Below are positions 1 through 52,098 of a DNA stretch of 52,098 bases, piece after piece. The notes under the pieces were generated by a model that was not told where the DNA came from, did no database searches, and saw only the letters and a list, made by a program, of their open reading frames with translations. The stretch is from Lysobacterales bacterium (GTDB lineage: Bacteria > Pseudomonadota > Gammaproteobacteria > Xanthomonadales > SZUA-36). Made by a program: the position numbers and the translations under genes. How positions within the stretch are numbered: position 1 is the first letter of the stretch; the number at the start of each line of letters is the position of its first letter. Location of the stretch: contig WTJD01000289.1 in the NCBI GenBank assembly GCA_011524975.1, positions 1 through 52,098 of the forward strand. Reading direction: 5' to 3'.

Positions 1-93
1 GGCTGCCAGTTTCCGGAACCACGTGCCGACGGTCTCCCATGTCAGGTCTCCATCCAGCGGCAGGACGCCGCCGGTCACCTGTGGCGACGCCAT
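1..93 (-). CDS. mlaB: MlaB-like STAS-domain protein, N-terminal fragment
   Basis: Only the first 31 codons are in the window; the rest lies beyond position 1. The ATG is at 93-91, three bases past the mlaC stop. The visible start (MASPQVTGGVLPLDGDLTWE) has the short beta-strand pattern (VLPL-x-GDLTWETV) typical of the opening of STAS domains. MlaB is the cytoplasmic partner that binds the MlaF ATPase in the MlaFEDB inner-membrane phospholipid transporter. The call rests mainly on its place as last gene of mlaFEDCB. Confidence 0.75.
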   Translation of the reverse strand, partial: MASPQVTGGVLPLDGDLTWETVGTWFRKLAA

Positions 94-96
94 GAA

Positions 97-717
97 TTAC
101 TCCTGCAGAACCAGGTCGCCGCTGTTCAGGCGGCTGACCACCGAGTCGATACCCTCGGCCTCGACCTGCGGCATGATCTGGTTGCGGTAGGTTGAGACAT
201 AGGAAATACCCTCGATGACAACGTCAAAGGCCTTCCAGCCGTCGTCGGTTTTCCTGAAAACATAGTCGACGAGGGCGAAGCCGCCCTGGTTCAGCCGCAC
301 GCGGGTGCGCACGCGGGTGGCTCGTTCATTGAGATCACCGCGCAAAGGCAAAACCTCGAGTTGCTCTTCGCTGCGGTAGTTCATCAGCCCGCTGGAATAT
401 CGCTCGATCAGGAGATTGGACATGGCTTCCGAAAACTCGGCAACCTGCTGCTCGCTGGCCTGCCTGCCCGCCCTGCCCAGAATCAGACGGGCGGTATAGT
501 GCATGTCCAGCAGCGGCAGCAGATCGGAACGGATGACCTGCTCAAGCAGGCCCGGGTCATCGGAGTAGGTTTCGAAATTGCTGTTGATTTTTGCAATGAT
601 CGCGCCGGCTGCGTCCGCGACCAGTTGATCCGGCTGAATGGGATCGGACTGAGCCTGCACCGCGCTCGAAGTAGCGAGCAGCAGCAGGCAAAGCATTCCG
701 CGGATCATCCTTGGCAT
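97..717 (-). CDS. mlaC: MlaC, periplasmic phospholipid-binding protein
   Basis: This 206-residue protein is a usual length for MlaC. A signal peptide covers residues 1-23 (MPRMIRG, a leucine run, then AVQAQ), so the mature protein is periplasmic. The body matches the MlaC/Ttg2D family: DLLPLLDMHYTARLILGR near residues 65-83, then the mixed alpha/beta lipid-binding part with VDYVFRKTDDGWKAFDVVIEG near 150-170. MlaC shuttles phospholipid between the outer-membrane MlaA complex and the inner-membrane MlaFEDB complex. It follows mlaD by two bases and precedes mlaB, so it is cotranscribed. Initiation at the internal Met4 (708) is also possible. Confidence 0.93.
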   Translation of the reverse strand: MPRMIRGMLCLLLLATSSAVQAQSDPIQPDQLVADAAGAIIAKINSNFETYSDDPGLLEQVIRSDLLPLLDMHYTARLILGRAGRQASEQQVAEFSEAMSNLLIERYSSGLMNYRSEEQLEVLPLRGDLNERATRVRTRVRLNQGGFALVDYVFRKTDDGWKAFDVVIEGISYVSTYRNQIMPQVEAEGIDSVVSRLNSGDLVLQE

Positions 718-719
718 CT

Positions 720-1196
720 TTATTCCTCAGCTTCCTCTTTGGCCTGGGTATTGAACAGGTACTTGGAAATCAGCTGCTCCAGCACGACCGCTGACTGGGT
801 GATAAACAGCTCATCGCCATCTTCAAGGACCTCGAAAGAGCCGCCGGGTTCCAGGCCGACGTAGCGATCCCCCAATACGCCGCTGGTGAGTATGGTCGCG
901 CTGGTGTCATTGGGGATTTCGTCAAACCGGGTATCGATGCGCATGGTCACCACCGCCTCGAAGGTGACCGGGTCGAGTTCCACCGCTTCCACCATCCCGA
1001 CCATCACGCCGCCAATTTTTACCGGCGCCCGGTCCTTGAGCTCGGCAACGTTCCCGAAACGGGCGCTGATCTCGTAGCTGTCCTTTCCAATTTCCTGCCC
1101 GTAATTGGTGGCTCGCGTCGCCAGCCAAATCATGGCAAGGATGCCGAGCAGCAGGAAAATGCCCGAGGCCAATTCAACTTTGTAGTTCGCTCTCAT
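720..1196 (-). CDS. mlaD: MlaD, MCE-domain membrane protein
   Basis: This 158-residue protein has one N-terminal transmembrane helix (residues 8-27, with GIFLLLGILAMIWLA) followed by a single MCE domain. The MCE signature is clear: a strand ending in YEISARFGNVAELKDRAPVKIGGV, then VGMVEAVELDP, and a C-terminal ILTSGVLGDRYVGLEPGG. MlaD forms the periplasmic hexameric ring of MlaFEDB through which lipids pass. The length is normal. The C-terminus is acidic (AKEEAEE). It lies between mlaE (21-base gap) and mlaC (2-base gap). Confidence 0.95.
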   Translation of the reverse strand: MRANYKVELASGIFLLLGILAMIWLATRATNYGQEIGKDSYEISARFGNVAELKDRAPVKIGGVMVGMVEAVELDPVTFEAVVTMRIDTRFDEIPNDTSATILTSGVLGDRYVGLEPGGSFEVLEDGDELFITQSAVVLEQLISKYLFNTQAKEEAEE

Positions 1197-1217
1197 AATT
1201 GCGTGCTTGTCCGCCCG

Positions 1218-1985
1218 TCAGGTAAAAAACGAGGTCATGATGAAATCGAAAATAAGCACCAGCACGGAGCTTAGCACCACCGTGTTGGTCGTCGCGCTGC
1301 CAACGCCCGCGCCCGTGGGCCGGGCATGATAACCAAAGTAAACCGCGACCAGGCTGATCAATCCGCCGAAGACCAGGCTTTTCCAGATGCCGCCCATGAA
1401 ATCCTGGTCGAAATAGACACCCGTTTGCAGTTTGCTCCAGAAAATGCCGCTGTCCAGGCCCATGACGCCCAGTGAAAATACCACGGCGCCCAGAATGGCC
1501 AGCGCATTGAACATGGCGGTCAGCAGGGGCACCGAAAGCAGTCCCGCCAGAAAGCGCGGCAGCGCGATGCGCTCCACCGGGTCGATGGCCATGAGCTCCA
1601 TGGCGTCGAGTTGGCCGGTCGCTTTCATCAGGCCGATTTCCGCCGCAATGGATGTGCCGGCCCGGCCGGCGAACAGCAGTGCGGTCAGAACAGGCCCGAG
1701 CTCTCTGAAGAGCGACTTGCCCACCAGCAGGCTGACCTGGTCGGAGGCGCCAAACTGCTCCAGAGCGTTGATGGCCTGCAGCGCCAGCACCATGCCGACA
1801 AAGAATCCACAAATCATGATGATGACCAGTGAACGGGCGCCAACGAGGTAGGTTTGCTGGAGCGTGTTCACAAGCGTGGAGCGCGTTGGGCGCAGGCTGC
1901 CCAGCATTCTCAGCAGAAACAATCCGATGCGGCCCGTGTCGCCCAGGGGCCGCAGCGCGGCTGCAATTTTTGCCGAATCAGTCAT
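1218..1985 (-). CDS. mlaE: MlaE, lipid-transport ABC permease
   Basis: The 255 residues have the MlaE/YrbE permease layout: an amphipathic N-terminus, then about five or six membrane segments. Family landmarks are GFFVGMVLALQ near 57-67, a strongly conserved centre (LGPVLTALLFAGRAGTSIAAEIG, about residues 94-116) with the coupling EIGLMKATGQLDAMELM, and GLISLVAVYFGY near the C-terminus. It forms the membrane dimer of MlaFEDB. It follows mlaF by five bases. Confidence 0.95.
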   Translation of the reverse strand: MTDSAKIAAALRPLGDTGRIGLFLLRMLGSLRPTRSTLVNTLQQTYLVGARSLVIIMICGFFVGMVLALQAINALEQFGASDQVSLLVGKSLFRELGPVLTALLFAGRAGTSIAAEIGLMKATGQLDAMELMAIDPVERIALPRFLAGLLSVPLLTAMFNALAILGAVVFSLGVMGLDSGIFWSKLQTGVYFDQDFMGGIWKSLVFGGLISLVAVYFGYHARPTGAGVGSATTNTVVLSSVLVLIFDFIMTSFFT

Positions 1986-1990
1986 GCCAA

Positions 1991-2797
1991 TTACTGCAAC
2001 AGGTTCCAGCCGCCGGGCTCGGCGTCAAAGTGAAAGTGAATCGGCCCGTCCACCTGGCCTTTCATGAACTGATTGACCGCGGGGTTCTTGCTGTCCAGAA
2101 GTTCTCCGGGAGGTCCTTCGCCCGCAATGCGAGCATCCGCCAGGATATAACAGTAGTCCGCCAGCTTGCTCATTTGACGGACATTGTGCGTGACCACGAC
2201 GCTGGTGAGTCCGAGCGCGTCATTCGTTTCCCGCATGAGTCTGCCGATTGTCGACACCGCGATGGGGTCCAGCCCGGACATCGGCTCGTCGTATAACATG
2301 AGACCCGGGTCCATCACCACGGCCCGCGCCAGCGCCACCCGGCGCGCCATGCCGCCTGAGAGCTGGTCAGGCATCAGCTCTTCCGTGCCGCCCAGTCCTA
2401 CGGCATGGAGTTTAAGCATGACCAGGCGACGGATCAGCGGCTCGGGAAGCGTGCTGTGCTCCCGCAGGGGTGTGGCGACATTCTCAAACACGGTCAGATC
2501 AGTGAACAGGGCGCCATTTTGCAGCAGGATGCCGATACCCTTTCGGAATTGCTGCAATGACTTGCGTGACATGCTCGAAACGGGTTGGCCGTTGACCTCA
2601 ACGACACCATGGTCGGGCACCAGCTGGCCGGTGATCAACCGCAAGATGGTGGTTTTGCCGACACCACTGGGCCCCATGATGGCCACGATGCTGCCTCGAG
2701 GTATGTCCATGCTGACATGATCGAGAATCAGGCGATCTCCGCGGTGGAATACCAGGTCGCGGATTCGAATGGCGCATTCTGATGTCTGGTTACTCAT
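1991..2797 (-). CDS. mlaF: MlaF, lipid-transport ABC ATPase
   Basis: This ABC ATPase has 268 residues from the chosen start. It has a Walker A (GPSGVGKTT), a signature loop (LSGGMARRVALARA), a Walker B (LMLYDEPMSGLDP) and the switch histidine (VVTHN). I chose ATG at 2797 (MSNQTSECAIRIRDL) because a purine-rich AAGGGA sits just before it and ABC homology begins right after it. An upstream in-frame Met at 2860 would add 21 Arg-rich residues that look untranslated. MlaF powers the MlaFEDB transporter. It is the first gene of the operon, and a candidate promoter lies at 2859-2886. Confidence 0.95.
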   Translation of the reverse strand: MSNQTSECAIRIRDLVFHRGDRLILDHVSMDIPRGSIVAIMGPSGVGKTTILRLITGQLVPDHGVVEVNGQPVSSMSRKSLQQFRKGIGILLQNGALFTDLTVFENVATPLREHSTLPEPLIRRLVMLKLHAVGLGGTEELMPDQLSGGMARRVALARAVVMDPGLMLYDEPMSGLDPIAVSTIGRLMRETNDALGLTSVVVTHNVRQMSKLADYCYILADARIAGEGPPGELLDSKNPAVNQFMKGQVDGPIHFHFDAEPGGWNLLQ

Positions 2798-2858
2798 TCC
2801 CTTGGTTCTTTCAAGCGTAGCGCGTTCGACCGGTATGGCGCGGAGCGGGCGCCGCCGC

Positions 2859-2886
2859 ATACAAGTGGAGAATTGTAATACGTCAA
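2859..2886 (-). promoter_or_regulatory. Candidate sigma70 promoter for the mla operon
   Basis: On the minus strand TTGACG (2886-2881) is followed after 16 bases by TTGTAT (2864-2859), or after 17 by TGTATG. The site lies about 60 bases upstream of the mlaF start and just after the terminator of the preceding RNA locus. Prediction by eye. Confidence 0.45.
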
Positions 2887-2939
2887 GCCGCGTGGGGCAC
2901 TGTGCGGAAAGTAGGCGATGCTGCGGTTTGCGCGGCCAT

Positions 2940-2972
2940 AAAAAAAGCGAGGGAGGCTTTCGCCTCCCTCGC
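2940..2972 (-). terminator. Strong intrinsic terminator of the ncRNA locus
   Basis: A perfect 11-bp stem (GCGAGGGAGGC, 2962-2972 paired with 2947-2957) closes a GAAA tetraloop on the minus strand. It is followed by seven consecutive T residues (2946-2940). It ends the transcript coming from the promoter at 3363-3391 and separates that locus from mla. Confidence 0.92.
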
Positions 2973-3356
2973 CGGTGAAAGTGCCGGAACTCCGCTTATG
3001 GTGGACTGCAGATCCGCCTTGGCCTTTCCAACTTCGCCTGGCTCCGCTTCCGTTCTGCCCTTCGGTTGCCTGGCGCGGGTCTTTCTCCCGCCTTTCTTTA
3101 TCGACGCCAGAGCGTCTATCTCCAGGGATCGCGATTCCCTTTCGAGTCGCCTCATGGTACGACCGCTTCTTTTGGCAGAACCCGGTCGGGGCGACGCACT
3201 CTGTACCACCTGAGTGCTGGCCGTTCGTTTCACCCTCGCTGCATTCCGGCGGGTCGGCCTTCCTGCAGCTCCGCGTTGCTTCCGTTCCAGGTCTCGCGAC
3301 CCTTTCCTTCTCTCCCGCGGTCCCGATCTTTCGACCGGTGGGTTTCATCTAACGGG
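2940..3356 (-). ncRNA. Candidate large structured non-coding RNA, family unrecognised
   Basis: This stretch has its own promoter and terminator, and no reading frame looks coding. The open frames that cross it run straight through the terminator. In minus-strand order it forms a chain of perfect hairpins: 3338-3323 (6 bp with one G-T pair, GAAA loop), 3301-3290 (4 bp, GCGA loop), 3269-3238 (6-bp outer stem), 3217-3196 (6 bp), 3188-3160 (6 bp plus an inner 4 bp), 3139-3125 (4 bp), 3116-3103 (5 bp, TCTG loop), 3091-3075 (5 bp), then the terminator. Unpaired parts are purine-rich, with about fifteen GGA triplets. It lacks the diagnostic cores of RNase P RNA, tmRNA, 6S or SRP RNA as far as I can see. 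A regulatory or protein-binding RNA is possible; its function is unknown. The 5' end is estimated from the promoter. Confidence 0.65.
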
Positions 3357-3362
3357 GGATCT

Positions 3363-3391
3363 AAGTTACTACCATGGCCTCGCAGTGTCAA
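3363..3391 (-). promoter_or_regulatory. Near-consensus sigma70 promoter of the structured RNA
   Basis: On the minus strand a perfect -35 TTGACA (3391-3386) is separated by 17 bases from TAACTT (3368-3363). This places the transcription start near 3356. There is no coding gene between it and the terminator at 2940, so it most likely drives the structured RNA. Confidence 0.8.
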
Positions 3392-3547
3392 AGGGGTTGG
3401 TGTGTCATTTACCCTGACTAATTCATCTCGCACGTCACCAGAAATTCGCAAGCTTCTGATTAAAATAAGAAGCCTGATTTTTCCAGCTCGGAGCTTTTGC
3501 GATGAAGCGAATTCATTTGGTCAAAATTAAATCAGAGGCGATTCCCG

Positions 3548-4219
3548 TCAGCGCAATTCCACCAGGATATAGAGCACAACGGTCAGTAAAACGCTGCTGT
3601 GCAGCACGCCTTTGACCGAGGCCATCGGCCCCATTTTTCCAAAAATGCCGTTCAACTCCAGCGCGGCGATCAAGCCGAAGATCAGCACCATGGGCATCAG
3701 ACCCAGTGAGAGCACGCTGCTCTGTATGGGCATCAGGTGAACCGATGAGGCCATGAAGAACAGCATGGGAAGTGAAAACAACACGTTGGTGCGCGAGGCC
3801 AGGCCTGCCTTCGCCAGGGCGTTGCCGGCTTCGGCGATCGCCTCACCGCCCGCGGCCACCTGCTTTGCGGAGGCGATAACGACCTTCTGATTGGGCCAGA
3901 TGATCAGCCACACGTTGAGGAACATCAATGTGCCCAGCACCGAGCCGACCACAATGCCCAGTCCGGACAGGTTTTTCAGGTGAATCAGCAGCGCGCCGCT
4001 CAGAAAAGTGAACATGGCGCCCCATCTGAACCACCAAAGCGCTCGGGGCGCGAGTTTCTGCAGGGCGTCCGACTTGGCCGCGCCATCCGCTTCTTTAAAA
4101 TACTCCGTCTGCACGAAATTGAAGTAGTAGAGCAGGCCGATCCAAGTTACACCGGCGAAAATGTGTACCCATCGCAGGAGAAACCAAACCCCCGCTTCAT
4201 TAAACAGTGCAATGTTCAT
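3548..4219 (-). CDS. Urate oxidase N-terminal-domain (PuuD-like) membrane protein
   Basis: The 223 residues from ATG 4219 form a multi-spanning inner-membrane protein of the urate_ox_N family. The typical opening is present (FLLRWVHIFAGVTWIGLLYY), followed by more hydrophobic helices and LMFLNVWLIIWPNQKVV near the middle. In PuuD this domain precedes a cytochrome c domain; here no CxxCH follows, so it is a stand-alone membrane domain and may not act on urate. The start was chosen over an upstream frame with 21 extra Arg-rich residues because GGGAGACAAAA precedes the ATG. No purine genes lie nearby. Confidence 0.75.
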   Translation of the reverse strand: MNIALFNEAGVWFLLRWVHIFAGVTWIGLLYYFNFVQTEYFKEADGAAKSDALQKLAPRALWWFRWGAMFTFLSGALLIHLKNLSGLGIVVGSVLGTLMFLNVWLIIWPNQKVVIASAKQVAAGGEAIAEAGNALAKAGLASRTNVLFSLPMLFFMASSVHLMPIQSSVLSLGLMPMVLIFGLIAALELNGIFGKMGPMASVKGVLHSSVLLTVVLYILVELR

Positions 4220-4348
4220 TTTTGTCTCCCTAGTTTTGGCAGCCGGTCCTGATGACCGGCAACGGCGGGGCCGTTGGCCCATAGGTTACTTCAGAAAGCG
4301 GCGGCACGGAAACTTCGGCCCGGCCTCTTGCTTCGACCTCAGCGCAGG

Positions 4349-5920
4349 TTAGTCGGGAAAGTGGCTGATGATTTCCTGGTAGCGGGGATGGCTCCTGATG
4401 CCGTCCATGTCAGAGTCATGTTCCAGCCATTCACGGCTGATGTTGCCAACCTTGACCAGGCAGTTTTCGAGGCAGTCGAGCGCCTGTTCGACCTCGCCCG
4501 CCAGGGAGAAGAAGCAGGCTGCGTTGTATTGGATGATGGAGTCGGTGGGTGCGTTTTTCATCGAGGTCAGCATCCAGTCGGTGGCTTCTTCCTTCTCACC
4601 CAGGCGCAGCAGAGCGAAAGCGCCCATGTTGAGCGCCCGGTTGTCGTCCGGGTTCAGCTCGAGAATCGACCGAACGCGTTCAATGCCCTGTCGGGTGACG
4701 TCAATGGCCTTGTCCTTTTTGCCCAGGCTGGTATAGAGCTGTGCCTGCAGCAAAACACTTTGAAAATCTTCCGGTCGCACCTTCGCGGCGCGTTCGAACA
4801 GTTTCAACGCCCGGCTCAGGTCCCCCTCGTGGACCTTGGTGCGACCGAAGAAGTACCAGGCCTCATAATTTTTGGGGTCCAGTTCAATGGCGTTTTCGAA
4901 TTCTGAGTCGGCTTTTTCGTACTCACTGCTCATGCAATGAGCGATTCCCGCCGACACATGCGACTCGGCCAGGTCAGGCGCCAGTTCCAGCGCTTTATGG
5001 CTGGTGCGCCTGGCTTCGGAACGGTTGACTTCCGAGGCGTTGAAGTACATGTACTCGAATCCGTAGGTATAGGCCATGCCAGCCCAGGCCCTGCCGAAAT
5101 CCGGCTCGATGTCTATGGCCTGGCTGAACATCTGCCGCGCGTACACATTGTCCTGGGTCGTGTGCCTGGCAAAGTAACTCAGTCCGCGCAGGAAAAAGTC
5201 ATACGCTTTGGGGTCGACGGATTGCTGGGCATGGCCGAATTGCCGTTGCAGGGTGAGGCTCAGCGTGTTGGCGATGGCATCAGCGATTTCCCCCTGGATT
5301 TCGAAGATGTCCTCAAGGCTGCGATCGAACTGTCTCGACCAGAGGTGATAGCCGTCAGAGGTGTTCACCAATTGGGCGGTAATACGTAATTGGTTGCCCG
5401 CTTTGCGCACGCTGCCTTCCAGCACGGTGGCGACGTTCAGCTTTCTGCCGATCTCCTGGACGTCCGCGCGCTTGCCCCCGAACTGGAAAGCCGCGACACG
5501 AGAGGCGACCCTGAGGTTTGCGACCTTCGACAGCGCATTGAGGATTTCCTCGGCCATGCCCTCGCAAAAATAGGCCTGGTCACCGCGCTCGCTCATGTCA
5601 TCAAAAGGAAGTACCGCGATCGATGGCGCGCCCGGCTCCGGTGTGATCTGCTCAAGGCTCTCGACCTGGCCGGCCGGGTCCCGGCGGATGCCGCTGGTTG
5701 AGAATTCAAATGCCCAGGAGAGGACCATGGCGATTGGAAAGCCCAGAAACACGAGCACGATGAGCAGCTTGAGCGACCAGTCGGGTAAGTCGAGGGGCTC
5801 GAATACGACCTCGCCGACCTGGAGCACCACCCACCCAACAATAATGTAGGCGATGGCCGCGCGAATGACCTTGCGTTCGCGCAGTTGCCGCCAGAATGGT
5901 CTGCCATTGTTATCCGTCAT
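4349..5920 (-). CDS. Membrane-anchored TolB-N/TPR protein
   Basis: This protein has 523 residues from ATG 5920. The first ~20 residues are basic, then come two hydrophobic segments (about 18-35 and 45-70). A TolB-N/FlgO-like domain follows (APSIAVLPFDDMSERGDQAY, then GTVLEGSVRK-like and RITAQLVNTSDGYHLWS). The C-terminal half is a run of tetratricopeptide repeats (for example YEAWYFFGRTKVHEGDLSRA). The same layout often follows an adenylate cyclase or winged-helix domain in gammaproteobacteria; here there is no catalytic or DNA-binding domain. A role as envelope-stress or scaffold protein is a guess. An upstream Met at 5989 is less likely, since family homology starts after 5920. Confidence 0.8.
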   Translation of the reverse strand: MTDNNGRPFWRQLRERKVIRAAIAYIIVGWVVLQVGEVVFEPLDLPDWSLKLLIVLVFLGFPIAMVLSWAFEFSTSGIRRDPAGQVESLEQITPEPGAPSIAVLPFDDMSERGDQAYFCEGMAEEILNALSKVANLRVASRVAAFQFGGKRADVQEIGRKLNVATVLEGSVRKAGNQLRITAQLVNTSDGYHLWSRQFDRSLEDIFEIQGEIADAIANTLSLTLQRQFGHAQQSVDPKAYDFFLRGLSYFARHTTQDNVYARQMFSQAIDIEPDFGRAWAGMAYTYGFEYMYFNASEVNRSEARRTSHKALELAPDLAESHVSAGIAHCMSSEYEKADSEFENAIELDPKNYEAWYFFGRTKVHEGDLSRALKLFERAAKVRPEDFQSVLLQAQLYTSLGKKDKAIDVTRQGIERVRSILELNPDDNRALNMGAFALLRLGEKEEATDWMLTSMKNAPTDSIIQYNAACFFSLAGEVEQALDCLENCLVKVGNISREWLEHDSDMDGIRSHPRYQEIISHFPD

Positions 5921-6024
5921 GCTTTTTCCAGCCCGCCCGGTATTTTTGTCATGGCCTTGGGTGCATAATAAGTCAGCCAATACCAACAAAGCACCTGCCT
6001 GAATCAGTCAGCAGATTTCCGCCC

Positions 6025-7089
6025 ATGAGTGTCACTGACCAGCATAAAGAAAAATTCGATGTTGGCCATGAGCCAAAAGACAGGGCCGCGCTTCCGGTTT
6101 CCGACCCGCGCCGCCGTGGATACGCAGAGCCCATTGACGCCATTGTCCTGGCCGGAACACATACCAATCCGAGGCGGCTGGTCGGCGGCATCAACAAGGC
6201 ATTTCTGACCATGGCGGACAGGCCCCTGGTGCGTCACGTGGTGGATGCCTTGGTCGAAGCCGGGACCATTGCCGAGATTTTCGTGGTAGGGCCCGTCGAT
6301 AGCCTGGGTCCGGCACTGCAGGGAACGCCTTCAGAGGTGAGGATGGTACAGCAGGAGGGGAAAATGCTGGCCAACGGCTGGGCGGCGATTTACGCGTCAG
6401 AAAGCCGACATTTCAATGAGGAGCAAGCGGCGGTTCACGATCGACCGTTATTAATTATCTCCTGTGACCTGCCCCTGATTTCCAGCCGGGCGATCGATGA
6501 TTTTGTCTGTCAGTGCGCGGCTGAGGATCGCGCCGCCAGCGAGCCATTCGCCATGCAGGTGGGCGTTGTGGATGAGCCCGGGGTGGCCCCCTTCCATCCC
6601 TCCGCGGGCCAGCAGGGCATCGAGCGGCCATTCGTCGAAACAGACTTCGGTCGCTTGAGGCTGGCCAATATCTACGTGGCCCGTCCCAGGCGCCTGGCGC
6701 ACCAGGAGTTCCTGCAGACCGGGTTTTCCTACCGCAAAGCCAAGGATTGGAGGAATGTCCTTCACCTGGTGTTCAGTCTGTTCCGACAGCATGGAGGCTG
6801 GGCCGCTGCCTGGATGACCGTTCGCCTTCAGCTGACGCTGTGGTCCCGTAAATTCAGTCCCCGGCTTTACCGGCGCTTGAGGAAGGGAAATTCGAGAGCG
6901 CGCATCGAGCGTTGCACGGGGACCGTGCTGGGTGGCTCCATCCGGATCGTGACTTCGCCCTTTGGGGGTCTCAGCCTGGACGTGGATGATGAAGAGGACT
7001 ACCGGATTCTCCAGGAGCGCTATGAAGACTGGATGGCCATTCACGAGGCGACGGGCGTCCAGGAGCAGCATACCGGCTCGGGCAGCTAG
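6025..7089 (+). CDS. MobA-like NTP transferase family protein
   Basis: The 354 residues from ATG 6025 begin, after a short hydrophilic tail, with a nucleotidyltransferase Rossmann fold. IDAIVLAG near residue 37 is followed by a lysine in GGINKAFLTMADRPLVRHVVDAL, and SCDLPLIS holds the metal-binding aspartate. The nucleotide loop reads LAGTHTNPRRL rather than the usual LAGGxSxRMG, so it is a divergent member. The C-terminal 130 residues are basic and hydrophobic (FRQHGGWAAAWMTVRLQLTLW) and end in a second sugar-transferase-like strand pair. The substrate is unknown. It is transcribed away from the TPR gene. Confidence 0.7.
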   Translation: MSVTDQHKEKFDVGHEPKDRAALPVSDPRRRGYAEPIDAIVLAGTHTNPRRLVGGINKAFLTMADRPLVRHVVDALVEAGTIAEIFVVGPVDSLGPALQGTPSEVRMVQQEGKMLANGWAAIYASESRHFNEEQAAVHDRPLLIISCDLPLISSRAIDDFVCQCAAEDRAASEPFAMQVGVVDEPGVAPFHPSAGQQGIERPFVETDFGRLRLANIYVARPRRLAHQEFLQTGFSYRKAKDWRNVLHLVFSLFRQHGGWAAAWMTVRLQLTLWSRKFSPRLYRRLRKGNSRARIERCTGTVLGGSIRIVTSPFGGLSLDVDDEEDYRILQERYEDWMAIHEATGVQEQHTGSGS

Positions 7090-7218
7090 GAAGCCATCTG
7101 CCTGAATCCGGTGCATCTCGGTGCGCCGCGCCACCAACCGTTGCCATGGCCCTCGAGCGCATGGAGGGTGTCAAGTTGCAACCCCCGCACGGTTTCGCCC
7201 GCGCCCGGTTGCTGGCAT

Positions 7219-8475
7219 TTAGCCCAGCAGCACCAGCGACAGCGAGGGCACAAACGTGATGATCATCACCGAGATCATCAGGAACAGGAACCAGGGCAGG
7301 GTGGCGGTATACAGCGAAGTGATCGAGCGATCGAAGCGGTAACTGGCGATGAACAGGTTAAGGCCAACGGGCGGGGTAATGTAGCCCAGCTGCATGGTGG
7401 CCAGGAATACCATGCCCAGGTGTACCGGGTGGATGCCAAACTGTTGCGCGATCGGCAGGATCAGCGGCACCACCAGCACGATGGCGGAAAAAATATCGAG
7501 GATAGCGCCCAGGATCAGCAGGAAAACGAGCAGCAGCAACAGGAATCCGAGTTGGCTGTCGACGAACCCGCCGATCCAGCCCAGCAGCTTCTGGGGCACG
7601 CCCGCATCAATCATCAGGTTGGTCGATGCCAGCGAGACCCCCAGTATCATCAGAATGCCGCCCACCAGCACCATGGACTCACGCATGATGTTCGGCAGCT
7701 CCCTCCAGCGAACCTCCTTCAGTATCAGCACATCCACCACCAGCACATACAGGGCCGTGACGGCGGCAGCCTCGGATATGGCGAAGTAGCCGCTGTAAAT
7801 ACCGCCCAATACAACGACGGGCAGCGGAATTTCCCACCGGGCGGCGCGGGCGGCGGCAGCCACCTCGGCCCAGGAGAAATCACCCAGCGGAATTCTGATG
7901 GCGCGGTTTTTCCACACGCTGTACGCGGACAGAATGACCAGCATCAGGAAGCCCGGCAACAGCCCTGCCAGGAACAGGTCCTCGATCGACACTTCCGCCA
8001 CCACACCGTAGAGGATCAAAGGCAGCGAGGGCGCGAAGAGCAGCCCCAGGCTGCCGGCCGAGGTGATCAGGCCGAGGTTGAATTTTTCCGGGTAGCCCGC
8101 CTCCTTCATGGCGGGAAACAGCAGGGCGCCCAGGGCAATGATGGTGACCCCGGATGCGCCTGTGAACGCGGTGAAGAAAGCACAGGCAAACAGGCTGACA
8201 ATGGCCAGCCCCGCCGGCATCCAACCCATCAGCGCGCGGGTCATTCGGACCAGCCGGCCCGGGGCCCCGCTCTCGCTGAGCAGGTAACCGGCAAAAGTGA
8301 ACAGGGGAATGGCCAACAGAATCGGCATTTCCGCCAGGCCAAAAAACTCGATAGCGATGACCTGCAAGTCGATTTCCTGCTGCCAGAACCCGAACAGGGC
8401 ACTGGCTGCGATGATGGCAAAAAGGGGAGCGCCAAGCAGGGCCAGCAGAATCAGCAGTGGCGTCAACAGGGTCAT
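7219..8475 (-). CDS. dctM: TRAP transporter large permease (DctM/TatM type)
   Basis: At 418 residues from ATG 8475 this has the normal length of a DctM subunit, with about 12 hydrophobic segments. Landmarks are a start rich in small and leucine residues (LLTPLLILLALLGAPLFAII), FTAFTGASGVTIIALGALLFPAM and the C-terminal MQLGYITPPVGLNLF. It couples solute uptake to the ion gradient. Its ATG overlaps the stop of the small permease gene by four bases (ATGA), so translation is coupled. The solute is probably an organic acid or hydrophobic ligand, judged only from TatT/TatP relatives. Confidence 0.93.
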   Translation of the reverse strand: MTLLTPLLILLALLGAPLFAIIAASALFGFWQQEIDLQVIAIEFFGLAEMPILLAIPLFTFAGYLLSESGAPGRLVRMTRALMGWMPAGLAIVSLFACAFFTAFTGASGVTIIALGALLFPAMKEAGYPEKFNLGLITSAGSLGLLFAPSLPLILYGVVAEVSIEDLFLAGLLPGFLMLVILSAYSVWKNRAIRIPLGDFSWAEVAAAARAARWEIPLPVVVLGGIYSGYFAISEAAAVTALYVLVVDVLILKEVRWRELPNIMRESMVLVGGILMILGVSLASTNLMIDAGVPQKLLGWIGGFVDSQLGFLLLLLVFLLILGAILDIFSAIVLVVPLILPIAQQFGIHPVHLGMVFLATMQLGYITPPVGLNLFIASYRFDRSITSLYTATLPWFLFLMISVMIITFVPSLSLVLLG

Positions 8476-8981
8476 GGGCGCGCTTGCGGCCTGAGTGCCG
8501 CCATCATTTCGCGCACGGCCAGGATGCTGTAGCGCCACGCGATCAGGGCGAAACCCAGGGGCATGACCGCTTGCAGTGGCCAGGCAGGCACGCCGCCCAG
8601 CAGGGTGTCTCCGAATTCACGCGAAGTCAGGACGAAGGCCAGGCTAAACCATGCTATGAGCGCGCAGACCGCGGCGGTAAACAGGTGGGTGAGCATCTTG
8701 ACAGCATGTTGGCCACGCGCGGGCAGAAAACGGTCCAGCAAGGACAGGCTGATGTGCCGATCCATGCGGCTGGCGGCCACGCCGCCCGCTACGGCAAGCC
8801 ACAGCACCAGGAGCCGCAGCAGCTCATCGGTCCAGATAAAACCGAGGTCGAAGACATTGCGCAGGATGATCTGACCGGCCGCCAGCAGAATCATGCCGAC
8901 CAGCAAGACGACCATGATGGCGTCTTCCAGCGTCTTGCCGATACGCTCCAGCGCGTTAAGCGGTGGGTCCTGCTCTGTCAC
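8472..8981 (-). CDS. dctQ: TRAP transporter small permease (DctQ/TatQ type)
   Basis: The 169-residue protein has four transmembrane helices (first one IMVVLLVGMILLAAGQIILR near 22-41) and the DctQ hallmark FIWTDELLRLLVLWLAVAGG. I place the start at GTG 8981-8979, which overlaps the P-subunit stop as GTGA. An upstream Met at 9098 would run 117 bases into that gene. DctQ joins DctM in the membrane complex. Confidence 0.9.
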   Translation of the reverse strand: MTEQDPPLNALERIGKTLEDAIMVVLLVGMILLAAGQIILRNVFDLGFIWTDELLRLLVLWLAVAGGVAASRMDRHISLSLLDRFLPARGQHAVKMLTHLFTAAVCALIAWFSLAFVLTSREFGDTLLGGVPAWPLQAVMPLGFALIAWRYSILAVREMMAALRPQARP

Positions 8982-9985
8982 TGGCCCTGTCCGGCCCGGT
9001 AAGCCGCCAGGTGGGAAAGCATCTCGTCCATGGCCTGCTGCGAGACCTTGCCGCTGGTCGCCAGCTCCCTGTTCGAGGCCTGCAGGCGATCGCGCCACTT
9101 GCCCGGCTCGGCGCTATCGACGGGAACCCGCTCCAGCCCGGCATCCTGCAGGGCCTGCAAGGCCGCTTCGTGGTCGCTGATGCTGGCTTTGTCCAGCCGA
9201 TCGTATGCGGCCTCCATGACCTCGCGTACAATGGCCTGGTCAGGTTCGCTGAGGCGGGAGAAGAACTTCTCCTCGATAATGAGCGCGCCGTAGATATAGG
9301 CCAGCGGCATGTCGGTGACGTATTTGAGCCGGGTGTGCAGCTGCAGGACGATCGCGACCATGGGCGGGATACTGACGCTGTCTAACAGTTCGGTCTGCAA
9401 GCCGGTCAGCACATCGGTGAGGGGCATCGAAACCGGAGAAATGCCCAGCGATTTGAACGAACCGTAGATCATCTCGTTGCCTTCCTGCACCCAGGTTTTC
9501 TGGCCGCGCATGTCCTCCAGGGACGCGATCGGCTCGTTGGACAGCATGTACCCGAATCCGCCTCCGGCAAAACCGAAATTCACCTTGCCGGCCTCTTCCA
9601 GCGCCTGGCGCAGCTGGTCATCCATTCGGCTTCGAACGTAACTAACCTCTTCCTGGCCGTTGAATGTCATCGGCAGGGAATAGATTTCCGCCTCACGGGC
9701 GTAATCACCCAGCTCCCCGGAGCTGAACGTTGCGCCGTGCAGCTGACCGATGCGCATCTTGCGCATGACCTGGCTGTCGTTACCCTGGACGCCGCCGCCG
9801 TAGAACCTGAACTTCACCCTGTCCTCTGTCCTCCGCGTAATCTCTGCCGCGGCCTTGCGCATCTCGACCATCCAGACAGAGCCTTCCGGGGCGACGGAGG
9901 CAATTTTCAGCGTTTGGGCCTGTGCCACATGCCCGGATGTGAAGATCAGGAGCGCGAGCAGCGCCAGTTTTGTCAGGTTTGTCAT
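8978..9985 (-). CDS. dctP: TRAP transporter solute-binding protein (DctP/TatP type)
   Basis: A 23-residue signal peptide (MTNLTKLALLALLIFTSGHVAQA) precedes a 312-residue TRAP binding protein. Typical features are TLKIASVAPEGSVWMVEM at the mature N-terminus, FRFYGGGVQGNDSQVMRKMR and the GFGYMLSNEPIASLEDMRG hinge. The canonical arginine that binds carboxylates in DctP is not evident to me by eye. The neighbouring TatT lipoprotein indicates the TatP class described in Treponema, where the ligand is thought to be hydrophobic. It lies 15 bases after tatT. Confidence 0.92.
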   Translation of the reverse strand: MTNLTKLALLALLIFTSGHVAQAQTLKIASVAPEGSVWMVEMRKAAAEITRRTEDRVKFRFYGGGVQGNDSQVMRKMRIGQLHGATFSSGELGDYAREAEIYSLPMTFNGQEEVSYVRSRMDDQLRQALEEAGKVNFGFAGGGFGYMLSNEPIASLEDMRGQKTWVQEGNEMIYGSFKSLGISPVSMPLTDVLTGLQTELLDSVSIPPMVAIVLQLHTRLKYVTDMPLAYIYGALIIEEKFFSRLSEPDQAIVREVMEAAYDRLDKASISDHEAALQALQDAGLERVPVDSAEPGKWRDRLQASNRELATSGKVSQQAMDEMLSHLAAYRAGQGQ

Positions 9986-10000
9986 TGATCAGTGGATCCG

Positions 10001-10870
10001 TCAGAAATAATCGTCGGCCGATGCCAGCAGGAGGCGCGCCTCGCGCTGAGCCAGGGTGTTGAACAGGGTCAGGCCCGGGTGCTCGGGGTTCGCTTCCAGA
10101 ACACCCATGAGCAGAGAGTCGTGCAGTTCGCGATCATACAGCGTCCTGGCGTAATAGCGTGCAAAATCAACCTGCACGCTCAGGTTCCTGCCATGGGTCA
10201 ATTCAATGGCGCGTTCGTAATGAGCCCGCCCCTGGTCGAATTGCCCCCCGAGCGCCGGCGGCCTGATCGTGCTGAGAATCGCCAGGTAATGTTCACGGTC
10301 CGCGGGCCGCCAGCCCGCATCCAGCTGCCCGACGCGTAAGAGCGTCGACTGCGCTTTGGGCAGGTCCGCCAGCGCTGACCAGTCGGATTGATGAGCCTGT
10401 ATGTAGGCCAGCCAGGCCAGGCCGAGGGTGAACAGGGATGGCGCTTCACGGGGCCTTACCGCCTCGAGACCGGCCTCGAATGCTTCGTAGGGCTGTTCCC
10501 ACAGCGAGCAGGTATCGGCATTGACGGCACACATCGCCTGTCGAGCGTATTTGAGCGAGCGCCGTGTCAAACGCCTGGATCTTTCCTCGTCGTCCACAAA
10601 GACAATGCCATAAGCGGCATACAATTCGGCGGCGGCCCTGAGCATGGCCTCGTCCTCGGGGGCGCCTTCGACGAACGAGTCCATCATGAGCAGATAGGCC
10701 GGCGCTCCATCGCGGACCGTCTCAGGGTCGTCCTGGTTGAGGATGGCTGCGCTGAGGTTCTCCGCCATGCCATTGGTCGCGCTGGATACCACGCTGGCGC
10801 AGCCGGCGAGGCAGGAAAAGAACGCCATAACAAGAAACGTCAGTATGGTTTGGGTCTGAGCTGGTTTCAC
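10001..10870 (-). CDS. TatT-like TRAP-associated TPR lipoprotein
   Basis: The protein has about 289 residues with a lipoprotein signal (FLVMAFFSCLAGC; lipobox L-A-G-C, then ASV). The body matches the TRAP T-component: APAYLLMMDSFVEGAPEDEAMLRAAAELYAAYG, then helix pairs resembling cryptic TPRs, and the late HYERAIELTHGRNLSVQVDFARYYA. TatT forms a trimer with tunnels and docks TatP proteins, which makes this a TPAT system. I place the start at GTG 10870 because it gives a compact 24-residue signal; GTG 10891, seven codons upstream, is the alternative. Confidence 0.85.
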   Translation of the reverse strand: MKPAQTQTILTFLVMAFFSCLAGCASVVSSATNGMAENLSAAILNQDDPETVRDGAPAYLLMMDSFVEGAPEDEAMLRAAAELYAAYGIVFVDDEERSRRLTRRSLKYARQAMCAVNADTCSLWEQPYEAFEAGLEAVRPREAPSLFTLGLAWLAYIQAHQSDWSALADLPKAQSTLLRVGQLDAGWRPADREHYLAILSTIRPPALGGQFDQGRAHYERAIELTHGRNLSVQVDFARYYARTLYDRELHDSLLMGVLEANPEHPGLTLFNTLAQREARLLLASADDYF

Positions 10871-10909
10871 TTGGGTATCCACATTGAACACGGGCTGGAT
10901 TATAGCTTG

Positions 10910-10915
10910 TACAAT
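10910..10915 (+). promoter_or_regulatory. Possible -10 box for the acyl-CoA dehydrogenase gene
   Basis: TACAAT at 10910-10915 lies 33 bases upstream of the ATG at 10948. I see no good -35 at 16-18 bases, so this is a weak call. Confidence 0.25.
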
Positions 10916-10947
10916 GGTCGTTTTTCTGACGGCTTTCTGGTCTACCG

Positions 10948-12111
10948 ATGAAACAACTGAATACTCTGGATCTGTTCGATATCCGGTCTCAACTCAACGA
11001 GGAGGAGACCCTCGTGCAGGACACCGTGGCCCGGTTCGTCGACGAGCGTGTTTTGCCGATCATATCGGATTGTTTCGAGCATGCCCGTTTTCCGGCAGAG
11101 TTGGTGCCTGATATTGCGGGGATGGGCCTGCTTGGGAGTTCCATCGAGGGTTATGGCTGCGCGGGTTTGAACGCCATCTGCTATGGCCTGATCTGCCAGG
11201 AGCTGGAGCGGGGTGACAGCGGTCTGCGCAGCTTCGTTTCGGTACAGTCCAGCCTCGTGATGTTTCCGATCCACGCCTATGGCTCGGATGAACAAAAAGA
11301 CCACTGGCTTCCCCGGCTCGCCCGCGGAGAGGCGATCGGCTGTTTTGGGTTGACCGAGCCGCATGGTGGGTCGGATCCCTCCAATATGAAAACGCACGCG
11401 CGGCGAGATGGTGATGACTGGGTCATCAATGGGTCCAAAATGTGGATCACCAACGGCGCCATTGCGGACGTGGCTGTGGTCTGGGCGATGACGGACGAAG
11501 GCGTGCGCGGTTTTCTGGTCGAGAAGGGCACGCCTGGCTTCGACGCCCCGGAGATCGAGCACAAGTTTTCGTTACGGGCATCGGTGACATCATCGCTGTT
11601 TTTCGATAACGTTCGCGTCCCTGCCAGCGCCATGTTGCCCGGTGTGCGGGGGCTCAAGGGCCCGCTGAGTTGCCTGACCCAGGCCCGGTACGGCATCTCA
11701 TGGGGCGCCATTGGCCCGGCGCAGGCCTGCCTGGCGGAGCTGCTTTCCTATACAGAAACCCGAACCTTGTTCGGACGTGCCCTGCACGATACGCAGGCTG
11801 TTCAGATTCGACTGGCGGACATGGCGCGTCGCATCAGCACCGCGCAACTTCTGAGCCTGCAACTCGGCCGACTCAAGGATCGGGGCGAGCTGCACCCCAC
11901 TCAGGTCTCTTTAGCGAAGTGGAACAATGTGCGCATGGCGCTGGATATCGCGCGCGAATGTCGGGATCTTCTGGGTGGCGCCGGGATCAGCGTTGAATAC
12001 TCGCCCATCCGGCACATGCTGAACCTGGAAAGCGTGATTACCTACGAGGGTACGGAGACCGTTCACCAACTGGTGGTTGGCAAAGAGCTCACGGGCGTAT
12101 CCGCCTTCTGA
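10948..12111 (+). CDS. gcdH: Acyl-CoA dehydrogenase, glutaryl-CoA dehydrogenase-like
   Basis: This 387-residue flavoprotein has the full acyl-CoA dehydrogenase fold. The FAD/substrate signature is GCFGLTEPHGGSDPSNMKT near 130, followed by KMWITNGAIADVAVVWA. The C-terminal segment ITYEGTETVHQLVVGKELTG carries the catalytic glutamate in the YEGT context used by glutaryl-CoA dehydrogenases. It probably oxidises and decarboxylates glutaryl-CoA to crotonyl-CoA in lysine/tryptophan breakdown. No lysine-degradation genes adjoin it, so substrate is assigned on sequence alone. It ends two bases before the convergent kinase-like gene. Confidence 0.85.
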   Translation: MKQLNTLDLFDIRSQLNEEETLVQDTVARFVDERVLPIISDCFEHARFPAELVPDIAGMGLLGSSIEGYGCAGLNAICYGLICQELERGDSGLRSFVSVQSSLVMFPIHAYGSDEQKDHWLPRLARGEAIGCFGLTEPHGGSDPSNMKTHARRDGDDWVINGSKMWITNGAIADVAVVWAMTDEGVRGFLVEKGTPGFDAPEIEHKFSLRASVTSSLFFDNVRVPASAMLPGVRGLKGPLSCLTQARYGISWGAIGPAQACLAELLSYTETRTLFGRALHDTQAVQIRLADMARRISTAQLLSLQLGRLKDRGELHPTQVSLAKWNNVRMALDIARECRDLLGGAGISVEYSPIRHMLNLESVITYEGTETVHQLVVGKELTGVSAF

Positions 12112-12112
12112 C

Positions 12113-12763
12113 TCAGTGCTCCTGTTCCTGGAGCTTGGTGGAATATCTGCTCCATTCGCGCGCCAGTTCAAAGCCCGGCTGCACTTCTTTTTTAAACAGG
12201 CCCATGAAGGATTTTCCTGAAGATTGCTCCCGGATGGGCTCGTTGAAGTCGTGTATCACAGGTAGCCAGCGCCCTGATTGCTGCCGGACCAGCACGTTCC
12301 GGTAGTCAAGATCAAGCGATGTCAATCCGGCTTGTTCGCCGACCCGGGCGATAAGCTCACCCGCTTCGAGGACGGAGGTCGGGAGTCGTCCCAAGTCGTT
12401 GGCCAGCTCCGTGAGCGGCTTGCCTTCGATCAGTTCCTGGATGAAGCAAACGGATTGTTTGCCGTCATGGCCAAGCACCATGATGGGCTTGGCGCTGAAT
12501 GGCAACAGCTCCGGAACCTTACGGAATTTGCGGTTCTGTGACATTTCGAATACCGCGATATTGACGTTGTGTTTCTTGCGGTACGCGCTCACGGCCTCAG
12601 GCCGATAGACTTTGAGCGCCACTTTTTCTCCGCGGTACTCGGCCTTGAAAATGATGGACCGGCTGCCGCGCCCGATCACTTCGAGTAGGGTCACATTGTC
12701 AGGCAGGTTCACGCCGCCAAGCTCATTCACTGCGGCTTCAACTTCTGGTGTGTAATCGCTCAT
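12113..12763 (-). CDS. Small kinase-fold protein (RIO/Kdo-kinase-like)
   Basis: The 216-residue protein holds a minimal kinase fold. It shows a glycine loop (IGRGSRSIIFKA, residues 30-41), the ATP lysine (VALKVY, K51), a catalytic-loop equivalent LDLDYRNVLV with D151 and N156, and a metal site HDFN at 171-174 where kinases usually have DFG. It lacks the large C-lobe of Ser/Thr kinases, so it resembles RIO or lipopolysaccharide Kdo kinases. ATG 12763 was chosen over TTG 12769 because AAGGA lies six bases upstream. Substrate unknown. Confidence 0.7.
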   Translation of the reverse strand: MSDYTPEVEAAVNELGGVNLPDNVTLLEVIGRGSRSIIFKAEYRGEKVALKVYRPEAVSAYRKKHNVNIAVFEMSQNRKFRKVPELLPFSAKPIMVLGHDGKQSVCFIQELIEGKPLTELANDLGRLPTSVLEAGELIARVGEQAGLTSLDLDYRNVLVRQQSGRWLPVIHDFNEPIREQSSGKSFMGLFKKEVQPGFELAREWSRYSTKLQEQEH

Positions 12764-12777
12764 GTTCAATCCTTTGG

Positions 12778-12796
12778 AAAACCCCCTCTCCAGGGG
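12778..12796 (-). terminator. Possible weak terminator after the rnf/fnr operon
   Basis: On the minus strand CCCCT-GGAG-AGGGG (12796-12783) is followed by G and TTTT (12781-12778). It sits between the fnr stop and the kinase-like gene. The stem has only five pairs, so it may attenuate rather than end transcription. Confidence 0.35.
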
Positions 12797-12939
12797 AGCA
12801 GGATAAATCAGGCGAAACCGGAGGGCCAGATGCAGATCAATGAAACGCAGCCCGCGATCGTGTTTCCTGGCCGCCGCTCCCGCATTGGGAGCCGGGCCCT
12901 GTCGTTGATCATCGGTCCCTGATCGCCGCGATCAAAGGC

Positions 12940-13800
12940 TCAATAAATGAGTTCTACCCAGCGGTCCTCTGCGATCAGTCCGGCCTTTTTCTGCTCCCAG
13001 GCGTCGGTCGACCCCGTCAAAGCGCCAAAAAGCGCATCCAGGGAGTCCCGGATGCGCTTCTGGCCCGCTACATACACATAGGTGCTTTCCTGACCCAGCA
13101 GCTCTGCGATTTCCTCCGCGCGGTCCTCGATGGCGTAGTCCCAGGCAATGGGGTCTGCCCATTCCGGCCTTGGGCTCAGGGCCTTAAAGGCCTCGAAGGT
13201 GTCTTCATCGTAATAATTCGTGAAGTCGTCACGCTGCTTGTTCATGTACAGCAACTCCAGGCCCGACTGGGCGCCCATGAGCAGCCATATCTTCCCTCTC
13301 CACTCCGGCACGTTGCGATGTATATGTTTGACGAAAGCCCTGAAAGGGGCGATGCCGGTACCCATTCCTATCAGAACCAGGTTGGCATGTTTGTCTTCCG
13401 GCACGGTCCAGGGAATACCGAACGGACCGGTGATGGTGACCTCATCGCCCGGCTTCCGGTCGCACAGGAAGTTGGAATTGACGCCGATGTACTCTTCGCC
13501 GCTGTATTCGTCGATATAGCTGCAGCGTCGCACCACGATGGTAATTTCGGGTCTGTCATCGGGCTGGGTTTCAGGCGTGTCCGCGACGGTATACAGGCGA
13601 TGATGCAGGGGCTTGCCGAAGGCCGGCTCACCCTCCACCAGCACGCCGATGCTTTGGCCGACCTCGAAGCTGAAGCCGGGCTTGTCGACTTCCATGACCA
13701 GTTCACGGACTTCGACCTCCGCGCCCTCCTCGGTGATGGGTTCGGTCTTCAGTACCGTTGCCGTGTATCGGGGTTCCTTGGGATAGTCTTCAAGGCGCAT
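12940..13800 (-). CDS. fpr: Ferredoxin-NADP(+) reductase, plant-type fold
   Basis: This 286-residue protein has an FAD domain with HHRLYTVAD (the RxYS/T FAD-binding motif) and an NADP domain with GPFGIPW, LIGMGTGIAPFRAFV and YVYVAGQKRIRDSL. The chain ends in VELIY; a C-terminal aromatic stacked on FAD is standard in plant-type FNRs. It would move electrons between ferredoxin and NADP. It is the last gene of the rnf-por cluster, 11 bases after the 64-residue membrane protein, with AGGAGAG before its ATG. The context suggests it draws NADPH from the ferredoxin pool filled by PFOR and OGOR. Confidence 0.88.
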   Translation of the reverse strand: MRLEDYPKEPRYTATVLKTEPITEEGAEVEVRELVMEVDKPGFSFEVGQSIGVLVEGEPAFGKPLHHRLYTVADTPETQPDDRPEITIVVRRCSYIDEYSGEEYIGVNSNFLCDRKPGDEVTITGPFGIPWTVPEDKHANLVLIGMGTGIAPFRAFVKHIHRNVPEWRGKIWLLMGAQSGLELLYMNKQRDDFTNYYDEDTFEAFKALSPRPEWADPIAWDYAIEDRAEEIAELLGQESTYVYVAGQKRIRDSLDALFGALTGSTDAWEQKKAGLIAEDRWVELIY

Positions 13801-13811
13801 GACACGCTCTC

Positions 13812-14006
13812 CTATTCAAATTCGTTGGTCTCGTTCAATTCCTGCGCCGCCGCCTTGCCATGCTGATGACAGGTGCCGTCGCATTCATGGGCACGAAAGC
13901 CGTTGTTCATTCGGAAACGGAAGATGGCCTGGCTGGACAGCATTCGCAGCGAGATCATCAGCGCAATCAGGGCCATGGCGATGAATATGTGGATCAACCA
14001 GTGCAT
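13812..14006 (-). CDS. 64-residue Cys/His membrane protein coupled to rnfA
   Basis: The ATG (14006-14004) shares its first base with the rnfA stop (TGATG), so translation is coupled. Residues 1-21 form one transmembrane helix (MHWLIHIFIAMALIALMIS). A basic stretch follows (RFRMNNGFRAH), then a compact metal-ligand cluster at residues 40-49 (HECDGTCHQH) and an acidic tail. I do not recognise the family. NqrM, a small single-helix protein with Cys residues that supplies iron to the NqrD/NqrE site, is a functional analogue to consider, since RnfA and RnfE are their homologues. That role is inference; the sequence pattern differs from NqrM. Confidence 0.75.
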   Translation of the reverse strand: MHWLIHIFIAMALIALMISLRMLSSQAIFRFRMNNGFRAHECDGTCHQHGKAAAQELNETNEFE

Positions 14007-14584
14007 CAGCCCAGCCCCGCGAAGCCCATGAAAGCCATGGACAGCACACCGGCCACCACCAGCGCGGCGGCTGTGCCCCGCACCAGTTGCGGCACATTGG
14101 CGAGATCGAGCTTTTCCCTGACCCCCGCCATCAGCACCAGTGCCAGGGCGAAGCCAGCCCCCGCGCCCAGGGCGTACACAAAGGCCTGGCTGAAGCTGTA
14201 ACCCTTGTTGGTCTGGAACAGCGCCAGGCCGAAAATCGCGCAGTTGGTGGTGATGAGCGGCAGGAAGATGCCCAGCGCCTGGTAGGTCGGCGGGCTGAGT
14301 TTCTTCAGCAGCATCTCGACCAGCTGCACGGTGGAGGAAATCACCAGGATGTAAGAAATAATCCTCAAATACGGCGCGCCGATGATGTCCAGGATGATGT
14401 TGATGACAAAAGCGCAGACGGAAGCAACCAGCATCACGAAGCTGGCCGCGGCGCCCATTTTCCAGGCCGTTCCGATCTTGGAGGACACCCCGAAAAACGG
14501 GCAGATGCCGAGGAAGTAGGCCAGCACGAAGTTGTTGATCAACGACGAGTTGAGGAAGATGGACCAGTAGGAAACGTCTTTCAT
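14006..14584 (-). CDS. rnfA: RnfA, ion-translocating Rnf complex membrane subunit
   Basis: The protein has 192 residues and six helices. Hallmarks are NSSLINNFVLAYFLGICPFFGVS with the cysteine that shares an iron with RnfE, and LPLITTNCAIFGLAL in the inverted half. It is homologous to NqrE. The ATG at 14584 overlaps the rnfE stop (ATGA). An upstream Met at 14656 lies inside rnfE and is not used. It is part of the Rnf complex that couples ferredoxin oxidation and NAD reduction to ion pumping. Confidence 0.95.
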   Translation of the reverse strand: MKDVSYWSIFLNSSLINNFVLAYFLGICPFFGVSSKIGTAWKMGAAASFVMLVASVCAFVINIILDIIGAPYLRIISYILVISSTVQLVEMLLKKLSPPTYQALGIFLPLITTNCAIFGLALFQTNKGYSFSQAFVYALGAGAGFALALVLMAGVREKLDLANVPQLVRGTAAALVVAGVLSMAFMGFAGLG

Positions 14585-15222
14585 GACTCTGCCTCCGCGG
14601 CACGCCTGGCGGCATCGTCTTCTTTCTGGCGCAGCCAGTTCACGATCAGCAACCATCCCGCCATGGCCAGGAAGCCGCCACTGGGCAGCACCATGATGGT
14701 CCAGGTCTGGAAGCCGTCGGGGAACATGGAGACGCCGAACAATGTGCCGGAACCCAGTACTTCACGAACGATGCCGATAAACAGCAGGGCGAAGGTAAAA
14801 CCCACACCCATACCGAGCCCGTCCAGCATGGCCCGTCCCGGCTTGTTCTTGGAGGCAAACGCCTCTGAACGCCCGAGAATCAGGCAATTCACTACGATCA
14901 GGGCGATAAAGGCCCCCAGTGCCCGGTGCAGCTCAATACTGAGCGCCATGATGATGTAATCGACACAGGTCACGAAGGTCGCGATGATGCAGATATAGCT
15001 GACGATCCGCGCTTCCTTGGGGATGAATTTCCGCAACAGCGAGACGGAGAGTCCGGCCATGACAAGAACGAAGGTCGTCGCCGCACCCATGGCCAGGGCA
15101 TTAATGGCTGTGTTCGATACGGCCAGCGCGGGGCACATGCCCAGCACCTGGATGAATACCGGGTTGTCGCGCCACAGGCCCTTGACGAATTCATCCGTAG
15201 GGCTGACAGGTTTCAACGCCAC
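14581..15222 (-). CDS. rnfE: RnfE, Rnf complex membrane subunit
   Basis: This 213-residue protein has six predicted helices and the RnfE/NqrD hallmarks: NPVFIQVLGMCPALAVSNTAINALAMG and IALIVVNCLILGRSEAFA, each with the conserved cysteine for the shared Fe site. Translation starts at GTG 15222, which overlaps the rnfG stop by one base. It pairs with RnfA as a pseudo-symmetric unit. Confidence 0.95.
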   Translation of the reverse strand: MALKPVSPTDEFVKGLWRDNPVFIQVLGMCPALAVSNTAINALAMGAATTFVLVMAGLSVSLLRKFIPKEARIVSYICIIATFVTCVDYIIMALSIELHRALGAFIALIVVNCLILGRSEAFASKNKPGRAMLDGLGMGVGFTFALLFIGIVREVLGSGTLFGVSMFPDGFQTWTIMVLPSGGFLAMAGWLLIVNWLRQKEDDAARRAAEAES

Positions 15223-15929
15223 TATTCTTCCTCCGTTGGTTCCAGGGGCGCAGGCGGCTGCGGCGCCGGTATGGCGCGCGCCTCGCGCTCCAAAACCGGT
15301 ACCCAGACCTGCGCGCTGATATTCAGTATGTGTCCGATGGCCACCGAGGTAATCGTGGCGCCGGTAATGCCGTCCAGCTGCCAGGGTTCGGTCTTCTCAC
15401 CCTGCTTGACGGTAACAATCTCGTTGGCGAGCCCTGAACCATCGGCGGCGGGGCGCGCATCCAGGGCTTCGAAGTTGGCCAGGAAATGCGGCTCTTTCTC
15501 TACCTTGTCGCCCAGCCCCGGTGTTTCCTTGGTCTCCAGCACCTTCATGCCGGTAATGGCCTGGTTCTCGAAGGTGTAGGCATAGAGCACCCGCACGATA
15601 TCCTGGTAGCCCATGGCTTCTGAAGTCATGACGGCCCCGACCAGGTTGCCCTCAGCGTCGTAACCCAGGAAAGCGGGCAGATCCGCGTTTTCCTCGACCA
15701 CCACCAGTTGGCCGTCATCGTCCAGCGCCACGGCCTGGGTGAGCACTGCCGCAGGCAGAACCTCTGAAACGGCGCTTGCCAGGAATCGTTCCTGGTTGAT
15801 CTTGATCTGTGGCGCGGTGGCCATGTAGACACCCACGATCAAGATGGCGCAGAACGCGCCGATACCGACAATGGCCCGGTACATCTGCCAGGCGGTCGTT
15901 TTTTTCTGTTCCACTGGAGCCTGAGTCAT
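15222..15929 (-). CDS. rnfG: RnfG, FMN-carrying Rnf subunit
   Basis: The protein has 235 residues from ATG 15929, with a single N-terminal helix (about 17-38). A periplasmic FMN-binding domain contains ETPGLGDKVE and the flavinylation motif DGITGATITS, with T192 as the likely phosphoester-linked residue. The C-terminus is proline-rich (PAPQPPAPLEPTEEE). ApbE at 28923-30017 is the expected FMN transferase. A longer frame to 16268 is only a shadow of rnfD. Confidence 0.94.
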   Translation of the reverse strand: MTQAPVEQKKTTAWQMYRAIVGIGAFCAILIVGVYMATAPQIKINQERFLASAVSEVLPAAVLTQAVALDDDGQLVVVEENADLPAFLGYDAEGNLVGAVMTSEAMGYQDIVRVLYAYTFENQAITGMKVLETKETPGLGDKVEKEPHFLANFEALDARPAADGSGLANEIVTVKQGEKTEPWQLDGITGATITSVAIGHILNISAQVWVPVLEREARAIPAPQPPAPLEPTEEE

Positions 15930-16945
15930 CCCGACTTCCTCCCGGTGCCGAATACCCGTGGCTGGATCAGGTTGTCGATGTGAGGCGACACCGCGTTGGC
16001 CAGCAGGATGGCGTACATCACACCTTCTGGCATGCCGCCCCAGAAACGGATCACCACCACCAGTACGCCGATCAGCAGGCCGTACAACCAGCAACCGATG
16101 TGGGTAATGGGGGAGGCCACCATGTCGGTCGCCATGAAAACCGCGCCAAGCATCAGCCCGCCGGAGAACAGCATGAACAGGGGCCCCGGATAGGTCTGGG
16201 GATCGATCTGCTGAAAGATCCAGGTCATGACCGCGACCGTCAAGAAGATGGACGCGGGAATCCGCCAATTCATCATGTTGCGCGCCACCAGGTAGATGCC
16301 GCCGAGCAGGATCAGCACACCGCAGGTTTCACCCACCGAGCCCGTGGTCAGGCCGTACATGAGTTGGGCGTCAGCAGCGAACACCGCCTCGAATTTCATT
16401 TGCGCCAGCGGCGTGGCCTGCGTAGCAGCGTCATAAACCGGTTCCGCAAACGGCATGGCCAGCACGGAAGAGGGAATATGCGTGAAGCGATCGTCGATAA
16501 ACGGCATCTGCCAGTGCGTCATGGCCTGCGGAAAGGCTGCTTGCAGAAACGCACGGGCGACCAGCGCCGGGTTGAATGCGTTCATTCCCAGGCCGCCGAA
16601 CAGGAACTTGCCGACGCCAACGCCAAAAGCGCCCCCGACAAACACCATCCAGAGCGGCAGGTCGGGTGGCAGCGTCAGGCCGTAGAGCAGGCCGGTGATG
16701 GCCACGGACCAGTCACCCACGGTGGTCGGCTGACCAGCGAATTTACACAAGACATGCTCGGTCAGTACGCAGCTCAGCACGGCTGCGGCCAGCACCAGCG
16801 CAGCGCCGGTGCCGAACGCGTAAACCGCGAAGATGGTCACCGGCAGCAGGGCCAGCACCACGTTGAACATGATGTTGTCAACGCTGGCCCCGGAACTGAT
16901 GTGCGGTGACGAACCGATTTCGAGCAGTTTCTTCAGCGGACTCAC
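15926..16945 (-). CDS. rnfD: RnfD, Rnf complex membrane subunit
   Basis: The protein has 339 residues and about ten helices. The GTG start at 16945 overlaps the rnfC stop (GTGA). Hallmarks are GKFLFGGLGMNAFNPALVARAF and GAVFMATDMVASPIT. The FMN-attachment region reads YDAATQATPLAQMK: the usual S/T-G-A-T has Gln in place of Gly, with T178 as the likely FMN site. RnfD is homologous to NqrB and carries electrons across the membrane. Confidence 0.94.
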   Translation of the reverse strand: MSPLKKLLEIGSSPHISSGASVDNIMFNVVLALLPVTIFAVYAFGTGAALVLAAAVLSCVLTEHVLCKFAGQPTTVGDWSVAITGLLYGLTLPPDLPLWMVFVGGAFGVGVGKFLFGGLGMNAFNPALVARAFLQAAFPQAMTHWQMPFIDDRFTHIPSSVLAMPFAEPVYDAATQATPLAQMKFEAVFAADAQLMYGLTTGSVGETCGVLILLGGIYLVARNMMNWRIPASIFLTVAVMTWIFQQIDPQTYPGPLFMLFSGGLMLGAVFMATDMVASPITHIGCWLYGLLIGVLVVVIRFWGGMPEGVMYAILLANAVSPHIDNLIQPRVFGTGRKSG

Positions 16946-18288
16946 GCGGCGGCCCTCATCTTGCGCACCATCTTCTTGGACATGCGGAAGTACTGCACCA
17001 GCGGAATGTGAGAGGGGCAGACATAGGAGCAAGATCCACACTCGAAGCAATCCATCAGGTGGAAATCGTCCGCCATCTGCTCGTATTGCTCGAACTTGGC
17101 CAGGATGCCGAGTTGGGATGGGTTCAGATACAACGGGCAGGCCTCCACGCAACGCGCGCAACCAATGCAGGGATAGACCTTGCGATGCCCGGTAGACCCG
17201 CCGGTCTCGGCCGCGGTGAAGGCCGTAATGCCGGATGTGCCCTTGGTGATGGGAATGTCCAGGTTGGACACCGACGGACCCATCATCGGGCCGCCCATGA
17301 ACACGCGGCTGATGTCTTCAACGGCGCCGCATTGCTCGAGCGCGAAACGCACGGTCGTGCCAATCGGAATGCGGTAGTTGCCTTTTTTGCTCACGCCGGG
17401 GCCGGTGATCGTGATGACCCGCTCCTGGATGCCGCGCCCCCGCGGCAGCAGTCGGCCGATTTCGGCGGTGGTGGCCACGTTGCAACAGACCGCGCCCACA
17501 TCAGCCGGCAGCCCGCCAGAGGGGATTTCGCGTCCCAGCAGGGCCTTGATCACCATCTTCTCCGCACCCTGCGGATATTTCACCGGAGAAACCCGTACCT
17601 CGACCGGCAGATCTTCAGGCACTGCTGCAGCCAGCTTTTCAGCGGCATCGGGTTTATTGGCCTCGATGGCAATGACCGCGCGAGGCGTTTGGGTGACTTT
17701 CAGCAGATAACGGATACCCATGAAGATATCTTCCGTCTGCTCCAGCATCACGCGGTGATCGGTGGTCAGATAGGGCTCGCATTCGACACCGTTAATGAAC
17801 AGGGTATCCAGCGTCTTGCCTTCGGGCGGCCGCAGCTTGACGTGGGTCGGAAACGCGGCGCCGCCCAGGCCAACGATGCCGGCGCGCTGGATGGCCGTGA
17901 CGATCTCGTCAGGCGTGGCCGATTCCACGTCGCAGGGTTCGCCATCAGCGATTTCCTGCGTGGAAGCGGGCAGGGGCTCAAGGTAGACGGCTTCCACCAT
18001 CTGGCCGTTGATGTGCGGCGCCAGGCCGATGCGGCGTATCGTGCCCGAAGCCGGCGCGTGCATGGCCACGGACATGAAGCCGTCTGCTTCGGCGATGGTC
18101 TGGCCGCGGACCACTTCCTGCCCTTCCCGGACCACCGGCTTTGCCGGCTTACCGAGATGCTGGCTCAGCGGCACGATCAGGACCGGCGCAAACGGGAACT
18201 GCCGGATGGGCAGCCCGGACGTGTCGTCCTTGTTCTCCGGTGGATGGATGCCGTGCGGGAACGAGTCCCTTTTTGCGAAATCGAGCAT
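16942..18288 (-). CDS. rnfC: RnfC, NADH/FMN/Fe-S Rnf subunit
   Basis: The 448 residues contain the barrel-sandwich start (GQTIAEADGFMSVAMHAPASG), the NADH/FMN fold with GLGGAAFPTHVKL and NGVECEPYLTTDHR, an SLBB segment, and two 4Fe-4S motifs near the C-terminus (CIGCARCVEACP and CFECGSCSYVCP). It lacks the long Ala/Lys-rich C-terminal extension seen in many enterobacterial and Vibrio RnfC proteins, so it resembles the compact form of anaerobes. It is separated from the PFOR gene by about 200 bases holding a palindromic repeat. Confidence 0.96.
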   Translation of the reverse strand: MLDFAKRDSFPHGIHPPENKDDTSGLPIRQFPFAPVLIVPLSQHLGKPAKPVVREGQEVVRGQTIAEADGFMSVAMHAPASGTIRRIGLAPHINGQMVEAVYLEPLPASTQEIADGEPCDVESATPDEIVTAIQRAGIVGLGGAAFPTHVKLRPPEGKTLDTLFINGVECEPYLTTDHRVMLEQTEDIFMGIRYLLKVTQTPRAVIAIEANKPDAAEKLAAAVPEDLPVEVRVSPVKYPQGAEKMVIKALLGREIPSGGLPADVGAVCCNVATTAEIGRLLPRGRGIQERVITITGPGVSKKGNYRIPIGTTVRFALEQCGAVEDISRVFMGGPMMGPSVSNLDIPITKGTSGITAFTAAETGGSTGHRKVYPCIGCARCVEACPLYLNPSQLGILAKFEQYEQMADDFHLMDCFECGSCSYVCPSHIPLVQYFRMSKKMVRKMRAAA

Positions 18289-18374
18289 CTTACTGCTTGC
18301 CTTGTTTCCTAATCCTTGCCTTTATCGTTCATTCGAGCACCGAGTCCACGTCGGCTCGCCTGGCCCGGGACATT

Positions 18375-18444
18375 CTTCAAGACACGCCGTGAACCCATCC
18401 CTGGGGGCTCGGAGCGAGCATCCCTGCTCGCTACGGTCTTGAAG
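18375..18444. repeat. Palindromic intergenic element between PFOR and rnfC
   Basis: Outer arms CTTCAAGAC (18375-18383) and GTCTTGAAG (18436-18444) are perfect inverted repeats. They enclose two hairpins that share the loop TCCC: CCCA-TCCC-TGGG (18394-18405) and an 8-bp stem AGCGAGCA-TCCC-TGCTCGCT (18413-18432). The whole can fold as a three-way junction in either strand. It looks like a REP-type dispersed element and may stabilise or attenuate the operon mRNA. Confidence 0.7.
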
Positions 18445-18484
18445 GACGCACCGCCCCCGGCGATCCTCATCGAGTCCCTGGTCC

Positions 18485-21400
18485 CTAGTTATACTTCTGC
18501 CCCCGCTTGATCCACTTGGCGATGTCCTTGTCGCTGTGATCACGCGGCAATCCCGGATGAATGACTTCAGCCGTGCATTTCTCAGCGGCCTTCACGAGGT
18601 CGCGGTAGGGCCCGGCATCGGGGTTTTTGATAATGGCCTTGTCATCGCCGTTGTACTCGAAGATGTCGGGGTTGATCATGACGCACTCGTCACAGGTGGT
18701 GCAGTCGTCGGTATCGATCCAGGGCGCCATGTACTCCCCCGCAGTCTCGGCAGCCGGCTCAGCCACCGCTTCAGGCGCGGGCGCTGAGGCCACCGCGGCC
18801 AGCTGGGGCTTTGGTGGCTCCGGTGCAGGAGCGGCAGCCGCTGTTTCCAGCATCGCGCCCATGTCCAGCGCCTGGTTGCCACTGACCAGTCCCATCAGGC
18901 CGGAGGTGATCTTGTTGACCACTTCCTGCCGGATGCGTGACTCGATCTGGGTTTCGTCCACCACCGGGGCTTCTTCTTCCATGCCAAGTTCTTTCAGCAT
19001 GCGCCAGAAGGCGAGCCGGTCTTCGGCCGAGCGAATCATCGGTTCGGCCACCAGCAGGCGGCTGAGCTGACGCTTGGCGTCCAGCGCCCAGACGTAGGGC
19101 ACCTTGCCGTCGCGGTCGTCCTCATCCAGTTCGATGTACTCATTGACCGGGACCATGTCCTCATGCCACGCATCCCGCGGGATCTTGCGGAAATGCTTGC
19201 GGAACCGGGCCTCGGTGACGGCGAAGTCGACGAAGGTCGTGGGCAGTTCCAGTTCCTTCTCGCGGTCCTGTTCCACGTACTGAATCTTGGAAACCGGCCA
19301 GTCCAGGTTCATCGACGGATTGCCTTCCAGATCCAGGCACTCGATGATGGAGTCACCGGCATCCGGGTCGTAGCGGAACAGCGGATAGGTGCGGGATTCC
19401 ACCGCCAGCTTGGCCTGGTGGTGGGACATATCGTCACCGATGCCGTGTTCCGGCTGGCAGGAGCTGTACAGGTTGAACAGCGCCGGCCGGCGGGACATCA
19501 GGCCCTGCACGAAGCCTTCGATCATGTGGTTTGCATGAGCGATCGTGGACTGCATGAAATACGTGGTGCGGTGCGCCATGGCGATCAGGCCGATTTCTTT
19601 GCGCATCTCCTCTTTGCCCTTGATGGCCTTGCCGAACTGGGCCATGTCTGACACCTGTCCGAAAAAGCCGGATGTGCAGGCCTGGCCGCCGGTGTTGGAG
19701 TACACCTGCGTATCCACGACCAGCACCTTGATGGGTTTGCCCGACATCAGCGCCCGGGAGAGATTCTGGAAGCCGATGTCGTACATGGCCCCGTCGCCGC
19801 CCACCGCTACCACGGGCGGACAGAGGTTGAACTCATCGTCGCTGAAGTCCTCCCAGTTGAAGTAGCGGTAATCGTCCGCCCAGCCCTCAGGATCGAATTT
19901 GTCCCTGGCCAGTTGCTCGGCGATGCGGAGGGTCTTGAAGCCTTTTGCCATCTTCGCCATGTGCCCTTCGAACACCCCCATGGCCATGGAGGCCGGGTCC
20001 TGGAACAGGTGGTTGGCCCAGGGGAAGGGGTAGGGGTTGTATGGATAGGTGCTGCCCCAGACGGACGTACAGCCGGTGGCGTTGAGCATGCCCATGCTGG
20101 ACCGGCCCTTGCCGCTGACGCCCGCGGTATAGCGCCACTTGAGGTCGTTCAACTCGGCGACAATGTCGCTGACATATTTCAGCCATTCGCGATCCACCGG
20201 CTGGGTCTCATGCGTCTGCTCGACCTTCTCGGCAATTTTCGCCAGGGTCAGGTCGCCGCCGTCGTCGGCCAGCACGGCCTGCATCTCCTCGGCATCAGAG
20301 ATATCGATCTCACCGACCAGCTTCATCTGCACATGCTGTTTCAGCTTCCCGATCAGCTCATCGATCCTGGCCACCTGTTTCTTCACGCGGGGCTGCATCA
20401 GCGACTCGATGGTCGCCACGAACAGATGCACCACCGTCTTCTCGGAGCAGCCGAGGCAGGAACCGTCGCCGCTGGCGAAGGGCAGGTAGGCGTCCTTGTT
20501 CAGCAGGATGGTCTGCAGGGCGCCGATGCCCTGTTCCAGGTCGTCGACGCGATTGTATTTCTCAGAGGTGCTGGGCAGATCGAGCCAGAATTCCCAGTTC
20601 TTGCGCAGGTCGGCGATGGAGTCGCGCGTCTGGGTGACGGCGCGCAGCGCGTCGTCGTTGCAGACTTCCACGCATTCCATGCAGCCCTTGCAGGTCCAGG
20701 GGTCCACGGTGATGCTGAGCAGCCCACCATTGCCTGGCTGTTTCTTCTCCGGATTGGTGAAGTAGGGCCGGGTCAGCGAGAACTTGAAGGTGCCCAGCTC
20801 GGTCATGAAGTCCCTGAACTCTTCGGCCAGGGCGTCGCGCGAGGCGGCGTCATAGGCCTCGACGGTCTGAGCAACGGCCTGGTTAAGCAGGTCGTGCACG
20901 GAGGCGGATTCGCCGGCCTCATTCATCAGCTTGCGCAGCTTGCCTTCCATCTGGCGCGTGGCGCGCGGCAGGTGCTCGGTGGGCTTGCCGTGTTTCTTCA
21001 ATCGTTTAACCACCGTGTCCAGCACCTGACTGACTTCATTGACCAGGCCCGGAATGGCCGTGTCGGGGCACACCGTGTAGCAGTCACCGCAGGCGGTGCA
21101 GTTTTCCGGAATGAACTCAGGATGCTCGAAGCGGATCGAGGTCATGTCGCGGAAATGCGAGGACACCGCCGGCATCAGGCTCATGCTCATGAAGGGGTCG
21201 GCCGGTACCGATTCGCCCAGCCCACTGGCATACATGCTGCCGGTCTGCGCCCAGAAGCGATGGATGTTGGATGAAGGCGACTGCGATTCGGGCTCGCGCT
21301 GAACCATGATCGGCACCGGCAGGGTTCCGTCGGACTTCCTGCCGTCCTCACTCAGGTGCCGGTCGGTGACTTCCGTGATTTCCTCGAAGCCACGACGGAC

Positions 21401-23458
21401 CACGCGCATATTGTCTTCGACCACGCGCGCACCCTTGGAGCCGAACTTGTGTTGCAGCTGGTCGCGAATGGCATCGAGCAGTTTTGCTTCGCTGAGGCCA
21501 TGTTTCTCCATCAACTGGGGCGAAGCAGCGAAGAACGCACCCTGGAAGGCGATACCTTGCATACGCAACTGCAATTCAGGATCCGTCGCTTCATCGCGGG
21601 CGATCTTGAAGGCATCCAGGAAAAACACGCGGATATCGTTGTCCACGATCTGTTGTCGATAGCGCCGTGGGATCGAGGTCCAAAATTCTTCCGCTGAAGC
21701 GGCGTCGCTCTGCATGATCAATACCCCACCCTGGTTCAGGCCGTTCACCGCGTTGGTGTGGCCGAACACATTTGGATCGGGCGATAGCACCACGTCCACG
21801 TAATGGTACTCGGCGTTGATTCGAATGGTTTCGGGCGCGGCCGAGAGGTAATAGCTGGTGGGTTGACCCTTCTTCTCAGAGCCGTATTTCGGGTTGGCCT
21901 TGACGTGATAACCCAGCAGGTCATACAGCGTCATGGCGAGGTTCTTGCCCGTGGTGATCGCGCCCCATCCACCCACGGAATGCATGCGTACCGTGATGCT
22001 GTCTTTTGGCATCAGGTTGGGGTTTTCGCTGCCCTTCACCGCAAGTTCGGCGACTTTGGGATAGGCGTCAAGCACCTCCTGCTGATAGATCTCCTGTTTC
22101 GGCGACATCATGCCGTTCTTGCGCACAAAGTCGATAGACAGGTAGAACATGCGCTTCTGGTCGCCGTCCGGCAGCATGTTTTCGATGGCCCCGACCAGCC
22201 CTTCGGGCTGCAGGTCGCGGCTGCCCAGGCCGAAGGAGCCCGAGTACAGTTCCGGCAGGTCGTCCAGCGAGCGATAGCTGTCCAGTTCGGGATAGACCTT
22301 GCCGTTCTTGCTGCGTCCATTCTCCAGGCATTTGTTCAGGGTGGCGCGGACCTCGCGCATCATCGGCAGGTCGGCCGCCAGCGGCTGATCGGTGCGTTCC
22401 AGCACCGCAACGCCTTTCTTGCCTTTGAGGATTCGGCCCAGCAAATCACCAGGGAAGGGCCGGAACATGATCATGTTGACCACGCCGACCTTGATCTTGC
22501 GCGTTTCGCGCAGGTAGTCGGCCACGGCCTCCGCCGTTGGGATCAGGCTGCCCTGGCCAAGGATCAGGTAGTCGGCATCCTCTGTACGGTAGCCCATGAC
22601 ACGCTCATAACGGCGCCCTGTGAGCTGGTAGAAGTCTTCGAAAGCCTGGTCGGTCAGTTCCTGGACATGATCGAAGAAGTAGGGACGCTGCGCCGCCACG
22701 CTTTGCATGTACGCGTCCTGGTTCTGCACGGGCCCGGCCAGGACCGGGTCGTCCACCGTCCACAGCTCCGGGATCCGGCGGCGCTTCTCGCCATAAATAA
22801 TGCGCTGGGCGGGCGTGGGGGTATCGATGATGTCTTCGGGTTTACCCAGGTACTCCGCGATGAGTTCGCGTTCGGGGATGTTCAGCGATTCGATCAGGTG
22901 GGTGGTCAGAAACCCGTCCTGGCCCACGGCGCCGGGCGTCAATGCCAGTTCGGCGATCCGGTGGGACATGATGTTCAGGTCAGCGACCTGCTGGGCATTC
23001 TTGGCCATGACCTGGAAGAAACCCGTATCGTCAATGCAGTGGTAATCATCGTGGCCGGCGTGCACGTTCAGTGATGCCTTGGTCATGGCCCGGCAGCCGA
23101 CGTTGAGCACGTAGGTCAGCCGTTTGCCCACGGCCGCATACAGATTCTCATGCATGTAGGCGATGCCCTGCCCCGATGAGAAATTGGTGGCGCGCAGGCC
23201 CGTCATGGACAGGCCGGCGGTGACCGACGCGGCCGCGTGTTCGCCTTCAGGTTCGATAAAGATCAGGGGGCGTCCTGAAATATTGATGTGGCCGGCGGCT
23301 GCCGCCTCGGCCCAGTATTCCCCCATCTGGGTGGACGGCGTGATGGGATAGGCGCCGGCGCCATCGCTGGACTCGCGCTCGCACATGATGGCGGCGGAGT
23401 TGCCGTCCATGGCGGCGCGAATGCCGGGATACTTGAAGGTCTGCTCTTGTCTTTTCAT
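18485..23458 (-). CDS. nifJ: Pyruvate:ferredoxin oxidoreductase fused to a ferredoxin domain
   Basis: This 1657-residue, single-chain 2-oxoacid:ferredoxin oxidoreductase would decarboxylate pyruvate to acetyl-CoA. In order: alpha domain (AYPITPSTQMGEYW near 36-49), CoA/domain II, gamma domain (RMHSVGGWGAITTGKNLA near 491-508), two 4Fe-4S motifs (C787/790/793/797 and C923/926/929/933), proximal cluster C1001/C1004, TPP motif GGDGAMYDIGF (1220-1230) and YSNTGGQ. Standard NifJ proteins have about 1170-1200 residues. The excess is an insertion between the Fe-S motifs, a helical insertion at about 1020-1110, a post-TPP domain, an Ala/Pro linker (1540-1572) and a C-terminal single-cluster ferredoxin (C1586/1589/1592 and C1628). 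ATG 23458 was chosen because the upstream Met overlaps rnfB. Confidence 0.93.
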   Translation of the reverse strand: MKRQEQTFKYPGIRAAMDGNSAAIMCERESSDGAGAYPITPSTQMGEYWAEAAAAGHINISGRPLIFIEPEGEHAAASVTAGLSMTGLRATNFSSGQGIAYMHENLYAAVGKRLTYVLNVGCRAMTKASLNVHAGHDDYHCIDDTGFFQVMAKNAQQVADLNIMSHRIAELALTPGAVGQDGFLTTHLIESLNIPERELIAEYLGKPEDIIDTPTPAQRIIYGEKRRRIPELWTVDDPVLAGPVQNQDAYMQSVAAQRPYFFDHVQELTDQAFEDFYQLTGRRYERVMGYRTEDADYLILGQGSLIPTAEAVADYLRETRKIKVGVVNMIMFRPFPGDLLGRILKGKKGVAVLERTDQPLAADLPMMREVRATLNKCLENGRSKNGKVYPELDSYRSLDDLPELYSGSFGLGSRDLQPEGLVGAIENMLPDGDQKRMFYLSIDFVRKNGMMSPKQEIYQQEVLDAYPKVAELAVKGSENPNLMPKDSITVRMHSVGGWGAITTGKNLAMTLYDLLGYHVKANPKYGSEKKGQPTSYYLSAAPETIRINAEYHYVDVVLSPDPNVFGHTNAVNGLNQGGVLIMQSDAASAEEFWTSIPRRYRQQIVDNDIRVFFLDAFKIARDEATDPELQLRMQGIAFQGAFFAASPQLMEKHGLSEAKLLDAIRDQLQHKFGSKGARVVEDNMRVVRRGFEEITEVTDRHLSEDGRKSDGTLPVPIMVQREPESQSPSSNIHRFWAQTGSMYASGLGESVPADPFMSMSLMPAVSSHFRDMTSIRFEHPEFIPENCTACGDCYTVCPDTAIPGLVNEVSQVLDTVVKRLKKHGKPTEHLPRATRQMEGKLRKLMNEAGESASVHDLLNQAVAQTVEAYDAASRDALAEEFRDFMTELGTFKFSLTRPYFTNPEKKQPGNGGLLSITVDPWTCKGCMECVEVCNDDALRAVTQTRDSIADLRKNWEFWLDLPSTSEKYNRVDDLEQGIGALQTILLNKDAYLPFASGDGSCLGCSEKTVVHLFVATIESLMQPRVKKQVARIDELIGKLKQHVQMKLVGEIDISDAEEMQAVLADDGGDLTLAKIAEKVEQTHETQPVDREWLKYVSDIVAELNDLKWRYTAGVSGKGRSSMGMLNATGCTSVWGSTYPYNPYPFPWANHLFQDPASMAMGVFEGHMAKMAKGFKTLRIAEQLARDKFDPEGWADDYRYFNWEDFSDDEFNLCPPVVAVGGDGAMYDIGFQNLSRALMSGKPIKVLVVDTQVYSNTGGQACTSGFFGQVSDMAQFGKAIKGKEEMRKEIGLIAMAHRTTYFMQSTIAHANHMIEGFVQGLMSRRPALFNLYSSCQPEHGIGDDMSHHQAKLAVESRTYPLFRYDPDAGDSIIECLDLEGNPSMNLDWPVSKIQYVEQDREKELELPTTFVDFAVTEARFRKHFRKIPRDAWHEDMVPVNEYIELDEDDRDGKVPYVWALDAKRQLSRLLVAEPMIRSAEDRLAFWRMLKELGMEEEAPVVDETQIESRIRQEVVNKITSGLMGLVSGNQALDMGAMLETAAAAPAPEPPKPQLAAVASAPAPEAVAEPAAETAGEYMAPWIDTDDCTTCDECVMINPDIFEYNGDDKAIIKNPDAGPYRDLVKAAEKCTAEVIHPGLPRDHSDKDIAKWIKRGQKYN

Positions 23459-23474
23459 GGGACTGATCTTTCTG

Positions 23475-24332
23475 TTAAGTGTTGACGGCCCGCCTTTCAC
23501 CCTGGCGCACGACGCGTCGCGCGCCGCGGCCGGTTTGCGGGCCCTGTTTTTCGTCGAACCAGACAATGGCTCCGGTGGGACAGCGGTCTATGGCCGTCCG
23601 AACGTTGTGATTCCGCCCGTAATCCACGACCGGAAGGTTTTCGACCATGGCGATAACGCCCGGTGCGTCGGCCGCGCAGCGGCCGCAGGCATCGCAGCCG
23701 ACCTCGCAGTCATCCAGCACCGCCTGACCTTTGGCCAGGTTCTTGCAGTTCACCCAGAGGCGATTGCTCACCGGGTGCAGGGAGAACAGGTCCTTGGGGC
23801 AGGCCTCGACGCAGTCGCCGCAGGCCGTGCAGTGGTCTTCATTCACCACGGGCAGGCCGTGCCGGTCCATGGTGATGGCGTCGAAATCGCAAACGGTTTC
23901 GCAGTCTCCCAGACCCAGGCAGCCCCAGAAACAGGCCTTGCCTCCGCCGGCGATCAGCTCCGCGCCCCTGCAGCTGGGCACCCCGGCGTAGGAGGCACGA
24001 TTGCGGGCCGTATTGGCGCCACCCGCACAGGCCAGGCGGGCGACAACCTTTTCCTCGGCGCCGGCATCGACGCCCATGAAGCCCGCGACCTCTTCCCGCT
24101 CGTCCTCGTTCATCACCGTGCACTTTCCGGGCAGCGCCTCCCCGCCGACGATGGCGATGGCCAGTCCGGCGCAGCCGGGAAATCCGCAGGCCCCGCAGTT
24201 GGTGCCTGGCAACATGTCCTGGACGGCCTCGATGCGCGGGTCCTCCTCCACATGCAGGAAACGGTGCGCCACGACCAGTAAGGTTGCGAATACGAAGCAA
24301 AGTGCTGCCAATGTAAGAACGGCTATGTACAT
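23475..24332 (-). CDS. rnfB: RnfB, Fe-S entry subunit of the Rnf complex
   Basis: The 285 residues start with one transmembrane helix, followed by the Fes domain (GTNCGACGFPGCAGLA, with a later C71). The middle has CFWGCLGLGDCETVC (C134/138/144/148) and a full motif CTACGDCVEACP (168-179). The next motif, CDACGRCAADAP, lacks its fourth cysteine, and the final repeat keeps only CPTGA (C251). C213/216/219 plus C251 could hold a single cluster, so one cluster of the second ferredoxin pair seems lost. RnfB takes electrons from ferredoxin. It lies 16 bases before the PFOR gene. Confidence 0.94.
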   Translation of the reverse strand: MYIAVLTLAALCFVFATLLVVAHRFLHVEEDPRIEAVQDMLPGTNCGACGFPGCAGLAIAIVGGEALPGKCTVMNEDEREEVAGFMGVDAGAEEKVVARLACAGGANTARNRASYAGVPSCRGAELIAGGGKACFWGCLGLGDCETVCDFDAITMDRHGLPVVNEDHCTACGDCVEACPKDLFSLHPVSNRLWVNCKNLAKGQAVLDDCEVGCDACGRCAADAPGVIAMVENLPVVDYGRNHNVRTAIDRCPTGAIVWFDEKQGPQTGRGARRVVRQGERRAVNT

Positions 24333-24473
24333 GGTTCAGGTCCGGACTCTGAACTTCATTCTAGAGACGGTTGAAACGGGCATGCATCAGGGAAATTCCT
24401 TACCTTTGGAGGCATCAATTCCCCTCGAGCCGGCACAGCCGGCGTCGAAATTGCCTGACGGGCTTGCATGGGT

Positions 24474-25859
24474 TTACGGCCGATTGATCAGCGCGTACAG
24501 CAACTGTTCGAGCTGCTGCCGCATATCGTCCTGCACGGCCGGCGGAATACGGTGCTCAGCGCCGGCCTCATCGGCCGCCTCATCCGCGGTTCCGAGAATC
24601 CTGGGGTCGAGCAGGTCCGTTGCCGCGCGCGCGGCTGCCTGAGCTTCCGCGAGGCTCATCTTGATGTTCTTGGCGCCGCTGCCGCAGCCGGCGATGAAGA
24701 CACCGGGCCGGGAACTGCCGATGGCCGTTCCATTGCCGCCGCTGACGGCAAGATAGCCCGACTGCGCCAGTTCGACGCCCGCGGATTCGGCGAGCTCACC
24801 CAGGCCCTGCGGCGGTTCCACGTCATTGCACAGAACCACCATGTCATAGCATCCGCGCTGGAAGCGATGGGATGTCAGATCCTCGTAGGAGACTTCCAGC
24901 CCTCCGCCAGCGGCGGAATCGACCTTGAACATCGCGCCCCAAAACACGTCGACGCCATGGTCTGCCGCCATGGCGCGGCCGGCTTCCACACTATCATCGC
25001 CAGGCGGTGACAGGATAAGCACGTTGACCTTTTCCACGTCCTGTTCAAGCAACTGATGGACCTGGCTGGCAACGATGTAGAGCGCGAACGGTGAGGGATT
25101 GTCCAGCACCAGCAGCACGCTCTCCGGGTATTCCTCGTTGGAGGGCTTGGAGGCGTAGCCACCGGTGGGTCCGGGGTCCTCCAGCAGCCGCTGCAGCTCA
25201 GCGGAGGTCACGATGTCCGGATGCTTGCCATAGCCCAACTCGGCGAAGCGGATCGGCTCCTCCGTCCGGAACCCGGGTGCCAGTATGACGGCGCCCACCT
25301 GCCTGCGGTGAACGGTATCCAGCGCCATGTCAAAGAAGATGGCCTGGTCGTCGCAGACCTCGATGCAGCGATTGCAGGGCAGGTAGTTGGGCGGCGTATT
25401 GAGGCAATCCTCGATGTTGATGACATAGGCCTCGGGCAACGTGTCTGACATCGGTGTGTAAATGGCCTTGCGATGCGTGAGGCCGGCATCGAATTCATTC
25501 GGGCTCACCTGGGGGCACACCGTGTGGCAGTTTTTGCAGCGCGTGCAGGCGTCGGTTACAAATCGCGCCTGCTCGCGGATGCTGACGGTGAAGTTGCCGG
25601 GTTTGCCCTCGATGCCCTGCAACTCGGACAGGGTCATGATCTCGATGTTTTCATTGTCCACCAGCGCGTTGAACAACGGCGTGCGCGTTCCTTCGGAGCG
25701 GTCACCAATGGCGGATGACTCCAGCATGGTAGCGGCGAGCCTGCCGCCTGCCACGGGTCCACGTTCGACCACGATAGCGCGCGCGCCCGCGTTCGCGCAT
25801 TCCAGCGCGGCATGCAACCCGGCAATGCCGCCACCGACGACGAGAATTGAATCAGTCAT
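24474..25859 (-). CDS. HdrA-like FAD and 4Fe-4S oxidoreductase
   Basis: This 461-residue protein has an N-terminal FAD Rossmann motif (ILVVGGGIAGLHAALE, residues 5-20, followed by the GG of VAGGRLA). It has one complete 4Fe-4S motif (C105/108/111/115) and a second cysteine set C152/C162/C165/C169. A late FAD-closing segment GSSRPGVFIAGCGSGAKNIKMS has the HdrA-type ending. It resembles the flavin subunit of heterodisulfide reductases, but no HdrB or HdrC is present. It overlaps korC by four bases, so it belongs to the OGOR operon and may pass or bifurcate electrons from it. The partner is unknown. Confidence 0.82.
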   Translation of the reverse strand: MTDSILVVGGGIAGLHAALECANAGARAIVVERGPVAGGRLAATMLESSAIGDRSEGTRTPLFNALVDNENIEIMTLSELQGIEGKPGNFTVSIREQARFVTDACTRCKNCHTVCPQVSPNEFDAGLTHRKAIYTPMSDTLPEAYVINIEDCLNTPPNYLPCNRCIEVCDDQAIFFDMALDTVHRRQVGAVILAPGFRTEEPIRFAELGYGKHPDIVTSAELQRLLEDPGPTGGYASKPSNEEYPESVLLVLDNPSPFALYIVASQVHQLLEQDVEKVNVLILSPPGDDSVEAGRAMAADHGVDVFWGAMFKVDSAAGGGLEVSYEDLTSHRFQRGCYDMVVLCNDVEPPQGLGELAESAGVELAQSGYLAVSGGNGTAIGSSRPGVFIAGCGSGAKNIKMSLAEAQAAARAATDLLDPRILGTADEAADEAGAEHRIPPAVQDDMRQQLEQLLYALINRP

Positions 25860-26449
25860 GATGCTTCACTGTTTCGGGCGAACTCGATACCGGCATCGAG
25901 CGCCTTGATGTTCACTTCGACGATCTTTTCCTTCATCTGCTTGCGGATCGCCTGGACCATGGCCTCGCGGCTGACGACACCGGTGGCCCCGACCAAGCAG
26001 CCGAGTATCACCACGTTGCGGGTGAGCCGGTTACCCACCTCATCCGCAATCTTCGTTGCCGGCACCATGATGGCGGAGGCCTCGTCTTCCTCTGAAACCT
26101 TGACCAGCGCGCTGTCCACGATCAGGGTGCCGCCTTCCTTCAGCATGGGGCGGAACTTGGTGTACGCCTCCGGGAACAGGGCGGCCAGCACATCGGCCTG
26201 GATGACAAAGGGATAATCCACGGCATCCTCGGAGATCACCACGTCGGATCGTGCCGCCCCGCCCCGTGCCTCGGGCCCGTAAGACTGGGTGACAACGGCC
26301 TCTTTGCCGTCATACAGGGACGCGGCGATACCCAGCAGCTTGCTCGACAGCACGATGCCCTGGCCGCCGACGCCGCCGATGCGGATTTCCCAGGATTTCC
26401 TGGCGCCGTTGTTGTCGCTTGCTGTCATGGCTTTGTCTACCTTGTTCAC
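25856..26449 (-). CDS. korC: 2-oxoacid:ferredoxin oxidoreductase gamma subunit (KorC)
   Basis: This 197-residue subunit carries the gamma-domain signature (WEIRIGGVGGQGIVLSSKLL near 20-39), then VTQSYGPEARGGAARSDVVIS. The GTG start at 26449 overlaps the korB stop (GTGA); an internal ATG at 26428 is an alternative. With KorA, KorB and KorD it forms a four-subunit enzyme, most likely acting on 2-oxoglutarate and making succinyl-CoA and reduced ferredoxin. Confidence 0.93.
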   Translation of the reverse strand: MNKVDKAMTASDNNGARKSWEIRIGGVGGQGIVLSSKLLGIAASLYDGKEAVVTQSYGPEARGGAARSDVVISEDAVDYPFVIQADVLAALFPEAYTKFRPMLKEGGTLIVDSALVKVSEEDEASAIMVPATKIADEVGNRLTRNVVILGCLVGATGVVSREAMVQAIRKQMKEKIVEVNIKALDAGIEFARNSEAS

Positions 26450-27276
26450 GCGACCAGCGGCGGCCGGTCGATATCGACGAAATTGCCGACGGTTATGCCC
26501 TTTTCTGGATCGATCAGGTCGATATCGATGTCTTGCAGGTTGGTCGCGCCGTGTCGAATCTTGCAGCGCTCGCGGTAAATCTCGACTTCGTGCAGGCCGT
26601 CACCAATCTTGTTGGCGCGACCAAACCCGGTGGGGCAGGGGGAGAGCACTTCGATAAAGCAGAAGCCTTCCTTGTTCATGCAACGCAGGATCGCGTCCTG
26701 GAATTCACGCACGTGCAGAATGGTCCAGCGAGCGACGAAAGTGGCACCCGTGGCCTGGGCCAGGTAGGGCAGATTGAAGGGCTGGTCCACCGCGCCTTTC
26801 GGCGCGGTCGTCCCCTTGGCGCCGATCGGTGTGGTCGGGCCGACCTGTCCGCCGGTCATGCCGTAGGTGAAGTTGTTGATGCAGATGACCGTCATGTTGA
26901 CGTTGCGTCGCGCGGCATGAATCAGGTGATTGCCGCCAATTGAGCTGAGGTCTCCGTCACCGCTAATGACCGTGACCTTGAGCTCGGGCCTGTGCACTGC
27001 GATGCCCAGCGCGAATGGCAGTGCCCGGCCATGGGTGGCGTGATAGGAGTCCACGTTGACATATCCGGCGGCCCTGCCGCTGCAGCCGATGCCGGAAACG
27101 CACACGTGCTGATCTTCTGGAAGGTCCGAATTGGCAATCGCGTGCGCGTAGCTGTGGACCACGGTGCCGATACCGCAGCCCGGGCAAAGTATGTGCGGCA
27201 GGCGGTCAGCGCGCAGCAGGTGGTCAATGGGGTGGCTGGTGGGCGCGTTTTTTACATTGATGTCGATGGCGCTCAT
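26446..27276 (-). CDS. korB: 2-oxoacid:ferredoxin oxidoreductase beta subunit (KorB)
   Basis: The 276-residue TPP subunit has the cluster-binding CPGCGIG (C31, C34), a further GIGCSGRAAGY and the TPP motif SGDGDLSSIGGNHLIHAARR with INNFTYGMTGGQ. The GIGCSGRA and FTYGMTGGQ wording is typical of 2-oxoglutarate oxidoreductases rather than pyruvate ones. It overlaps korA by four bases (ATGA). Confidence 0.94.
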   Translation of the reverse strand: MSAIDINVKNAPTSHPIDHLLRADRLPHILCPGCGIGTVVHSYAHAIANSDLPEDQHVCVSGIGCSGRAAGYVNVDSYHATHGRALPFALGIAVHRPELKVTVISGDGDLSSIGGNHLIHAARRNVNMTVICINNFTYGMTGGQVGPTTPIGAKGTTAPKGAVDQPFNLPYLAQATGATFVARWTILHVREFQDAILRCMNKEGFCFIEVLSPCPTGFGRANKIGDGLHEVEIYRERCKIRHGATNLQDIDIDLIDPEKGITVGNFVDIDRPPLVA

Positions 27277-28457
27277 GATCGGATCAGCTCCAGGATGGCG
27301 TTGGGCGTCGGCATTTGCCCACCGGCATGATTCAGTCTGAGGACGGGCAGGCTGGTCAGCCGCTCGACCTCCCGGCGCAACTGACCGAGGTTGATTTCAG
27401 GGACGATGAAGCGCTTGACGTCTCCCTGGGCAACCAGCTCACGAATGCGACCTTCGGGGAACGGCCAGACGGTGATCAGCCGGATCATGCCCACTTTCAG
27501 TCCTTCGGCCCGCGCCTGCCGCACGGCCGCGCTCGCCGAGCGCGCCGTGCAGCCAAATGACACCACGATGGTGTCGGCATCGTCGCAGTCGAACTCCTCG
27601 TGCATTTCGATGTCGGCCGCGTTCAGCCGAATCTTGTCGACCAGGCGGTTCACCAGGATGTCGTGCGTTTCGGGGAACATGGCCGGGTATCCGCGCTCGT
27701 CATGGGTCAGGCCGGTCATGTGGACTTTGTAGCCCTCCCCCGCGTGCGCCATGGGCGGGACCAGATCATCATCGGGGCGATAGCTCAGGAACTGCCCCTC
27801 TCCGGGACGGGTTTTTGGTTTCTTGCGCCCAATGAAGGGAATATCCTTCGGTTGGGGGATCACCACCCGTTCCATCATGTGGCCGACGATTTCGTCCATC
27901 ATGACAAACACGGGGACCCGGTATTTGTCCGCCGCGTTGAATGCCTTGACCGTGAGGTCGAAGCATTCCTGGGGTGAGGCAGGGCAGTACGCAATGATGC
28001 CGTAATCGCCATGCGAGCCCCATCGGGCCTGCAGAATATCCGATTGCCCCACCATGGTTGGAATGCCGGTCGAAGGCGAAGCCCGCTGGACGTTGGCCAC
28101 GACACATGGGGTCTCCAGCATCGCCGCCAGGCCGATGTTCTCCATCATCAGGCTGAAGCCCGGGCCGGAGGTGGCCGTCAGGCTGCGGGCGCCGGCGGCA
28201 GAGGCGCCGATGATGGCCGCCATGCTGGCCAGTTCGTCTTCCATCTGCACAAAGCGCCCACCTGAGGCGGGAAGCCGGCTGGCCAGGTGCTCCGCCACTT
28301 CTGTGCTGGGGGTGATCGGATAGCCCGCGAAAAAATCCAGGCCGGCCGCGAGCGCGCCCTCAGCGCAGGCATGGTCTCCGAGCATGAAGTGGGACCCGGT
28401 GAGCACGCGCGGCTCGAGTTCTTCGCGGGTCTGCATGGCGCAGGCGCTGTCCGGCAT
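27273..28457 (-). CDS. korA: 2-oxoacid:ferredoxin oxidoreductase alpha subunit (KorA)
   Basis: The 394 residues start the PYR domain with HACAEGALAAGLDFFAGYPITP, then FVQMEDELASMAAIIGASAAG and TATSGPGFSLMMENIGLA. The C-terminal part (GMIRLITVWPFPEGRIREL) is the transketolase-C-like domain. In this enzyme class the gamma domain is a separate protein, as found next door. AAAGGGAG lies eight bases before the ATG. It follows korD by four bases. Confidence 0.95.
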   Translation of the reverse strand: MPDSACAMQTREELEPRVLTGSHFMLGDHACAEGALAAGLDFFAGYPITPSTEVAEHLASRLPASGGRFVQMEDELASMAAIIGASAAGARSLTATSGPGFSLMMENIGLAAMLETPCVVANVQRASPSTGIPTMVGQSDILQARWGSHGDYGIIAYCPASPQECFDLTVKAFNAADKYRVPVFVMMDEIVGHMMERVVIPQPKDIPFIGRKKPKTRPGEGQFLSYRPDDDLVPPMAHAGEGYKVHMTGLTHDERGYPAMFPETHDILVNRLVDKIRLNAADIEMHEEFDCDDADTIVVSFGCTARSASAAVRQARAEGLKVGMIRLITVWPFPEGRIRELVAQGDVKRFIVPEINLGQLRREVERLTSLPVLRLNHAGGQMPTPNAILELIRS

Positions 28458-28461
28458 CGGC

Positions 28462-28821
28462 TTAGCTCCCTTTCTCTTTCTCTGAAACGTCCGTGGTGAA
28501 TATCGCCAGTTCCGGGCAGATCATGTTGCAGAACTGGCAGTGAACGCAGGATTGATCCTTACCCTCGGCCACCTTCGGGAATCGGTAACCCCGGGCGTTG
28601 ATCTCGTCGGTGTAGACCAGCACGTCGGTCGGGCAGTAGTTAATGCACAAACCGCATTCCTTGCATCGTTCCGCGATAACGTGCACCTGGCCCACGGGCA
28701 CCTGGGCCCGGTCGAGGTCCATCGGTTTTCTTAGCGCAGTCCCGGCCACATCGTTCACCCTGACCCCCGGTTTCCTCTTCCATTGCTGAATTCGCGCACC
28801 CGCCTTACTGGCGGTAACCAT
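28462..28821 (-). CDS. korD: 2-oxoacid:ferredoxin oxidoreductase delta (ferredoxin) subunit (KorD)
   Basis: This 119-residue protein carries two 4Fe-4S motifs, C53/56/59/63 (CKECGLCINYCP) and C92/95/98/102 (CVHCQFCNMICP). An N-terminal tail of about 45 residues is basic. It is the ferredoxin-like subunit that receives electrons from KorAB, and the first gene of the long minus-strand cluster. The Shine-Dalgarno before ATG 28821 is weak, so the true start may be further in. Confidence 0.9.
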   Translation of the reverse strand: MVTASKAGARIQQWKRKPGVRVNDVAGTALRKPMDLDRAQVPVGQVHVIAERCKECGLCINYCPTDVLVYTDEINARGYRFPKVAEGKDQSCVHCQFCNMICPELAIFTTDVSEKEKGS

Positions 28822-28922
28822 CGGCGGGAATCGGGCTCAGAATAAAGTTCATTTTTTTTAAATTCACGGGTATTGATGCGTTTAGTTGTCATAAATCAAT
28901 TTGGCTGTGACACTAGCCAACC

Positions 28923-30017
28923 ATGAAGCGCTCAGCCGCCCAGCCCAAGCCCGGCCAATCAAGTTGGCCGACCCCTTTCCCCGGCCGTGTTTGGCGCCGT
29001 CTGGCAGCCATTACGCTGGTTCTCGGCCTGGTCGCCTGCGACCGGGAGCAGGCGAGAAGTGAGCAGCTCTACGTGTTCGGCACCGTGGTGGAAGTGACCA
29101 CCTGGAATGTGCCGGCGGGTGAGGCGGACGCGGCGTTTGCCCAACTGCAGCAGATGTTCGACCGCATGCATCGTGACTGGCACGCGTGGGAGCCGGGCAT
29201 GCTGACCCGCCTCAACCGGGCCTTCGCGAACGGGACAGCAGAGGAGGTCAGCGAGGACATCGTCTACCTGGTTCGTCGCTCGCAGGCGCTCGAGCAGGCC
29301 AGCGGCGGGCGCTTCAACCCCGCCATCGGTGGTCTGATTGGGCTGTGGGGATTCCACACCTCGGACTATCCGATCATGGGGCCACCGCCGGCGCGCGAGG
29401 ACATCGAGCGCTGGATCGCTCAGTCGCCCTCCAGCCTGGATATCACCATCGATGGACAGCTGCTGAGCAGCGAGAACCCCGCGGTGCAGCTCGATTTTGG
29501 GGGCGTCGCAAAGGGCTATGCCGTAGATCTTGCCATCGCGCGTTTACGGAACCTGGGTATCGAAAACGCCATCGTGAACACGGGCGGAGACTTGCGCGCC
29601 ATGGGCAGGCGCGGTGACCGGCCGTGGCGTATCGCTGTGCGCAGGCCCGGTGGCGGCGTTATCGGAGCGGTCGAGGTACTGGAGGATGAGTCCCTGTTCA
29701 CCTCCGGCAACTATGAGCGGTTCCGCCTGGATCAGGAACTGCGCTATCCGCATATTCTTGACCCCAGGACGGGTTGGCCTGTGAGAGATATCGCATCGGC
29801 GACGGTGATTGCGGATGAAGGGCTGGCCGCGGACGCCGCCGCGACCGCCCTGGTGGTCGGTGGCTTGAGCGAGTGGGTGGGCCTCGCCCGCGATATGGGG
29901 CTACGGCAGGTCATGATTGTCGATGGTGAGGGGCATGTGTTCATGACCCCGGAAATGGCGGTTCGGGTCCGGCTGGTGGATGATCTGGAGACAACCACGA
30001 TCGATCCGTTTCTCTGA
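28923..30017 (+). CDS. apbE: ApbE, FAD:protein FMN transferase lipoprotein
   Basis: The protein has 364 residues with a lipoprotein-type export signal (LAAITLVLGLVACD, Cys at 39). Family motifs are WHAWEPGMLTRLNRAF, GGRFNPAIGGLIGLWGF, QLDFGGVAKGYAVD, NTGGDLRAMG and YPHILDPRTGWPV with the metal-binding aspartate, then LAADAAATALVV. ApbE attaches FMN to threonines of RnfG and RnfD in the periplasm. It lies divergently next to korD, so it completes the Rnf cluster on the opposite strand. The ATG lacks a visible Shine-Dalgarno. Confidence 0.95.
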   Translation: MKRSAAQPKPGQSSWPTPFPGRVWRRLAAITLVLGLVACDREQARSEQLYVFGTVVEVTTWNVPAGEADAAFAQLQQMFDRMHRDWHAWEPGMLTRLNRAFANGTAEEVSEDIVYLVRRSQALEQASGGRFNPAIGGLIGLWGFHTSDYPIMGPPPAREDIERWIAQSPSSLDITIDGQLLSSENPAVQLDFGGVAKGYAVDLAIARLRNLGIENAIVNTGGDLRAMGRRGDRPWRIAVRRPGGGVIGAVEVLEDESLFTSGNYERFRLDQELRYPHILDPRTGWPVRDIASATVIADEGLAADAAATALVVGGLSEWVGLARDMGLRQVMIVDGEGHVFMTPEMAVRVRLVDDLETTTIDPFL

Positions 30018-30101
30018 AAAAAGCGCCGCACCCGGGAATGGGTGTACCATGAGTGCGTCCTTCCGGGCGCGTGCCCGGCGGCGATCAGGGAAAATCAGGC
30101 C

Positions 30102-31139
30102 GTGGGTTCAGGTAAACCGACATCACTGGATATTGCGTACCGCGCCGGCGTGTCGCAGTCCACCGTGTCCCGCGCATTGCGTGACAGTCCGCTGGTGAAT
30201 GAGAAAACCCGCGAGCGGATCAAGCGGATCGCGCGCGAGATGAACTATCGCGTAGATCACAGCGCGGCGGTTCTGCGGTCCCAGAAAAGCAGCACCCTGG
30301 CGCTGCTGCTGTTTGAAGACCCCACCAGCGACGAATCCCAGATCAACCCCTTTTTCCTGTCCATGCTGAGCAGCATTACCCGTGCGGCCGCGCGGCACGG
30401 TTATGACGTCCTGATCTCTTTTCAGCAACTGTCTGATGACTGGCATACCGAGTACCAGCTCAGGAATCGTGCGGAGGGCATCATCCTGTTGGGCTACGGC
30501 GACTACACCGCCTATCGTGACAAGCTTTATGAACTGATGGAGCGCGGCACCCATTTCGTGCTGTGGGGCCCGCCGATCGGTGGCAGCTTCAGTCACTCGG
30601 TCGCCAGCGACAATGTCAGTGGAAGCTACGAGGCCGCCACGCATCTGATCGGGCTGGGCCGGAAAAAAATGGCCTTCATTGGGGAGGCCACCATCAAGGC
30701 GCCGGAATTCAAGCAGCGTTTTACCGGCTACTGCAACGCTCTGAAAGACCACAACATGCAGGTCGATCCGGCCTGTCACGTGCAGGCGGAGAGCAGCGAG
30801 GTCTCAGGCATGCGGGCCGTTGAGACGCTGCTCGAGCGCGGTGTTGATTTTGACAGCATCGTCTGTGCCAGTGACCTGATCGCCATCGGCGCGATAGAGC
30901 GCCTGCGCAAACAGGGGCTCAATGTGCCGGAGCAGGTGGCGGTGGTCGGCTTCGATGACATCCACGCAGCGGCCTATTTCAACCCATCGCTGACCACGGT
31001 TCGCCAGGACACCCGGGCGGCCGGTGAAATGCTGGTAACCCACCTGATGTCGATGATCAATGGCGAAGAAGTGACTTCGGAATTGCTCAGCCCCACCCTC
31101 GTGATCCGTTCTTCCTGCGGCGCTCTTCTGAACGGCTAG
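30102..31139 (+). CDS. LacI-family transcriptional regulator of the maltodextrin locus
   Basis: The chosen GTG start at 30102 gives 345 residues and begins just before the LacI helix-turn-helix (TSLDIAYRAGVSQSTVSRAL). Effector domain landmarks include FFLSMLSSITRAA, GSYEAATHLIGLGRKKMAFIG, IVCASDLIAIGAIERLR and VAVVGFDDIHAAAYFNPSLTTV. The neighbours are an alpha-amylase-like lipoprotein, a sugar carrier and GH97 enzymes, so a MalR-type regulator is likely. Candidate operators are at 38228, 49844 and 49996. Its TAG stop shares the palindrome CTAG with the convergent stop of the GH13 gene. Confidence 0.92.
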   Translation: MGSGKPTSLDIAYRAGVSQSTVSRALRDSPLVNEKTRERIKRIAREMNYRVDHSAAVLRSQKSSTLALLLFEDPTSDESQINPFFLSMLSSITRAAARHGYDVLISFQQLSDDWHTEYQLRNRAEGIILLGYGDYTAYRDKLYELMERGTHFVLWGPPIGGSFSHSVASDNVSGSYEAATHLIGLGRKKMAFIGEATIKAPEFKQRFTGYCNALKDHNMQVDPACHVQAESSEVSGMRAVETLLERGVDFDSIVCASDLIAIGAIERLRKQGLNVPEQVAVVGFDDIHAAAYFNPSLTTVRQDTRAAGEMLVTHLMSMINGEEVTSELLSPTLVIRSSCGALLNG

Positions 31140-32539
31140 CGGATCAGAACCCGGTAACTCCAGGGCGCCATTTCCAGTTCGAATTCGCGGTGGGTTTCGA
31201 TGGGCTCGCCGCTGAATGCATCGGTGTAGCGGTCGTGAAACAGTGCTTCCTCGAACCGGACCGTTTGCGCCTGGTCAGACAGGTTGAACACCCCGAAGAC
31301 CTTGTTGTTATCGTCGCGGCGCACGAAACTCAGCACCTGTTTCGGGCGCGTGTTGGGCACCAGGATCATCCGTGCGCCATGGGCGCCATTCCACAGCGCT
31401 GAATGGGCCTTCTTGATGGCGAACAGGCGTTGATAAAGATCGCCGATGGCGTGCGGGCGCCATTCGATCGGGTCTTTTTCGAAGAACGCCAGGCGTTTGG
31501 TGTTGCCGGCTTCCTGGCCGTTATAGATCAGGGGTAGGCCCTCGCCGATCACGGACAGGGCAATGGTCGCTTCCAGGGCGTCACCGAACAACTCGAACTG
31601 GGTTCCTTCCCAGGCGTTCTTGTCGTGATTGCTCGCAAAGGTCATGCGCATGGCCTCTCGCGGCCATGCGCTTTCATTGTGCGAGTAGTAGACGAACAGC
31701 GATGTGACATCTTTGCGGCCGTGCGCGATGTCATGCATGGTGCTGTGCCAGGACCAGGCATAGCTCATGTCGAAAGCCTCGGCATGGAGGTCGCGTGCCT
31801 CCCATTCGGCCAGCATGAACACGGGCTTGATCGCGTCCAGTTCAGCGCGCACCTGGTTCCAGAAATCGATGGGGACGAAACCAGCGACATCGCAGCGATA
31901 GCCATCGATGTCGGCCTCTCTGACCCAATACTTCAGCGCCTCGGTCATGTAGCGTCTCAGCTCCGGCTGCGCGTAGTCCAGGTCGATGATGTCCGACCAG
32001 TCCCACCATGGCGTCGGCCTGAAGTCGCCTTTCCAGTCGCGGTCGTACCATTCAGGGTGTTGCTCGACCAGCGGGTTGTCCCAGGCCGTGTGGTTGGCCA
32101 CCCAGTCCAGGATGACATACATACCCAGCTCATGGGCCGTGTCGACAAATGCCTTGAGGTCATCCAGGTCACCGAACTCCGGATTGACACCGTAGTAGTC
32201 CTTGACCGAGTACGGGCTGCCAAGACCGCCTTTGCGATTTTTCTCGCCAATAGGATGGATGGGCATCAGCCACAGGATGTCCGCGCCGAGACCTTTGATC
32301 CGGGGCAGTTGCTCACGGGCCGCCTGAAGCGTCCCCTCTGCTGTGAATTGACGCAGATTGATCTGGTAGATCACCGCGTCACGCGTCCACTCGGGGGCCT
32401 CGATCTTCACGTAGGCCTGGGGCTTGTCGGGGTTCATGTCCGTCGCCTCTTCAGCGATTGGCTGGGTCTGTTCGGCCTGGCAGCCGGTCAGCCATGCGGC
32501 CGCCGCCAACCAGCCAAGGCTTCTCCATGGAGTGATCAT
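31136..32539 (-). CDS. GH13 alpha-amylase-family lipoprotein
   Basis: The 467 residues from ATG 32539 open with a lipoprotein signal (LGWLAAAAWLTGCQ; Cys at 20). The GH13 barrel motifs are complete: DWVANHT, DGYRCDVAGF (nucleophile Asp), FMLAEWEARD (acid/base Glu) and ASNHDKN (third Asp). A short beta-domain ends the chain. It probably hydrolyses or transfers maltooligosaccharides on the cell envelope. The ATG overlaps the MFS stop (ATGA). A nine-residue longer start is unlikely since it precedes the signal peptide. Confidence 0.92.
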   Translation of the reverse strand: MITPWRSLGWLAAAAWLTGCQAEQTQPIAEEATDMNPDKPQAYVKIEAPEWTRDAVIYQINLRQFTAEGTLQAAREQLPRIKGLGADILWLMPIHPIGEKNRKGGLGSPYSVKDYYGVNPEFGDLDDLKAFVDTAHELGMYVILDWVANHTAWDNPLVEQHPEWYDRDWKGDFRPTPWWDWSDIIDLDYAQPELRRYMTEALKYWVREADIDGYRCDVAGFVPIDFWNQVRAELDAIKPVFMLAEWEARDLHAEAFDMSYAWSWHSTMHDIAHGRKDVTSLFVYYSHNESAWPREAMRMTFASNHDKNAWEGTQFELFGDALEATIALSVIGEGLPLIYNGQEAGNTKRLAFFEKDPIEWRPHAIGDLYQRLFAIKKAHSALWNGAHGARMILVPNTRPKQVLSFVRRDDNNKVFGVFNLSDQAQTVRFEEALFHDRYTDAFSGEPIETHREFELEMAPWSYRVLIR

Positions 32540-34038
32540 GCCGGCTCGGCCTCCCGGTCCACCCACAGCGTGGCCAGTCCGGAGACGATCATCAGGGCTC
32601 CGCCGATCATGATGCCGAAAATGGCGCGGCCGTCGAACGCTTCCCGTATCACCAGCCCAAGCACGCTGGCGGCGGTGAGTTGAGGAATGACGATGAAGAA
32701 ATTGAAAATGCCCATGTAGACGCCCATCTTGCTGGCCGGCAGGTTGTTCGACAGCAGGGCGTAGGGCAGGGCGATGATCGATGCCCAGGCAATGCCCAGC
32801 AGCGCCATGGAGGCGATCAGCATTTTCGGATCGGAAATGAAGTAGAAGCTGATGAGGCCGATGCCACCCAGCGTCAGGTTAACCAGGTGGCTCAGGCGGC
32901 AGCCCAGTTTTCGGGCCATGAAGGGAATGGCGATCGCGGCGAGGGCCGAAAAACCGCTGTAGGTGGCGAAAAGCACGCCTACCCAGTTGGCGCCCTCGTT
33001 GTACAGTTCCGAGGCCGTGTCGAGCGTGCCGTAATGGTGGCTGGTGACCGCGGCGGTACCGTAAATCCACATGGCAAACAGCGCAAACCAGGAGAAAAAC
33101 TGCACCACGGCCAGTTGGCGCATGGCGCGCGGCATGTGAAACAGATCATGCACGATGGAGTAAAAACCACCGGACGTCTTTCCGCGGCGTTGAAGCAGCG
33201 AGGCGTAGATCTGGATCAGGCCAAAAGCGATGCTGCCGATCGAGAGAATATACAGCTGTTTGTCGAGGTTGCCGGCCATGATCCACGCCGTGAACAGCGC
33301 GCCGACCGCCATCCAGACCAGGCCGCCATTGCGGTATTTCCCGGCGGGCCTCAGGGCTGTGTCCAGGCTCGTATGCTCCGGCGGCCGGGCGGCTTCAAAC
33401 GCAGCCAGTTCCTCTGGTGAATACTCGCGGGTTCGGAATACCGTCCAGCCAACCGCCGCGAGAAAGACCGCGCCGCCCCAGTAGAAGGAAAGCTTGACGG
33501 AGTCCGGCACCTGTCCCGGCCCCGCCGTGTTGCTGACTTCGAACCAGTTGGTCATGATCCAGGGCAGGGCGGACGCCACCACCGCGCCGATGCCGATGAA
33601 AAAACTTTGCATGGCAAAACCGCTGGTGCGCTGTTTTTCCGGCAGCATATCGCCCACGAACGCGCGAAAGGGTTCCATGGATACATTGATGCTGGCGTCC
33701 ATGATCCACAACATGCCCGCCGCGATCCACAGCGTGGGCGAGTTGGGCATGATGAACAGGGACAGCGAGGCCAGGATGGCGCCAATCAGGAAGTAAGGCC
33801 GCCGCCGGCCCAGCCGGTTCCATGTCTTGTCGCTCATGTGGCCGATGATGGGCTGCACGATCAGGCCGGTGACCGGGGCGGCCACCCAGAGTATGGGCAG
33901 TTCGTCGATCGAGGCGCCCAGGGTTTGGAAGATGCGGCTGACGTTGGCGTTTTGCAGGGCAAATCCGAACTGGATGCCCAGGAAGCCAAAAGACATATTC
34001 CATATTTGCCAGAAGCTCAGCTGTGGTTTGTCGTTCAT
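32536..34038 (-). CDS. MFS sugar carrier (GPH/SLC45-like, maltose type)
   Basis: This 500-residue protein has twelve hydrophobic segments. It opens with [21 protein letters not shown], a hallmark of this sugar carrier group, and has the loop motif [18 protein letters not shown] between helices 2 and 3. It likely imports maltose or short maltodextrins into the cytoplasm by cation symport. It lies three bases after the first GH97 gene and is coupled to the GH13 lipoprotein. Confidence 0.92.
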
Positions 34039-34041
34039 AGG

Positions 34042-36081
34042 TCAGTCTCCCGCGGGTGCCAGGCGAACAGCGGCGCCACCACCCGGTGCCAGGGTGAGGG
34101 CCATGGAGTCTCCTCGTGAGACTACCCGTTGCTCGATGACAATGTCGTAGGGTTGTTCGCGAAAGTGCGCATCAGGCCCGTCGCGATAAATTTCAGCCGT
34201 GTAGCTGACGCCCTCTTCGAGAAAATCCAGGGGCAGGTTCAATTCGCGTTTTTGTTCGTCCGTGACCGCGCCGATATACCATTCACTGCCGCCACGCTCT
34301 TTTCGTGCGAGCGCAACAAAGTCCCCCGGTTCGCCGGCAAGCGCGATACTCCTGTCCCAGTCGGTGGCAACATCCTTAATGAACTGGAAGGCATCCGTTC
34401 GAGCCTCGTAATTTTCGGGCAGGTCGGCGGCCATCTGTATGGGGCTGTAGATCACTACATAGAGTGCCAGCTGGCGCGCCAGCGTGCTTTGGATCTTTTG
34501 CACACCCTCTTGGCGAGCGAATTGCAATTCGAATATTCCGGGCGTGAAATCCATGGGCCCGGCGAGTAATCGGGTGAAAGCCAACGTCGGGACGTGATGG
34601 GGAGGATTGGGGGGGGTGCCCCAGGCATTCCATTCCTGTCCACGCGCGCCTTCGCTGGCCAGCCAGTTGGGATATGTCCTGCGCAAGCCGGTGTCCTTGA
34701 CCGGTTCATGGGTGAAGATGCTGATCTGATGCTGCGCTGCGTGTTCGATGTTTCTGCGATAGTGATCTACCATGAATTGCCCGTCATGCCACTCGTGACG
34801 GAGGACGCCACGCTCATCGATTCGCTCAATTTCACCGGCATCCGCCACATAACCTGTCTTGACCTGGCGAACCCCCAGTTCGCGATAGAGCGCGAAAGCA
34901 TCGTCCATCTGCCGCTCGTAGTTGGTGAGGGCGCCGGCCGTCTCATGGTAACCGATAAGCCGCACATCCCTTGAGCGTGCATAGTCGGCCAGTCCCCGCA
35001 GGTCGAAGTCGGGGTGGGGTTGGGTAAAGCTGAACAAGTCACCGTCAGCGAACCATCCACCTCCGTCCCAGCCAAGGTTCCAGCCCTCAACGAGTACGCC
35101 ATCAAACCCGTGCCGCTGTGCAAAATCGATGTGCTGTCTCGTGTTTGCTGTCGTGGCCCCGTGCCTGGGGCCGGAGCGCCAGGTTTTCAGACCGCGGTGG
35201 ATACTCCACCAGATGCCCACGTACTTCCCTGGTTTCACCCAGGAAACATCGCCCAGGACGTTAGGTTCATTCAAGTTGAGAATCAGGTTGGATTCGATCA
35301 GCCCCGTTGCTCGTTCGGAAACTTGCAGGGTTCGCCATGGGGTTTTGAAGGGCGCCGGCACCGAAACGGCAAAACCCTGCGAGGAGGGCGCTAATTGGGT
35401 CTTGAATACACCCTCACGACGTTGTTCGAGCGTGTAGGCGGCATAGTTGGTCAGCGCAGCCTCGTGCAGGCTCACATAGGTCCCGCGTGGTGTTCGTACG
35501 GTGAAGGGCGTGTGCGCGGAAGCCACTGCTTCCACGCGCGTGTGACGATACAAAAGCTCGTATCGTTGAGAACGCCGGGCTGGAATCCACCAGGCCTCGG
35601 ATCCCTGAGGCAAATGAAACTCGGTCATTTCCTCGACGATGGACAATGTGGAGCCCGTCGATGGTCCCGAGACTTCATACCGAAAACCGGCGCCATCGTT
35701 GAATACCCGTACTCTGACGCCAAGGGTTTGGCCTGACTTCCCCGACACGCTGAAACGCGCGAGCAATTCGTTGTGATGGTCCCGCACCAGCCGCTGTTCA
35801 CCCCAGGGAAGTTCCCAGGTGTGGTCCTTCATCGTCGTGACGGTATCGATCAGAACGAGCCTCGAGTCCAGGGGCGGGAGACCATCGATTCGCAGTCCCA
35901 GCCGGGATTCTGAAATAACGACTTCGTCGGCGAGTGACACAGTGTAGACCGGCTCTGAACGGTCGTTTAGACGGAGTTCGAAGGCGATGCGCCCGTCGGG
36001 TGAAGTCACGCTGACCGCAGCCGCATGGGGCGTTGCCGCTACTAAGAAAAGCAGCCATGCCGACCAGACCGCCTGTTTCAT
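34042..36081 (-). CDS. GH97 alpha-glucosidase, copy A (SusB-like)
   Basis: The protein has about 679 residues with a signal peptide ([18 protein letters not shown]). It shows the GH97 plan: N-terminal beta-sandwich, catalytic barrel with [41 protein letters not shown], then [33 protein letters not shown] and [14 protein letters not shown]. The VKTGYV wording matches inverting SusB-type alpha-glucosidases rather than retaining alpha-galactosidases. ATG 36081 was preferred over GTG 36087. The last 74 or so residues are identical to copy B, reflecting a 212-bp perfect DNA repeat. Confidence 0.93.
34070..34281. repeat. 212-bp perfect direct repeat, copy 1
   Basis: Positions 34070-34281, the 3' end of GH97 copy A, are base-for-base identical to 36127-36338 in copy B. 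Flanking sequence diverges at once (A/G at 34069/36126, T/G at 34282/36339). Confidence 0.95.
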
Positions 36082-36098
36082 TGCCACGACGCCGACGC

Positions 36099-38135
36099 TC
36101 AGTCCGACAAGGGCACGAGGCGAACGGCGGCGCCACCACCCGGTGCCAGGGTGAGGGCCATGGAGTCTCCTCGTGAGACTACCCGTTGCTCGATGACAAT
36201 GTCGTAGGGTTGTTCGCGAAAGTGCGCATCAGGCCCGTCGCGATAAATTTCAGCCGTGTAGCTGACGCCCTCTTCGAGAAAATCCAGGGGCAGGTTCAAT
36301 TCGCGTTTTTGTTCGTCCGTGACCGCGCCGATATACCAGTCACCACCGCCACGCGCCTGCCTTGCGAAAGCGACGAAATCTCCCGGCTCCCCGGCCAGGG
36401 CAATGCTCTGCTCCCAGTCGGCCGGCACATCGGTGATGAACTTGAACGCGTCGGGTCGCGCCTCGTAGTGCTCAGGAAAATCTGCCGCCATCTGGATCGG
36501 ACTGTAAATAACGACATACAGCGCCAACTGGCGCGCCAGCGTGCTCTCGATGACCCTCTGCTCACCCTCACGCTCGAACTGGAGATCGAAAATGCCCGGC
36601 GTGAAGTCCATTGGCCCTGACAGCATGCGGGTAAATGCCAGCAGCGGCACGTGTTCGGGCGGGTTGGGCGGATCACCCCAGGCGTTGTACTCCTGGCCGC
36701 GGGCGCCTTCCCGTGCAATCCAGTTGGGGTAGGTGCGTCGCAGGCCCGTGTCCTTGATGGGTTCGTGGGTGTTGATGCTGATCTGGTGCCGTGCGGCTTC
36801 CTGCACATTTCGCAGATAGTGGTTGACCATGAACTGACCGTCATGCCATTCATGGCGCCAATGGCCGTTTTCGCCCCGGCGCTTGATATCGCCACCGTCG
36901 GCCACGTAGCCGGTCTTGACCTGCCGCACGCCCATTCGCCGGTACAGGTCGAAACTTGCGCTCATCTGCGACTCGTAGTTGCTCACATCGCCCGAGGTTT
37001 CGTGATGACCGACCAGCCGAACACCCCGTTTCCTGGCGTGGGCGGCCACCGCCTCGATGTCGAAATCGGGATAGGGCTCGGTAAACCGGAACAGGCTGCC
37101 GTTATGGAACCAGTCGCCGTCCCAGCCGATGTTCCATCCCTCGACCAGCACGCCGTCAAAACCATGCCGGGCCGCAAAATCCATGTAGCGAAGGGTATTC
37201 CCGGTCGTGGCGCCATGCCGGGGGCCGGAGCCCCAGGTTTCCGTTGCCCGGTGCAGGCTCCACCAGATGCCGACATACTTGCCCGGTTCAACCCAGGAAA
37301 CATCTCCGAGCCTGTTGGGCTCGTTCAGGTTCAGGATCAGGTCAGAGTTGGCCAGCCCGACCGCGTCAGGTGATATCTGGATGGTGCGCCAGGGCGACTT
37401 GAAAGGCGTCCGGGTGCGCACGCGGACGCCGTCTGACCAGGGCGTCAGGTTGGTCTGGAGCACGTTGTCCCGGCGCTGATCCAGCACATAGGCGGCATAG
37501 TCCACCAGCGCGGCCTCGTGCAGGCTCAAATAAGTGCCCGCGGGCGTGCGCACCGTGAAGGGCGTGTGGGCGGTTTCCACCTCTGTAAGCTTTCCCTCCC
37601 GGTAAAGATACTCGTACCGGTTGTAGCGCCGACCGGGAATCCACCATGCCGTCGATTCGCCGGGCAAGTGGAACTCGGTGATTTCATCGAGGATGTTGAC
37701 CTGCCCATAGGCTGCCTGTTCCGGTACTTCATAGCGAAATCCCAGACCGTCATCGAATACGCGGACACGCAGGTCGATTCGGCGGGCCTGTCCGTCGGTG
37801 GACTGCAGTTGCACCAGCAGTTCGTTGTGGCGGTCAGTCACCCATCTTCGTTCGCCCCAGGGTTGCTCCCACTGCCCGTTGGCCTGTCGTCGCTGGTTGC
37901 CGATGATTTCCAGCGCCTGGTCAAGCGGCGCCTGATGGCTGAAGCGCAGGCCCAACCGGGATTCCCGCACCACTGCCTCACTGCCGTAATGGACGGTGTA
38001 GACCGGCTCTGAGCGCGGGTTGAAACTCAAAGCGAATGTGATTTCGCCGTCGGGGGATGAAACGCGGAGGCTTTCGGCCTGCGCTGTCGAGATGCTGAGC
38101 GCGACGATGACAAGGGTCAGGTAGAAGTTTCTCAT
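36099..38135 (-). CDS. GH97 alpha-glucosidase, copy B (SusB-like)
   Basis: This 678-residue paralogue of the next gene has a signal peptide (MRNFYLTLVIVALSISTAQA). It carries the same motifs: [94 protein letters not shown] (Asp where copy A has Glu). It is the first gene of the GH97-GH97-MFS-GH13 operon. Transcription begins in the 206-base divergent region shared with the GH13 gene at 38342, which holds an ATACGTAT operator. The two copies may split work by chain length; that is inference. Confidence 0.93.
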   Translation of the reverse strand: MRNFYLTLVIVALSISTAQAESLRVSSPDGEITFALSFNPRSEPVYTVHYGSEAVVRESRLGLRFSHQAPLDQALEIIGNQRRQANGQWEQPWGERRWVTDRHNELLVQLQSTDGQARRIDLRVRVFDDGLGFRYEVPEQAAYGQVNILDEITEFHLPGESTAWWIPGRRYNRYEYLYREGKLTEVETAHTPFTVRTPAGTYLSLHEAALVDYAAYVLDQRRDNVLQTNLTPWSDGVRVRTRTPFKSPWRTIQISPDAVGLANSDLILNLNEPNRLGDVSWVEPGKYVGIWWSLHRATETWGSGPRHGATTGNTLRYMDFAARHGFDGVLVEGWNIGWDGDWFHNGSLFRFTEPYPDFDIEAVAAHARKRGVRLVGHHETSGDVSNYESQMSASFDLYRRMGVRQVKTGYVADGGDIKRRGENGHWRHEWHDGQFMVNHYLRNVQEAARHQISINTHEPIKDTGLRRTYPNWIAREGARGQEYNAWGDPPNPPEHVPLLAFTRMLSGPMDFTPGIFDLQFEREGEQRVIESTLARQLALYVVIYSPIQMAADFPEHYEARPDAFKFITDVPADWEQSIALAGEPGDFVAFARQARGGGDWYIGAVTDEQKRELNLPLDFLEEGVSYTAEIYRDGPDAHFREQPYDIVIEQRVVSRGDSMALTLAPGGGAAVRLVPLSD
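36127..36338. repeat. 212-bp perfect direct repeat, copy 2
   Basis: This is the partner of 34070-34281, about 2.06 kb away in the same orientation. It covers the C-terminal coding end of GH97 copy B. Confidence 0.95.
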
Positions 38136-38227
38136 TCGGCGAGGGTCTCTCTGTGGCCAGCGGCCTCTGGTGGCTCCCGCCCAAGTTTAGCAATTGAGCC
38201 GGCTTTTCCCGCAAGATCAGGGCGCTC

Positions 38228-38241
38228 TACATACGTATTCA
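38228..38241. promoter_or_regulatory. Candidate LacI-family operator, divergent GH97/GH13 promoter
   Basis: TACATACGTATTCA has the perfect 8-bp palindrome ATACGTAT (38231-38238). It differs at one position of 14 from the site at 49844-49857. It lies about 95 bases upstream of the GH97 operon and 100 upstream of the GH13 gene. A central CG in a palindrome is normal for LacI-family operators. Confidence 0.65.
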
Positions 38242-38341
38242 TGGCCATCGGGCGAACTCGGACCTATCATAGGCAGGCAATTTCGAGCCAGTTCCGGATA
38301 ATCATGAGCATGTCGTTCAACCATGCTCCATGGGGTAATGC

Positions 38342-40186
38342 ATGAAGATCAAACTGCTGTTGTGTCTGTTGTCACTGATGTGCGCCAACGCGCTTGGCGC
38401 GGCTACGATCGAGCGCCTGGAGCCGCCCTTTTGGTGGACCGGTTTCGAGCACGACGAGCTTCAGCTCATGGTCTACGGCGAGGACGCCGGTTCGCTCAAG
38501 GTTGAGCTGGAGTATCCCGGCGTCACCGTCAGTCGCCAGGTGAGCGTGGAGAACCCGAATTATCTTTTCGTGTATCTGCACCTGGATGCGCAGGTCGAGC
38601 CCGGGCAGTTCGACCTGGTATTCAGCGGCGCGGAGGTGGAGCATCGCCACAGCTACGAGCTGCGCCCCAAAAATCCCGACCCGGAGCATACGCGTGCCTT
38701 CGACGCCTCGGACACGATCTACCTGGTCACCCCGGACCGCTTCGTCAACGGCGATCCGGCCAACGACAACTTGCCCGGCTTCGGCGACCCGGCTGATCGC
38801 GAGGGTGGCTGCGGCCGCCACGGGGGCGATATTGCGGGCCTGATCAGCAGTCTCGATTACATCCAGGACATGGGTTTCACGGCCATCTGGCTGAACCCCG
38901 TGGTGGAAAACAAGCAGCCCTTCTGCTCCTACCACGGCTACGCGTCCACCGACTTTTACGCGGTGGATGCGCGTTACGGGAGCAATGAGCAATATCGGGA
39001 ATTCGTTCGTCTGGCCAGGGATCGGGGGATCGGGGTCATCATGGACATGATCGTGAACCATGTTGGCAGCGAGCACTGGTGGATGAAAGATCTGCCCACC
39101 CGTGACTGGATCAATCTCCGGGAGGCCCCGGCGGTGACCAATCACCTGCACGCCACGCAACAGGACCCTTATGTTTCACAGCATGATCTGAAGGCTTTTG
39201 AAGACGGCTGGTTTGTGGTGCCCGGTATGCCCGACCTCAATCAGCGTAACAGCCTGATGGCCGACTACCTGGTGCAAAACGCGCTCTGGTGGGTTGAGTA
39301 CCTGGGGCTTGCGGGCATTCGAATGGACACCTATCCCTACAACAACAAGGCGTTCATGACCGAATGGTCGCGCCGCATGATGCAGGAATATCCCCATTTC
39401 AATATCGTCGGCGAGGAGTGGTTTGGTATTCCCCATTACGTGGCCTACTGGCAACGTGGAAAGCAGAACCCCGATGGCTATGTTTCCCACCTGCCCAGCG
39501 TGATGGACTTTCCCTTGCAGGAGCAGTTGCACCAGTCGCTCACCGATGACATTGGCGGCAGTGGCTGGAAGCGGGTGTATGAGACCCTGGCCCAGGACGC
39601 GATCTATCCGGACCCATTCAACCTGGTGGTCATGCCGGACAATCACGACATGAACCGGATCTACACATGGGTGAATGAGGACTATGATCTCTGGCGCATG
39701 GCGATGGTGTATTTCCTGACCATTCGCGGCATTCCCCAGATTTACTACGGCACCGAAATACTGATGCACAATCGCGGCCATGATGGCGACCACGGCGTCA
39801 TTCGCAGCGACTTTCCGGGTGGCTGGGCCGGTGATGAACGTAACGCATTTACCGGTGAGGGCATGACGGATCTCGAACTCCAGGCGCAGGCATTTATGAA
39901 GCGGTTGCTCAACTGGCGCAAAGGGGCGGAGGTGATCCATCACGGCCAGCTGATGCAGTTCGTGCCATTTGATGAGGTCTATGCTTTTTTCCGCTACACC
40001 GATGATGAAACGGTGATGGTGGTGTTCAACAAGCAAAATGAGCCGGTCGAAGTGGCGCTCGACCGCTTTGCCGAGCGTCTGGGCGACAAAACCCGTGCCT
40101 ATGACGTGACGACTGGCGAGATGTTTCCGCTGGGCTTCAGCCTGGAAGTTCCGGCGCGCGGCCTGCGGTTGCTGGAACTGCGCTGA
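38342..40186 (+). CDS. Periplasmic GH13 cyclomaltodextrinase/neopullulanase-like enzyme
   Basis: The 614 residues begin with a signal peptide (MKIKLLLCLLSLMCANALGA) and an N-terminal immunoglobulin-like domain of about 90 residues ending in YELRPKNPD, as in SusA and neopullulanases. The barrel has IYLVTPDRFVNGDPANDN, DMIVNHVGSEHWWM, GIRMDTYPYN (nucleophile), IVGEEWFG (acid/base) and MPDNHDMNR (third Asp). It would cut cyclodextrins, pullulan or maltodextrins in the periplasm for the GH97 enzymes to finish. Confidence 0.94.
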   Translation: MKIKLLLCLLSLMCANALGAATIERLEPPFWWTGFEHDELQLMVYGEDAGSLKVELEYPGVTVSRQVSVENPNYLFVYLHLDAQVEPGQFDLVFSGAEVEHRHSYELRPKNPDPEHTRAFDASDTIYLVTPDRFVNGDPANDNLPGFGDPADREGGCGRHGGDIAGLISSLDYIQDMGFTAIWLNPVVENKQPFCSYHGYASTDFYAVDARYGSNEQYREFVRLARDRGIGVIMDMIVNHVGSEHWWMKDLPTRDWINLREAPAVTNHLHATQQDPYVSQHDLKAFEDGWFVVPGMPDLNQRNSLMADYLVQNALWWVEYLGLAGIRMDTYPYNNKAFMTEWSRRMMQEYPHFNIVGEEWFGIPHYVAYWQRGKQNPDGYVSHLPSVMDFPLQEQLHQSLTDDIGGSGWKRVYETLAQDAIYPDPFNLVVMPDNHDMNRIYTWVNEDYDLWRMAMVYFLTIRGIPQIYYGTEILMHNRGHDGDHGVIRSDFPGGWAGDERNAFTGEGMTDLELQAQAFMKRLLNWRKGAEVIHHGQLMQFVPFDEVYAFFRYTDDETVMVVFNKQNEPVEVALDRFAERLGDKTRAYDVTTGEMFPLGFSLEVPARGLRLLELR

Positions 40187-40216
40187 GGCGGGTCCACCCG
40201 CGCGCCAGGGACGAGG

Positions 40217-41365
40217 TCAATAAGCACTGCCGGGCCGCGGAGTTCCGGCCGCTGGGTTGATGGTCGATTCGTTGAACAGGTGCGTGATCAGGTTGTAGCG
40301 CACCCCCTCGGTGGTCTCCTGCACTTCGTGCAACAAAGAGGACGAAAACACCAGCGCGGTGCCGGGCTCACCCCGGTATCCGTGGTCGTTGAATTCGCGG
40401 AATACCACCTCGCCGCCTGCATAGTCGTCATTGAGGTTCATGGACAGGGCAAAGCGACGGTAAGCGGTGCTGGGGCCGGTGTTGTCCCGGTGGCCCATCG
40501 GGTGTCCTCCCCGCTTGCCCACATAGCGCGCGATGTGCAAGGACTCACGCCGGTTGACCTCGAAGGCGAAGGCTTTCTTGACCATCGGGTTGATACGGCT
40601 GCCAATGCGCTCGGTCAGAAATTCCAGCATGGCCGGGTCCTGGATCATGTGGTCTACCCGGTCCTGCCGGTCGTGTTCGTACACCGGCATTTTGTAGTCC
40701 CCTTGCGGTTGCTTCCCGCCGGCATCCTTGACCATGAACGGGCCGCCGGTTTCGAAAGCGTGGATCAGCCGCTGACATTCGTCACGGCTGAGCACGTTGG
40801 GGATAATCAGCACGGGCGCGTGCACGGGAAACCACCTTGGGTCCTCCCCTGCGCGCATGTGTTCAATCTCGTTCATGATGGTCTCCAGTGACCTGTCCGG
40901 GTCGGCGGGGCTGTCGATCCACGAGCGAACCTGCCGCAGCGGTGAGAGCAGCACCAGGCGACGGTCCGCCCCCCGGTGCTTGTGCAAGCCATAGCGGGCG
41001 AATATCGCGCCGCTGCAATCGCACACAATGGGCCAGCGAAATCCGGATTCGTGTTTCAGGCGCCCGTTGCGCCGCGCGTCGGTGTCGGCATTGATGGCCA
41101 CCACCGTGGCGTTGAGGCGCGCCAGGTTTTCATGCTTGCTGGCCAGTGCGGACAGCAGTCGCCGACATGCCTCGTCATCTTCCGTGTCCAGAAAAGCCAG
41201 GATCAGCGACTTGCCGGACAGGTGATCGTCCTCCAGGTCGAGCCTGCGCCCGTCCTGGTCCCGCAGTGAAAAGGGTGCGGCGAGGGCGCCGGCTTCCAGT
41301 GGCGTAACGTGTTCGGCGACCGCGTCCGCCGCCAGTTCATAAGTCGCAATTTCCGGGATGGTCAT
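40217..41365 (-). CDS. Redoxin-domain/2OG-Fe(II) prolyl-4-hydroxylase-like fusion
   Basis: This 382-residue protein has two parts. Residues 25-165 look like a peroxiredoxin/AhpC-TSA thioredoxin fold (PFSLRDQDGRRLDL, SLILAFLDTEDDEACRRLL, VVAINADTD, GLHKHRGADRRLVLLSP). Residues 185-365 form a 2-oxoglutarate Fe(II) dioxygenase with the iron ligands H292, D294 (HPMGHRDNT) and H346 (SSSLLHEVQ), and R356 (GVRYNL) for 2-oxoglutarate. No signal peptide is seen. Substrate unknown. Such oxygenases often lie in TonB-receptor/halogenase neighbourhoods. Confidence 0.82.
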   Translation of the reverse strand: MTIPEIATYELAADAVAEHVTPLEAGALAAPFSLRDQDGRRLDLEDDHLSGKSLILAFLDTEDDEACRRLLSALASKHENLARLNATVVAINADTDARRNGRLKHESGFRWPIVCDCSGAIFARYGLHKHRGADRRLVLLSPLRQVRSWIDSPADPDRSLETIMNEIEHMRAGEDPRWFPVHAPVLIIPNVLSRDECQRLIHAFETGGPFMVKDAGGKQPQGDYKMPVYEHDRQDRVDHMIQDPAMLEFLTERIGSRINPMVKKAFAFEVNRRESLHIARYVGKRGGHPMGHRDNTGPSTAYRRFALSMNLNDDYAGGEVVFREFNDHGYRGEPGTALVFSSSLLHEVQETTEGVRYNLITHLFNESTINPAAGTPRPGSAY

Positions 41366-41383
41366 CTTGGCGGGGCGTTCAGG

Positions 41384-42610
41384 CTAGACGGTTTCGCTTC
41401 GCCCTTCACGCGGCAGCACCGGTTGGGTGGAACTGCCCATGCCTTCCAGCATTTCCGTGCAGAATTCGAGTTTGCACTGGATGTCGTAGTCGTTCTGGTC
41501 GGGGTCGTGGTGATGTATCCAAAGCCGCTCAGCCTCAGCCATGTGCGCCAGGCGGCATACCTGGCTGAGGGATGAATGCCCCCAATGCAGCCGCCTGGGG
41601 TACTCCGTGTCGAAATAGGTGCTGTCATGTATCAGCACGTTGGTGCCGCGACAGAAATCCGCCAGTTGTCCCATGAACTCCTCGTCCGCGAACTCGGAAT
41701 CGGGCGGATAAAGCTCATTGTCGGTAATGTAGCACAGGCTGCGTCCGCCATGATCCACGCGATAGCCCAGGCAGTGGCCGGGGTGTTTGAGCAGCAGCGT
41801 GCTGACCCGGATGTTGTCAATCTCCAGCACCTGCTCGCCGATTTCATGAAAGGTGACATGGCTGCCGAACTCACGGGCGGTGACCGGGAAGTAGACCCCG
41901 TCCATTTGCTGAGTCAGCAGAGTTTCAAAGTCGGTATCGTCCTGTCTTGCCCCGTACACCCGGATCTCATTGCCCGGTACGTACAGCGGCGCGAAGAAAG
42001 GAAAGCCATTGATGTGGTCCCAGTGTGGATGGGTGATGAACATATCCAAAGTCAGGCGTCTGCCACTCTCCTTCATCAGCGCGTTACTCAGGCTCTTGAT
42101 GCCGGTGCCGGCGTCGAAGACGAGGTAGCGGTCATCGCTGAACTGCAGCGAATAGCAGGAGGTATGTCCTCCAAATCGGATATAGCCCTCCTGCGGCATG
42201 GGCAGTGTGCCGCGCACACCCCAGGTGGAAACGATCATTGAGTTCATCGACTGCGTCACGGCATTGAACTGTTCCATTGAAAATGGTTTGACGATGTAGC
42301 CGGATGCGCCCAATCGCCTGGCTTTCTGCTGGTCAGATTCGTACGCCTTGGCTGAGGCCATGATGACGGGTATGTCGCTCAGGACGGGATCTTTTTGGAT
42401 CATTGCGCAGAGTTCGAAGCCGTTGAGCTTCGGCATCATGACATCCAGCAGGATCAACTCCGGCGGCGCCTTCTTCATTTGATCGATGGCGGTGGTCGGG
42501 TCTGTTGTCATTTCAACATGGTGCCCGGCTTCCACCAGCAGGGCACGGGCGAAACCGAGCGCGGTCTCGCTGTCATCCACCATGAAAATGTTGTACCCCC
42601 CGGCACTCAT
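41384..42610 (-). CDS. Response regulator receiver fused to a metallo-beta-lactamase-fold hydrolase
   Basis: The 408 residues from ATG 42610 begin with a receiver domain: acidic DD at 12-13, phospho-acceptor D56 (LILLDVMMPKLNG), S86 and K108 (IVKPF). A metallo-beta-lactamase domain follows from about 128, with TGIKSLSNAL and the metal motif THPHWDH (H194, H196, D198, H199), then KHPGHCLGY, TDNELYPP, IHDSTYF and a late HHHDP. It resembles the MBL phosphodiesterase/RNase Z group. Phosphorylation may gate the hydrolase. No histidine kinase is adjacent. A TTG at 42625 is a less likely start. Confidence 0.88.
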   Translation of the reverse strand: MSAGGYNIFMVDDSETALGFARALLVEAGHHVEMTTDPTTAIDQMKKAPPELILLDVMMPKLNGFELCAMIQKDPVLSDIPVIMASAKAYESDQQKARRLGASGYIVKPFSMEQFNAVTQSMNSMIVSTWGVRGTLPMPQEGYIRFGGHTSCYSLQFSDDRYLVFDAGTGIKSLSNALMKESGRRLTLDMFITHPHWDHINGFPFFAPLYVPGNEIRVYGARQDDTDFETLLTQQMDGVYFPVTAREFGSHVTFHEIGEQVLEIDNIRVSTLLLKHPGHCLGYRVDHGGRSLCYITDNELYPPDSEFADEEFMGQLADFCRGTNVLIHDSTYFDTEYPRRLHWGHSSLSQVCRLAHMAEAERLWIHHHDPDQNDYDIQCKLEFCTEMLEGMGSSTQPVLPREGRSETV

Positions 42611-42616
42611 GGCTTC

Positions 42617-42622
42617 ATTATA
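42617..42622 (-). promoter_or_regulatory. TATAAT box placing a leaderless start at the receiver-MBL gene
   Basis: A consensus TATAAT on the minus strand (42622-42617) lies six bases before the ATG at 42610. A transcript would start at or next to the A of the start codon. No Shine-Dalgarno is visible, which fits a leaderless mRNA. I see no good -35 element. Confidence 0.45.
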
Positions 42623-42668
42623 CAAATGAATGGGGGGTCTGCCCGGCCCATTTGGATGAATTTGCCCT

Positions 42669-43730
42669 TCAGGAGCGGCAGGTCCGGATCATGGCCTGCT
42701 GGCCCGCGGGTGAATCAATGATATCGAAGAACCCGTCCAGATAGACGCCTGTCATTCGTCGGTCGCCCCGGCCCAGGCCGGGCGTACCGGCGAGTTCGCT
42801 CAGCACGGCATTTCGCATGCCGGAAAATTGGGCGGCCGATTGCTCCAAATCCTCCGCGCTCATGCACGGCCCCATGAAGTAGCGTTGTTTAACACCCTGA
42901 ATCGGCAGATCGCTGCGGGGCTGAGCGTAATGCGCGTTGACCAGGCCGGACTGGTCGAGATCGAACAGCACCGGTACGTCGATGCCGTCCTCGTTGCGCA
43001 ACAATATGATGTTGTCCTGCTGCTCCAGCGACCAGTCCGTGTTGCCAATCATGTACTGAAAGACGGCCAGTTGACGGGCGGCGGCCGGGTCAATGCGCGC
43101 GGGGTCGTAACTGCCTTGCTCAAGCAGGGTCGCGTTCATTCTTCTGGCCAGCGACTCGAAGTGCTCAGCGAAGAATGCGTCGTGCGTGATACTGCGTCTG
43201 GGCTGGTCGGGGTGGACGTAGGTCATGCGCGCCAGCCTGACGCCAATGCTGGCATCGGTGAACAGGCTGTAAAGACGATAGCCTAGGTACTCGTTGATCA
43301 CGTATCGCTCAAACTGGCTCGGTAGCGTGGGCGATTCGGTCCGGCCTTGTGCAATGCCCTTGCCGCAGTGGGACGTCAACGCCAGCGTGGTCTGCCCCTC
43401 GAAGGGTGTGCCTTCGATCAGGTCCTGCGGAAAACGCATGAACAGTGTTGGGATCTGGCAATTGGTGTGCAGCGCGCGCCAGCCATCCCGGCGACGGATC
43501 TCCACCGGCAGGGTCACGTCCTCACCGTTCGGCCCCTCAAACCGAAGTGATGTGGATGTGAAGCCGCACTGCGGATCTTCGCTCGGTTTGCACAGTTCAT
43601 CGAAATCAACGGTCAAAGATAATGGCAGAACCGTGTGATGATCAAACAGCTCTGAGCCGTTCGCCGCACCCGGCATCAGCTTGGCCGTGATGACCAGAAT
43701 CGCAACGACGCACCAGGTACGCTTGCTCAT
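42669..43730 (-). CDS. Secreted protein with CotH-kinase-like features
   Basis: The 353 residues from ATG 43730 start with a signal peptide (TWCVVAILVITAKLMPGAANG) and a good Shine-Dalgarno (GAGGAAATAA). The middle has QFERYVINEYLGYRLYSLF, and further on FQYMIGNTDWSLEQQDNIIL and VLFDLDQSGLVNAHYA. An N-x-D ... N pair and a D-x-D pair in this order resemble the active site of CotH-type atypical kinases. I do not recognise a named family with certainty. The longer frame to 43961 is not signal-like. A second possibility is a carbohydrate-binding or surface-assembly protein. Confidence 0.6.
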   Translation of the reverse strand: MSKRTWCVVAILVITAKLMPGAANGSELFDHHTVLPLSLTVDFDELCKPSEDPQCGFTSTSLRFEGPNGEDVTLPVEIRRRDGWRALHTNCQIPTLFMRFPQDLIEGTPFEGQTTLALTSHCGKGIAQGRTESPTLPSQFERYVINEYLGYRLYSLFTDASIGVRLARMTYVHPDQPRRSITHDAFFAEHFESLARRMNATLLEQGSYDPARIDPAAARQLAVFQYMIGNTDWSLEQQDNIILLRNEDGIDVPVLFDLDQSGLVNAHYAQPRSDLPIQGVKQRYFMGPCMSAEDLEQSAAQFSGMRNAVLSELAGTPGLGRGDRRMTGVYLDGFFDIIDSPAGQQAMIRTCRS

Positions 43731-43830
43731 ATTTATTTCCTCGGAATGCGCTTGCAGCTTGCCCGGCGAAGCCTCCGGCGTGCAGGCATTTTCCAGCCTG
43801 CTCGGCCTTACCGATGCATCTGGCCGCGCT

Positions 43831-44271
43831 TCAGGGTGATACGACTTGAAGTCTGAAAGACTCGAGCACGGCCGCGACTTCTTCATAGGTCGTCGCATCG
43901 GCGCCATTGGACTGGACCGAGGCGAGAATGTCAGCCATGGCGGTATCGAAAACCTCGTCACTGATATTCAGGTGCGCGTGCGCGGAAACCACATCCCGAC
44001 CGGTATAGTCGTTGGGCCCGCCCGTGCCGGCGGCGAAAAACGTGGACGCCGCGTGGTGGAACCACTCATGGTCAAGGTGTTGGAAGTACGGCGCCAGGAC
44101 CGGGTTCGCCAGGTGTCGCTCGAGCGTTTGGCTGATAATGAGGTCAATGCCTTCAGCGCCGCCAAGTCGATCGTAGAGCGTGGCGCTGGTCGGGGCTTCC
44201 TCACCCGCGATGGCGATGTTGGCCAGGCAGGCGGCCAGGGTGGCCAGGACGGCCATTCGATACGTTTTCAT
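43831..44271 (-). CDS. Exported truncated hemoglobin (group 1-like)
   Basis: The 146 residues include a signal peptide (MAVLATLAACLANIAIA-GEE) and a truncated globin of about 120 residues. Globin landmarks are LYDRLGGAEGIDLIISQTL, VLAPYFQHLDHEW, TGGPNDYTGRDVVSAHAHLNIS with the proximal-histidine region (AHAHL), and FDTAMADILASV. Most truncated globins are cytoplasmic, so export is unusual. ATG 44271 follows GGGAGAAG; a TTG one codon upstream is also in frame. Its partner and ligand are unknown. Confidence 0.88.
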   Translation of the reverse strand: MKTYRMAVLATLAACLANIAIAGEEAPTSATLYDRLGGAEGIDLIISQTLERHLANPVLAPYFQHLDHEWFHHAASTFFAAGTGGPNDYTGRDVVSAHAHLNISDEVFDTAMADILASVQSNGADATTYEEVAAVLESFRLQVVSP

Positions 44272-44328
44272 CAATCACTTCTCCCCATCAAGATGCATGT
44301 TTTTCATGCTTTTCGTCACCACAGTATA

Positions 44329-44367
44329 GCGGTCGCCAGAAATTTCGCCGAGGCGCGAAACGACCGC
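44329..44367. repeat. Nested perfect hairpin upstream of the globin gene
   Basis: Outer arms GCGGTCG (44329-44335) and CGACCGC (44361-44367) enclose inner arms TTTCGC (44343-44348) and GCGAAA (44355-44360). There is no T-run, so it is not a classical intrinsic terminator. It lies after the lipoprotein gene and before the globin gene on the minus strand, next to a TATACT. Confidence 0.5.
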
Positions 44368-44510
44368 CAGAGGCAAAAGCGGTGATGCAGGTGATTTCAG
44401 GGCCGGTTGAACGGCACGTTATTCAGGCGCTGGGCGGGCCGTTGGGGGTGGCGGAGCCGCCGGATAACAGCCCCGGTTCAGCGTGGGTGCGTCGCGACGA
44501 TCGCTGGCAT

Positions 44511-44555
44511 GCCGAGCGCTCAGGTGCCGAGCGCTTAGGTGCCGAACGCTCAGGT
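44511..44555. repeat. Three tandem 15-bp repeats at the end of the lipoprotein gene
   Basis: The unit GCCGAGCGCTCAGGT occurs at 44511-44525, 44526-44540 (one change) and 44541-44555 (one change). The third unit contains the lipoprotein stop codon (44552-44550). The unit length is a multiple of three. Confidence 0.85.
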
Positions 44556-45215
44556 GTTCTCGTCCATGTAGCTTCGCAGGCGCTCCGACCACCGCCGTAA
44601 AATGCGGCGCGCGTCAGCCCGGTTGGACACAGAAGTGGTCCACTCCATCCACAGGTCATCCGGGTCTTCCTGGCGGTCGATGATACGCGCCAGCACCGTG
44701 CCCGTGTCGCCGTCGCGCAATTCCAGTGACAGTGTCATCTCGCCGGCCGAGGTCGTGTAATTCTGCACCATGCCCGGGCCCCGGACGTCGGGTGCGTTCA
44801 CATCCAGGTTGATGATGGCGGGTGCCACCACCAGGGCGCCTTGCGTCGAGGCGTTCTCGTCGGCCAATGGATAGGCGGGCTCCTTGCTCAGGGCGTCCTT
44901 GAACCAGCTGTCACAGTCCTCGCTCAGGGCGGCCGTGATCCGGTCAACGTCATCCTGATCCACGCGGTTGCCGGTGGCGGGCCTCGAGCGGTTTTGATCT
45001 CTCAGCCAGTGGTCGCGAAAAGACACCGTGCAGGGCGCCATGACCAGCGACTCGTAGTCGCCCAGATCGCTGTCCGGCATGCGATAAACCGTGTCGAAAC
45101 GATCGTCGGATACCCGCGGCAGGCCGTCTTCAGAGATTTCGGGCGCCTGGGTGGTCGCGCAACCCGAGACCAGCGCGGTTAACAGGGCAATGATGAGGTA
45201 TCGGCTTCTTGGCAT
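44550..45215 (-). CDS. DUF3313-like outer-membrane lipoprotein
   Basis: The 221 residues from ATG 45215 open with a lipoprotein signal (YLIIALLTALVSGCATT; lipobox V-S-G-C). The mature part has DSDLGDYESLVMAPCTVSFRD, an acidic DDVDRITAALSEDC helix and a C-terminal strand-rich part (GEMTLSLELRDGDTGTVLARIIDRQ). The layout fits the DUF3313 family, function unknown. The frame continues upstream to 45407 but that part is low-complexity and lacks a signal. Asp follows ATTQAPE, not the lipid-attached Cys, so outer-membrane sorting is likely. Confidence 0.72.
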   Translation of the reverse strand: MPRSRYLIIALLTALVSGCATTQAPEISEDGLPRVSDDRFDTVYRMPDSDLGDYESLVMAPCTVSFRDHWLRDQNRSRPATGNRVDQDDVDRITAALSEDCDSWFKDALSKEPAYPLADENASTQGALVVAPAIINLDVNAPDVRGPGMVQNYTTSAGEMTLSLELRDGDTGTVLARIIDRQEDPDDLWMEWTTSVSNRADARRILRRWSERLRSYMDENT

Positions 45216-45297
45216 GACGGCTGGGTCCCCTTTTCGGTTGTCCCCAGCATAGCGCGCGCGCGCCCGAGTGCAAGCGCGCAGAGATTTGCGGCCGGAC

Positions 45298-46809
45298 TCA
45301 GCGGTTTGCGTAAGCGCAGGTTTTGTCGATGAACTCGCGATGGCTCGGCAACTGGCTGACGGCCTGTTTGAGAATGCCGTTGACGCGTTGGAGATAGTCC
45401 CGGACATCGCTTTCGGTCAGCAGCTTCGCGATGCCGTGACAGTCGCGGGGTACCACCCGCTGACCCAGGAACACCTGCACCCAGCTTGGGGTGGTGAACA
45501 ACTCCTCGTCGAAGCGGAAGAACCGGCCCTGCGTGTTCCAGACATCATATTTGTTCTGCAGCGAATCGGGGATGCTCATGGTGCGGCAGTAGTTCCAGAA
45601 CTCGCTGTCGTCGCGCTCGGTGGCGTGGTAATGCAAGATCAGGAAATCCCGAATGCTCTCAAACTCATAGTCGGTACGGGTGTTGTATTCATCGATGTCG
45701 GCCTGGTTGAAGTCCCGCGTCGGGAACAGGTCGATCAACCGGCCCAGCCCGGACTGAACCAGGTGAATGCTGGTGGACTCCAGCGGTTCCATAAAGCCGC
45801 TGGCCAGCCCCAGGCCCACGCAGTTTTTGTGCCAGAAAGTCTCGCGCCGGCCGGTTGTGAAGCGGAGTTGACGTGGCTCGGTGGTCGGTTTGCCGTCGAG
45901 GTTCGACAGCAGGTGGTTAAGCGCCTCGTCATCGCTGATGAAGTTGTTGGAATATACGTTTCCATTTCCGATGCGGTGCTGCAGCGGAATACGCCACTGC
46001 CAGCCGGCAGTATGTGCCGTGGAGCGCGTGTACGGGGTCAGCGGGTCAACGCCCTCGCACTGCACCGCAATGGCGCTGTTGGCAGGCAGCCAGTGGCTCC
46101 AGTCGACATAAGGAACCCCCAGGGCATCGCCCAGCAGCAGGCTGCGAAAGCCGGAACAATCAATGAACAGGTCCCCATCTATGCGCGAGCCATTGTCCAT
46201 CGTCAGGGATTCGATAAAGCCCGATTCCGGGTCCAGGTTGACATCAACGATTTTGCCTTCGCTGCGCCTGACGCCCTGTTTTTCCGACAGCGCGCGCAGC
46301 AGTTTGGCAACCAGCGTGGCATCGAAGTGAAAGGCATAGCCCAGGCCCAGAAGCCCGGTCTCGCCAATTTTTTCAACCGGGGCAAACTTGTTGGCGTAGG
46401 CCGCGATGGTGTTGAAGGAATAGGCCGCCAGCTCTTCGCCAATGCCAAGTTCCTGGGCCCGCAGCCAGACATGATGGAAGTCGAGGACCCCCAGCCTTCG
46501 CCCGACATCGCCGAAGGTATGAATGTAGCGATCTCCCACTCGAGCCCAATTGACGAACTCGATCCCGAGCTTGTAGGTGCCATTGACGGATTTCAGGAAC
46601 TCGTTTTCCGGGATTTTCAGCGCGTCACACAGATACCGGATCTGCGGGATGGTGGCTTCGCCAACGCCGACCGTGCCGATCTGCTCGGATTCGACCAGTT
46701 CAATCTCCAGGCCGCCGCTGGCGACCTTGGAGAGAAGTGCTGCCGACATCCAGCCGGCGGTTCCGCCGCCGACGATGACGACTTTGCGAATCTTGTTGTC
46801 TTGCATCAT
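45298..46809 (-). CDS. Flavin-dependent tryptophan halogenase-family protein
   Basis: The 503 residues have the FAD motif VVIVGGGTAGWMSAALL (residues 10-26), VGVGEATIPQIR and the halogenase signature WQWRIP in GWQWRIPLQH. SGFMEPLESTSIHLVQSGLGRLIDLFP is typical of the family. Members next to TonB receptors in sugar-use loci are common, and their real substrates are largely unknown, so halogenation of tryptophan is not implied. It follows the TonB receptor gene by 98 bases with a terminator between them. Confidence 0.9.
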   Translation of the reverse strand: MMQDNKIRKVVIVGGGTAGWMSAALLSKVASGGLEIELVESEQIGTVGVGEATIPQIRYLCDALKIPENEFLKSVNGTYKLGIEFVNWARVGDRYIHTFGDVGRRLGVLDFHHVWLRAQELGIGEELAAYSFNTIAAYANKFAPVEKIGETGLLGLGYAFHFDATLVAKLLRALSEKQGVRRSEGKIVDVNLDPESGFIESLTMDNGSRIDGDLFIDCSGFRSLLLGDALGVPYVDWSHWLPANSAIAVQCEGVDPLTPYTRSTAHTAGWQWRIPLQHRIGNGNVYSNNFISDDEALNHLLSNLDGKPTTEPRQLRFTTGRRETFWHKNCVGLGLASGFMEPLESTSIHLVQSGLGRLIDLFPTRDFNQADIDEYNTRTDYEFESIRDFLILHYHATERDDSEFWNYCRTMSIPDSLQNKYDVWNTQGRFFRFDEELFTTPSWVQVFLGQRVVPRDCHGIAKLLTESDVRDYLQRVNGILKQAVSQLPSHREFIDKTCAYANR

Positions 46810-46835
46810 GAAACCCGAAAATCCGATGACAGAAA

Positions 46836-46866
46836 AGAAAACCCCCCGGACGTCGCCGCCGGGGGG
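46836..46866 (-). terminator. Intrinsic terminator after the TonB receptor gene
   Basis: On the minus strand CCCCCCGG (46866-46859) and CCGGGGGG (46849-46842) form an 8-bp GC stem with a 9-base loop. The stem is followed by TTTTCTTTTC. It lies 42 bases past the receptor stop and before the halogenase-like gene, so it may lower expression of that gene relative to the receptor. Confidence 0.8.
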
Positions 46867-46907
46867 CTTACTCTAGCTTACGCCCTTACAGCGGTCTATG
46901 ACCGCGT

Positions 46908-49739
46908 TCAGAAGCTCGGCGGCCGATAAGTCAGGCCAATGGCGTAGGTCGCGCCAAAAGTCTGGTACTCGGTCGGCAGGCCGGTGTTGACGTCGATGCT
47001 GGTGTACGGTTCGTCGGTCAGGTTCAGACCCTGGAACAGGATCGAAAGACCTTCCAGCATGCCAGACTGGAACTCGTAGCTGACCTGGGCATCGATGACC
47101 TCGTCGTCGCCGATGTCAGACCCGGTACGGGCTCCGCCGAAACCGGCCACCTCACCCACGAAGCCGTCGCGGTAGCGCTGGCTCACGCGAGCGGAAAAGC
47201 CGCCGCGCTCGTAGAACAGCTGCACGCTCCACACGTCCTCGGACAGGCCGGGCAGCTGCGAGCCTGAGCCCGGGCCGTTCGGCTCGATCTCGCTCTCGTT
47301 CTTCGAGTAGTTTGCGTTGATGCCGAAGCCTTCCAGTCCGTCCCAGAGCAGTTCACCGTAGAGCTGCACAGACAGTTCATAGCCGTCGATCGATCCACCC
47401 TCGCCGTTGGTCGGCTGGCTGGTGGGGCCGATAAACAGGCCCGGGGGCTCTGCACTGCTGTAAGGCAGGCCGGTGAAGTCAAACAGCGCGTTTTGATTGT
47501 AGATATAGGACTTGAGGTCCTTGTAGAACCAGGCGGCTGAGAAGTAACCCAGGCCCTCCTGGAAGTACAGCTCATAGCTCAAATCAAACGCGTCTGCGAC
47601 CCACGGCTTCAATTCGACGTTACCGCCGCCTCGGCCCCAGGGGGACAGCAGTGAGTAGGCCTGCTGCTCAGAAACGCCCGTTGCGATCAGGGCATCCACA
47701 TCCGCCTGGGTGTTGTCCGCCTTGGCGGCGTCATAGCCGTAGGTGCCTGACGCGCGCATCTCGTCCATACGCGGGCGAACCAGCGTGCGAGCCGCGGCAA
47801 ACCGGAGGTACTGGTTGTCGGTCAGCTGCAGATTGAGGTTCAGGCTGGGCAGGATTTCATCATCGCTGTCGTCGCCGGCAAAGACTTCCGACTGGATACC
47901 TTCGCCCGCTCCGGTGGCGTTCTGACCAGAAGATTCCTGGTCCCATGTCTGGTACTGCACACCGAAGTTACCGGTGAGGGGCATCCCGAAGAGTTCGGCA
48001 TCCACATCGAACATGAGATAGAAGGTGTGCACGTCTTCTTCGACCACCCAGGACTTGGCGAGGATGTCGTTGTAGAGGTAAGCACCCTGCTGGATCGCGC
48101 CGGTTGCGAGCAGGTCGAACGGATTGTAAGCCACCATGCTGGTGTTCTGACCAAACATGAAGAAGCTCAGATCAGCGACGCCCGCGATCGAGGGGTCGAT
48201 CTGGGTCTCGGTCAACAGCAGGCCGTCCGGTCCGATGACGCCACTGGTGATGACACCTTCGTTGGCGGTACGGGACTTCTCACGGTTGGTGAGGTTGTAA
48301 CCCAGGGTCATGTTGCTCACCGGACCCCAGTCCAAAAGCTTTTCGGCCTGAACACGGAAAGCGTTGATGTCGTCTTCCACATCGAACACCTTGTTATAGC
48401 CGAATTGCCCAGCAGGCACGTACGGGGCCAGCGCGTTGGGGTCACCCCAACCAAAGGGGCTGGTGGCGTAGAGCGCTTCACCCGAACCATAATTCAGGTT
48501 GGTGAAATCGCGGCTGACGCTCCAGCGGTTGCCCCATGAGCCGGTTTGGAAACCGACGTCGACCGGCAAACCACCCGCGCCACCCAGGGCGCCGTTGGAT
48601 TCGAATTCGGCCGTATCAGAGCGATCGATGCTGGAATGCGAGAGATCGAGGCTCACCGTGAGGTCATTATCGAACAGGTATTCGAAGTTTGCGCCCAGCG
48701 AGGTGAGATCGGCGTCACGCAGGAAGGCGTTGTTCTCCGTGGCGATGCCCGCATTGCGGTAAATCCCTTCGGTGACGATGCCATTGGCCGTTGAAATGAC
48801 TTCCAGGTTGCCGCCCAGGTTCATGACCATGCCGTGCTTGATCTGGTCTTCCTCGAATTCGCTGTAAAAAGCGTCGAGTTCGATGCTGAAGCGGTCGCTT
48901 GGCGTGATGTCCAGGCCAACGACGAGGCTGTCACGCGTCAGTTCTGAGGCTCGCGCCCAAACGCGACCGCCGCCGACGGCCACGTTGCCGTTTCCGTCGC
49001 CCACGTAGTAACCCCACGCGTTGTTGTTCTTGCCCTGGCTGGGCAGGGTGGCATGCGCGTAGCCCACCAGCAGGCCAATGGTGTCGTCAGCGAACTGATC
49101 GACATAGAGGCCGCTGAAGCGATAGCCATCGTCGTCCCGGCTGGAAACGAGGTCGTATTCCAGCATTTCATATCGGGCGTCCACCGTCAGGCCGCGTTCG
49201 CCGTACTCCAGCGGGCGCACCGTGCGCAAATCGATGGTGCCGGACAGGCCCTGACCAATGAGTTTGGCGTCAGGTGTCTTGTAAACGATCACCTGATTCA
49301 GGAGTTCTGAAGGATACTGGTCGAATTCAACGCCACGGTTGTCGCCGACCGAAACCTGCTCACGCCCATTCATCAGGGCGCCCGCGAAGTCGGGGCTGAG
49401 GCCGCGGATGTTGACCACCTGGCCACGGCCGTTCAATCGCTGCACCGTCACACCGGGGATCCTGGCGAGGCTGTCGGCGATGGATACGTCCGGCAGTTTG
49501 CCCAAATCCTCGGCGGAGATGGCCTCCACGATCGAGGTGTTATCGCGCTTGGTCTCCATGGCGGACATCAAGCTGGAGCGATATTTGCCGTATACGACAA
49601 CCTCCTCCATCAACTCTTCGTCAGAACCCTCGTCAGCGGTGTTCTGATCCTGAGCCAGAGCCACGCCCATGGGTGTGGCGAGTAATAAGGATATGGACGC
49701 AGCCAACTCCTTACGACGCAAAGCGTACTGTGCTTTCAT
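46908..49739 (-). CDS. TonB-dependent receptor, likely for maltodextrins
   Basis: This 943-residue outer-membrane receptor has a signal peptide (ELAASISLLLATPMGVALAQ) and a TonB-box-like segment (LMEEVVVYG). The plug domain is typical (ISAEDLGKLPDVSIADSLARIPGVTVQRLNGRGQ, cited here as two neighbouring motifs IADSLARIPGVTV and NIRGLSPDF). The rest is a 22-strand-type barrel ending in a terminal phenylalanine (LTYRPPSF). ATG 49739 was chosen because GGGAGAAG precedes it and signal homology starts there. Glucokinase, malQ and ATACGTAT operators nearby point to maltodextrin import. Confidence 0.94.
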   Translation of the reverse strand: MKAQYALRRKELAASISLLLATPMGVALAQDQNTADEGSDEELMEEVVVYGKYRSSLMSAMETKRDNTSIVEAISAEDLGKLPDVSIADSLARIPGVTVQRLNGRGQVVNIRGLSPDFAGALMNGREQVSVGDNRGVEFDQYPSELLNQVIVYKTPDAKLIGQGLSGTIDLRTVRPLEYGERGLTVDARYEMLEYDLVSSRDDDGYRFSGLYVDQFADDTIGLLVGYAHATLPSQGKNNNAWGYYVGDGNGNVAVGGGRVWARASELTRDSLVVGLDITPSDRFSIELDAFYSEFEEDQIKHGMVMNLGGNLEVISTANGIVTEGIYRNAGIATENNAFLRDADLTSLGANFEYLFDNDLTVSLDLSHSSIDRSDTAEFESNGALGGAGGLPVDVGFQTGSWGNRWSVSRDFTNLNYGSGEALYATSPFGWGDPNALAPYVPAGQFGYNKVFDVEDDINAFRVQAEKLLDWGPVSNMTLGYNLTNREKSRTANEGVITSGVIGPDGLLLTETQIDPSIAGVADLSFFMFGQNTSMVAYNPFDLLATGAIQQGAYLYNDILAKSWVVEEDVHTFYLMFDVDAELFGMPLTGNFGVQYQTWDQESSGQNATGAGEGIQSEVFAGDDSDDEILPSLNLNLQLTDNQYLRFAAARTLVRPRMDEMRASGTYGYDAAKADNTQADVDALIATGVSEQQAYSLLSPWGRGGGNVELKPWVADAFDLSYELYFQEGLGYFSAAWFYKDLKSYIYNQNALFDFTGLPYSSAEPPGLFIGPTSQPTNGEGGSIDGYELSVQLYGELLWDGLEGFGINANYSKNESEIEPNGPGSGSQLPGLSEDVWSVQLFYERGGFSARVSQRYRDGFVGEVAGFGGARTGSDIGDDEVIDAQVSYEFQSGMLEGLSILFQGLNLTDEPYTSIDVNTGLPTEYQTFGATYAIGLTYRPPSF

Positions 49740-49843
49740 GACTTCTCCCGGTACCAGTGGGTTTGCATTTGCAGCCGGGTCCCCGCCCAGCCTTGGTGTA
49801 AGCGCGTAAGCGTATCCCCGTCGCGCCCTGCCCGACAAGATAG

Positions 49844-49857
49844 TGCATACGTATTCA
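49844..49857. promoter_or_regulatory. Candidate LacI-family operator, TonB receptor side
   Basis: TGCATACGTATTCA has the perfect core ATACGTAT (49847-49854), near-identical to 38228-38241. It lies about 105 bases upstream of the TonB receptor start. Confidence 0.65.
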
Positions 49858-49904
49858 GCCCGTCGGTAGTGCTAAAAACCTCAAAATTATCCGCTAATTG
49901 GAAG

Positions 49905-49917
49905 GTAAAGCGCTTAC
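49905..49917. promoter_or_regulatory. Second LacI/cre-type palindrome
   Basis: GTAAAGCGCTTAC has a perfect AAGCGCTT core (49908-49915), a form used by many LacI-family and CcpA-like regulators. It differs from the ATACGTAT sites, so a second regulator may bind. Confidence 0.5.
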
Positions 49918-49995
49918 ATTTTGAGGCATAACGAAGGCAGCTTTCGCTGGCGTGAATCCGTGGCTCGCCGGGGCGGCGCTGGGGCGCGATTTATG

Positions 49996-50009
49996 TGAAT
50001 ACGATTGCA
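49996..50009. promoter_or_regulatory. Candidate LacI-family operator, glk side
   Basis: TGAATACGATTGCA matches 12 of 14 positions of the reverse complement of the 49844 site. It lies 70 bases upstream of the glk GTG. Confidence 0.5.
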
Positions 50010-50078
50010 TTGAGTTGCCCGGCCTGACAAACGCTAATAGCCTCGCAGCCCAGTACTTCTAAGCGGCAAGGATTCACG

Positions 50079-51062
50079 GTGACCCAGCCAAGACTATTGA
50101 TCGGCGATATCGGCGGCACGAACGCCCGGTTCGCCCTGGCCGACCCAGCCGGTGACCGGTTCGGGGAGGCCCGCAGTCTGGCCTGCTCCAACTATGACAC
50201 GGCTGAAGATGCCGTGATCGATTACCTTGAATCCAAAAACGTGGCGGAGCCCGCCGTCATCTGCCTGGCGGTGGCCGGGCCGGTCATTGACCAGAGCGTA
50301 CGCTTCACCAATAACCACTGGCGGGTTGATGCGGCCGAGTTGGCCCGGCGCTTTTCGGGCGTGCGGGTTCGCCTGTTGAATGATTTCGAGGCGATCGCTC
50401 ATTCGCTGCCCCGGCTGACGAACGATGATCTGGTGCCCATTGGGCTGAGGGATCATTCGTTAAAAGACAAGCGCGACTTTACCGTTGGCGTGCTCGGCCC
50501 CGGAACGGGCCTTGGCGTGGCCGGGCTGGTGGGCCGCGGCGACCACCGCTTTGCTGTGGTCACCGAGGGCGGACACGTTGGTTTCGCACCGGAAAATCAA
50601 CTGCAGTTCGAGGTTCTCAGGCACCTGAGGGGCCGTTTTGACCGGGTGTCCGAGGAACGCCTGCTCTGCGGGCCGGGGCTAGAAAATATTTACTGGGCCA
50701 TCCGGAAAATTCACGGCGCGAGCACCGTCCGCGCCGATGCGGCCGAGGTTTTTCGGCGCGCGCTGGAACAATCCGACGTCCACGCCACCGAGGCACTCAA
50801 TCTGTTTTACGAGGCGCTCGGACAATCCGCCGGCAACGCCGCCCTGTCATTGGGCGCCTATGACGGCATTTACATCGGTGGCGGCATCATCAAGCGGCAC
50901 CCCGATCTATTGAAGACATCGGCTTTTCGCTCCGGCTTCGAGAACAAGGGCCGCTACCGTGCACTGATGGAGCGGGTCCCGACGATGTTGATCACGCATC
51001 CCGAGCCCGGTCTGCTGGGCGCCGCCGACATCGCGGCCGGAATGTATCGAGACGGCACCTGA
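50079..51062 (+). CDS. glk: Glucokinase
   Basis: The 327-residue protein starts at GTG 50079 with GGCAAGGA six bases upstream. It has the ROK/Glk phosphate motif LLIGDIGGTNARFALAD, the catalytic region LNDFEAIAHSLP, GVLGPGTGLGVAGLV, and TEGGHVGFAP with the Glk-type glutamate. It matches the E. coli-type (non-ROK) glucokinase, with usual length. It phosphorylates glucose released by the alpha-glucosidases. It is the first gene of a glk-malQ operon. Confidence 0.94.
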   Translation: MTQPRLLIGDIGGTNARFALADPAGDRFGEARSLACSNYDTAEDAVIDYLESKNVAEPAVICLAVAGPVIDQSVRFTNNHWRVDAAELARRFSGVRVRLLNDFEAIAHSLPRLTNDDLVPIGLRDHSLKDKRDFTVGVLGPGTGLGVAGLVGRGDHRFAVVTEGGHVGFAPENQLQFEVLRHLRGRFDRVSEERLLCGPGLENIYWAIRKIHGASTVRADAAEVFRRALEQSDVHATEALNLFYEALGQSAGNAALSLGAYDGIYIGGGIIKRHPDLLKTSAFRSGFENKGRYRALMERVPTMLITHPEPGLLGAADIAAGMYRDGT

Positions 51063-51073
51063 AGAACCTATCC

Positions 51074-52098
51074 ATGAGCATGAATCAAGACATCAGATCC
51101 AGCCTTCCCCGCCGTCGCATGGCGGGCGTCGCCATCCATATCGCGTCATTGCCGGGGCCCTACGGAATCGGTGATATCGGGAGCGCCTCCCTGGGGTTCC
51201 TGGATGTCCTCGAACAAATGGGTATGACTGTCTGGCAATTCCTGCCGACCGGCCCGACCGCCTACGGCGATTCGCCCTATCAGCCGCTATCGGCCTTTGC
51301 GGGGAATGAAAATCTGATCGGAATCGATCCCTTGATCGAAGCGGGCCTGATTCTCGAGGGAGAAACGGCGGAACTCGAGGCATTGCCCCTTGAGACGGTC
51401 GACTACGGGAGATTGATTCCCGTGAAGCAGGCCCTGCTTTCGCGTGCGGCCGCGCGCTTTCTCAGCACCGTCAGCGACACTGTAAAACGCGAGTACGAGG
51501 CTTTCCTGCAACGCAATGACGAGCGCTGGCTGGACGATTACGCGCTGTTCAGGATCATCAAGACCATGCATGGTGAGCGGCCCTGGCCCGAGTGGGACAG
51601 GCCGTACCTGCGTCGTGAGCCCGAAGCGCTGGCCCGCTTGCGCAAAACGCACGCGGACCCGCTTGAGCAGACTAAGATCCTGCAGTTCCTGTTCGACCGG
51701 CAATGGCGCAAACTGCGCGACAGGGCTGCCGAGGCCGGGATTCAATTATTCGCCGATATGCCGATTTATATCGCGCTGGACAGTTCCGATGCCTGGGCGC
51801 ACCCTGAATTGTTGCGCCTGAGCGAGGACGGTCAGCCCAGTCACGTGGCGGGGGTGCCGCCGGACTACTTCAGCGAGGACGGTCAGCTATGGGGTAATCC
51901 GCTGTACGACTGGGAATATCACGCGTCGACGGGTTACCAGTGGTGGATAGAGCGCCTGGGGCATGCTGCCGAGATGGCTGACCTGGTGCGGGTAGACCAT
52001 TTTCGGGGGTTCGAAGCCTACTGGGCGGTACCCGCTGATGCGGAAACCGCGCGCAGTGGGAAATGGGAGCCCGGGCCGGCCTACGACCTGTTTGATGC
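51074..52098 (+). CDS. malQ: 4-alpha-glucanotransferase (amylomaltase), cut by the window end
   Basis: About 341 residues are present; the C-terminus is beyond the window. GH77 motifs are clear: SLPGPYGIGDIG near 26-37, WQFLPTGPTAYGDSPYQPLSAFAGNE, IQLFADMPIYIALDSSDAWAHP, VAGVPPDYFSEDGQLWGNPLYDW and the catalytic RVDHFRGFEAYWAVP with the nucleophile Asp. MalQ rearranges maltodextrins and releases glucose for glk, 11 bases upstream. ATG 51080 is an alternative start. Confidence 0.95.
   Translation, partial: MSMNQDIRSSLPRRRMAGVAIHIASLPGPYGIGDIGSASLGFLDVLEQMGMTVWQFLPTGPTAYGDSPYQPLSAFAGNENLIGIDPLIEAGLILEGETAELEALPLETVDYGRLIPVKQALLSRAAARFLSTVSDTVKREYEAFLQRNDERWLDDYALFRIIKTMHGERPWPEWDRPYLRREPEALARLRKTHADPLEQTKILQFLFDRQWRKLRDRAAEAGIQLFADMPIYIALDSSDAWAHPELLRLSEDGQPSHVAGVPPDYFSEDGQLWGNPLYDWEYHASTGYQWWIERLGHAAEMADLVRVDHFRGFEAYWAVPADAETARSGKWEPGPAYDLFD

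Follow-up and report, generated by a model that had tools for sequence, protein, structure and literature searches.

The window, that is, the whole 52,098-nt stretch of DNA from a Lysobacterales bacterium analyzed here, holds on its minus strand an interval of about 415 nt between a gene for a Urate_ox_N-domain membrane protein and mlaF, and this raises the questions of what the interval encodes and whether it belongs to mla. The first-pass annotation had described it as a structured RNA of unknown family running from promoter to terminator beside mla. Upon inspection, TTGACA-N17-TAACTT, the interval of ~415 nt, and an 11-bp GAAA hairpin followed by seven Ts were found at exactly the minus-strand positions claimed for them, and the −35 sequence TTGAC was retained in all of the 33 homologues. 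Based on these sigma-70 promoter and intrinsic terminator signals, the locus is a predicted standalone structured RNA gene, whose parts and surroundings are listed below.

2940..3358, minus strand: RNA gene of ~419 nt, with the start predicted near 3358-3354
3363..3391, minus strand: promoter as read from the sequence, TTGACA (3391-3386), a 17-nt spacer and TAACTT (3368-3363)
2940..2972, minus strand: intrinsic terminator, an 11-bp GAAA hairpin (2972-2962 / 2957-2947) and seven Ts (2946-2940)
3497..3512, minus strand: conserved 16-nt element ATTCGCTTCATCGCAA, 116-118 nt before the promoter in most homologues and 19 nt before it in genus g8
3338..3358, minus strand: conserved 5′ block CCCCCGUUAGAUGAAACCCAC, containing the 5′ strands of P1 (CCGUU) and P2 (ACCC)
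3272..3337, minus strand: array site 1, the 66-nt basic unit with two GNRA hairpins (0 to ~400 nt in relatives)
3112..3271, minus strand: domain 1 (P2a/P2b around GGCCGACCCGCC; 3′ strands of P2 and P1) and domain 2 (P3-P6, GAGAUAGACGC)
3203..3208, minus strand: pseudoknot strand 1, UGGUAC in the P3 loop, with 99.5% of cells paired with GUACCA among 33 sequences
3155..3160, minus strand: pseudoknot strand 2, GUACCA, 3′ of P5
3108..3111, minus strand: array site 2 in hairpin P7 (GACGC..GCGUC), only a 4-nt loop in the window
2973..3107, minus strand: domain 3, with GCGUCGAUAAA, P8, P10, P11 and the conserved GUUGGAAAGGCC..GCGGAGUUCC
3006..3011, minus strand: CUGCAG in the P11 loop region, self-complementary; UGCAG found in 28/31 homologues, and P11 covaries
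1991..2860, minus strand: mlaF (ABC ATPase), followed by mlaE; downstream neighbour, outside the RNA unit
2872..2877, minus strand: TACAAT, −10-like element of a separate mla promoter, 3′ of the RNA terminator

The interval encodes a structured RNA that matches no Rfam family

A protein gene was considered and rejected. The earlier statement that no credible reading frame is present was borne out, with stops in all three sense frames in 25/25 homologues checked and with lengths of the conserved blocks that are not kept modulo 3; conservation at the protein level, which had been named beforehand as evidence against an RNA, was searched for across these 25 homologues and was absent. In contrast to a random sequence of the same dinucleotide composition, the window RNA is predicted to fold with a minimum free energy of −169.3 kcal/mol, compared with −149.9 ± 6.1 kcal/mol for dinucleotide shuffles (z = −3.16, reached by 0/100), which indicates a fold better than chance. 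Two GNRA hairpins are present, not counting the terminator, as had been claimed, while the eight perfect hairpins also reported hold roughly for the minimum free energy fold but not in detail for the comparative structure described below.

Searching the whole window against Rfam 15 (4227 families, among them RNase P, 6S, SRP RNA, tmRNA, riboswitches and the large noncoding RNAs) yielded no family at the gathering score, and at E ≤ 10 the best match within the RNA stretch scored 17 bits against a cut-off of 218 and covered the terminator hairpin alone. That the RNA stands in for a housekeeping RNA was also rejected: an ordinary RNase P RNA was found in the window's genome, 6S RNA in 35 and SRP RNA in 31 of the 39 genomes of the family. 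Only in some draft genomes, that of the window among them, was no SRP RNA found, and this was ascribed to assembly incompleteness because a congener (G001) has SRP RNA.

Covariation supports a three-domain core with a central pseudoknot

Comparison of the homologues shows a folded core of ~365 nt in three domains, the central of which has four covarying helices and a loop-to-linker pseudoknot. The helices are P3 (a hairpin), P4 (long-range), P5 and P6, and the pseudoknot joins UGGUAC in the loop of P3 to GUACCA on the 3′ side of P5. Among 25 sequences, 98.5% of the central-domain cells were paired and changes on both sides were found at 14 of the 31 pairs, compared with a mean of 6.0 pairs in shuffles, 0/500 of which reached the observed number. 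After adding the divergent g8 and g11 members, the 33 sequences still had 96.3% of cells paired and compensatory changes at 16/31 pairs (again 0/500 shuffles). When the partners were slid as a control, pairing fell to 32-45% from 96-98%; the structure was derived from the same sequences as were used for its scoring, a circularity that the slid and shuffled controls reduce without eliminating. Covariation was likewise observed in P2, P2a, P8, P11 and the terminator.

The UGGUAC/GUACCA pairing is almost invariant, with only one-sided G-U changes, and covariation therefore says little about it; the predicted pseudoknot is supported by strands that are perfectly complementary in nearly every sequence, together with the few G-U changes. 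Divergent members of g11 and g8 (L072, L082, L036 and L037) keep the promoter, P3 with GGUGGUA, the pseudoknot, P6 and GAGAUAGACG, while their domain 1 is different and their domain 3 altered. The CUGCAG of the P11 loop is a possible kissing loop; its UGCAG is absent from L094 and L072, and L036 was scored as lacking it only because its sequence had been cut short for this comparison. A lack of covariation had likewise been named beforehand as evidence against an RNA. With protein conservation absent, covariation strong and Rfam without a match, the description of the locus as a promoter-to-terminator structured RNA of unknown family is upheld, and we regard the existence and independence of this RNA as close to certain.

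The RNA is enlarged by hairpin arrays at one of two sites

Total length varies from 363 nt (L025) to 904 nt (L029). The comparison shows that enlargement is clade-specific and achieved by tandem arrays of tetraloop hairpins inserted at one of two fixed sites, hereafter referred to as ports. Port 1, located after GAAACCCACC, holds ~0, 66, 122 or up to ~400 nt across members, and port 2, within the P7 hairpin, holds 4 to 556 nt, including the hairpin arrays of ~200-556 nt in L026-L034; in the members examined, a large array was found at one port or the other and never at both. The arrays are composed of short GNRA- or UUCG-capped hairpins joined in tandem by GGAA-type purine stretches, with periods of 28/56 nt (L077), 36 nt (L074 and L092) and 34/58 nt (L026 and L029). 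Members with the largest arrays have 9-11 tetraloop hairpins, compared with about one in shuffles.

The RNA is restricted to one bacterial family

When 61 related genomes were searched at the DNA level, the element turned up across the window's family, which is probably the GTDB family around isolate SZUA-36, with nothing convincing outside it. R1, a covariance model built on the central domain, matched 33 of the 39 genomes in the window's GTDB family, including 21 of the 22 good ones and 13 of the 14 genera, with no match in ~360 other genomes of the order, and a model that includes the divergent members (R2) had no match in 368 other genomes of the class. Over 84,980 species, a degenerate pattern retrieved 30 contigs, all from uncultured metagenome-assembled genomes (MAGs) and labeled mostly as Lysobacterales or Xanthomonadales, otherwise as Chromatiales, Oceanospirillales, or only Gammaproteobacteria/Proteobacteria; this pattern was matched exactly and the R1 and R2 searches used stricter filters, so that very distant relatives could be missed. 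Every member is known from MAGs.

In G035 and G061, a second copy seems to result from contig ends that cut one gene. The absence from G004 is uninformative, since the closest MlaF-like match there has only 34% identity and the assembly may lack the locus. As far as genome assemblies reveal, the RNA is shown to be lineage-specific and near-universal in one family, each genome having a single locus if split contigs are left aside. Nothing on the family or on a matching large RNA emerged from literature searches.

A conserved 16-nt element precedes the promoter

Upstream of the RNA promoter, the 16-nt element ATTCGSTTYRTCGCAA was found with at most one mismatch in 36 of the 39 family genomes. 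It recurs in intergenic positions after gpsA and before trmL in many family genomes (L146-L148, L151-L154, L156, L162, L164 and L165; both genes were named by eye from the translated sequence), and is probably the site of a putative DNA-binding protein.

Other sequences were also observed in this region. L023-L034 and others have a second conserved box, approximately TATTCAKNAACTTGNAATTT, which is located ~50-70 nt before the promoter and thereby falls between the −35 sequence and the 16-nt element. Genus g12 (L070, L083, L021, L013 and L016) carries the DnaA-box-like 9-mers TTATCCACA / TGTGGATAA upstream of the RNA promoter, two of them perfect in L070 and likewise in L083.

A single RNA-phage contig carries part of the RNA

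Among 2.9 million viral contigs, the sole match was a 4.8-kb contig (IMGVR_UViG_3300042536_000016, hereafter L099), and no second viral example was found among them. L099 encodes a leviviricete replicase (PF03431, 1e-98), a maturation protein (PF03863) and a probable coat protein, and ~413 nt of the RNA lie on its minus strand (L099:227-639) between the replicase stop and the contig end. This copy is 73-90% identical to members of genus g9 (R1 126 bits, 1.7e-32). It covers approximately the stretch between the P2 strand and P7, with array 1 and domains 1 and 2 but without the 5′ end and without domain 3; its pseudoknot has one mismatch (UGGUUC).

Following the matched replicase region, the nearest phages, whose replicases are 36-40% identical, have ~180-400 nt (~180-200 nt in the two best-covered phage pairs), compared with ~700 nt in L099, a longer tail such as an insertion would give. 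The piece may be a natural capture of a host RNA or an assembly chimera. Single-stranded RNA (ssRNA) phages have no DNA stage, and the piece is therefore RNA-derived either way and forms an indirect, RNA-level trace of the gene. A literature search for host RNAs captured by RNA phages gave no relevant result.

A trans-acting scaffold is the favored function

Synteny with mla bears directly on function. In mainstream homologues and in the divergent L068, the RNA lies upstream of mlaF and is co-oriented with it, as would be expected of a cis-acting leader, a riboswitch or attenuator of the mla operon in which the terminator serves as the switch. Against this, a TACAAT element near mlaF, after the RNA terminator, is conserved in most mla-linked members, and this indicates that mla very probably has its own promoter. 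In genus g8, moreover, mlaF is found on a different contig from the RNA, whose neighbour is an aspartokinase-type gene and, on its opposite side in L088, ychF; in addition, the terminator is very strong in all members and no anti-terminator alternative was seen. Co-transcription with mla and a constant place upstream of it are thus contradicted by the separate promoter element and by the unlinked g8 members, and a leader of mla was rejected as the main reading and is very improbable. Its own promoter, the separate mla promoter element and the unlinked g8 copies together indicate that the RNA is an independent gene, so the reported location beside mla stands as synteny but not as a functional unit.

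For an independent RNA, sponging of CsrA/RsmA is a candidate role, by which GGA motifs in the purine-rich joints would titrate CsrA and arrays would grow to add sites. CsrA is encoded in 31 of the 39 family genomes, and each RNA has 9-45 GGA, a number that rises with length and is often slightly above that of shuffles (z up to 2.8). However, GGA is not in excess in several of the members (z −1.8 to 0.6), and the E. coli CsrB control has its 9 GGA wholly in hairpin loops (z 3.0), compared with 0-3 in loops within the family, whose loops are GNRA or UUCG; nor would a sponge need a strongly conserved, pseudoknotted core. Since GGA motifs were not found to be both enriched and placed in hairpin loops, a CsrB/RsmZ-type sponge is disfavored and appears unlikely. 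We consider equally unlikely a trans-acting base-pairing RNA of the Hfq/ProQ type, for which the unpaired GAGAUAGACG, GUCGAUAAA and CGACCC, all nearly invariant, could serve as seeds; such an RNA would be unusually large and structured, and these segments sit at structural junctions. A ribozyme or mobile-intron derivative would be compatible with the size, complexity and pseudoknot, yet no Rfam intron or ribozyme matched, and the RNA has one locus per genome in stable synteny, no associated open reading frame, and its own promoter and terminator; this origin appears very unlikely.

We favor a trans-acting scaffold that works like OLE, ROOL or GOLLD, to which we assign a probability of roughly 0.5. 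The RNA would be made in quantity and act in trans, its rigid core offering a conserved binding or assembly surface, while the hairpin arrays would form rod-like peripheral extensions, built of short stems with near-symmetric purine-rich (GGAA-type) joints, whose size could change without disturbing the core. It might thereby scaffold a ribonucleoprotein or an RNA-only homo-oligomer, as OLE, ROOL and GOLLD do. The self-complementary UGCA of the P11 loop perhaps helps oligomerization and would suit kissing-loop oligomers, though it is only suggestive.

Extending the scaffold reading, the RNA could be the founding member of a modular class of RNA assemblies, with a pseudoknotted core and two alternative ports at which a lineage could lengthen or shorten its tandem hairpin arrays, and whose array and central domain would have been captured in the 3′ untranslated region of a natural ssRNA phage. 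We consider this extension to be speculative and rather doubtful; if it were true, the captured piece could shield the phage genome or attract whatever host factor the RNA binds. The RNA represents a genuine, previously undescribed and lineage-restricted class of large structured RNA absent from Rfam, and it shows that large structured RNAs outside Rfam are still to be found within single uncultured bacterial families. With ~33 sequences, a covariation-backed core, size variants that differ mainly in their arrays and a possible phage capture, the family would permit a direct test of core versus periphery.

Comparison with known large bacterial RNAs

Bacterial RNAs known to be this large and complex are few, and what most of them do (OLE, ROOL and GOLLD) is unsettled. 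Similar to ROOL and GOLLD, the RNA described here is large and multi-domain, with a pseudoknot, possible kissing loops and purine-rich joints, and is known mainly from environmental sequence. ROOL and GOLLD are mainly borne by phages and plasmids, whereas the new RNA has no match to their Rfam models, a smaller core, and a chromosomal location in which it is vertically kept. With OLE (ornate, large, extremophilic) RNA, it shares the character of a large, ornate, independent bacterial noncoding RNA with very conserved nucleotides and an expandable periphery. OLE works in trans, as the new RNA is proposed to do; nevertheless, the two have no match in sequence or structure as judged by the Rfam models, and OLE, whose partners are OapA/B/C, belongs to a different phylum, being found in Gram-positive, Firmicutes species. 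OLE is about 600 nt long (PMC9723947) and forms a dimer by cryo-EM, while ROOL and GOLLD form RNA-only nanocages, and these homo-oligomers are all held together by kissing loops and A-minor contacts (PMC12286853).

The raiA motif, or ModT RNA (PMC11706538), is likewise an independently transcribed structured noncoding RNA with a complex fold and lineage-wide conservation, transcription of the new RNA being predicted; at about 205 nt (PMC12286853), raiA occurs in other phyla and without hairpin arrays, and its Rfam model did not match. Finally, the sRNAs CsrB and RsmZ are of comparable length and share repeated hairpins and GGA motifs with the new RNA, whose GGA motifs, unlike theirs, are not in hairpin loops and which is organized around a compact conserved core rather than a string of repeats.

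Follow-up and report, generated by a model that had tools for sequence, protein, structure and literature searches.

Homodimeric pyruvate:ferredoxin oxidoreductases (PFORs) and NifJ proteins, exemplified by the enzymes of Desulfovibrio africanus and Moorella thermoacetica, share a common order of domains, three [4Fe-4S] cluster motifs, a thiamine pyrophosphate (TPP) motif, and a conserved Thr (within a YPITP motif) and Arg. A partner of the D. africanus enzyme is ferredoxin I, a free protein that carries a single [4Fe-4S] cluster. Rnf complexes of the Bacteroidetes type are encoded by six genes in the order rnfBCDGEA (PMC4014512). A search of that paper for the word pyruvate had no match, and the accessible part of a review (PMC12174285) mentions no PFOR in rnf operons.

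The locus described here is found in a Lysobacterales bacterium, in a stretch of 52,098 nucleotides (contig WTJD01000289.1) that was analysed as a whole and is called the window. It contains the same six rnf genes in the same order. Unlike Bacteroidetes-type operons, however, this locus and its relatives have a PFOR gene between rnfB and rnfC or at the head of the operon, and a ferredoxin:NADP reductase (FNR) gene is added. The encoded PFOR differs from homodimeric PFOR and NifJ in having two helical insertions, a linker and a C-terminal ferredoxin, and in residing inside an rnf operon. This enzyme, with its ferredoxin as a tethered domain, is probably the dedicated electron source of the surrounding Rnf complex. 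Searches of open-access titles and abstracts, which are weak evidence of absence, returned no description of ferredoxin-tailed PFORs, of PFORs inside rnf operons, or of the pseudo-PFOR and adaptor proteins described below. The components are known, and what may be new is their fused architecture inside rnf operons, together with the pseudo-PFOR/adaptor variant.

The PFOR frame occupies positions 18485 to 23458 of the minus strand, with an ATG at 23458, a stop codon ending at 18485 and no internal stops. Its product of 1657 residues is about 450 residues longer than homodimeric PFOR or NifJ, which bears out the original prediction of a protein longer than NifJ. Pfam matches above gathering scores are POR_N (residues 34 to 261; 22676 to 23359, minus strand), PFOR_II (295 to 376), POR (496 to 692), two internal Fer4 motifs, TPP_enzyme_C (1215 to 1328; 19475 to 19816, minus strand) and, in the tail, Fer4_15/Fer4_13 (1580 to 1634). 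The order POR_N, PFOR_II, POR, two cluster motifs and TPP domain is that of homodimeric PFOR. Searches with phmmer match the protein to the PFORs of M. thermoacetica (E = 3e-83) and D. africanus (about 2e-70), and its tail part to D. gigas ferredoxin II. The NCBI NifJ model TIGR02176 scores only 400 bits, in four stretches, against a cut-off of 911, so the protein is a divergent PFOR rather than a NifJ as that model defines NifJ.

Functional residues were located with an alignment of 100 proteins, the window protein included, that comprises 80 homologues with the highest scores among at least 588, together with relatives of the window's genome. Because these are best-scoring homologues, counts from this set describe close members of the family. 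The ligands of the proximal, medial and distal clusters, the TPP GDG motif, and the substrate Thr and Arg are all present in the window protein. Its T40 (in YPITP) and R123, both within the POR_N domain, align with the pyruvate-binding Thr31 and Arg114 of D. africanus PFOR; in a Sulfolobus enzyme, the corresponding Thr and Arg are essential or important (PMC5020499). The TPP domain carries GGDG and VYSNTGG motifs. The first internal cluster motif consists of C787, C790, C793 and C797 (21068 to 21100, minus strand), the second of C923, C926, C929 and C933 (20660 to 20692, minus strand), and the ligands of the proximal cluster are C1001, C1004, C1130 and C1334. Among the best 80 of at least 588 homologues plus host relatives, the eight internal-cluster cysteines and the proximal CxxC are kept in 100 of 100 proteins, and the other two proximal ligands in 99 of 100, with one gap each. 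Judged by its sequence, the window protein is most likely a pyruvate-oxidising enzyme of the PFOR type.

Comparison with a NifJ from the same bacterial family indicates that two insertions noted in the original prediction, one between the internal cluster motifs and one after the CLGC motif, are both real. The first (about residues 802 to 915; 20714 to 21055, minus strand) lies between C797 and C923, which are 126 residues apart versus 46 in this NifJ. The second (about residues 1006 to 1120; 20099 to 20443, minus strand) lies between CLGC and the third proximal cysteine, a distance of 126 residues versus 25. Both are all-helical in an AlphaFold2 model of residues 776 to 1657 (pLDDT 84, pTM 0.84), and the second has one predicted helix of 45 residues.

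In the same model, about residues 1527 to 1575 (18734 to 18880, minus strand) are mostly disordered. This region is an Ala/Gly/Pro linker, and its counterparts in the family alignment are rich in Ala, Gly, Glu and Pro and span 26 to 73 residues, with a median of 35. The linker leads to a single-cluster ferredoxin (residues 1576 to 1657; 18488 to 18733, minus strand) that is modelled with confidence (block pLDDT 86 to 93 in the large model) and adopts a ferredoxin fold when modelled alone (mean pLDDT 96). A domain of this kind behind an Ala/Pro linker had been predicted, with ligands C1586, C1589, C1592 and C1628, and the Pfam search confirms it. The four cysteines are as claimed and form the C-x2-C-x2-C ... 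C pattern that accompanies the Fer4_13/Fer4_15 match. A lack of conservation of these residues had been named beforehand as a refuting result, but they are present in all 97 proteins that are uncut by a contig end in the set of the best 80 of at least 588 homologues plus host relatives. The only homologues without them (L050, L096 and L102) all run off a contig end.

A profile search with the tail finds D. africanus ferredoxin I (E = 3e-9), Foldseek places the same protein at rank 1 (E = 9e-5), and its structure 1fxr is also the best match in VIA-align (Z 9.7, with 62 residues superposed at rmsd 1.7). Among solved proteins, D. africanus ferredoxin I is the closest relative of the tail in both sequence and predicted fold. 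The tail differs from this free protein in being fused and in carrying an additional, conserved C-terminal helix beyond the ferredoxin I fold. Cysteine conservation, profile match and fold match led to rejection of a chance or mis-called tail. An origin as a copy of the C-terminal Fer4_13 region of RnfB was also discarded; the local alignment between the two extends over only 10 residues, which gives no support for a close shared ancestry.

Many multi-cluster enzymes have ferredoxin-like relay domains, and the tail could be an additional internal relay of this kind, with free ferredoxin still carrying electrons to Rnf. Such a role is distinctly improbable. Relay domains have to be held in place, whereas the disordered linker, which varies from 26 to 73 residues, argues for a mobile carrier. 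In engineered ferredoxin-hydrogenase fusions fed by PFOR, tethering through a flexible linker raised flux in a manner that depended on linker length (PMC2847965). Those fusions are synthetic and carry the ferredoxin on the hydrogenase side, whereas here it is on the PFOR side. They provide an engineered precedent for tethering as insulation.

The operon lies on the minus strand. It is preceded there by genes for a second 2-oxoacid:ferredoxin oxidoreductase (KOR; delta, alpha, beta and gamma subunits) and an HdrA-like FAD/FeS protein (together 24474 to 28821), and consists of rnfB (23475 to 24332), the PFOR gene, rnfC (16942 to 18288), rnfD (15926 to 17161), rnfG (15222 to 16268; FMN_bind), rnfE (14581 to 15222), rnfA (14006 to 14656) and a plant-type (PetH-like) FNR (12940 to 13800) that scores below curated cut-offs. 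The coordinates of rnfD, rnfG and rnfA are those of open frames with the true start inside. The prediction that rnfB adjoins the PFOR gene is correct: it ends 16 nt upstream, and its 285-residue product exceeds the cut-off of TIGR01944 and, near its C-terminus, also matches Fer4_13 (residues 212 to 257). The HdrA-like gene (24474 to 25859, minus strand), which ends the KOR set just upstream of rnfB, is in divergent orientation in L006 and L078. An ApbE flavin transferase gene on the plus strand (28923 to 30017) likely provides for flavinylation of RnfG and RnfD. The gap of 196 nt between PFOR and rnfC contains a perfect 20-nt inverted repeat, AGCGAGCAGGGATGCTCGCT, at positions 18413 to 18432. 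This hairpin is found once in the genome and so does not belong to a repeat family. A promoter scan gave no more matches than expected by chance, and a count of terminators was of marginal significance.

The placement of the gene is conserved. In the set formed by the best 80 of at least 588 homologues plus host relatives, rnfC is the next gene for 88 of the 89 homologues whose downstream flank reaches 400 nt or more, and rnfB is immediately upstream of PFOR in 55 of 88. In Bacteroidota, rnfB instead follows FNR and closes the operon. Overall, rnfB is present in 53 of the 55 loci of this best-scoring set that have enough flank, and FNR in 51 of the 55 with 6.5 kb downstream. The gene therefore lies within an rnf operon in most carriers, as looked for in an Rnf subunit. 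One tailed PFOR, at L028, lies outside any rnf operon.

Assigned by record title, the aligned proteins come from at least nine phyla within the best 80 of at least 588 homologues plus host relatives: Bacteroidota, Pseudomonadota, Acidobacteriota, Myxococcota, Planctomycetota, Hydrogenedentota, Calditrichota, Binatota and Verrucomicrobiota. Cultured carriers include Polaribacter, Algoriphagus, Marivirga, Persicobacter and Rubripirellula, and a plasmid search added two unannotated relatives, with a Gemmatimonadota plasmid among the carriers. Many of the records are metagenome-assembled genomes (MAGs), of which several have probably been binned wrongly; a homologue from a 'Rickettsiales' MAG, for example, groups with Marinoscillum in the tree. 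In this FastTree phylogeny the only outgroup, one NifJ, has a very long branch, and no conclusion about origin is drawn from it. Carriage is patchy, with matches, adaptors included, in 7 of 299 genomes sampled from Pseudomonadota and in 4 of 296 from Bacteroidota. Haem-copper oxidases are encoded in 22 of the 23 carrier genomes tested, and cytochrome bd in the remaining one. A tailed PFOR in an rnf operon is a widespread trait of this family, mostly of oxygen-breathing bacteria.

Searches with the C-terminal part of the protein also find adaptors, proteins of about 740 to 870 residues with the same ferredoxin tail. A profile of these proteins matches the beta half of PFOR plus the tail over 629 columns (E = 9e-94). 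The four tail cysteines are kept in 10 of 10 adaptors, and the TPP and proximal-cluster residues are gone. Adaptors are, by these comparisons, decayed PFOR beta halves joined to a tail. They follow KorA-KorB at the loci examined, and at five of them (L136, L162, L181, L183 and L184) the order is KorA-KorB-adaptor-rnfB-pseudo-PFOR, then rnfC where the contig continues. The pseudo-PFOR has about 1235 to 1430 residues and no tail. It keeps the eight internal-cluster cysteines in 5 of 5 cases but no longer has the GDG motif, the aligned Glu69 or any of the four proximal cysteines. It appears to be catalytically dead, with its thiamine site lost.

KorA proteins of the split operons score above the threshold of TIGR03710. 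Two-subunit oxidoreductases like StOFOR from Sulfolobus tokodaii are without domain V and use an external ferredoxin (PMC5020499), whereas the split operons also encode a two-cluster pseudo-PFOR and a ferredoxin-bearing adaptor. This can be read to mean that the two-cluster wire and the ferredoxin tail were selectively kept once KorAB took over catalysis. In a Calditrichales MAG, a split operon is followed directly by an ordinary rnfB-PFOR-rnfCDGEA-FNR operon.

Free-standing versions of the tail ferredoxin were absent from 24 searched genomes, where it occurs only on PFORs of about 1650 residues or on adaptors of about 740 to 830, and a group sample of 148 genomes yielded none except cut or frame-broken copies. 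One such candidate, a 189-residue frame in G772 (L180), was rejected as a standalone tail; it belongs to a frame-broken PFOR whose two parts overlap. The frame changes near residue 1452, which could be a sequencing error. A tail-bearing protein of 960 residues in G695 probably runs off the start of its contig.

Some members of the family occur away from Rnf. G533 encodes an adaptor and has no RnfC match in its genome. In an alphaproteobacterial genus (L124, L125 and L126), a PFOR of about 1685 residues with 35% identity and a diverged ferredoxin tail is not located beside rnf, although the L124 genome has RnfC elsewhere. These cases indicate that Rnf is not the only system with which the tail is associated. 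The L124 gene adjoins one for a 994-residue protein that resembles a fused Nfn, an NADPH-making enzyme that likewise uses ferredoxin. This neighbour, the FNR gene of the window operon, and its counterparts in 51 of the 55 loci with enough flank (among the best 80 of at least 588 homologues plus host relatives) would fit a tail that mainly serves the plant-type FNR, making NADPH for biosynthesis while Rnf only balances the pool. Such a division of labour is nevertheless unlikely. The gene that constantly adjoins PFOR is rnfC, while rnfB lies on one side or closes the operon, and in the split operons examined the pseudo-PFOR is flanked by RnfB and RnfC rather than by FNR.

The host genome encodes an aceE pyruvate dehydrogenase and isocitrate lyase, and the idea that PFOR replaces a missing pyruvate dehydrogenase or glyoxylate shunt was rejected for this host. 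A second, more ordinary RnfC is also encoded. Since the host has aceE and this second RnfC, the PFOR-Rnf system is an addition and not the only route. The same genes bear on the possibility that electrons flow in reverse. Rnf would then reduce the tail at the expense of NADH and the ion gradient, and the enzyme would form pyruvate from acetyl-CoA and CO2, serving as a pyruvate synthase when aerobes grow on acetate or fatty acids. In principle, PFORs are reversible, and the presence of aceE means that an oxidative role is already filled. Rnf drives ferredoxin reduction in Azotobacter, according to a review (PMC12174285). However, the presence of isocitrate lyase means that acetate assimilation needs no pyruvate synthesis, and several groups repeatedly encode a second oxidoreductase (KOR or KorAB) beside these operons, a pattern at least equally compatible with 2-oxoacid oxidation. 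Reverse operation is rather unlikely, and the oxidative direction is favoured.

The original prediction offered either direct hand-over of electrons to Rnf or protection of these electrons. Hand-over has strong indirect support from near-invariant operon placement across phyla, from conservation of the tail, and from a split operon that keeps both the tail and the two-cluster domain although catalysis appears to have passed to KorAB, while protection has gained no specific support. The embedding of the gene within the operon, the wide spread of the architecture and the split form go beyond that prediction. One version of the protection reading holds that the tail shields the enzyme or its electrons from oxygen and so substitutes for domain VII, the C-terminal arm of the D. 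africanus enzyme. Residues 1 to 719 of the AlphaFold2 model (776 to 1494 of the protein) align with residues 678 to 1169 of the D. africanus chain, and this alignment stops just before domain VII, whose limits are taken from PMC8945911. Terminal oxidases also occur in nearly all carriers tested, so this reading is not separable by these data. Nonetheless, the tail has a cluster motif and a disordered linker rather than a packed arm, and it is also present on adaptors, away from the PFOR catalytic unit. A protective arm is very improbable.

Use of the long PFOR as the dedicated electron source of Rnf suggests the following path, for which we infer co-transcription, complex formation, docking, the individual transfer steps and their direction. 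Pyruvate would be oxidised at TPP to acetyl-CoA and CO2, and the distal cluster would reduce the single cluster of the C-terminal ferredoxin. This domain would then swing on its disordered linker to RnfB, and possibly also reach the co-encoded plant-type FNR. Electrons would end in NADH, with ion pumping, or in NADPH, and none would be released on a free ferredoxin. In the sister operon the path would be split between KorAB (catalysis and its own cluster), pseudo-PFOR (two internal clusters) and adaptor (tail).

A bolder and more doubtful proposal is that the long PFOR or its dead descendant is an extra Rnf subunit. The complex might then be a membrane-bound 2-oxoacid:NAD+ oxidoreductase supercomplex with a swinging ferredoxin, and a second class would have a pseudo-PFOR wire fed by KorAB through the adaptor. 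If pyruvate oxidation is coupled to Rnf as proposed, with or without such a supercomplex, respiring bacteria would have an ion-pumping alternative to NADH-making pyruvate dehydrogenase that operates via a tethered, insulated ferredoxin. This would bear on how aerobes handle low-potential electrons and on the source of electrons for Rnf in aerobes, Bacteroidota among them. Because the split form is a natural dissection into catalysis, wire and shuttle, the role of each part is directly testable by gene removal.

Paralogues in Woeseiales, with about 48 to 50% identity, have KorA-KorB about 1 kb upstream of rnfB-PFOR in 10 of 10 loci examined. Between KorB and rnfB, these loci (L167 to L176) contain a conserved gene for an uncharacterised protein of about 338 residues. 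Its similarity to the adaptor/TPP-beta domain is remote (hhalign E = 4.5e-5, probability 69), and no ferredoxin tail is seen. In half of the loci (L172 to L176), which encode KorAB nearby, VYSNTGG has lost its Asn and reads, for example, ASSSGG or ANSAGG. This change could possibly reflect an altered substrate or decaying activity, and because it affects part of the Woeseiales paralogues, not all members of the family need be pyruvate oxidases.
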